Assembly: GCA_002401345.1 (NCBI GenBank) | Contig: NVSU01000013.1 | Span: 1-32,813 of the forward strand | Length of the DNA stretch: 32,813 nucleotides | Source: Candidatus Wolfebacteria bacterium | GTDB taxonomy: Bacteria; Patescibacteriota; Minisyncoccia; Phycocordibacterales; NVSU01 | Direction of reading: 5' to 3' | Part shown: positions 1 through 32,813 of the stretch, piece after piece | Numbering within the stretch: position 1 is the first letter of the stretch | How the letters are laid out: every line of letters begins with the position of its first letter | Notes under the pieces: generated by a model | Told to the model about the DNA's origin: nothing | Databases searched by the model: none | What the model saw: the letters and a program-made list of their open reading frames with translations, nothing else | Program-made: the position numbers and the translations under genes

Positions 1-56
1 AGTCCTAAAGGTAAATTATTTGACTCGAATATTTCTAAACCCTAATACCACAAATT

Positions 57-797
57 ATGAGAACAAAAATCAAAGCACTGGTCAGTGTAATGGCATTCAT
101 TGGATTTGGTTCTGTATCCAATACCCACGCGCAAGCTCAGAAGTTCAACACACCAGTTATAGCTCCAGTTAAACTCAATAACCTGTATGTAAATGTTGAA
201 AATCCATTGAAGATAGCTGTGGCTGAGATTGCTGATTCCAGCCTCACTGTGAGTATATCCGGATGCGGTACCTCATCCATTGAGCATGTAGTTGACAAAT
301 GGTTAGCTGAAGATTTTGAAACTGGAAACTTAGTCGAGGTTGTGGAATCCGGCTATTCAGTATGGGTCACAGAAGTTGGCAAAGCAACCATCACAGTTAA
401 CTATACATACCCTGATGGAACCACGCGTACAAGCCATCAGTTTTTCCAATGTCTGAATCTACAAAAACCCCTTGCTTCTTTCATGGGAATTGAAAATGAG
501 GGTGAGATTACCAAAGATAATTTGAAACGTGCTCAGGGTATATATGCAAAGGTTTTATCACAAGGTTTCCCGTACAATTGGACGGTTCAGTCATTTTCTC
601 TTACGTTGGTGAGTTATAAAAAAGGAAGCAAGCATACTCAAACTTTAACCTCAGAATCTAATAGGCTGACACCAGAGATGAAAGAGCTACTAGAAAAAGT
701 GCATCAGTTCGATGAAATACGAATTGAGAATATTAAAGCTGTTGGTGAAACTTCGGAGCACATTACTCTTGAGCCCCTTTACATTCAAGTAATGTAA
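57..797 (+). CDS. Secreted GldM C-terminal-domain-like protein
   Basis: The 246-residue product starts with a signal peptide (basic MRTK, hydrophobic core, AHAQ-like end near residue 26). The mature part follows the pattern of the C-terminal region of GldM/PorM: an opening LNNLYVNVENPLKIAV, a glycine-rich segment, G-Y-x-V strands, a stretch resembling the inter-domain 'FRVK-IPDP' region (here FFQCLNLQKPLASFMG), then an EIRIENIKAVG segment like the family's 'FENIK..GPDG'. In known systems GldM is an inner-membrane-anchored T9SS motor component. Here the N-terminal membrane helix and helical region of GldM (about 500 aa in total) are absent and a signal peptide replaces them, so this is not the motor protein but a free-standing periplasmic or secreted relative. 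The ATG at 57 is the first in frame and places the signal peptide correctly. Family assignment is by pattern; role unknown. Confidence 0.75.
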   Translation: MRTKIKALVSVMAFIGFGSVSNTHAQAQKFNTPVIAPVKLNNLYVNVENPLKIAVAEIADSSLTVSISGCGTSSIEHVVDKWLAEDFETGNLVEVVESGYSVWVTEVGKATITVNYTYPDGTTRTSHQFFQCLNLQKPLASFMGIENEGEITKDNLKRAQGIYAKVLSQGFPYNWTVQSFSLTLVSYKKGSKHTQTLTSESNRLTPEMKELLEKVHQFDEIRIENIKAVGETSEHITLEPLYIQVM

Positions 798-948
798 CGG
801 GTGTTACTATGGGGCGAGATTACATGAGTCATATCGTCCACTAAAACAAATATTAGAAAGACCGTAGCACATTTACAAAAATAACGAACACCGGAAAAAT
901 AGGCTTTTGCACGTACGCATATAGGTGTAACCACTTTACTTAAAAACC

Positions 949-1401
949 ATGAATATGAACACAGCTAAGCAATTTGTGTTATTAGGATGCACTTTGCTTT
1001 GCACTCATGCCTCCGCCCAAAATCAGTCCTTTGATACACAATTTGATGAATCCTCCATAGAAGACACAATCAAAATTGTGGCACATGCTGGATCTTATTG
1101 TCAGGATATTGAACTGACGTGTCCTGCAAATGGAAAAGAGATCTGTATGTTCAAGATACTTTCAGATTCAGCAGGAAGTATCACCATAAGATTTATAAAC
1201 AAAGAAGGCAAATTCTATAACGATGGAAACTACTTCTATAGAGATCCCAAATTTACTGCTGATGAGTCATCTGTATCCGGATATTATTTCTCAAATACTG
1301 ATTTTTCCTCAGAAAATACAGAGAAGATAGGATTTATGTCGCAAGGAAAGGAATGCGTTCCCTTGTTAATAGTACGCGAACAGGCCACAAAATTTGAATG
1401 A
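949..1401 (+). CDS. Small secreted hypothetical protein
   Basis: A 150-residue protein with a convincing signal peptide (MNMNTAKQFVLLGCTLLC..ASAQ, cleavage after about residue 24). The mature chain has four cysteines in two clusters (YCQDIELTC, KEICMF, KECVPL) that could form disulfides in the periplasm or outside the cell. The C-terminus (ECVPLLIVREQ) has no T9SS sorting domain. I do not recognise the family. It lies about 150 bases after the GldM-C-like gene in the same orientation. The ATG at 949 is favoured because it starts the signal peptide; the ATG at 955 (second Met) would work almost equally well. Confidence 0.7.
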   Translation: MNMNTAKQFVLLGCTLLCTHASAQNQSFDTQFDESSIEDTIKIVAHAGSYCQDIELTCPANGKEICMFKILSDSAGSITIRFINKEGKFYNDGNYFYRDPKFTADESSVSGYYFSNTDFSSENTEKIGFMSQGKECVPLLIVREQATKFE

Positions 1402-1600
1402 CACTGGAAGAAGAAAACAGGTAGTAATCAAAATTGAAATTGATTTAGAAGAAGTTATCAAGGGCAGTTATTATATGCAACTTAAATACGAGAAACGCCA
1501 TCGCGTTTTTTGCGCAGGAAGTAAGATCCAGATTGAAGCAGGAATTTCTGCCCTTCTTCTTCATAGCCTCATTACTCCGTCTAGACCTTCAAACTATTAA
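1394..1600 (+). CDS. Doubtful 68-aa ORF (TTG start)
   Basis: An open frame that would start with TTG eight bases inside the end of the preceding gene. It has no ATG near its beginning. The product begins with a charged segment (KIEIDLEEVIKG) and ends with a hydrophobic patch and SRPSNY. No family was recognised. In its favour are the overlap with the upstream stop, which allows coupling, and a second small frame plus terminator that follow directly. Against it are the rare start and the lack of any recognisable domain. It may equally be the 5' part of a decayed gene. Confidence 0.3.
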   Translation: MNDTGRRKQVVIKIEIDLEEVIKGSYYMQLKYEKRHRVFCAGSKIQIEAGISALLLHSLITPSRPSNY

Positions 1601-1620
1601 ACATTAGATACACCAAACCC

Positions 1621-1800
1621 GTGAGAAAATATACCCAACAGCAATCTGATGAAATGTACGCAATACTCACGGAAATACATGACGCACTCGGTGACCTTAG
1701 GAATAATACGGAGGGAAAAATCGTGATTAATCTTTATGAAAAAGGCTGGTTTCATGGCATTGACGATTTTCTTAAAAGAATGAATAAACCTGTTAAATAG
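1621..1800 (+). CDS. Small 59-aa hypothetical protein (GTG start)
   Basis: A short frame beginning with GTG at 1621 and ending in TAG at 1798-1800. It encodes a charged, helical peptide (begins VRKYTQQQSDEMYAIL, ends DDFLKRMNKPVK). Support comes mainly from context: the stop codon sits in the 5' arm of a strong rho-independent terminator (1799-1820), as expected for the last gene of a transcript. It lies 20 bases after the doubtful 68-aa frame. Composition looks like a real small soluble protein, but no family is recognised and the GTG start is inferred. Confidence 0.45.
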   Translation: MRKYTQQQSDEMYAILTEIHDALGDLRNNTEGKIVINLYEKGWFHGIDDFLKRMNKPVK

Positions 1801-1820
1801 AGTAGTTATACTCTTTTTTT
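1799..1820 (+). terminator. Rho-independent terminator
   Basis: Perfect 6-bp stem AGAGTA/TACTCT with a GTTA loop, followed by six T residues. It overlaps the stop codon of the small ORF at 1621-1800 and separates it from the T9SS operon starting at 1897. Confidence 0.8.
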
Positions 1821-1896
1821 GGGGAAATTCATTCAGTACCTTTCGCCCTCACAAAATCCTGAATCTTAGCGCTCTACTAATCCAAACTGAAAAATA

Positions 1897-4800
1897 ATGA
1901 GAACAATCACATTAACACTAATCGCAGCCATGTTCAGTAGTCTATCTTTTGCGCAAACCGGAGCAACGTGCAACGATGCAATACCACAAACATCAAACAG
2001 TACGTGCGTGTTTACCAACCACACAACCACCACACCGGAAATGTGGTTTACATTCACTGCTTCAAGTACGGATGTTCAAATAAGAGTGGTGAGTGAAGCA
2101 TTTGGAACCAACACCCCTCACGTACATAATATTTCACTTTTTGAGGGAACCTGCACAAATCCAAACTTGATTGCACAGGACGAACTACCCTTTATTGCTA
2201 TAGCGAATGACCTAACTGTAGATGCATCTGGGTTAGTTCCGGGAAACACTTATTACATAAGGGCAAAAGTCCCTGCTTCAGCAACAGCTTGTACGGCAGC
2301 CGCTTGTCCAGGTACTACTACCGTTTCATTTGTGCTATGCATCCAGGATATTGAAGTGTTTCTGCCTCTTGATTTTAGCTTCGTTCTCGATAATTTTGGA
2401 GTAAAAGACGTCCCCTCAAGTAGCCACACATACTACACAAACAAAGGACAAATTGTAGATACAGATGGGAATCCCAAACGAGATATTTTGCTCTATACAA
2501 CACAATCAAGTCCTAATGTTTTTGTATTTGATGATCATCTTTCTTACGTGTTTGCAAAACGGGTCGCTGCCGATACTATTACGGTGGATACATTGCATAG
2601 AGTGGACATGACACTCGTTGGTGGCAACTCCGCTGCCAGAGCATTTAAAACCGAACAAGTACCGGGTAGCTTTAATTATTATTTAGGCCATATCCCAACT
2701 GGAATAACTAACATGCTAGGGTATAACAAAGTTGTTTGCAATGATGTGTATCCTGATATTGATATGCAGTATTACAGTAATTCGGACGGGATGAAGTACT
2801 ATTTTATCCGCCAACCAGGTGGGAATCCCAATGATATTGTAATGAAATTTGAGGGCGCAACTTCGGTAGATGTAACTCCTGATGGTGGTTTGATAATAGC
2901 AACACCTCTGGGAACTATTGACTTCGACCCTGGACATGCCTATGCAATTAACCCTGGAGGCAAGGTTGTTCCAATGCCTTGGCAGGCTAAGTTTATGAAA
3001 GTAACAGCTAACAGTGTGAAATTTGATATACACAGCTTCCCTTCATTTATGCCTCTCGTTATCCAAGTTGATAGAGGACATAGCAGTCAATCTCAGGCGG
3101 CTATTGATAATCTTGAATGGTCAACCTATTGGGGTGGTGTTGAACCTGACTTTTTCACGGACATTAAAAGTGATAATAGTGGAAACATGTATATCACAGG
3201 ATATACAAATAATTTGAACTTCCCCACATTAACCGGATTTTATGTGGATACCGCTGTTAATATAGGAGGTGACCCTGATGCCATTCTAATTAAATTGAAT
3301 AGCAACTGTGAACCAGAATGGACAACCATTTATGGCGGTGATACAAATGGAGTTGGAAACGCTGGATGGGGTATTGATATTGCTAATTCGGTTGCCGTTG
3401 GCAACGCCGGTCAGGTGTATATTGCAGGTCAAACCACAAGTATTGATTTCCCTTTATTTAATGACAATAATGAGTTTTTTGATGGCACCAATGGCTGTTT
3501 TGTCAATACTTCTTGTTGGGATATATTCATCATTAGGTTTGATGGCAATACAGGAATTCCGCTCTGGGGTACGTACTATGGCGCTGACAATGTGGATGAG
3601 CTAGGATCGGACATCGAACTAGATAATAACGGAAATTTATACGTGGTCGGTCATGGTGTACCGTCTGCAACCCCCTTACTACCTGCTACTGGAGCTTCTA
3701 ATTTCACCAGTGGAAATGGGGTAATACTAAAGTTTGATCAAACAGATTCTCTGGTGTGGGCTACACTCTTTGGTACTCAGCAAGTAAGTGCGGGAGAAAG
3801 CATTAATGCAATTCATATAGATCCATCAAACAACATATATATATGTGGAACTACGGTTGATCCAGTTTCTTTGAATCCAATACCTATTGTGAACCCCGGA
3901 GTAAATGCCAGTTTTTCAGGGGCAACCGATGGTTTCTTTGCGAAATTCAATAGCAATGATCTTCTAACCACTTCCACATATATAGGAGGCTCATCCACTG
4001 ATCGAGCCAACGGAATTACAACAGATCCTTCAGGAAAGATTTATATTACCGGACTTACTTTTAGTCAAGACTTCCCTACACAATCACTAGGTGATATTGG
4101 TGCATATTTTGTCGATACTCTCACTGTACAATTTACAACGAGAAGTGATGCTTTTGTAACCCAACTAGAAAGTGATGGTCAACTCAGACATTCAACATAT
4201 TGGGGAGGATTTGGGGATGATCAAGGAATTGATATAATCTCAGGGAATGATGGCTTGATCTATATCGGTGGAAATACTATGAGTGATTCAAGTAGTTTTA
4301 TACCCGATTATATCACAATACCATTTCCGAACAGCACTCCACCTGATGTATTTATTCAACCTCACATGAAGGGTGGGCCTGGATTTGAATTCGATGGTTT
4401 TGTTTCAGCAATTACTCCCTCTTTTCAAATAAAATGGAGCACATATTTCGGAGGAAACTCTGGTGATGTCCTTAACGCAATCCATGCGGATGACAATAAA
4501 CTGTATATAGCTGGATATTCTCAATCCAGCGGTCAGAAGATACCGCTAGTTGATTTCAATACATCAAGTACTACTGACTATTATCAAGATGTAAAAGTTG
4601 GTAGTTGGCAAGATGGCTTTGCCGCTCGTTTTGATTTAAGTCCAGTCATTATACTCTCTGACAACCATGCTGTTTTAGGGCATTCTGTTTTAAAGGTTTT
4701 TCCGAATCCCACCACTGGCAAAATATTTATCCCTTATCAAAAATTTATAGGGGCAACCATTTCCGTTTTTGACGTACTTGGAAGACATGTAATTTCGGAA

Positions 4801-4929
4801 CAGATGCCTAAGCGCATAAACGGTGATGGGGTCTTTGAATTGGATATGACCAATGTTGCGAAAGGTGTGTATGTAGTACGGATAGATTCGGAGAAGGAAA
4901 GAATTACTAGTAAATTTATTGTGGAATAA
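1897..4929 (+). CDS. T9SS-secreted SBBP beta-propeller protein
   Basis: A 1010-residue cell-surface or extracellular protein. Residues 1-19 are a signal peptide (ends SLSFAQ). An N-terminal beta-rich domain of about 150 residues, cysteine-containing, is followed by a region typical of proteins carrying SBBP repeats: KYYFIRQPGGNPNDIVMKFE, then a 'DGGLIIATPLGTIDF' stretch. From about residue 406 there are successive propeller blades of the form WSTYWGG-x-D-...-D-x-x-GN-x-YI-x-GYT-x-x-x-FP, seen at least six times. The last ~80 residues (from KVFPNPTTG, about 931) form a type A T9SS sorting domain, ending in a KGVYVV-type strand and a basic tail. It heads a tight operon: the next gene starts nine bases after its stop. 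Probably adhesive or structural; no catalytic motif seen. Confidence 0.9.
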   Translation: MRTITLTLIAAMFSSLSFAQTGATCNDAIPQTSNSTCVFTNHTTTTPEMWFTFTASSTDVQIRVVSEAFGTNTPHVHNISLFEGTCTNPNLIAQDELPFIAIANDLTVDASGLVPGNTYYIRAKVPASATACTAAACPGTTTVSFVLCIQDIEVFLPLDFSFVLDNFGVKDVPSSSHTYYTNKGQIVDTDGNPKRDILLYTTQSSPNVFVFDDHLSYVFAKRVAADTITVDTLHRVDMTLVGGNSAARAFKTEQVPGSFNYYLGHIPTGITNMLGYNKVVCNDVYPDIDMQYYSNSDGMKYYFIRQPGGNPNDIVMKFEGATSVDVTPDGGLIIATPLGTIDFDPGHAYAINPGGKVVPMPWQAKFMKVTANSVKFDIHSFPSFMPLVIQVDRGHSSQSQAAIDNLEWSTYWGGVEPDFFTDIKSDNSGNMYITGYTNNLNFPTLTGFYVDTAVNIGGDPDAILIKLNSNCEPEWTTIYGGDTNGVGNAGWGIDIANSVAVGNAGQVYIAGQTTSIDFPLFNDNNEFFDGTNGCFVNTSCWDIFIIRFDGNTGIPLWGTYYGADNVDELGSDIELDNNGNLYVVGHGVPSATPLLPATGASNFTSGNGVILKFDQTDSLVWATLFGTQQVSAGESINAIHIDPSNNIYICGTTVDPVSLNPIPIVNPGVNASFSGATDGFFAKFNSNDLLTTSTYIGGSSTDRANGITTDPSGKIYITGLTFSQDFPTQSLGDIGAYFVDTLTVQFTTRSDAFVTQLESDGQLRHSTYWGGFGDDQGIDIISGNDGLIYIGGNTMSDSSSFIPDYITIPFPNSTPPDVFIQPHMKGGPGFEFDGFVSAITPSFQIKWSTYFGGNSGDVLNAIHADDNKLYIAGYSQSSGQKIPLVDFNTSSTTDYYQDVKVGSWQDGFAARFDLSPVIILSDNHAVLGHSVLKVFPNPTTGKIFIPYQKFIGATISVFDVLGRHVISEQMPKRINGDGVFELDMTNVAKGVYVVRIDSEKERITSKFIVE

Positions 4930-4938
4930 TTACGACTT

Positions 4939-5913
4939 ATGAGAACGTATTACTTTAAACTCATTTTAGCCGTTTGCTTTTTATCACCATATCTCAAGGA
5001 GTGTGCTCACGCACAAGATTTATTGGCCGGAGAAATCACCTCGAATCACGTATCTGGATTTACCTATGACGCCATTATTACAATTTATGCCAAAGACACG
5101 GCAATTAATCGTGACTCAATTATTATCGCTTGGGGTGACGGTGTTAATGACACTGTACTCAAAATCTCAGATAATAAAATAAATGACTTGCGCGTGATAA
5201 CCTATATGGGTACACATTTGTTTCCTGGTGATGGGGTGTATTCAATTAGCTATTCTGGCAACTATAGAGTGTCTGGATTAGAGAATATTCCTTTTTCAGA
5301 GACTACTTCGTTGCTACTTGAACATACACTATTGATCTCATCAACATATAATAACTCATCCGTCCAATTCCTATCACCTCCTTACGATATTGGGGCGTCC
5401 GGTGAAGTATATAACTATTGGCCTGCGGCTTATGACCCTGATGGTGATAGTTTGTCATATTCTATTAACGCGCCTTCTGGTAGTGGTTCGTCTATACCAG
5501 CAGGAATCTCAATTAATGCAATAACGGGCGATCTTATTTGGAATTTGCCATCCCAGGCAGGAGACTATGCGATTAGGCTTGAGGTGACAGAGTGGAGAAA
5601 CAGTACCATTATCTCAACTGTAAAGAGAGAAATGCTCATTCATATTAGTGCTTTTACATCAATCCACATGCCTGTTTCAAATGACATTAAAATTTACCCC
5701 AACCCCACAGCCGGGCTGATCACCGTAACCGGCCTTCCCCGAGAGCCGACCAGGATCACCGTTTATAATGTTCTGGGCCAGATGGTTCATGAAGAGACGC
5801 TGACAAGGTCAGGTGAACCGGTTATTGATTTATCAGATTTAACAGATGGGATATATTTAATCCAAGTGAAGGAAGGTCAGCAGACCCATGGGATAAGGAT
5901 AATTAAACAGTAG
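4939..5913 (+). CDS. T9SS-secreted protein with cadherin/Ig-like domain
   Basis: 324 residues with a signal peptide (to about residue 26, CAHAQ). The body is beta-rich. Residues about 155-235 carry AAYDPDGDSLSYSI, PAGISINAITGDLIW and GDYAIRLEVTEW, the hallmark of the putative-Ig/cadherin-like repeats common in Bacteroidota surface proteins, with a DPDGD calcium-type loop. A T9SS sorting domain starts at IKIYPNPTAG and ends in IRIIKQ. It is cotranscribed with the propeller protein upstream and the 198-aa protein six bases downstream. The DNA for the sorting domain (about 5690-5830) is visibly richer in G and C than the rest of the gene, suggesting a separate origin of that segment. Confidence 0.85.
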   Translation: MRTYYFKLILAVCFLSPYLKECAHAQDLLAGEITSNHVSGFTYDAIITIYAKDTAINRDSIIIAWGDGVNDTVLKISDNKINDLRVITYMGTHLFPGDGVYSISYSGNYRVSGLENIPFSETTSLLLEHTLLISSTYNNSSVQFLSPPYDIGASGEVYNYWPAAYDPDGDSLSYSINAPSGSGSSIPAGISINAITGDLIWNLPSQAGDYAIRLEVTEWRNSTIISTVKREMLIHISAFTSIHMPVSNDIKIYPNPTAGLITVTGLPREPTRITVYNVLGQMVHEETLTRSGEPVIDLSDLTDGIYLIQVKEGQQTHGIRIIKQ

Positions 5914-5919
5914 GTTCAA

Positions 5920-6516
5920 ATGCGGGTAATTGTAATTGCGGTAATACTGTTAAGCTTACATTTTAGGTTACTAGCCCAAAACGAGCCTACCGTTACTATT
6001 GCTCCTGATCCATTTGTGGATACCACAACCATTACTTTTTCGCTCTCCTTTTCAGATACGGTCTCGCTGATTGTATATAATCAATTTGGGGAATTAATAG
6101 ACAGTATACTAAATGAACAGTTAATGCCTGCTGGAACACAAAGTATTCAGTTTATTGGAGACACTCTTCCAATAGGCAAATACTTTGCCCACTTAGACGT
6201 TGATACACATCTGATTGTTACCCAATTCATCAAGATAGGACAGCTAACTTTGGGTGAAGTGAGGTATGGGTTGGAACAACTCAATATTAACATCTTTCCG
6301 AACCCGACTACCGGGCTAATTACAATAACAAATCTACCTCAAGAAATAACCAAGATCGCAGTTTACAATGTCCTAGGTGAGCTGGTGCTTAACCAGGAGC
6401 TAATTGAGTCAAACAAAGCCTTAATTCACCTAGATGATTTACCCAATGGCGTTTATTTTCTTCAGGTGAGTAACGGAGAAAACGCTATGTCTGTAAAAGT
6501 CATTAAACAAGATTGA
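5920..6516 (+). CDS. Short T9SS protein with two tandem sorting-like domains
   Basis: 198 residues: a signal peptide (to about residue 19, LLAQ), a first beta domain (about 25-105) and a C-terminal T9SS sorting domain (from NIFPNPTTG to KVIKQD). The first domain resembles the second in outline: a 'PDPF-x-DTTTI' opening, V-x-L-IVYNQFGELI, a turn and a GKYFAHL strand, the FlgD/T9SS-CTD-like pattern. Between signal peptide and sorting domain there is therefore almost no other cargo. The sorting domain matches that of the preceding gene in wording (NPT-x-GLIT-x-T, VYNVLG). Its TGA overlaps the ATG of the nuclease-like gene by one base, so translation is probably coupled. Role unknown. Confidence 0.8.
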   Translation: MRVIVIAVILLSLHFRLLAQNEPTVTIAPDPFVDTTTITFSLSFSDTVSLIVYNQFGELIDSILNEQLMPAGTQSIQFIGDTLPIGKYFAHLDVDTHLIVTQFIKIGQLTLGEVRYGLEQLNINIFPNPTTGLITITNLPQEITKIAVYNVLGELVLNQELIESNKALIHLDDLPNGVYFLQVSNGENAMSVKVIKQD

Positions 6517-7007
6517 TGTCGGTATTAGAGAAAAATAACGAATTACAAGGAGACCTTGGGGAGACGATATTTAAGCATTTCTGCAATAATCGGCAGTATG
6601 CATATATCAAACTGGAAAAAATATATAATACGTTCACTCCTGATAATAAATTGATTTTCAATTATGGATTTAACCGAGTTGAAGTTACAATCCCGGACAA
6701 GATTTGTGAGGAAATAAGAGAGACGTGTATGCCAAGCAATAAAAATAATAACTCACCTTCATTTAAGGTGGATTTTCTTACCGTTGCAATGAGATATGAT
6801 TTTACGTCTCAAGAAGGAACGTGGGTTCATCCACCGGATCTAAGAATATCAGCTTTTAAGTGGGTTGAGATCAAGACTGGAAACGGAAGGTTAACCAAAA
6901 ATCAAAGGGACTTTATTAAAAAAGAAGGCGGAAAAATAACCCGTAAGATTTTCCGTATTCATGCAGAATTCCCAGAACAGTTTGAAATTAAGGAGGAGAG
7001 CATCTAA
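6516..7007 (+). CDS. PD-(D/E)XK nuclease-like protein
   Basis: 163 residues, no signal peptide. A candidate restriction-endonuclease-fold active site is visible: an N-terminal helix with GE (residues 15-16), Asp86 in KVDFLTV, and Glu118-Ile-Lys120 in FKWVEIKTGNG, followed by LTKNQRDF, a helix with the glutamine common in VRR-NUC and related nucleases. I chose the ATG at 6516 over the TTG three bases earlier because it forms a TGATG junction with the upstream stop. A cytoplasmic nuclease-like protein as the last gene of a T9SS surface-protein operon is unexpected. It could be a recent neighbour or an inactive member; substrate cannot be inferred. Confidence 0.65.
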   Translation: MSVLEKNNELQGDLGETIFKHFCNNRQYAYIKLEKIYNTFTPDNKLIFNYGFNRVEVTIPDKICEEIRETCMPSNKNNNSPSFKVDFLTVAMRYDFTSQEGTWVHPPDLRISAFKWVEIKTGNGRLTKNQRDFIKKEGGKITRKIFRIHAEFPEQFEIKEESI

Positions 7008-7025
7008 ACTATTTCTATTGATAAC

Positions 7026-7448
7026 TTAATTTGCAAATGTGATCGCCTCACAGGTTTGTAAGTTTTCTCTGAAAATCAATCCTTGAACCCCAGGCTTTTC
7101 ATTGATTGCTACACTTATTATTTCTTGTAGTTTAGCTCCTAAATCAATATTGTTTATGATGGCTTTTCCAAATTCTTTTAGAATATCTCCGCCCTTTTTC
7201 CCTTTTGTATTTAATAATATTTCCTCAACTACTCTCTTATCTACATAACCTAAAGACGTGTAAGGTACTTGTGGTTCGGAGTATATAAATACATATATGC
7301 CCTGAACGGGATATACATTTGCCTTACTCTGAACGGGTAACTGTAAATCTCCATGATGACCATCATTCATATCATGATGTAAAGACCACCAAGTAATTCC
7401 GGAAGTCATAATGCCTGTGAGAACTACTGAAAGAACAATTTTTTTCAT
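7026..7448 (-). CDS. Small exported or membrane-anchored hypothetical protein
   Basis: 140 residues with an N-terminal hydrophobic segment (KKIVLSVVLTGIMTSGITWW) that could be an uncleaved anchor or signal peptide. The body has a pattern I associate with small Bacteroidota envelope proteins: YVFIYSEPQVPYTSLGYVD, later a helix-rich stretch, then GVQGLIFRENLQTCEAITF, where 'GLIF ... CEAI-x-F' resembles the 'ADAIIF ... ADVIKF' ending of that type. No enzymatic motif is seen. It converges with the nuclease-like gene, the two stops being about 20 bases apart. Confident that it is a gene; function not recognised. Confidence 0.6.
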   Translation of the reverse strand: MKKIVLSVVLTGIMTSGITWWSLHHDMNDGHHGDLQLPVQSKANVYPVQGIYVFIYSEPQVPYTSLGYVDKRVVEEILLNTKGKKGGDILKEFGKAIINNIDLGAKLQEIISVAINEKPGVQGLIFRENLQTCEAITFAN

Positions 7449-7623
7449 CTTACTTTATTTTTTCACAATTCGCCCTTCTCGTTTTAAATAATGGATCAAG
7501 AACCTATAACGTTCTGATTATCAAAAATGGAGAAATTTTTCGAATCAAACTAGAGTAGAAATACCCTATTAATATAACCTGAATGTCTGATACCTCTAAG
7601 CTAGATTTAATTTGAGCTCACAA

Positions 7624-7747
7624 AGAACCAAAGAAATACGCCTGCTATTAAGCAGACTGATGTCCTTTGATACATTGTTCGCTGAAAAAGTGCAATCGTT
7701 ATTGAAAATTCCCCCGAACACATTCGTGGTCAGTTTTCATAACCATT
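7624..7747 (+). repeat. Diverged repeat, copy A (two hairpins)
   Basis: This stretch aligns over its whole length with 9529-9641. Shared blocks include AGAACCAAA, a T-TGATACATTGTTC-like block (copy B TGGTACACTGTTC), and CAGTTTTCATAACCATT (copy B with T for C). Two small hairpins sit at equivalent places: CTGCT/AGCAG at 7642-7655 and CGAA/TTCG at 7715-7726. The arms differ from copy B but still pair. A frame through it (7612-7809) encodes a peptide similar to one in copy B (LFAEKV..., SFHNH), so an old coding origin is the alternative. It lies just downstream of the minus-strand gene 7815-8297. Confidence 0.6.
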
Positions 7748-7814
7748 GCTTAATCATGGATTATTGGGTTTTGCAATTCCAAACGAACTGGAGAAAGGTG
7801 TTCTCTTAGCTTTA

Positions 7815-8297
7815 CTAATATTCTCTCCTTCTAATCATAACAAAATACATGGTCGCCCCTGTTCTGATCAGTGTGTAGTGGCCCAGTTCAAGTTCGTATT
7901 TATGGGTTCCGTAATTGGTTGATTTTATTGCACCGTGAGAAGTGGAATCGGTTTTGATATACCCGCGCCATTTTAATTTGTTCTTTATTTCCAAATATGA
8001 ATTGAAGTCGTTTGTAGAATATAGGACGGTGGCAACCTCTCCGGCTCCGGCCTTATCCTGGCTGTATTGCACCCTTCCAAAGGAATTGGACCTTACTGCG
8101 TATACAGTGCCCATAGAATCCACTTCTCCCCTGTCTTTATAGTTCTTGTCATCTAGATACGTATTGAGCTCTATTGTTCGCATTTCAACGAAGTTTTCCA
8201 ACTCAAGCAGGGAGATCTGCTGACTGTACCCTGGTAGGGTGGATGACACGAGTAACACAATTATCAGTAAGTCTTTCAATCTATACTTTAGTTTCAT
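7815..8297 (-). CDS. Exported hypothetical protein, paralogue of 18349-18774
   Basis: 160 residues with a signal peptide (KDLLIIVLLVSSTLPGYSQ). It shares order and spacing of motifs with the protein at 18349-18774: SLLELENFVEMRTIELNTYL, then a Y-S-T-NDFNSYLEIKNKLKWRGYI segment, and KYELELGHYTLIRTGATMYFVMI near the end. The paralogue has SLKELELYSQMSLGALDGVL, SFDAKLTISKKLEMRGYI and KYEIRLDHVIENTGQDVYVI. No catalytic or lipidation motif is visible. The two copies lie on either side of the recombinase/restriction region, both on the minus strand. Probably a periplasmic or secreted small protein; role unknown. Confidence 0.7.
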   Translation of the reverse strand: MKLKYRLKDLLIIVLLVSSTLPGYSQQISLLELENFVEMRTIELNTYLDDKNYKDRGEVDSMGTVYAVRSNSFGRVQYSQDKAGAGEVATVLYSTNDFNSYLEIKNKLKWRGYIKTDSTSHGAIKSTNYGTHKYELELGHYTLIRTGATMYFVMIRRREY

Positions 8298-8405
8298 TTA
8301 CCAATCTTATAGTTCGTCCTAAGTTACAAAACACAGAAAACAAGTGGGCGTTTACTACATTTGAAGGAGGATCGAGATGGGTTGTTTAACTTTGTTTCTT
8401 CGTGC

Positions 8406-8424
8406 CTCGTAAAGGATTTACGAG
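8406..8424. promoter_or_regulatory. Perfect 8-bp inverted repeat upstream of S1/P1 nuclease
   Basis: CTCGTAAA and TTTACGAG separated by three bases, in the 233-base gap between the divergent genes at 7815-8297 and 8531-9445. It has no T-tract right after it (TCCCCTCC follows), so an operator or RNA hairpin is more likely than a terminator. No cognate regulator is evident. Confidence 0.35.
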
Positions 8425-8530
8425 TCCCCTCCTTCCCTTTTACAATAGGGTGTTTCTACTATATTATCTAATCCGGGATTTTTGTATACTGCACCGTGAA
8501 CTGAACACTAACCACTAACATTTAGCAATT

Positions 8531-9445
8531 ATGAAATCACGATTATGTATCTACTTACTCTTATCTCTATTCACGTATCAATCAGCATTTGCATGGAATC
8601 ACCGTGGACATAAGATTGTGGCAGCCATAGCTTATTCTAATCTCGATAAACCAAAGCAGATTGAAATGACTGACATTCTAAAGCATCATCCTGATTACAA
8701 CGATTGGTCATTGGACTTTAAAGAGATGGATAATATTGATTTCGGGATGTATCTATTTATGCGGGCTAGTACCTGGCCTGACGAGATACGAAGATCGGGA
8801 CATGAACACGATCATCAATTTTGGCACTACGTTACGTATAAGATGAATTTTGTGGATGGTCATACAACGGATAGACCAGAGCCAGAAGATGATGTGTTAT
8901 ACGGCATTTCCGAATCTATTGATAGAGTTTCCGATGATCACAATTCTATGTCTGTTAGAGCAATGTATTTGAGTTGGCTCATTCATCTTGTAGGGGATAT
9001 TCATCAGCCACTTCATTGCGCTTCTTTATTCAGTGAAAAGTTCCCAAAAGGAGATCGGGGTGGTAATAAGATTTTCCTAATATTTAAGCAAGGATGGAAA
9101 GCAAAAAAACTTCACAGCTATTGGGACGGATTATTAGGAGGTGGCAAGTCTTATCCAAGCATGATAAAAGACGTAAATAAATATTTGAAAAGCCACCCCA
9201 AGAGTGCGTACGCAAACCTGTTAAAAGAAAAAGATCCTAAAGCGTGGAGCATCGAGAGTTTTAACTTGGCTGTTAAAGTGGCTCATCTTAACGGAGAGGT
9301 TGGGAAATTAAAAGGAATTAAAAACAAAGATTCCGCTCCATTAGTACCCAAACCCGATGATTATTACAAAAATGCCAAAAGCACTGCCGAAAGCCAGATT
9401 ACTCTTGCCTCCTACAGATTAGCAAAGCTGATTGAAGAATTTTAA
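8531..9445 (+). CDS. Secreted S1/P1-family nuclease
   Basis: 304 residues. The signal peptide ends in SAFA, so the mature protein starts with Trp22, the residue whose free amino group binds zinc in P1 nuclease; His27 sits five residues later as in the family. Other expected zinc ligands are visible: Asp in STWPDEIR, His in HQFWHYVT, the H-x3-D pair in IHLVGDIHQPLH, and the H-x3-D pair in LHSYWDGLLG. These enzymes are zinc-dependent and cleave single-stranded DNA and RNA, some with 3'-nucleotidase activity, outside the cytoplasm. Length fits the family (about 260-300 mature residues). It may scavenge nucleic acid for phosphate or nucleosides. It stands alone with its own upstream region. No T9SS sorting domain, so it probably stays periplasmic or leaves by another route. 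Confidence 0.93.
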   Translation: MKSRLCIYLLLSLFTYQSAFAWNHRGHKIVAAIAYSNLDKPKQIEMTDILKHHPDYNDWSLDFKEMDNIDFGMYLFMRASTWPDEIRRSGHEHDHQFWHYVTYKMNFVDGHTTDRPEPEDDVLYGISESIDRVSDDHNSMSVRAMYLSWLIHLVGDIHQPLHCASLFSEKFPKGDRGGNKIFLIFKQGWKAKKLHSYWDGLLGGGKSYPSMIKDVNKYLKSHPKSAYANLLKEKDPKAWSIESFNLAVKVAHLNGEVGKLKGIKNKDSAPLVPKPDDYYKNAKSTAESQITLASYRLAKLIEEF

Positions 9446-10069
9446 TGTTTTTATTTCCTAGACATTTTAGGTCAATAATCTTTGTATGGTCAACAGGATA
9501 TTAAAGTTAAAGAATTACATGCTCATAGAGAACCAAAATACATGTCCACGATTAGTGGACTTATGTGCTTTGGTACACTGTTCACCAACAAAGTAATCTC
9601 TATGAAAATTTCTCCCTTCGGGATCAGTTTTCATAATCATTACCAGATAAGCAAGTTAACCTATACCCCTAGCCCGTTTGTAGACACAACAAACCAACTA
9701 GAACCATCCATGTAGGAGACCTATCTTTTTATTGTAGTCAGTAAATGATACAGCTAATTTATTTCCCAAGATTAACAGGAGAAGTATACACTTATACAGA
9801 TGTAGATTGACCATGCCTGCTATTTTTCTCCCTACCTCCATAGGATTACTTCCTTAAGCTTGAGTAAACAAAGGTATTCCTAACCCACAACACACTTCCC
9901 TACAGTTCGTGCCCTCTGGGTGGCAATGGACTTTCACGGCATAAATTCTCACTCTGCTCCGATTTATTCCATGTTCCATTGCCATATTGTGTTTCAGGTC
10001 TGGTTTGAGTTTACATCGCATAAGCGATGCGAATTCAATTAACAACCAGGTCAAAGCAGACCACAAATT
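9446..10069. other. Gene-poor interval with repeat copy B and an inverted repeat
   Basis: About 620 bases between the S1/P1 nuclease and the mobility module. It contains copy B of the diverged repeat (9529-9641) and a 9-bp inverted repeat GGCAATGGA (9922-9930) / TCCATTGCC (9975-9983). I see no gene I trust; the frames at 9482-9715 (+) and 9854-10066 (-) lack recognisable content, except that the first spans the repeat. The left edge of the integrated element probably lies here, but no attachment core could be identified. Confidence 0.5.
9529..9641 (+). repeat. Diverged repeat, copy B (two hairpins)
   Basis: Aligns with 7624-7747 in the same orientation. Its hairpins are GTCCAC/GTGGAC (9544-9560) and TCCC/GGGA (9613-9623), at the same relative places as in copy A but with different paired bases. 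The last block, CAGTTTTCATAATCATT, is nearly identical to copy A. It begins about 85 bases after the S1/P1 nuclease stop. The two copies bracket the 7815-8297 gene and the nuclease gene. Confidence 0.6.
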
Positions 10070-10483
10070 ATGTGTAGTATGAAAACAGAAACAGCAAAAA
10101 ATAATGGAAAAGTTGGTAATAATGGTGCATCAAAGAATGGCGCGAGCGATTCAAAAGGCAACGGTAAAGCTGACATGAAAGTATTAAAAGATCAGCCTGT
10201 TGTGGAACCAAAGCCTATTGATGTAAATCAGCGGGTTCAAAAGATCAAAGAAGCTCGCGGACTTACTATAAAGACAGATAGAGTCATTGAAACATTGAAC
10301 CGCTTGCGTGAGTTTAAATTCTTAGCAGATGACGGATCATATCTCACTATCAGTGATAGGGATAACAAGGAGTTTAGTACCACAAATTCTAATTTGATTG
10401 AACTGTTGGTTGAGCATCTTGAAATACTGTTGGATGGCAGGGCAAAGCAACTGGAAGATCAGATCGTTGCGTTTGAGATTTAA
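10070..10483 (+). CDS. Mobility-module hypothetical protein (137 aa)
   Basis: The N-terminal third is low-complexity and rich in Asn, Gly, Lys and Ser (TETAKNNGKVGNNGASKNGA); the C-terminal part is predicted helical, with RVQKIKEARGLTIKTDRVIE, REFKFLADDGSYLTISD and a final helix ENLIELLVEHLEILL-like segment. No enzymatic motif. The ATG at 10079 (MKTETAKNN) is an equally plausible start, removing MCS. The gene is followed by a terminator and then by a small ORF and the serine recombinase in the same orientation. Similar small proteins often accompany recombinases in Bacteroidota elements, but that is a recollection, not something shown here. Confidence 0.65.
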   Translation: MCSMKTETAKNNGKVGNNGASKNGASDSKGNGKADMKVLKDQPVVEPKPIDVNQRVQKIKEARGLTIKTDRVIETLNRLREFKFLADDGSYLTISDRDNKEFSTTNSNLIELLVEHLEILLDGRAKQLEDQIVAFEI

Positions 10484-10490
10484 TAACCTG

Positions 10491-10526
10491 AAAGCCCTGT
10501 CGGCAGAACCATCGGCAAGGCTTTTT
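10491..10526 (+). terminator. Rho-independent terminator after the 137-aa gene
   Basis: The arms AAAGCCCTGTCG and CGGCAAGGCTTT pair with one mismatch and one G-U pair, followed by a run of Ts. It lies eight bases after the stop of the preceding gene and upstream of the 46-aa ORF, so it probably limits readthrough into the recombinase. Confidence 0.7.
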
Positions 10527-10538
10527 AACATCTACACA

Positions 10539-10679
10539 ATGGAAATAACGAATCAACACACAGAAATAGACAACTCAGGTATTCTTGAAGCATTCAGCGA
10601 TTTACTAGATGATCTTTTCCACGAAGGGTATGCTGAAAGCCTCATACATGAAACCCAGAAATGTACAGGATTGAATTAG
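10539..10679 (+). CDS. Small acidic 46-aa protein
   Basis: A short frame from an ATG 13 bases after the terminator. The peptide is acidic and helical (MEITNQHTEIDNSGILEAFS, then DLLDDLFHEGYAESLIHETQ). It ends 60 bases before the recombinase ATG in the same orientation. Its size and position suggest a regulator or accessory peptide of the recombinase module, but nothing in the sequence proves it. Codon composition and a sensible ATG argue that it is real. Confidence 0.5.
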   Translation: MEITNQHTEIDNSGILEAFSDLLDDLFHEGYAESLIHETQKCTGLN

Positions 10680-10739
10680 CTCAATTTTGTGACAACCATG
10701 ATTTTAGTTTTACGTACAAAGTCAAAAGCATTTAATCTA

Positions 10740-12518
10740 ATGGAGACAAAAAAGAAAGTCGGTATATGGATCAGAGTTTCAACTGAAGATCAGGCCAAAG
10801 GAGAAAGCCCAGAACATCACGAAAAACGTGCAAGCTATTATGCCAAAGCAAAAGAATGGGAAGTAATTAAGGTATATAATCTTCGAGGTGTAAGCGGAAA
10901 ATCGGTCATGGACCATCCAGAAACTAAAAGGATGTTAGCTGACGTGCAAAATAAGCGCATTACAGGGCTTATCTTCTCAAAATTAGCCCGTCTTACCAGA
11001 AACCTAAAAGAACTCTTAGATTTCTCGGAAATATTCCAAGAGCATAATGCAAGTATGATCTCTCTAGGAGAATCAATCGACACGTCAACCCCTGCGGGAA
11101 GACTCTTTTATGCAATGATAGCAGCAATGGCTCAGTGGGAACGCGAAGAAATTGCTGGGAGAGTGGCCGCCTCAGTTCCCATTCGGGCAAAGCTTGGCAA
11201 ACCATTGGGAGGTGCAGCACCATTTGGATACCGTTGGCTGACAAACGGTGACGGGAAAGCAACAAAACTTGCTATAGATGAGCATGAAGCCCCAATTCGC
11301 AAATTTATTTTCGAACTTTTCTCAAAGCATAAGCGCAAGAAAACCGTAGCTGGAATGCTTACTAAAAAAGGATATCGAACCCGTAATGGGTCTAAGTTCT
11401 CGGATACCACTATTGACCGATTGTTAACTGACCCTATTGCCAAAGGCACAAGACGGGTGAATTATACAAAGAGCCTAGGGGTAAACAAAAAGTGGGAGAT
11501 CAAACCAGAATCAGATTGGGTATATAATGATGTTCCCCCTATTGTTTCAGATGATCTTTGGAACGCATGCAACACTATAATAGACGAACAGAGAAAGAAG
11601 AATAAGAGGAAACCACGCGGAGCAAAGAGATTGTTTGCAGGTCTTGTTTATTGTCATTGCGGAACTAAAATGTATGTATCCTCATATATTCCAAAAGGAC
11701 TATCTCCTAACTATAAATGTGAAAAGTGCAAAAACAAAATAGCACTGGATGATTTAGAGGAAATCTATTACGTTGAACTCCAAACCTTCTTAATCAACGG
11801 AGGACATATAGAAGAATACCTCAAAAAAGCTGATTCACTTGTGTATGATAAAGCTGAACTACTGAGTTCTCATACAAACGAGAAAGAGAAACTGGAGAAA
11901 GAAATGGATCGTCTTGTTAAGCTCCATTCTGAAGGAGAACTACCAACGAAAGGGTTTAACAAACATTACAATCCTTTATTTGAACAAGCTGAACAAATAG
12001 AACTGCAGATACCAGAAATACAGGCTGAGATTGATTTTCTTAAAATTGAATATCTGTCAGGAGATCAAGTATTGAAAGAGGCACATACAATCTATGATCG
12101 TTGGCCTAAACTAGAGCTACATGAGAAGCAACTCATTACTGAAGACCTTACTGAGAAGATCACTATTGGATCGGATGAGATCCAATTCGAATTCAATTAT
12201 ACGCCTGTGCCACGTTCTTCTAATAAAACCCTTACAAAAGAGCAACACAACAACATGGATGCGTTGCCCTTTTGTAAAATCACACTGAATACCCTGAAAT
12301 CTCCACCCCGTTCACTCTTATACCCCATTGAACTAAACACCCTAGGCGATCACATTCGTAAACGTAGATTGGAATTAGGATTATTGCAAAGAGATGTGGC
12401 CAAGATAATGGGTGTTTGTGAGGACACCATTACGGGTTGGGAAACAGGAAGAAGCAATCCTTCTAAAAGACTCATAGGAAGTATAATCAAATTTCTGAAT
12501 TACAACCCATTTGATTAA
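10740..12518 (+). CDS. Large serine recombinase with C-terminal XRE HTH
   Basis: 592 residues from the ATG at 10740 (METKKKVGIWIRVST); an upstream in-frame ATG at 10698 adds residues that do not belong to the family. The resolvase domain has Arg12 and the catalytic Ser14 in IRVSTEDQA, then FSKLARLTRNLKELL and AAMAQWEREEIAGRV. A 'recombinase' domain follows (GGAAPFGYRW, VAGMLTKKGYRTRNG). A zinc ribbon is at about 303-332 (C-x-C ... C-x2-C: YCHCGTKMY, YKCEKCKNK), then a coiled coil at about 365-450. Unusually, the last ~60 residues form a helix-turn-helix (TLGDHIRKRRLELGLLQRDV ... TITGWETGRSNP), a unit also seen as a stand-alone protein family. It probably integrates and excises the element. 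The fused HTH may aid site choice or autoregulation. Confidence 0.9.
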   Translation: METKKKVGIWIRVSTEDQAKGESPEHHEKRASYYAKAKEWEVIKVYNLRGVSGKSVMDHPETKRMLADVQNKRITGLIFSKLARLTRNLKELLDFSEIFQEHNASMISLGESIDTSTPAGRLFYAMIAAMAQWEREEIAGRVAASVPIRAKLGKPLGGAAPFGYRWLTNGDGKATKLAIDEHEAPIRKFIFELFSKHKRKKTVAGMLTKKGYRTRNGSKFSDTTIDRLLTDPIAKGTRRVNYTKSLGVNKKWEIKPESDWVYNDVPPIVSDDLWNACNTIIDEQRKKNKRKPRGAKRLFAGLVYCHCGTKMYVSSYIPKGLSPNYKCEKCKNKIALDDLEEIYYVELQTFLINGGHIEEYLKKADSLVYDKAELLSSHTNEKEKLEKEMDRLVKLHSEGELPTKGFNKHYNPLFEQAEQIELQIPEIQAEIDFLKIEYLSGDQVLKEAHTIYDRWPKLELHEKQLITEDLTEKITIGSDEIQFEFNYTPVPRSSNKTLTKEQHNNMDALPFCKITLNTLKSPPRSLLYPIELNTLGDHIRKRRLELGLLQRDVAKIMGVCEDTITGWETGRSNPSKRLIGSIIKFLNYNPFD

Positions 12519-12530
12519 TTGACAGGACAA

Positions 12531-12599
12531 ATGTCGAACCTTTTTGATGAGGATTTAGACAAGATTATTGAACTTTCAAAGCTCCTGAAGGCCGCTTAA
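12531..12599 (+). CDS. Possible 22-aa peptide after the recombinase
   Basis: An ATG-started frame 12 bases after the recombinase stop encodes an acidic helical peptide (MSNLFDEDLDKIIELSKLLK plus two alanines). The short spacing allows coupling. It is too short for any statistical support and is listed only as a candidate. Confidence 0.2.
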   Translation: MSNLFDEDLDKIIELSKLLKAA

Positions 12600-12910
12600 A
12601 TAATAGGGTTATAACTTCTTCAATTTATATAATTCCATGCATTGTGGAACGCCCTGCGCCCACGTGATTTTGGGTTCCAATTGAGGCTAATGTAGATTAA
12701 ACAAAAAATCAAGGCTTTAAATAATATTGGTGAGTCAAAAGGGCACAGGTTTCGAACTTTTTGCAAAATGATTTGAAATGTGTAAAAGGCTTTAATTGAC
12801 GGGAACAGCCCTTATTTTGAACTTATACAAGTAGATATATGACTATACCACTCATCAACTAATGAATCGAATTGAATAAGATTCTTGAATTGATTGCCTG
12901 GAGACGAGAA

Positions 12911-13066
12911 TTAATTCTTGCCTTCGAGTTTATCCAATCCCTGCTGGATTAAGATTTTCGTTTCTTCTGGTTCATAAGTCTACCATGCCTCAAACAGCTC
13001 TGTTATATGAACCTCCAGTGCACCTGAAATATCAGCTAGTAATTGTTGCGAAGGTAAGCTCTCTAA
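12911..13066 (-). pseudogene. Remnant of an XRE-family regulator
   Basis: Read on the minus strand, this stretch gives the end of a Cro/C1-type HTH: LPSQQLLADISGALEVHITE, then LFEAW, an in-frame TAG, and YEPEETKILIQQGLDKLEGK. The 'LP...L..IS.ALEVHI.ELFE' wording is the usual last helix region of XRE regulators. The N-terminal half is missing (stop codons upstream) and there is an internal stop. It lies directly after the stop of the nuclease gene of the restriction-modification locus and on the same strand, so it may be the decayed controller of that locus. Confidence 0.6.
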
Positions 13067-13082
13067 TTACCGCTAACGATAA

Positions 13083-13733
13083 CTAAAACTCAAATAAAAA
13101 GTGTTTTAGTTCAATGCTATCATGTTTGGATATATACAGATCTTCGAAGCCTGTGCTATCAGAGCACATCGCTAATACTTCTGCCTTTCTACCGTCCTTT
13201 TCCAATAATTTATTAATCCCATCAACGCATTTTTTTTTGGTTCCATATAAAACATAACCAGCTAAACAGCCCCTTGGATATCTCTCCGTAGTGAAATTTT
13301 CAATCCCGGTATCTATATATCTTCTTTTTAAATAAGAAGCAGAGATAATAGTTCCATTCGACTTTTTCCAATCTGAACTACATAAGTTTTTCGCTTCAAC
13401 GTAATATTCATGTTTATTTGAAGGACTGGTAAAGCTCCCTAACCAAAAATCAATCCTTGGTTGTCTCCTTGGATCGTCCTTTGTTTTAGGGATTGGCAAA
13501 CCGTCATTTTCCGGTTCCACCTGGGTTTTGATAAAGACACATTTCTCCTTTGTCGTTTTACTTTTTCTCATGAAAGTCGCTAAATAATTTGTGAAAGAAT
13601 CTTCAATCCAGTCTCGGTTATATTTGGCATCCTTAATCGCCTCTTGATATCCTTCTACCAAAATGGAAGTACAAATGAATTCAAAACTCCCAACAAAACT
13701 CTGCACAATGTCTGTACTCAAACCACCACTCAT
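13083..13733 (-). CDS. PD-(D/E)XK restriction-type nuclease, methylase partner
   Basis: 216 residues. The active-site pattern is clear: Asp95 in PRIDFWLGS and Glu113-Ala-Lys115 in YYVEAKNL, with a hydrophobic strand before each, as in the restriction-endonuclease fold. The remainder is helical at the N-terminus and contains CLAGYVLYGTKKKCVDGINK. Its ATG overlaps the methylase stop in an ATGA junction, so the two proteins are almost certainly made together. I infer the cleavage partner of the methylase in a two-gene restriction-modification system; the sequence-recognition part most likely lies in the methylase. An alternative is a nuclease that acts without the methylase, as in some defence islands. 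Confidence 0.7.
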   Translation of the reverse strand: MSGGLSTDIVQSFVGSFEFICTSILVEGYQEAIKDAKYNRDWIEDSFTNYLATFMRKSKTTKEKCVFIKTQVEPENDGLPIPKTKDDPRRQPRIDFWLGSFTSPSNKHEYYVEAKNLCSSDWKKSNGTIISASYLKRRYIDTGIENFTTERYPRGCLAGYVLYGTKKKCVDGINKLLEKDGRKAEVLAMCSDSTGFEDLYISKHDSIELKHFLFEF

Positions 13734-16700
13734 TTATTGAATACCATTATTTCATTAATAACTGAGTTAGCATCATCCATTCCTTGAGAACGAGTCCAAT
13801 ATCTATTCTGATTGGGCTTCACAATGAATATGGTATCACCATCATAAAACCTGATCTGCTTGCGGACGAAGATATTTTGAGAGTACTTTTCCAAAGTATG
13901 TTCGTTGATTTTATTTAGATGGCTTTCTATCTCTACAATCGAATCCATAACAATTGGAGCCTTCAAATCTGATTCGGGGACGAAGTGAAACGCGACCACT
14001 GTCAAGGGGAAATGGTGAGGTGAAACATAAACCATTGCGTTAACTTTTAACGTCCCAGAAATTAAAAACTCATTTATTTCAGCACAAACGATTTCTGCAA
14101 AGCCAATTGTTTCAGGGTTCTTTGTACTTATAGGGTTTAGGGCAATGGATTTGGCCCCTTTAAAAAATAATGGTAATGTAAAATCACAAAAGTCTCTGAT
14201 AAGAATGACATCTCGAACTGTTAACTTCAAAGACTGCTGAATTAGCTCACTTAGCTCCGTCTTAATGCTCTTGTCTTGAGCAAAAAATTGATCTCGTTCA
14301 TGTCGGATCGAATCAAACAAATCGCCATATGCTTGAAAGTCCTCTTCAGGTACTTGCGGAAGCCGTTTTACATCTGTGGGTTTGATTTCTTCTCTTTCAA
14401 TTCCAAGTGATGCTGAATGCAGAAATAGAAAATACATGCCAAAATCGGAATTAATTAAACAAGTAATTGCCTTCAAAAGCAATTCGCTTTTATGGTGAAT
14501 CCCATACACCTTGCTGTTAAATGAACATGAATAATCCAGAAAAGAAGCACACACGCGATTCTTGCTTAACCCCTCTTTGATAAGTACATGGGGTCCCTGA
14601 AACGCCTTCATCTTGCCCAGTCTCCTGAACGAATCTATTTCAGGCAAATCATTATACTGATCTAATTTGTAATAGGACAAGTAATGAGAGATTGCGTTAT
14701 CCGTCTTAAGGCTTTTGTTTATTGAGTATGTTTGGGGCTTGTCAGTATAGTAACGAACGATATGTTCTGGCAGAATAAACGGAATATTTCTAAGACTGTT
14801 ATTACGAATTGGTTTTGTAGTGGTACCATCCAAAGTTTGAAAGCCAACACCGTTATTTTCTTCATCAAGCAAATCTTTAATTGGAGAAATTTGCATAAGC
14901 CTATCTATTAATAAATAGTCTGCCATTGTTCCCCACTGAGCAATTTTCCAAATTTTAGTATCCGGTTTATGGCATATTTCTCTTGGAAGGTACTTAATGT
15001 CTGTTGCCTCAATTATTACTCCATCAACAACATTGTGTTTGATAAAAGTTTTAGGAGCCCAGTATTCAATAGTATCTCTATAGTTCCTGGGGGGCGAGTT
15101 CCCATTCTGAAAAAACACAATACTGATAGGAACAACAGCAGATGAAAAGAGATGTCCTCCAAAATCCTTTGGAGCTTTTCTCAAAATTGATAGGTTAAAA
15201 ACTTTCTCGACAAAATTCTCATTGAATAACCACTGTCTAAAATTTTGAGCTTTAGAATGCGAATTAGTTAGAATCTTCGTATTAAACACAAGGCCTGCTC
15301 TGCCATTAGGTTTTAATAAACTTGCCGATTTATGAATAAAAGGTATTACGTATTGTGAACTAAAGTTCCGAGAATGGCAATATGCTTTGATGCTTTCTGA
15401 AAGGCCATTGGCTCCAAATGGAGGATTTCCAACAATAACATCGTATTTGATTTTCTCAAACTCACCATCTAAGGCTATAGTATCACATCTATATAAATTA
15501 TGACCCTGGTTCTCATCTTTTTCTGAGTCAATATCTCGAATCAAATTGGGAAACTTTTCCTCGTTTTTCAACCAAACGTCTCTTGGTGAGAGAAAGTCCA
15601 ATAATGCAAGATACAGGCTGAATGATGCTACTTTGATCGATTTATCGTCAATTTCTACTCCAAATATAGAATCAGTCAAAATCTGCGAAAGAACAGAAAA
15701 CTCTGGTGTTACTCCCGGGTGAGCATTTTTCCAATATTGGACTACTCGTTTATAAGCCTGTGCTAAGAAGATTCCTGATCCGCATGCTGGATCAAGTATT
15801 TTTAACTTGTAGTTCGTTCCTCCATTTGGCAAGACATTATCTAAGACCAACTCAACTAAAGTAGGAGGAGTGTAATACGTCCCTGTTTGTTTCTTACGAA
15901 TCGGATCAAATTCTGCCAAAAACTTTTCATAAATCTCACTGAGTAATTCAATCCTGATAAAACTAAAATCAAATAGTCTCCAATTGAAAAATTTCTGTTG
16001 GGCCAGGTTGATATCTCCGTCTGTCAAACAATGCTTAATTAACGTAAGATGTTCATCCGTTATTTGTGAGCGTTCCTCATCCGATATCGGGAAAACATTT
16101 CCATTAAAATGGACTAGAATTTCATCAAACAACGCATATGTCAAATCTTTGGAATCAAGAATATTTAAAAAATCATTGTCGCCAGTTTTTTTCCAAATTT
16201 CTTGTGGAATTGCCTGCCGATCTTGCAAGTACATAATAAAAATGCAGCGCATAAGCAGGTGATGAACAGCTCTGTGTTCATCAACATCCTCTTTAATTTT
16301 TCTTGCCAATTTTACCAAAGAATTCACCAGATAATGGTCAACTTTAGTTTGCAGTTTTACTTTTTTGGAATAGTCGGTCATCCAGATTGACCCAGAGTCG
16401 ATTGCGATCCTTGAAAAAACATGTTGAAGCCTCTCTAGCTTTGCCGAATCCCTTAAAACGCACTGCTCAATAGTTCGGATCTCTAATTCTTTTGGTAACC
16501 TAACCTCAGCGTCCACTCTATTGAGCAACACAGGGCTTTCATTACAATTGTATATTCTTATCTCTGCTGGAGAAGTAACGTACAAGAAAGTCACCCTGCT
16601 ATTGTTCCATATTTTGCGCTGTAATTCGGCAATTTCCTTTAATGTATCCAGATCAAATCGGGATACTTTTTTGAAGAAGACGGCAGGATAATTTCCAGAG

Positions 16701-16810
16701 TAGTGAACCGCATCAGCTCCTATTTTTTCAATGAGCATCAACCCTTCTGATGGCATCTTCGAAGCTTTAATATCAAACCCAAGTTTTAGTATGAAAAAAT
16801 CGCTGCTCAT
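13730..16810 (-). CDS. N6-adenine DNA methylase with specificity region (type IIG/Eco57I-like)
   Basis: 1026 residues. SAM-binding motif I is at about 339-345 (LKILDPACGSGIFLAQA), preceded by GTYYTPPTLVELVLDNVLP as in N-6 DNA methylases, and catalytic motif IV is at about 461-464 (YDVIVGNPPFGANG). The C-terminal half (about 600-900) looks like a target-recognition region (RNIPFILPEHIVRYY, GPHVLIKEGLSKNRVCASF). The N-terminal ~130 residues (PAVFFKKVSRFDLDTLKEIA, KIWNNSRVTFLYV) resemble the place where type IIG enzymes carry their nuclease, but I see no D...E-x-K there; the nuclease is instead the next gene. It has a 457-base intergenic region upstream. No ATPase or HsdR-like gene is adjacent, which argues against classical type I or type III. 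Confidence 0.85.
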   Translation of the reverse strand: MSSDFFILKLGFDIKASKMPSEGLMLIEKIGADAVHYSGNYPAVFFKKVSRFDLDTLKEIAELQRKIWNNSRVTFLYVTSPAEIRIYNCNESPVLLNRVDAEVRLPKELEIRTIEQCVLRDSAKLERLQHVFSRIAIDSGSIWMTDYSKKVKLQTKVDHYLVNSLVKLARKIKEDVDEHRAVHHLLMRCIFIMYLQDRQAIPQEIWKKTGDNDFLNILDSKDLTYALFDEILVHFNGNVFPISDEERSQITDEHLTLIKHCLTDGDINLAQQKFFNWRLFDFSFIRIELLSEIYEKFLAEFDPIRKKQTGTYYTPPTLVELVLDNVLPNGGTNYKLKILDPACGSGIFLAQAYKRVVQYWKNAHPGVTPEFSVLSQILTDSIFGVEIDDKSIKVASFSLYLALLDFLSPRDVWLKNEEKFPNLIRDIDSEKDENQGHNLYRCDTIALDGEFEKIKYDVIVGNPPFGANGLSESIKAYCHSRNFSSQYVIPFIHKSASLLKPNGRAGLVFNTKILTNSHSKAQNFRQWLFNENFVEKVFNLSILRKAPKDFGGHLFSSAVVPISIVFFQNGNSPPRNYRDTIEYWAPKTFIKHNVVDGVIIEATDIKYLPREICHKPDTKIWKIAQWGTMADYLLIDRLMQISPIKDLLDEENNGVGFQTLDGTTTKPIRNNSLRNIPFILPEHIVRYYTDKPQTYSINKSLKTDNAISHYLSYYKLDQYNDLPEIDSFRRLGKMKAFQGPHVLIKEGLSKNRVCASFLDYSCSFNSKVYGIHHKSELLLKAITCLINSDFGMYFLFLHSASLGIEREEIKPTDVKRLPQVPEEDFQAYGDLFDSIRHERDQFFAQDKSIKTELSELIQQSLKLTVRDVILIRDFCDFTLPLFFKGAKSIALNPISTKNPETIGFAEIVCAEINEFLISGTLKVNAMVYVSPHHFPLTVVAFHFVPESDLKAPIVMDSIVEIESHLNKINEHTLEKYSQNIFVRKQIRFYDGDTIFIVKPNQNRYWTRSQGMDDANSVINEIMVFNK

Positions 16811-17267
16811 CTCAGTGTAAATGTGTCAGAATAGAAACCATAAACCGTCCATTCGCCTAAATTAAAAATCCTCGAAATCAACATATCGACACTCCACTAA
16901 TTTTTTCAACAAAAAAAAGGATAGTAAAACTATAATTCCGCCTAATATTCGGACGGGCAGTCAAGGTATAAATTACGGTTAATTTAACCTTAAAAATCTG
17001 TTTAAAATGAAGAACAAAAGAAGAAAACTCAGTTAGGAGTTCGGAATATTATTAATTAAAGTATCTCCAACATAACTGGAAATCGAAAAAATAATTCCGC
17101 CAAAATTCTTTGTTAAACGACCTCCTTTTATCGTCTAACCGTCTTTCGTATATTTTTTAATGAATTTGTCAATTTCCATTAAGCTATTGATAGAATAATC
17201 CAAATTTACTGCGTCAGATTTATACGCTTTTACAATCCAATCAGATTGGTGTTTAATATTTAAGATT
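16811..17267. promoter_or_regulatory. Divergent intergenic region of the methylase, with short repeats
   Basis: 457 AT-rich bases between the divergent methylase and the 128-aa gene; no gene seen. ATAATTCCGCC occurs at about 16932 and again at about 17091, and an inverted relative (CGGAATATTATT) starts near 17044. These could be operator copies for a controller protein of the restriction-modification locus. Promoters for both directions should lie here, but I could not pick a clear -33/-7 pair. Confidence 0.35.
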
Positions 17268-17654
17268 ATGCTCCTTACTCCACAAATAAAATACGATGGC
17301 CACCTTTTATTGGACGCTTACTCATTTAGCAGTGAAGAAATAAACTCGGTTTCATTTGTTCTTGTTAAGGCGAATAATAATATAGTCACTGAACCATTGC
17401 AGAAGGACCAGGAAGGCAGAGATGGACTTCGCTATATTATAGTGGAGAGTCTGATTTTCAGACTTGAAGATCTTCTCAATTTGACATTTGAACTAACACC
17501 TGATGATAGGACAAGAGTGACTTTCGAGGAAACCTATTTCAATGCTGATGCTGATGGAGATGGGGCATCAAGTTACAAATGCTCCAAAATTGATACCCCC
17601 CCCCGGATGGTTGCCAGACAATTTTTGCAAACGATGAGAAAGAGGCAGCCGTAA
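17268..17654 (+). CDS. Hypothetical protein interrupted at a C9 tract
   Basis: As read, 128 residues (MLLTPQIKYDGHLLLDAYSF ...) with a Cys-containing acidic region (FNADADGDGASSYKCSKIDT) followed directly by the C9 tract. After the tract this frame gives a short basic tail (RMVARQFLQTMRKRQP). Reading one base back instead (one extra C, or a -1 slip) opens a frame to TGA at 17717-17719 encoding PDGCQTIFANDEKEAAVKCA then LIANSNNWLGGVPTPGEC, which looks far more protein-like and adds three cysteines. The longer product would be about 150 residues. So the gene is phase-variable, frameshifted by slippage, recently broken, or carries a sequencing error. Family not recognised. It diverges from the methylase gene. 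Confidence 0.55.
   Translation: MLLTPQIKYDGHLLLDAYSFSSEEINSVSFVLVKANNNIVTEPLQKDQEGRDGLRYIIVESLIFRLEDLLNLTFELTPDDRTRVTFEETYFNADADGDGASSYKCSKIDTPPRMVARQFLQTMRKRQP
17596..17604 (+). repeat. Homopolymeric C9 tract
   Basis: Nine consecutive C in a coding region of AT-rich DNA. Tracts of this length are classic sites of slipped-strand mispairing, and C-CCC-CCC is also a possible slippery sequence for -1 ribosomal frameshifting. The two frames entering downstream have very different tails, described under the gene. Confidence 0.9.
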
Positions 17655-18051
17655 AGTGTGCGTTGATTGCTAACTCAAATAACTGGTTGGGTGGAGTGCC
17701 GACACCTGGAGAGTGCTGAACTTGACAAAAATGCCTGCTGCCAACTCTTTTTTCTCACATGTTATTAAAAATGAGGGAAGGAAATCAAACCTTTACAAGT
17801 TGAGGAAATGAAAACTAAACCTCTCCTTAACCCTCCAGCCTGAACGACTAACACAAACATCGGCTGAACAAAAGAAGGTGAGAAACGGACTTTGGGGTTC
17901 AAGGGATGGAGATTATCACTTGCCGCAAATAAATGGCTCTGTGAAAATAGGTAGGGCTGAAAATTGCAATTAATCCCAATGAGGTGTTAGGACTTGTGGA
18001 TTCCGCAAAACAAAACACCATATCTTTATGCTGACAGTATCCGAGCACTAT
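17655..18051. other. Gene-poor interval
   Basis: Apart from the alternative C-terminal frame of the preceding gene (to 17719), I see no gene, RNA or strong dyad here. It leads into the decayed recombinase 3' end at 18052. Confidence 0.4.
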
Positions 18052-18312
18052 CCGGTTGCATTGCCCTTTAGTAAAATCATACTGAATACCCCAAAATCTC
18101 CACCTCCTTCCCTCTTATATCTTAATGAACTAAAGTCCTTGGGCGACCATATCCGCCAGCATAGACCAGACCTTGTATTCTTTTACAGAAAGATGTTGCA
18201 CTTACAATTGGTACATGTGAGGACACAATTACAGGTTGGGAGAATGGAAGAAGTAATCCTGCTAATAAATTTATTGGGGGTATCACTAAATTTTTGGGGT
18301 ATAATCCGCTTC
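18052..18312 (+). pseudogene. Decayed copy of the recombinase C-terminal HTH region
   Basis: The DNA aligns from end to end with 12262-12510, the 3' end of the serine recombinase. The first part reads LPFSKIILNTPKSPPPSLLY and LGDHIRQHRPDL, against LPFCKITLNTLKSPPRSLLY and LGDHIRKRRLEL in the intact gene. After that the frame shifts, but the DNA still matches (GTGAGGACAC, ACAGGTTGGGA, GGAAGAAG-AATCC). Catalytic and zinc-ribbon regions are absent. It is either the remnant of a related recombinase or of the stand-alone HTH family with the same fold. The divergence shows it is not a recent duplication. Confidence 0.85.
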
Positions 18313-18348
18313 CATGAAATTACAGTCTTATGGAAAAAACGGAAGCTG

Positions 18349-18774
18349 CTATCCCCTCTTAAACTTCATGCTAATGACATAAACATCTTGCCCTGTATTC
18401 TCAATAACATGGTCTAAACGTATCTCATATTTATAGGTTGCGTATACTTGCATTAAGTCAGAAGATTCAATCAGGATATATCCTCTCATTTCTAGCTTCT
18501 TTGATATAGTCAATTTAGCATCAAAACTTGATGTGGTGTACTTTACTAATGTATCTTGGTGCTCAATCATTCCTGTAGCGTTCTTCCAGCTCCTTACGTC
18601 TTTAACGGAATTACTCTTAACGTCTGTGTACATTTTGCCCGTTAAGACGCCATCCAATGCACCTAAACTCATCTGAGAATAAAGCTCCAATTCTTTCAAT
18701 GAAGGACCCTGTGCACAGCAAAATGTAGTCTGGATTAACAAGGAAAGGCATCCTAATACTATACGCTCTTTCAT
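18349..18774 (-). CDS. Exported hypothetical protein, paralogue of 7815-8297
   Basis: 141 residues with a signal peptide (MKERIVLGCLSLLIQTTFCC then AQ). A lipobox is not convincing, although cysteines lie near the cleavage site. Similarity to the 7815-8297 protein runs along the length: an N-terminal LKELELYSQMSLGALDGVL helix, TSSFDAKLTISKKLEMRGYI in the middle and YKYEIRLDHVIENTGQDVYV near the end. It converges with the decayed recombinase end, 36 bases away. Being paired with a mobile-element remnant here and with a repeat near the other copy suggests that both travel as cargo. Function unknown. Confidence 0.7.
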   Translation of the reverse strand: MKERIVLGCLSLLIQTTFCCAQGPSLKELELYSQMSLGALDGVLTGKMYTDVKSNSVKDVRSWKNATGMIEHQDTLVKYTTSSFDAKLTISKKLEMRGYILIESSDLMQVYATYKYEIRLDHVIENTGQDVYVISMKFKRG

Positions 18775-18943
18775 AGATAATAAACTATCACTAAGATACT
18801 CCTGCCTCTCCTAAAATCAGTATATCAATGCTTGTTCAACTCATCCCCAAGGTAACCTAAATCCAGCAAATTTTATAACTTAGTCAATAGGTGTTTGTAC
18901 ATTAATCCCGATACAAACCAGAATAATTGTCAGAACAACTTCT

Positions 18944-20203
18944 ATGGAAGAATTATTGCCTCAAATCTTAAACGATACAATAAGCTTACAAGATACCTTC
19001 CCTCTTTTAATAGACAGGGAAGTTGATTATATCAATGAAGCAAAAGAGTTGTTTGATGGTGAATTTTATAGCTACTCCCTGCTAGCAATTTGGAATGCAG
19101 CAGTGAACAATCTGAAAAGGAAGGTTGAAGCATATGGTGTTGAATTGTGGTCATCTGTTGTTAAGGACGAACCTGGACGGAAAAAACATGATGGCGATGG
19201 TGATACCATTTCCGAAAGGTGGAGTAATGTTGATGACCTCACTTTAATTGCAGGTGCTACCAAACTTGGCTTGCTAAATCCAAAAGCAGGGAAAACATTG
19301 GAGATGATTAACTGGATGCGTAATCATGCTTCCCCCGCACATGACTCCGATCACCGAGTAGAACGAGAAGATGCAATAGGTCTTATATTGCTTCTTCAGA
19401 AAAATCTGTTTGAACAACCAATTCCAGATCCAGGACATTCTGTATCCTCCTTATTTGACCCGATAAAAAACAAGGTCCACACTCCAGATGAATTGAATGT
19501 ACTGAAGGACCAAATCAATTCTTTCAGGCCACAAGACATACGAATTTCATTTGGCTTTTTTACTGATTTATTGACTGCTGGAGAGGAACCTTCGACTACA
19601 AATGTTATTGCACTATTCCCAACAGTTTGGGAGAAATCGAATGACGATTTAAGAAAAGCTCTCGCAATAAAGTATCATACATTTATCATTGATCCAGATA
19701 CTGATGGCAGCTTAGATGAAGGTGCTAAAACTAGAGTCTTTGAAATGTTAGTTACATTAGACGCTGTACACTATATTCCAGATGGAACTAGGGCGAGACT
19801 TTTCAGAAGAGCGGCCCAACAACTGGCAATTGCAAAAGACACTAGCTATGGCTGGAAAGATGAAGAAGCCGCCTCCAGAAGTTTATTACAATTAGGAACA
19901 TCTATTCCAGAAGTGGCATTTATAGAAGTCTTTCAAGAGATACTTTCTGTTTATTGCGGTAATTATTGGGGTCGTTCAGATAGTCACTTTAGTCTTAAGG
20001 ATTTTATTGAGGTGCTTAACACCGACCGGTTAAGGATCGTGATGAAGATATTCAGAGAAATTGACAGAGTTCAGGCAGAATTATTTTCACCAAAGGCTAA
20101 AAACTTTGCTGTACAACTTCTTACGTCATTTGAAGTTAGGCTGACATTAGAAGCACATAAAAAAGAATTAACCGACACCTTAGAAATTATCAAGGAATTA
20201 TAG
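18944..20203 (+). CDS. Putative HEPN-domain protein (defence candidate)
   Basis: 419 residues, no signal peptide or membrane helix. The N-terminal ~150 residues are all-helical and carry a HEPN-like layout: a first helix region (ELFDGEFYSYSLLAIWNAAV), then Arg126-Asn127-x5-His133 in NWMRNHASPAHD, which fits the R-x4-6-H motif, with the common Asn after Arg, of HEPN ribonucleases. The C-terminal ~270 residues are also helical, without recognisable motifs, and might sense or bind a partner. HEPN proteins often act as toxins or abortive-infection effectors in defence islands, and this gene lies between a restriction-modification locus and the ATPase/J-domain cluster. It converges with the latter. 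The HEPN call is from the motif and helix pattern only; a non-nuclease relative is possible. Confidence 0.55.
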   Translation: MEELLPQILNDTISLQDTFPLLIDREVDYINEAKELFDGEFYSYSLLAIWNAAVNNLKRKVEAYGVELWSSVVKDEPGRKKHDGDGDTISERWSNVDDLTLIAGATKLGLLNPKAGKTLEMINWMRNHASPAHDSDHRVEREDAIGLILLLQKNLFEQPIPDPGHSVSSLFDPIKNKVHTPDELNVLKDQINSFRPQDIRISFGFFTDLLTAGEEPSTTNVIALFPTVWEKSNDDLRKALAIKYHTFIIDPDTDGSLDEGAKTRVFEMLVTLDAVHYIPDGTRARLFRRAAQQLAIAKDTSYGWKDEEAASRSLLQLGTSIPEVAFIEVFQEILSVYCGNYWGRSDSHFSLKDFIEVLNTDRLRIVMKIFREIDRVQAELFSPKAKNFAVQLLTSFEVRLTLEAHKKELTDTLEIIKEL

Positions 20204-20269
20204 TACCGGACTTTAACTCGTATATTAAAAACAGAAAATCAATCATGGCTGATATCATATCCAATAACA

Positions 20270-23200
20270 TCATTTGTTCCTCTCGGATTTTTTCTTTCTC
20301 TTCATCGCATCCAGAATTACCTTAGACACTGAATCTCTCTTTTTATCCATTTCCGATTCAGGAATGGCATTGTATTTAGATTTTACCCGATATCCCTTTG
20401 TTCGTTTCTCAATTGAGGCAATCTGAGCAATTTGCTGATCTAAGAAAAAAGCCAATTGCCCCTTGGTAAAAACTTTGACCATTGATTGCACCGAGGGAGT
20501 AAGATTGGAATAAAGAAATTCCTTTAAGCTATTGGCGTGATGTTCTCCTGAAGAACAAACAACAACTATCTTATAACCAGCAGTTAGGCACTTTTCAATA
20601 TTTTTAATCTCATACTCTTTAGTGGTCACAGATATTTCACACGCAATCCTTATTTCACCAAGTTCCAGTGCAACATCAACTCTCCCTTTTCCGTGCGGTA
20701 CTTCTTGCTCAATAGTTGCTTTAAATCCTCTGGATTCTGCTAGCTTTTTCACATATGTCTGAAGATAACGATGTTCTGTTATACCCTTTCTCTCAGATTC
20801 CACCTTTTGTATCTCATCTCTCTCAATACTTGGCTTGTCATCAGCCACAGGCTGTTCCACTATAGCTTGAGGTTCTTCCTTTTCAGAAATAGGATGAATA
20901 TGTGAGACCAAATTATCTGCTATCCCTTTTTCAATATTTTCACGATTCTCACCATACTTGTCTCTAGATAATCGTATGATATTAGCTTTCCTTTCCGAAG
21001 CTATATTCTTATCTACTTTATCAGGGAGAACAGTGACCAGATTAAAATCACTATCTCTTTTATCCACTCGTACAATAGCCTCACCAATATTCAGATTTTG
21101 CAAGTCCGATGAGCTGAAGTACGAAAATCCATCTTCCAATTTCTTTGCATCAAAATCTCCTAGTCTGAAACAAATTCGTGTTCCTGCATTGGATATAATG
21201 GAATTTGCTACTTCACTATCCTGTTTCTGGATTTGGTCAAGATTCTGATGTGCTGCAACAAGTCCAAAATGGTATTTTCTTGCACCAGATAATATGTCTT
21301 CCATAGACTTTGTAATAAAATTCTGGAATTCGTCCACGTATAGGAAATAGTTGTTTCTAGATGCATCACTCTTCGCCTGACGGGCCATTACAGCCTGATG
21401 GAGTTTTGACACAATGAGCGTTCCCAAAAGGTAGCTATTCTCAGACCCTATAAGACCTTGTGAGAGTTTGACCAAAAGAATTTTACCTCCGTCCAGAATA
21501 GAATTAAAATCCAAACCCTCCTTTTGCGCCATCATATTGCGGATTAGTTTGGGACGTAAGAAGGTGTTAAGTCGGGTGAGTAGCGGTGCAATGGAATGGC
21601 TTTTCAAATGAGGAAATTCATTTTCCCAATAGTAGACTACGCTAGGATCGCGTACCGTTTTCATAAACGTATCACGGAATTTCTGCTCAACTAAAAATCT
21701 TCTTAAATCAAGTAGAGTACCCCCCTTGTCACTTTCTAAGAAGGCAGAAATTGCATTTGAAAGAACTGAGGTCATTACATCACCCCAACTCGTGGCAATC
21801 CTTTGGAATAGTGCAATCAAATCCGAGGAAAGCACAATCTTTTCAATCTCTGAATGCGCTGTTAATAGATTAAATCCTACTGGGTAGTCATAATCTGAAG
21901 GATCAACAAGTACAACATCTTTATGTCTGTGATCTGGTATATGTGATAGTACGTTATCTATAAGGTCACCGTGAGGATCTAACACAGCTATTCCATTACC
22001 CTTTTCAATATCCTGTATAATTTGGTTCAACAGGAATACTGATTTCCCCATGCCTGTTGCACCTATAACATGAATGTGTCGAAGCTTTTGTTCAGCACTC
22101 AGTCCAACTTCCGTTTCTTTGGAATGATGCAAATTTACACCTAAAACGTATTCATTGTTACATACAGCATCTGGCGCTTTTTTAGTTTTACCCAAATCAC
22201 GTCCTAATTTTTCTGACACTACGGAAGCAGACGGAAGATGAACCAATGAGACGAGTTCCTTACTGTTCAGGATCATTCCTAGTCGATGTGAGTTTCTGTG
22301 CAATACCCCGAATAAGTGTGCATCATATGGGTACTTGTCATTAGAGAGTGCGATTAACTCATTTGAACTAGGTCGAGAGAGTAGTTTTAATACGCCGGCA
22401 ACACTTTGCACTATTTCCAATGACCGCTCGTTAGACTCACTCTGTGCAAGCACACGTATTACCACACTAAATAGAGGTGAAGCTACTTTCTCTCTAGTCA
22501 AAGAGAGGATTTCAGGGGCATCTGAAAAGAAACAACCTCCAGAATCATCCTGAACTGCATGGAGCATTTCTTTTGCCCACGGATTTTTAACGCCTTGAAA
22601 TAAGACCTGTATTGCTCCCATTTCACCACTCTCTATCCCCTCTAGTGCACCCGCGATACTTGAAAGAAGATCAGGATTAAATCCCCTCACAGATTGCAAT
22701 GGACACATAAACTCATCGGATAAACCAAAATCCACAATGAGCATTTCTTGAAATCCATCATATTCCTGATACTTCTTTATTAAATACCCCTGCTCGATGG
22801 TAAGAACAACTTCTGGATAAAATGCTTTTACTTGATTCAAGACATATGACTCATCAGGCTGCCTGCACGTAATCTGAATAACCGTCTTGTCATGAGTACT
22901 AATCACCTCATAACAAATTGGCAAACGACAATTAGAAAGCATCACCAGAAAACTTTCAGCAGTATCAATTGAAGTATCTTGACCCTTTGGTACATTTATT
23001 TGAATTTCACTTAATGTATACATGTCCTCAGAAGGAAATGCTGATCTATCTATACTTATATCGCTTAAGTCGGTGTCCTCATTTTGCACCTGAGTCGATT
23101 TACTTCTAAACATATCTGCAATGGAACTTAATAGTGTAGGTTCTCTTCCATCGTCTATAGCTAGATCAGGAGAAACAGGAATCTGTAATAGTGGAGCAAA

Positions 23201-23305
23201 AGGAGGTTCAAGTTGGACAGGTTGACCGTAGACGTACCACCCACGACCAAAGTGTTCCCACTTATAGAACTGAGACGTAAGATTTTCACTTGATGAGGGG
23301 ATCAT
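20270..23305 (-). CDS. VirD4/HerA-like ATPase with C-terminal nuclease-like domain
   Basis: 1011 residues. Walker A is at 415-422 (GATGMGKS), followed by GNGIAVLDPHGDLIDNVLS, and Walker B at about 653-660 (YFLYVDEFQNF), then LVAAHQNLDQI and a TraG-type RICFRLGDFDAKKLE segment: the VirD4/TraG/HerA class of DNA-pumping ATPases. The first ~400 residues are a separate region with no recognised motif. After a charged linker (about 770-840) a C-terminal domain carries GRVDVALE and RIACEISVTTKEYEIKNIEK, a restriction-endonuclease-like core with Asp at about 875 and Glu at about 889, but Ser where the usual catalytic Lys stands. It ends in a basic tail (KKRDSVSK, KKKSERNK). No transfer genes adjoin. 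Last gene of the minus-strand cluster, 42 bases after the J-domain gene. Confidence 0.8.
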   Translation of the reverse strand: MIPSSSENLTSQFYKWEHFGRGWYVYGQPVQLEPPFAPLLQIPVSPDLAIDDGREPTLLSSIADMFRSKSTQVQNEDTDLSDISIDRSAFPSEDMYTLSEIQINVPKGQDTSIDTAESFLVMLSNCRLPICYEVISTHDKTVIQITCRQPDESYVLNQVKAFYPEVVLTIEQGYLIKKYQEYDGFQEMLIVDFGLSDEFMCPLQSVRGFNPDLLSSIAGALEGIESGEMGAIQVLFQGVKNPWAKEMLHAVQDDSGGCFFSDAPEILSLTREKVASPLFSVVIRVLAQSESNERSLEIVQSVAGVLKLLSRPSSNELIALSNDKYPYDAHLFGVLHRNSHRLGMILNSKELVSLVHLPSASVVSEKLGRDLGKTKKAPDAVCNNEYVLGVNLHHSKETEVGLSAEQKLRHIHVIGATGMGKSVFLLNQIIQDIEKGNGIAVLDPHGDLIDNVLSHIPDHRHKDVVLVDPSDYDYPVGFNLLTAHSEIEKIVLSSDLIALFQRIATSWGDVMTSVLSNAISAFLESDKGGTLLDLRRFLVEQKFRDTFMKTVRDPSVVYYWENEFPHLKSHSIAPLLTRLNTFLRPKLIRNMMAQKEGLDFNSILDGGKILLVKLSQGLIGSENSYLLGTLIVSKLHQAVMARQAKSDASRNNYFLYVDEFQNFITKSMEDILSGARKYHFGLVAAHQNLDQIQKQDSEVANSIISNAGTRICFRLGDFDAKKLEDGFSYFSSSDLQNLNIGEAIVRVDKRDSDFNLVTVLPDKVDKNIASERKANIIRLSRDKYGENRENIEKGIADNLVSHIHPISEKEEPQAIVEQPVADDKPSIERDEIQKVESERKGITEHRYLQTYVKKLAESRGFKATIEQEVPHGKGRVDVALELGEIRIACEISVTTKEYEIKNIEKCLTAGYKIVVVCSSGEHHANSLKEFLYSNLTPSVQSMVKVFTKGQLAFFLDQQIAQIASIEKRTKGYRVKSKYNAIPESEMDKKRDSVSKVILDAMKRKKKSERNK

Positions 23306-23347
23306 ATATTACTTTTAGAAGAACTTTCCATTCATTAAATTCTATGC

Positions 23348-24334
23348 TTATTGCTGTTTCGCATTTTTCAACTCGGTAAATATAGAAGACAAATCTAGCA
23401 CCTGTTTCCTGTTCATTGCCTGTGGTGCCATTGTGATCAATTTTTCTATATACCTTTCAGCGTATCCCCCATAAAAGTTTATCTCCTCCTTCACTTGTCC
23501 AACTGTTTTATCTCCAAGAAATAACCCTGCAATACTATACAATGGGTAAAGAATAACTTTTTTGAATATCAATGCGATTACATTTGCAATGAACACCGGA
23601 ATACCATAAACTATCGCCACTATTGGATTACAACCAGGTTTACCGTATGTCTTCCTATGAATCCTATTACCAAAATTTACAAGCCATAAAGTAACCGTGA
23701 GTACTTTGTCTGGCAACCATATCCTTGAGAGTGGCAAAAACATTAAAAAACATGCGATTGTGTGTATGCACCAAATAGCAAGTAGGCCATTTGTCCAAAG
23801 AGGAATTTCAATATACCTACCAATAATAACCAACCATATAAGTATTACAGTAGCGGAAGCCCATGCAACAACAGATTGTATTGGTATATCATCTTTCAAT
23901 TCCTCCATCAATACTTCCCGAAGTATAAAGCCTTTAGATACCACAAACTCTTTGGTGTGATACTTATATTTAGTTGATTTTACAAAAGTCCATACCTCCT
24001 GAATCATCTCCTGAACCATTTCGATAACCTCATATGACAACCCTAGTTCCTCTTCTCCTGGGGCATACTCCTTCTCTCTGATCGGTTGTTCATATACAGT
24101 CTCCTGATCCCTCAAATATGACTCTAAGAATGCAATACAAGGCTCTATTGCTATAAAATTCTCTTGAAACCTTTGGTACAAGTTCGGATCAGTTTCCCTT
24201 TTATGATGAACTAAGTCAGGGTGCCATCGGCTCTTTATTTTCCTTTCGACTACCTTTAAGTCTTCAGCTTTTAGCTTTTTAATATCGGTTATTACAAGAA
24301 GCCTAATTGCTTGATCAAGAGTAATCTCATCCAT
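23348..24334 (-). CDS. Membrane protein with N-terminal J-domain-like region
   Basis: 328 residues. The N-terminal ~75 residues resemble a DnaJ J-domain: a helix (LKAEDLKVVERKIKSRW) leading into His38-Pro39-Asp40, then NLYQRFQENFIAIEPCIAFL like helix III. HPD is the motif that stimulates Hsp70 ATPase. An acidic helical linker (about 85-150) follows, then three hydrophobic segments at about 155-173, 183-201 and 237-258, and a soluble C-terminal tail. It lies between the 199-aa frame gene (6 bases apart) and the ATPase-nuclease gene. It may anchor or load the ATPase at the membrane through a chaperone. The weak point is that the J-domain lacks the usual YxxLGv start, so it is a divergent member at best. 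Confidence 0.6.
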   Translation of the reverse strand: MDEITLDQAIRLLVITDIKKLKAEDLKVVERKIKSRWHPDLVHHKRETDPNLYQRFQENFIAIEPCIAFLESYLRDQETVYEQPIREKEYAPGEEELGLSYEVIEMVQEMIQEVWTFVKSTKYKYHTKEFVVSKGFILREVLMEELKDDIPIQSVVAWASATVILIWLVIIGRYIEIPLWTNGLLAIWCIHTIACFLMFLPLSRIWLPDKVLTVTLWLVNFGNRIHRKTYGKPGCNPIVAIVYGIPVFIANVIALIFKKVILYPLYSIAGLFLGDKTVGQVKEEINFYGGYAERYIEKLITMAPQAMNRKQVLDLSSIFTELKNAKQQ

Positions 24335-24340
24335 ATTTCC

Positions 24341-24916
24341 CTATGGTCTATAGAATTCTTTCATTATTGGTTTGGCAGCACCTTCTGAGAACCCCTTAAA
24401 TCCTTGAGTAGAGGTAATAGACTCTATGGCATTGAGCACACAAGTATGAATCATTCCCTGAAACATCTTGTGGGTATCTTCTTGATACCAGGTCTTACTT
24501 TTCATATTATTCTTCAGCACTGGTCCGATGAACGGAAAGCAGTATAACAGTCGTTGCCAAAAGCTGATCTCCCTATTAAACCACCAGGAAACAAAAAATC
24601 CTGTTCCGAACAAGCCAGAAGAAATCTTGAAAACATATGGTCCGCGAGATACGCATAAGTACTCTCTTCTAGACGAAAAAAATCCCCCTTCCTTGTATAA
24701 CTTTCTGGAGATTCTTATGCCGGGAATATTGCAGATAATGACATTACGCTCTACTGATTTATAAAATGCTTGTGTAGAGCACTGTATGTTTTGAATATTC
24801 TGCGACCAATTTGAAATTTCTATTTCTGATACAGTAAGTGTCTCTCCAATATAGGAACCAATAGACCAACCTTGCTTTATTCCAGATATAAAGGGCTGCA
24901 ATTCGTTTTTTGACAT
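24341..24916 (-). CDS. Membrane-associated hypothetical protein
   Basis: 191 residues from the ATG at 24916 (MSKNELQPFISG); an upstream TTG at 24940 would add eight residues and is less likely. The N-terminal half is mixed alpha/beta with two cysteines. In the middle is an aromatic, glycine-rich, partly hydrophobic stretch (GLFGTGFFVSWWFNREISFW, then LLYCFPFIGPVL) that probably sits in or on the membrane. The C-terminal ~60 residues are helical (HKMFQGMIHTCVLNAIESI). I do not recognise the family. Six bases separate it from the J-domain gene, so the two and the ATPase form one unit. It is separated by 98 bases from the kinase gene upstream, where a second promoter might lie. Confidence 0.6.
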   Translation of the reverse strand: MSKNELQPFISGIKQGWSIGSYIGETLTVSEIEISNWSQNIQNIQCSTQAFYKSVERNVIICNIPGIRISRKLYKEGGFFSSRREYLCVSRGPYVFKISSGLFGTGFFVSWWFNREISFWQRLLYCFPFIGPVLKNNMKSKTWYQEDTHKMFQGMIHTCVLNAIESITSTQGFKGFSEGAAKPIMKEFYRP

Positions 24917-25014
24917 CAAAAAAAGTGAAGGTTGCCTCAAAATTTAAACCTCGTTTGCATAAAAAACCTACTACCAATAACATACGAATAAATGACAAGT
25001 ATAAATTTGAAGGT

Positions 25015-25650
25015 TTAAGAAATAATATTTGCCAATATCTCCCTTACTTGTATTTTGTTGTTCACCGTAGTATTTATCTTGAACTTCTTAATCAACTTCA
25101 GACTGTCATAATACTCATTATAAAGATCATTCTTGTATACCGCTAATTTCTTGTTGGTTAAGTGAATCGGAATATTGATTGCTTTCCTAGACAAATTCTT
25201 GTCTGTATTATATCGCAATCTCTCTATAATAGTATTAGGTTCTGCCGTCACTAGAATTAAGATGACATCTCTTTCAGTTAACTCTTTCTCCATCTCAAGG
25301 GCATAGTCGAAGCGATCTAAATTGAACAACAGTTTACTGTATACAACTTCAGTGAGAAACAGACGCTCAATTATCATATTGTCGTGCTTAATACTATCAA
25401 CAACCCCAAAAATCTCATTCGTTCTCATCCTTAAATAATTTATTGAACTACATATAATATCAGAATCTAAATTCTCAAAATGTTCCGGATCATAAAGCAA
25501 TTTAATCTCTGGAAATTGCCTAAGTAAATGTTGGTGGAAATAATCATGCAGTTCTATAACCATTGCCCCTGGAAGAAAAAATTTTATCAAGGATGAAACC
25601 GTACCCTTCCCGCAATAATTGGCACCCTCAATTAAGACACGCTTTACCAT
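25015..25650 (-). CDS. P-loop kinase, thymidylate/deoxynucleoside-kinase-like
   Basis: 211 residues. Walker A is at residues 9-17 (G-x4-GKGT in IEGANYCGKGT). A strand-loop with HDNMIIERLFLTEVVYSKLL matches the 'DR-x-x-x-S-x-x-VY' substrate region of thymidylate and deoxynucleoside kinases, and DVILILVTAEPNTIIERLRY matches their Walker-B-like strand and lid (normally L-x-x-x-P-E-x-x-x-x-R). The C-terminal helix is basic. It probably phosphorylates a nucleotide or a related small molecule. The usual lid and substrate residues are only partly conserved, so the substrate is open. It starts 11 bases after the membrane-anchored unknown gene. Confidence 0.65.
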   Translation of the reverse strand: MVKRVLIEGANYCGKGTVSSLIKFFLPGAMVIELHDYFHQHLLRQFPEIKLLYDPEHFENLDSDIICSSINYLRMRTNEIFGVVDSIKHDNMIIERLFLTEVVYSKLLFNLDRFDYALEMEKELTERDVILILVTAEPNTIIERLRYNTDKNLSRKAINIPIHLTNKKLAVYKNDLYNEYYDSLKLIKKFKINTTVNNKIQVREILANIIS

Positions 25651-25661
25651 AATTACTTGAA

Positions 25662-26483
25662 CTATTCGTAAACGTATGGAGTCAAAAAGTCCTTTTCATA
25701 AAAGACCTTTTCAACAAAACTATTTACGTTTATCTCTTGTAAAGGGTCATTAATACTATCCTGTTTAGTGTGATTTTCAACTCGAAGGAGTAGTCCCCAT
25801 TTATTTTCTTTTAATAACCCCTTATGTTTCAAATCCTTAAACTCATCCTTTGATTTAAACAGTGAACTCAGATAAAGCAAACAAGCGCTAGTAGAAACAG
25901 TTGTTACACCACAGCAAATTAACACATGTTGTTCAGTCCCACTGGTATTTCGTATTGATCCATTAAAAATTACGCCATAACATACTTTCACAAGTTGACC
26001 GGCTTCTCTTTCTATTTCAAAAACTCTTTCTTTTCCTTGTGATTGGGAAGGGTACACAAGTATCCCTTTCGGATCTTTGATAAATTTGATTGGGGCACCA
26101 ATTTTGCCAAGCAAGTGCCTTGTCCCAGGATTCCATTTTGGACCGCTAATGCTGAGAACATTAGGATGCAAACTTATGTTGGCGCCAAGTGTGCCTCCAT
26201 CCTGTATGAGAATTTTTTCAGAGTCAAATAGGGTATTAATCGTCTGAAAACCAACCAAGAGCGCATATACATCTCCTTGTTGAACAATAACTTTATTGTC
26301 CTTTTCACCGGGAGGTATAGAACCATATGCATATATGATCTCCTTGTTAGTATTAAAAGATAAGGCCCTTGCAAAAGCTCTCCATCCGACAAAATATTTA
26401 ACACATCGCTCAATCTGCTTTCCAATAACAGCTCCAATAATAAGAACAATTATACCGGCAACTATATTCAAAATCAGGTCCAT
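25662..26483 (-). CDS. Membrane-anchored protein of unknown function
   Basis: 273 residues. Residues 3-22 are one hydrophobic helix (LILNIVAGIIVLIIGAVIGK), so the remainder probably faces the cytoplasm. The soluble part is alpha/beta, with GDVYALLVGFQTINTLFDSE, a glycine-rich ILIQDGGTLGA, NVLSISGPKWNPGTRHLL, and a later VLICCGVTTVSTSACLLYL. The 'GDV-x-AL ... SI-x-GP-x-x-N-x-x-TR' wording recalls a widespread uncharacterised alpha/beta family with nucleotide- or ligand-binding-fold features, but I cannot name it. It sits between the hexapeptide acyltransferase and the P-loop kinase with small gaps (28 and 11 bases). A membrane sensor for a nucleotide-like ligand is conceivable, but that is speculation. 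Confidence 0.55.
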   Translation of the reverse strand: MDLILNIVAGIIVLIIGAVIGKQIERCVKYFVGWRAFARALSFNTNKEIIYAYGSIPPGEKDNKVIVQQGDVYALLVGFQTINTLFDSEKILIQDGGTLGANISLHPNVLSISGPKWNPGTRHLLGKIGAPIKFIKDPKGILVYPSQSQGKERVFEIEREAGQLVKVCYGVIFNGSIRNTSGTEQHVLICCGVTTVSTSACLLYLSSLFKSKDEFKDLKHKGLLKENKWGLLLRVENHTKQDSINDPLQEINVNSFVEKVFYEKDFLTPYVYE

Positions 26484-26511
26484 TCTAATAGCGTATTTAA
26501 GTGTTTATTTA

Positions 26512-27186
26512 TCAGCCTCTGGATTCAATCTGATTAATTTTTTTTACAATTACGTTTGGGGGTATATCTTTAGTAACAACTGCCCCAGCACAGATATATG
26601 AATTATCTCCTATATTGATTCCACCTATGATAGTTGAATTAAAAGCTATTATAACGTTGTTACCAATTTTCGGGGAACTATCCAATGGGTTTTCCTCAGC
26701 AACTCCATGCTTTAAATATTTATGTACTAATGAACCATAAACACTGGAATAATCACCGATAACACAGTCATTGCATACAAACCCTCCAATACGCGAGTGT
26801 GAACCTATACTAACTCTTTTGAATATTTGTGCACGATAGTGAATTTTCGTATTATTTCCAATGCAAGCACCTCGTCCAATATATGATTGCTCCCCGCAGA
26901 TAACATTGTTTCCCAGTGAAGCACCTGAATAAATAATAGTTCCAGCTTGAATGTGACAGTGACTACCGACTGTAGTCACTATTTTTTGGTCTGTAGATGT
27001 AGTGTGTTTTTCTGGTATCAGGATGGAACGAAGGTCATCTCTCAATAATTTACCAATTATAGAACTGGCTTCTATTATCGTATTACTTCCAACTTCGACA
27101 GTTGATGGGAAACTTGCTGACTTATGGATGACTGCTCCATTTTCTAGTTGTATATAAGCCTGCTTATCGAAGTTAAATTGTTTCAT
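26512..27186 (-). CDS. Left-handed beta-helix (hexapeptide) acyltransferase
   Basis: 224 residues from the ATG at 27186, which overlaps the TAA of the hydrolase gene (TAATG); a longer start at 27207 would overlap the hydrolase by 22 bases. Hexapeptide repeats of the [LIV]-G-x4 type run through most of the length (VEVGSNTIIEASSIIG, SLGNNVICGEQSYIGRGACI, KIGNNVIIAFNSTIIGGINI, and CAGAVVTKDIPPNVIV at the end). That last wording is typical of O-/N-acetyltransferases of sugar metabolism. The catalytic histidine is uncertain; IHYRAQI and LVHKYLKHG are candidates. It probably transfers an acetyl or acyl group to a sugar or similar acceptor. It is coupled to the alpha/beta hydrolase. Confidence 0.85.
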   Translation of the reverse strand: MKQFNFDKQAYIQLENGAVIHKSASFPSTVEVGSNTIIEASSIIGKLLRDDLRSILIPEKHTTSTDQKIVTTVGSHCHIQAGTIIYSGASLGNNVICGEQSYIGRGACIGNNTKIHYRAQIFKRVSIGSHSRIGGFVCNDCVIGDYSSVYGSLVHKYLKHGVAEENPLDSSPKIGNNVIIAFNSTIIGGINIGDNSYICAGAVVTKDIPPNVIVKKINQIESRG

Positions 27187-27974
27187 TAGATGCTCTTTAA
27201 GATCCAACTTACCGCTTTATCGTGTACGTATTTCTCAATAGTCGGGTCTTTAAATGCGTGTCCTCCACTAACTACAATATCAAGCTCTACGTTTGGCTCA
27301 ATTGTGCAATAATCTTGTGCAAATTTTACTGACACTTTATCATCGCTATCACCATGAAACACTAAAGATGGAGCTTGCAGCTTAGAAATACCTAAATATG
27401 GAAACATTAATGCCATTTCTAAATACAGCGATACTGATCCAACAAATTCATTTAAGATTGTAGTCCCCCCTTCATCTAATAATTGTAGCGCTTTTTCATC
27501 AGAAATTGCCCCTTCCCATTCAAGTATCGAATTAGTAAAAGTACCTTGATAGTCCAGTACGGGATTAAGAAAGACAAAAAGCTCAATCTCTTGTTTAATC
27601 CTTAATTGACGCTCTAGGAGAGCAACACTACCACCAAAACTAGATCCTATTATTACTATCCGTTTACCTCTTCGTTTAATCCATTTTAAAACGGTTATGT
27701 AGTCATACAGAGCACCCTGAACGTCAAAATCCTTACTTGGGATGTCACTTTCTCCGTGTCCACGAAAATCAAATCGAAAAACCTCTAATCCAACAGTCAG
27801 CAGCCTTCCAGCAAATCGGTCAAATCGACCTTTTTCATGTTTATCAGTAAAAATACCATGCAACAGTAACACAATGCAATTTTCCAAAGAATTACCCGCT
27901 GGAACTTCATAAATCGCTTTAATATCGTGTCCATCAGGTGTACGAATATTGGGGTATGAAATTTGATCATTCAT
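27186..27974 (-). CDS. Alpha/beta hydrolase (S33-like)
   Basis: 262 residues, no signal peptide. It has the family landmarks in order: VLLLHGIF (oxyanion HG, residues 36-42), VFRFDFRGHGESD, nucleophile elbow G110-S111-S112-F113-G114 (IIGSSFGGSV), the acid Asp211 in VFHGDSDDKVSV and the base His239 in SGGHAF. This makes a complete Ser-Asp-His triad, so an active esterase, thioesterase or peptidase is likely. It is the first gene of the minus-strand cluster, divergent from the second ATPase gene about 220 bases away, and its stop codon overlaps the start of the acyltransferase. An acyltransferase and a hydrolase in one translationally coupled pair suggests that one adds and the other removes an acyl group, but this is inference. 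Confidence 0.85.
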   Translation of the reverse strand: MNDQISYPNIRTPDGHDIKAIYEVPAGNSLENCIVLLLHGIFTDKHEKGRFDRFAGRLLTVGLEVFRFDFRGHGESDIPSKDFDVQGALYDYITVLKWIKRRGKRIVIIGSSFGGSVALLERQLRIKQEIELFVFLNPVLDYQGTFTNSILEWEGAISDEKALQLLDEGGTTILNEFVGSVSLYLEMALMFPYLGISKLQAPSLVFHGDSDDKVSVKFAQDYCTIEPNVELDIVVSGGHAFKDPTIEKYVHDKAVSWILKSI

Positions 27975-28178
27975 TTTATGAGTATTACATATCTTAACAT
28001 ATCAGAGGGTCTATTCCCAACATCCTCTAAAATTGAAATATACAAAAATCCCATAAGAAGCTTTATCGCTGCAAAGTTTAGACAGTGCAGATCCTGAATA
28101 CATGACCATTACACTCAAACTTATCCAGAGCTTTCATGAAAGGTGTGTTTTTACCCCCCTTGTTCTCAACTTTCATAA

Positions 28179-28191
28179 CCCTATCATAGGG
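28179..28191. promoter_or_regulatory. Inverted repeat abutting the start of the second ATPase
   Basis: CCCTA and TAGGG separated by three bases, ending two bases before the ATG at 28194. In RNA it would cover the ribosome binding site, so translational control is possible; as DNA it could be an operator. A 12-bp palindrome CTTTCATGAAAG lies upstream at 28131-28142. Confidence 0.4.
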
Positions 28192-28193
28192 AT

Positions 28194-29375
28194 ATGAAGC
28201 AACTCCCTGACGAAAATCGCATCTCATATTTTGCCCGAACCAACTTCCGCAACAAGGGGAATAAATTTGGCATCAAAAAAGGAGACAGAAAATCTCATAT
28301 CTACACCATAGGTAAAACATCCACCGGCAAGTCTACCTTCCTGGCCAATCTCATGAACTCAGACCTTCAAAATGGTGAAGGTTTTTGCCTTATAGACCCC
28401 CACGGTGATCTTGCTCTGAAGATATTGCGAATGATTCCTGAGAAGAGGAAGAGCGATGTAATTTTATTCAATCCTGGACAAAGTGATCATTCAATTAGCT
28501 TGAACATATTACAAGTATCTAGCAACGAAGATAAATACCAAATCGCCTCTAGTTTTATAAGCATCCTCAAAAAAATATACGGGGATTCTTGGGGTCCTAG
28601 ACTAGAATACACCTTGCGAAACACACTTTTAACTATTCTGGAATTCCCTGAAATGGGAACGTTGCTTTGGATTCCGAAACTCTTAACCAATCAAGCATTC
28701 CGAACAGAAATTGTCAGCAATATTCATGATGAGTATTTGCGAGTATTTTGGGTTGATGAGTTTATGAAATACACTCCACGATTCCGACAGGAAGTTATTT
28801 CACCGATATTAAATAAGATTGGACAGTTCTTATCCAACCCCAACATTAGAAGAATCTTTCAAAAGCCAAGGAGCAATTTCAATTTCAGAGAGATTATGGA
28901 TAATGGAAAAATTCTAATTGCAAATTTGTCCAAAGGGAAAATAGGAGAAGACAATGCGGCACTATTAGGAGCTATGCTTGTTTCAAAAATTGAATCAGCA
29001 GCATATTCTCGGCAGAACATTCCAGAAGAAAAACGAAGGTCCTTTTATCTATACGCGGATGAATTTCAATCGTATACTACATCTAGTTTTGCCTCCATTT
29101 TATCCGAGGCCAGAAAATTCAACCTCTCCCTTATTCTCGCACACCAACATTTACATCAGTTAGATCCCCTGACCAGAGGGGCTATTTTTGGTAATGTCGG
29201 CACCATCATATCTTTTAGAGTAGGTGCAGAAGATGCGGAATATTTAGCTGAGGAATTCTATCCGAAATTCAATAAAGGTGACTTCCTAGATTTACCCAAT
29301 TACCACATGTATTTACGAATGATGATAAATGGAGAGATCAGCAAGGGATTTAGCGCAAAAGTGCTGAACATATAA
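28194..29375 (+). CDS. Short VirD4/TraG-like ATPase
   Basis: 393 residues. Walker A is at 40-48 (GKTSTGKST), then GEGFCLIDPHGDLALKILRM, and Walker B at about 284-292 (FYLYADEFQSY), followed by LSLILAHQHLHQLDP and the TraG-type IISFRVGAEDAEYLAEE. It is clearly related to the ATPase core of the 1011-aa protein at 20270-23305 but has neither its N-terminal region nor the nuclease-like C-terminus, and no membrane helices at the front as a real coupling protein would have. It probably acts on DNA, as a transporter or translocase. It is the first gene of the right-hand plus-strand block and is divergent from the hydrolase. Confidence 0.85.
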   Translation: MKQLPDENRISYFARTNFRNKGNKFGIKKGDRKSHIYTIGKTSTGKSTFLANLMNSDLQNGEGFCLIDPHGDLALKILRMIPEKRKSDVILFNPGQSDHSISLNILQVSSNEDKYQIASSFISILKKIYGDSWGPRLEYTLRNTLLTILEFPEMGTLLWIPKLLTNQAFRTEIVSNIHDEYLRVFWVDEFMKYTPRFRQEVISPILNKIGQFLSNPNIRRIFQKPRSNFNFREIMDNGKILIANLSKGKIGEDNAALLGAMLVSKIESAAYSRQNIPEEKRRSFYLYADEFQSYTTSSFASILSEARKFNLSLILAHQHLHQLDPLTRGAIFGNVGTIISFRVGAEDAEYLAEEFYPKFNKGDFLDLPNYHMYLRMMINGEISKGFSAKVLNI

Positions 29376-29498
29376 CCATATATCCCCTTTTCTGATCTGG
29401 CGTTTTTACCCGTCTTACTCCATACTTTAGTTTCATATACAGTTCCAATAGATGATTTATAGTCGTAGTAATCATCTTGTAAAGAATTAAGAACTGGT

Positions 29499-29792
29499 AT
29501 GAAACGAGAGAAGAGTAACAAATCAAAACCAGAATATATTCCCAGAAACAATCTGTGGGTGATGCGCAAAAGGCAACATATATCACAAAAGCAACTAGCG
29601 AATATTTTAGGCCATAAGACCACATCACTCATATATCGTTGGGAAAAAGGGAGTATTACCCCTGACTTGAACAACGCCCTTAAACTCTCCATTGCTCTTT
29701 CCTCCCCTCTAGAGCACCTCTTTCACGAGCACTATACATTTCTTAAATCTCAGATTGTACCGCGCAAGGCAGATCAATCCACAGATAAGTGA
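29499..29792 (+). CDS. XRE-family transcriptional regulator
   Basis: 97 residues with one Cro/C1-type helix-turn-helix: LWVMRKRQHISQKQLANILG, then HKTTSLIYRWEKGSITPDLN, and ALKLSIALSSPLEHLFHEHY. The N-terminal ~15 and C-terminal ~15 residues are basic tails. No other domain, so it is a simple DNA-binding repressor or activator. The best candidate operator is the perfect dyad at 29846-29873, 50 bases downstream and just before the next gene. The regulator may control the 29895-32031 genes and itself. Confidence 0.85.
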   Translation: MKREKSNKSKPEYIPRNNLWVMRKRQHISQKQLANILGHKTTSLIYRWEKGSITPDLNNALKLSIALSSPLEHLFHEHYTFLKSQIVPRKADQSTDK

Positions 29793-29845
29793 GGTGAACA
29801 ACCCTTATCTGACAATTTATTAGCAAATCATAATCGTACGACTGT

Positions 29846-29873
29846 CGCTATTATTATATAGATAATAATAGCG
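29846..29873. promoter_or_regulatory. Perfect 12-bp dyad, likely XRE operator
   Basis: CGCTATTATTAT and ATAATAATAGCG separated by ATAG, ending 21 bases before the ATG at 29895. A second small palindrome TCGTACGA is at 29834-29841. There is no T-tract after the dyad, so it is not a terminator. Placement between an XRE gene and the genes after it is what an operator would show. Confidence 0.7.
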
Positions 29874-29894
29874 TTTGACGTACACGACACCCCC

Positions 29895-30152
29895 ATGAAT
29901 AAATTTGATGCCCCATTGGGCATTTCTAAAGAAAAATTACTTGCAAATCAGTTAGCCATTAGATTAAAGGATATTGAAAACGTTAATCTCTATGAAAATT
30001 TCTGTCAAGTATATACCTCACAATCACTCACAGAAACACTTGGCAAAGTAGAGGCGTTTCCCGATGACAAGATTCGCAAGACTAAGGGCGCATTATTTAC
30101 CTACTTGATCAAACGATATGGCAAAAAGCAAAGTCAACGTGAAATCCGGTAA
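29895..30152 (+). CDS. Small protein overlapping the RuvC-like gene
   Basis: 85 residues, basic and helical (MNKFDAPLGISKEKLLANQL ... LFTYLIKRYGKKQSQREIR). Its 3' end overlaps the 5' end of the RuvC-like gene by 35 bases in another frame, so the two are coupled. I do not recognise a family. It may be a DNA-binding partner or a regulatory peptide for the nuclease. It directly follows the perfect dyad. Confidence 0.6.
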   Translation: MNKFDAPLGISKEKLLANQLAIRLKDIENVNLYENFCQVYTSQSLTETLGKVEAFPDDKIRKTKGALFTYLIKRYGKKQSQREIR

Positions 30153-30735
30153 CAGTACCCAATCATCATTCCCAACACCATATGTAAGCAGAATACTAGC
30201 AATTGATCCAGGAAGCAGATATATGGGTGTAGTTGTTTTAGAAAATGGTGCTCCTGTGTATTATGGAGTGAAATCACTCACAAAAGCTAGACTGTACAGG
30301 AGAAAAGTTAGAACCGCTCATGATGATGGTCACTTACTACTGAAAAGAGTTGCTGCCCCTGCGAGGCTGCCTCTAAAGCAAGTTCACAAGATTATTCAAA
30401 AACTTATTGATACGTTTAATCCAAAGTGCCTTGTAATAGAGAAACCTTTTGACAGATGGCGCAAGCAGTCAAAATTATTGAACAAGCTCGTCAAGGAGAT
30501 CACTAGGACTGTAAGGCAAAACAACGTGGAGTTAATCGAGCTCTCCCCAGAGGAAGTCAGATTAACCATTACCAAGAATGAGCACGCAACCAAGCAAGAT
30601 ATAGTAAACGCTCTTTCTTCAATATCCGATCTCAGCGTGCTTCTTGAGTTTGATAGGATTAATGACCGGTACTGGCATCACATGTTCGATGCACTTGCAC
30701 TGGCTGTAGCCGTAGAGATGAAAGCACAGCTCTAA
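30118..30735 (+). CDS. RuvC-like RNase H-fold nuclease
   Basis: 205 residues. The acidic residues of a RuvC-type active site are visible: Asp30 in RILAIDPGSRYMGVVVL, Glu108 in CLVIEKPF, and Asp191 in HHMFDALALAVAV near the C-terminus. RuvC itself is about 170-180 residues, so the size fits with an N-terminal extension of about 24 residues. Such proteins resolve four-way DNA junctions or cut branched DNA during recombination of mobile elements. It is not necessarily the housekeeping ruvC: the sequence between motifs (KARLYRRKVRTAHDDG) is unlike it and the gene sits with XRE, DUF2958-like and SSB genes. It may support replication or recombination of the element. Confidence 0.75.
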   Translation: MAKSKVNVKSGNSTQSSFPTPYVSRILAIDPGSRYMGVVVLENGAPVYYGVKSLTKARLYRRKVRTAHDDGHLLLKRVAAPARLPLKQVHKIIQKLIDTFNPKCLVIEKPFDRWRKQSKLLNKLVKEITRTVRQNNVELIELSPEEVRLTITKNEHATKQDIVNALSSISDLSVLLEFDRINDRYWHHMFDALALAVAVEMKAQL

Positions 30736-30750
30736 TTCAGTCAGACTGAA
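30736..30750 (+). other. Short hairpin after the RuvC-like gene
   Basis: TTCAGT and ACTGAA with a three-base loop, beginning directly after the stop codon. No T-tract follows, so termination is doubtful; it may only protect the 3' end. Confidence 0.3.
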
Positions 30751-30805
30751 CCCCAACAAATCTTGAATACTAACCGAGGACTTCTGTTCTCACAATACCG
30801 AATGC

Positions 30806-31129
30806 ATGGAATTATTTACCGAAGAAACAGAAACGGAATTACAGAAACAATACAAGGATGGAAGTTCTCTATCGCAGAATGTAATCGTAAAGATCTTCAA
30901 TCCATATAGTAGTTGGGCATTGTACATAATAAATCAAGACCCAAAGGACCCAGATTATTTATGGGCTATTGTAAAGGGATTTGAAGTTGAAATAGGGTCG
31001 GTTTCTAAATCAGAACTAACAACTCAACGAGTACCCCCATTCAATACTCCTTTAGAGCGTGACCTCTTTTTCACCTCAACTAACACCAAAGAGGTCTGGA
31101 ACAAATTGCGAAGAGGTGAGCATGTGTAA
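30806..31129 (+). CDS. DUF2958-like protein
   Basis: 107 residues. The sequence follows the DUF2958 pattern: a start MELFTEETETELQKQY, a hydrophobic VIVKIFNPYSSWALYIIN, then DPKDPDYLWAIVKGFEVEIG, a VSKSEL segment and PLERDLFFTS near the end. Function of this family is unknown, but it is frequent on plasmids and integrative elements. The start at 30806 is chosen because the protein begins there with MEL; an out-of-frame ATG is at 30802. It lies 70 bases after the RuvC-like gene. Confidence 0.75.
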   Translation: MELFTEETETELQKQYKDGSSLSQNVIVKIFNPYSSWALYIINQDPKDPDYLWAIVKGFEVEIGSVSKSELTTQRVPPFNTPLERDLFFTSTNTKEVWNKLRRGEHV

Positions 31130-31163
31130 TTAAATCAATTATGAACCCTTTAAACTTTGGATT

Positions 31164-31622
31164 GTGGAATCAAGATCACTAATAAAAGTAATCCAACTAT
31201 ACAGCCACGAAGACCATAATGGAATTGAAAAGACAGCTAGGAATATCCTCGTAAATATATATACCCAAATGGATGGATATATAGAGGAACACGGGAGATA
31301 TCTAGCGGAATTTCTGAAAGACTTTCGCATTGAAGAAGATTGTCATCCCTCTGAGGATATAAAGGTTGCTGATGGAGCTTGTTGTTTGGCTGTCCAGATA
31401 CTTGTCCACTTGCAAAAATGGAAAGGCTATATCTATTTATTGCCATTTGATGTGGATGAGTGTGGACAGCGATACGAATACTACATCACCGTAGATGAAG
31501 ATATAATGACAATTGACATGAAGGTCATTGATGTGCTTCATAACAAATCTTTTTTCGAGGGTACTCCTGAGCAATTCCTGAAGAAACTCTGGACTATGCC
31601 ACGAAAACATAACCTCAATTAA
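31164..31622 (+). CDS. Hypothetical protein, GTG start
   Basis: 152 residues if started at GTG 31164 (MESRSLIKVIQLYSHEDHNG), the only reasonable start after the in-frame stop at 31131; no ATG lies before codon 36. Acidic overall. Features include NILVNIYTQMDGYIEEHGRY, a cysteine pair in DGACCLAVQILV, and an acidic strand YYITVDEDIMTIDMKVIDV. No family is recognised. It stands between the DUF2958-like protein and SSB in the same orientation and is probably cotranscribed with them. Confidence 0.55.
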   Translation: MESRSLIKVIQLYSHEDHNGIEKTARNILVNIYTQMDGYIEEHGRYLAEFLKDFRIEEDCHPSEDIKVADGACCLAVQILVHLQKWKGYIYLLPFDVDECGQRYEYYITVDEDIMTIDMKVIDVLHNKSFFEGTPEQFLKKLWTMPRKHNLN

Positions 31623-31638
31623 GTTAATTAATAAACCA

Positions 31639-31656
31639 GTCTGATGAATTTCAGAC
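31639..31656 (+). promoter_or_regulatory. Hairpin in the ssb leader
   Basis: GTCTGA and TCAGAC separated by six bases, ending 15 bases before the first ssb ATG. It could be an operator or a 5'-UTR hairpin. No T-tract follows. Confidence 0.3.
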
Positions 31657-31671
31657 ACAAACACACAGTAA

Positions 31672-32031
31672 ATGACAACAATGAAAAACACAGTGCAATT
31701 AATTGGTAATCTTGGAGCTGACCCAGAATTAAAAGAAGTAGGCGATAAAAAAACATCGGTTGCAAAAATGACATTAGCAACAACGGACACCTACAAGAAA
31801 GCGTCTGGCGAAAAGGCTACAGAGACCCAATGGCACAATTTAGTTGCCTGGGGAAAGACTGCAGAAATAGCTGGAAAGTACCTTCAAAAAGGTAATCGCA
31901 TAGCTATTACAGGAAGACTTGTGAATAAGTCCTATGAAGACAAGAAAGGTATCAAACGATATGTCACAGAAATCGTTGTTTCAGACTTGTTAATGCTTGG
32001 TGATAAACCACCTGATAACAAGAAGAAATAA
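31672..32031 (+). CDS. ssb: Single-stranded DNA-binding protein
   Basis: 119 residues with an SSB OB-fold: NTVQLIGNLGADPELKEVGD, TQWHNLVAWGKTAEIAGKYL, and KGNRIAITGRLVNKSYEDKK then RYVTEIVVSDLLML. The start is MTTMKNTVQL at 31672, but the second ATG at 31681 (MKNTVQLIGNLG) looks like the usual start of Bacteroidota SSBs. The C-terminal tail is very short and basic (DKPPDNKKK) and lacks the acidic DxDxPF-type tip through which housekeeping SSB recruits repair proteins, so this is an element-borne SSB, as found on plasmids, phages and integrative elements. A strong terminator follows. Confidence 0.93.
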   Translation: MTTMKNTVQLIGNLGADPELKEVGDKKTSVAKMTLATTDTYKKASGEKATETQWHNLVAWGKTAEIAGKYLQKGNRIAITGRLVNKSYEDKKGIKRYVTEIVVSDLLMLGDKPPDNKKK

Positions 32032-32050
32032 TTGATGTTTTATCAATACA

Positions 32051-32086
32051 TCCTCCTCAATGCATGAGCAAAGAGGAGGATTTTTT
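32051..32086 (+). terminator. Rho-independent terminator after ssb
   Basis: Perfect 8-bp stem TCCTCCTC/GAGGAGGA with a 14-base loop, followed by six Ts. It ends the plus-strand block that starts at 28194 or 29895. Confidence 0.9.
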
Positions 32087-32118
32087 ATCTGAATGTGCAA
32101 ATCTATATCTCGGAACTC

Positions 32119-32616
32119 TTAACTATAAAACGTGACACACCTCTCAACAAAACTCGTCAGATAATCTTCTACATGAACATTCTGTAAGGTATCCCCATGA
32201 TGCTCTTGTACAAACTTTTTGTCTCCCCTCATGTCCACATGTTTGGTAACAGTGATTATGTTTTGGTAAGGGTTTAAGTTGAATTCTATGTACGGACTAC
32301 TGCTTTTAATTTGCTTTCCACCTCTAATCAGAAAATGTACTTTTATGAAGTTTTCTGTTACTGGCTTAACACCCTCCAATTGCTCGTTGGTGTAGTAGAC
32401 TAAGGTCGGTTTCGGATTACCCTTAAAGGAGCCATCGGCCAGATCCAGAAATGGCAGGATTACATCCTTCCTAAGTCGAACAAAGCCCTGCTTAGCACTA
32501 ACTTCAAACTCCCGATCTCGAATCATCTTCTCCTTCATTTGTTCCTTTTGAGTCTGCTGAGCTTCTCCTAAGGATTCACCCAGTTCTTCCAATTTACGCT
32601 TTAAATTATCATCCAT
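32119..32616 (-). CDS. Hypothetical protein with N-terminal coiled coil
   Basis: 165 residues from the ATG at 32616 (MDDNLKRKLEELGESLGEAQ); the longer TTG start at 32643 adds only untypical residues. Residues 1-45 are a highly charged helix, likely a coiled coil. The remainder is alpha/beta with GFVRLRKDVILPFLDLADGS, then KVHFLIRGGKQIKSSSPYIE and FNLNPYQNIITVTKHVDMRG. No family or catalytic motif is recognised. It converges with the ssb gene, so the terminator at 32051-32086 may also serve it in part. Confidence 0.6.
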   Translation of the reverse strand: MDDNLKRKLEELGESLGEAQQTQKEQMKEKMIRDREFEVSAKQGFVRLRKDVILPFLDLADGSFKGNPKPTLVYYTNEQLEGVKPVTENFIKVHFLIRGGKQIKSSSPYIEFNLNPYQNIITVTKHVDMRGDKKFVQEHHGDTLQNVHVEDYLTSFVERCVTFYS

Positions 32617-32743
32617 AATATATAGGTTAAAAATGAGTACCAAAGGTATAGATAATAGTTATCCATCAGTCTATCAACTACTTGATGCTTTTTGTAATCC
32701 TAAATTAATATTCAGATCAGACCTCCGCGCAGCACCGGGATAA

Positions 32744-32789
32744 CGCCCAACGGCCATTCTGATTTGGCGGCCAGAATAGCCGTTGGGCG
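32744..32789. repeat. Long near-perfect hairpin with attC-like core motifs
   Basis: Arms CGCCCAACGGC (32744-32754) and GCCGTTGGGCG (32779-32789) pair perfectly; after one C/A mismatch six more pairs follow (ATTCTG/CAGAAT), leaving a 10-base loop. The outer bases contain GCCCAAC and GTTGGGC, which fit the RYYYAAC and GTTRRRY core sites of integron attC. At 46 bases it is shorter than normal attC sites and lacks obvious extrahelical bases. It is not a clean terminator because no T-run follows directly on either strand. It lies near the window end, so the context to the right is unknown. Confidence 0.5.
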
Positions 32790-32813
32790 AGATTTTATTA
32801 AAAATCCGTATCG

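Follow-up and report, generated by a model that had tools for sequence, protein, structure and literature searches.

The stretch of DNA analysed here (the window, 32,813 nucleotides, contig C14) carries on its plus strand a small gene that is split by a run of nine consecutive Cs (C9, 17596–17604). Reading from the ATG at 17268, the zero frame covers a common part of 109 codons (17268–17594), passes through the tract and stops at 17652–17654, giving a protein of 128 aa that ends ...SSYKCSKIDTPPRMVARQFLQTMRKRQP* and whose tail beyond the tract (RMVARQFLQTMRKRQP then stop, 17604–17654) is basic. The −1 frame is open past C9 to 17716, stops at 17717–17719 and encodes PPPDGCQTIFANDEKEAAVKCALIANSNNWLGGVPTPGEC*, the C-terminal part that is used with C10 or after a −1 slip being DGCQTIFANDEKEAAVKCALIANSNNWLGGVPTPGEC then stop (17606–17719). 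A tenth C, or a −1 slip on C CCC CCC, joins the two frames into one protein of 150 aa that ends DTPPPDGCQTIFANDEKEAAVKCALIANSNNWLGGVPTPGEC and has three more cysteines in its tail, while a C8 variant gives about 122 aa with the end GWLPDNFCKR. The heptamer C CCC CCC is a slippery sequence of the X XXY YYZ type and lies in the zero frame, and C9 is both the point of the frame switch and the proposed slipped-strand site.

Codon usage was scored with a model trained on the window's own genes. The common part scored +19.7 bits and was the best frame throughout; past the tract the 37 codons of the −1 frame (17606–17716) scored +7.6 bits against −13.4 and −18.5 for the remaining two frames, and 15 codons of the C9-form tail about −1 bit. 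As a yardstick, the 95th percentile for equal-length out-of-frame stop-free stretches was 5.5 bits and the median for true coding stretches 5.9. Per-codon scores on both sides of C9 exceeded the mean of the training genes, and a second model built from 389 kb of the genome agreed with the first (+19.1 before C9, +7.1 for the −1 frame after it). Scoring of both sides revealed no second lesion, and a change of one repeat unit at C9 joins two frames each of which is favoured on its own side. The original prediction that C9 splits the gene entered at 17268, leaving it with a short basic tail, and that the −1 frame runs on to 17719 with a Cys-containing end, is borne out by these data. Its proposal that the parts are joined by C10 or by a −1 slip likewise agrees with the codon statistics, its suggestion of phase variation is the putative cause favoured here, and that of a programmed frameshift finds no support, the downstream RNA folding no better than shuffled sequences.

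A tract of this length is mildly unusual by itself, and the signal is that it falls exactly where the frame switches cleanly. C9 is the longest G/C run of the window; the number expected by chance per window is 0.07 on average, and four of 100 dinucleotide shuffles contained one. A Markov estimate for the whole genome (897 kb, about 92% complete; genomes of the order span roughly 0.4–1.4 Mb) gave about 0.58, and two were found, the second at 11207–11215 of contig C17. Three G/C runs of exactly eight (contigs C6, C22 and C24) show no visible gene split and two of them lie inside intact long frames, so that most G/C runs of this genome are ordinary. When the 389-kb codon model was applied to that part of the assembly, C9 of the window was the sole G/C run at a clean frame switch and no other G/C run of at least six was so placed; four clean switches elsewhere, all at A7 or T7 runs, may be gene junctions. 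MutS_V had no match in the genome, as against matches in 11 of 14 control genomes, an absence that is uncertain at about 92% completeness. In a relative (L054) a G9 tract at 1501–1509 lies between a 519-aa frame and a 77-aa frame, the latter matching the C-terminus of a YfhO-like membrane protein (E 2.6e-8); judged by its sequence, this gene too appears to be split by a G/C tract.

The product of the split gene is an orphan. The protein had no match in Pfam or PHROGs, the 128-aa form none in PADLOC, and the only PDB match (E 0.94) was no better than chance. Searches of the nearest 60 genomes, of 397 from the order and 380 from the phylum (sets that overlap) and of genome, viral, plasmid and phage collections gave no credible relative, and scans of genome contigs matched neither the protein nor the S1/P1 nuclease. 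Three candidates (L005, L006 and L032; E 0.001–0.007) were rejected as chance-like, the first two lying in other genes or frames and L032 being a short low-scoring stretch. Structure prediction of the 128-aa form gave a mean pLDDT of 38.8. Since the gene is an orphan in every collection searched, homology does not tell which C-terminal end is the normal one, and conservation of the tract cannot be shown for this gene.

Divergent from the split gene lies, as originally proposed, a restriction-modification methylase (13730–16810, minus strand), which proved to be a type IIG restriction-methylation enzyme (N6_Mtase and Eco57I in Pfam; PADLOC REase_MTase_IIG over residues 86–1022, E 1e-55). The end of this gene is overlapped by a companion on the same strand (13083–13733) with no family match in Pfam or PADLOC. 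A search at E 1e-100 found the enzyme in no other genome of the 397-genome sample of the order, so that there is no synteny to read, and its relatives elsewhere are on plasmids and only about 24–27% identical. Two genes of a mobile-element core flank this region: a large serine recombinase (10689–12518, plus strand; Resolvase and Recombinase in Pfam) and a TraG/VirD4-like ATPase (20270–23305, minus strand; TrwB_AAD_bind). Homologues of the recombinase (42–58% identical) adjoin TraG-like genes in relatives, and because the two flanking genes are thus neighbours elsewhere, the split gene and the type IIG enzyme appear to be cargo that entered a mobile element. At 18054–18296 (plus strand) lies a decayed copy of the recombinase gene's 3′ end, 73% identical to 12257–12497. 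The minus strand also encodes two similar small secreted proteins, at 18349–18774 (MK...CAQGPSLKELELYSQM) and 7815–8297 (MK...YSQQISLLELENFVEM), apparent paralogues within one contig.

The presence of T9SS sorting tails and an odd tetranucleotide profile initially suggested that the contig was Bacteroidota contamination. This was rejected for its core because homologues of the TraG-like protein, full-length or nearly so and 43–47% identical, occur in four genomes of the same order; in some of these the recombinase adjoins the TraG-like gene, and the end repeat of the contig is identical on contigs C17 and C20. The verdict covers the core. In the left 10 kb, the region 57–6516 encodes a GldM-domain protein as well as proteins that carry T9SS sorting tails, and it has DNA copies on contigs C15 and C19 (82–92% identical). 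Other sampled members of the order have 0–2 such tails each, and the T9SS-tail genes of 57–6516, C15 and C19 may be either host-derived or carried on mixed-in contigs. The end repeat (32715–32813) is identical to sequences at the starts of C15 and C17 and at the end of C20 and contains a GC-rich hairpin, CGCCCAACGGC...GCCGTTGGGCG; it is probably the end of an insertion sequence at which the contigs broke.

The other C9 tract of the genome, on C17, has an ambiguous base directly 5′ of it and sits at the 5′ end of a bAvd gene (E 2e-10; locus L077) that is divergent from an adjacent reverse transcriptase gene (RVT_1, E 4e-24). Copies of a template and variable repeat (TR/VR) at C17:11773 and 12268 differ at 11 of 80 bases, and because 10 of these 11 differences are at adenines of the TR the locus is, as judged from its sequence, a diversity-generating retroelement (DGR). 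Reverse transcriptase (RT) genes were then searched for in the 397 genomes of the order and 110 RT 5′ ends were read, the 108 with an avd match being the loci counted. The scan of 60 relatives for C9 tracts and the RT search coincide in 13 genomes, this one included, with coordinates matched by hand. A simple repeat is present at the 5′ end of avd in 105 of the 108 loci. It is a C run of 6–14 just upstream of the conserved avd body in 94, and in 11 it is (CT)n (seven loci), (CA)n, (AG)n, (GTCA)n or (AACC)n, each of at least 14 bases; the remaining three have one C6, one C6-N19-C6 (L133) and none. A G/C run of at least eight occurs at the avd 5′ site in 89 of 108 loci and in none of the equal-length control stretches taken from avd or RT. 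A gap like that in L133 would be in keeping with variation in tract length or with failure of reads.

The frame of these repeats was counted at the 46 loci in which avd is well aligned (at least 55% identity) and an open ATG precedes the repeat. The nearest open ATG, which stands in for the true avd start codon, was in frame with avd at 12, off by one at 23 and off by two at 11, so that the share that would be ON is approximate. From locus to locus one type of repeat has replaced another at this position and all three frames are represented, which is the pattern expected on sequence grounds of a translational contingency locus. We therefore consider it very probable that the avd repeat is a predicted ON/OFF contingency switch on DGR mutagenesis throughout the order: the length of the tract would decide whether Avd is made and hence, probably, whether mutagenesis takes place. 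The repeat is also upstream of RT on the other strand and may affect RT as well. One genome (G145) has two DGRs (L161 and L167) that have closely similar RT 5′ ends and the C11 tract in common; beyond the tract their avd bodies differ, a pattern that an exchange of avd at this point would give.

In Neisseria and Campylobacter, G/C tracts are known to give translational ON/OFF phase variation, and the targets there are mostly surface or methylase genes. The window tract resembles these in being a G/C run of at least eight in coding DNA in which one-base steps shift the frame, and by position the avd tracts of the order fit the ON/OFF type; the differences are that the tract of the window lies late in its gene and that the avd target is part of a retroelement. 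A parallel for a homopolymer late in a frame, at which a change in length swaps the C-terminus while expression is kept, is the C-terminal phase variation at homopolymer tracts of Helicobacter canadensis (PMC2823697). There, however, variation in tract length was seen in reads, whereas the window tract is known from assembled sequence alone, in another lineage and an orphan protein. A global survey of DGRs defined a clade restricted to Patescibacteria (clade 2; Roux 2021, PMC8144416), and the DGR on C17 is like these in having RT, bAvd and a TR/VR pair with adenine-specific differences. Genome size and the type of DGR suggest that the window's lineage, too, belongs to Patescibacteria. The words homopolymer, phase varia- and frameshift are absent from that paper, and we found no published report of repeats gating avd in the open-access literature, although earlier notice elsewhere is possible.

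For the window tract the explanation that we favour, with a probability of roughly one half, is that C9 is a hypermutable slipped-strand tract predicted to switch the C-terminus of the split gene. A single small gene (17268–17719) would have its last quarter behind the tract, and slipped-strand mispairing in replication would add or remove a C, giving the 150-aa form with three more tail cysteines from C10, the 128-aa form with a basic tail from C9 and the form of about 122 aa from C8. Slippage this late in the gene would swap its C-terminus without silencing it. The frame switch at C9 is seen directly; slippage in living cells, its reversibility and any benefit are inferred. The main support is indirect and comes from other loci of the lineage: the odds that C9 is a slippage site are raised because the genome has no MutS_V match, because the lineage appears to tolerate and conserve C tracts as switches and because a G9 tract in a relative seems to split the C-terminus of a YfhO-like protein. 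Against switching stand the decay of the neighbourhood, with the recombinase remnant at 18054–18296, and the lack of homologues in the collections searched, as well as the ordinary setting of the three G/C runs of exactly eight.

Next in rank, though unlikely, is that a one-base indel at the C tract broke the gene for good, so that it would now be a recent pseudogene of a mobile island in decay. The orphan status of the gene fits this, as do the decayed recombinase fragment about 330 bases downstream and the largely non-coding stretch of roughly 0.6 kb ahead of the next convincing gene, and singleton frameshifted genes are mostly indels or errors (PMC3711429). Yet the two sides of the tract have a codon usage on a par with that of intact genes, with no second lesion, and in a cell without MutS a C9 tract would be expected to go on slipping, which blurs the distinction between a fixed and a switching tract. 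An error of sequencing or assembly, the real tract being C10 and the gene intact, is marginally less probable again. C9 is the longest G/C run in the window and assemblies of the order falter at such tracts, as shown by the N beside C9 of C17, the C6-N19-C6 of L133 and the Ns between G10 and G15 in L057. On the other side, the contig is without any N, about 160 other coding homopolymers of the assembly are intact with no other G/C run at a clean switch, and tracts of mixed length would give the same trouble in assembly.

A programmed −1 ribosomal frameshift or transcriptional slippage on C-CCC-CCC, by which both forms would come from one DNA, is very improbable: the heptamer is in the right frame and slipping by −1 would yield the 150-aa protein that C10 encodes, but shuffled sequences are as stable as the downstream RNA (z +0.10, −0.59 and −0.42), whose stem begins only two bases past the tract, and no homologue conserving the frame transition was found in the collections searched. 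C-only slippery sites are also rare among known programmed −1 sites, which counts against this explanation. That there is no gene here, or two unrelated frames that overlap by chance, would suit the absence of homologues from the collections searched but is just as improbable, as the codon scores of both parts are within the range of real genes and the alternative frames are far below zero.

Slipped-strand switching of the orphan's tail can be set beside the avd repeats in one broader and still tentative reading, put at slightly under even odds, in which simple repeats of the order are contingency switches, acting on avd to turn Avd, and with it probably DGR hypermutation, ON or OFF at random from cell to cell and, as a further member, at C9 of the window. 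Of the two, the avd repeat switch is the stronger result; the window gene alone would be one more phase-variable orphan, of modest interest. Most known cases of phase variation by simple repeats come from animal-associated pathogens. If the reading is correct, it would be a conserved, order-wide feature in a lineage of tiny genomes, and mutagenesis itself would be stochastically gated, through an accessory gene of the retroelement that mutates target genes, so that targets would be diversified in a few cells and kept in working order in the others.
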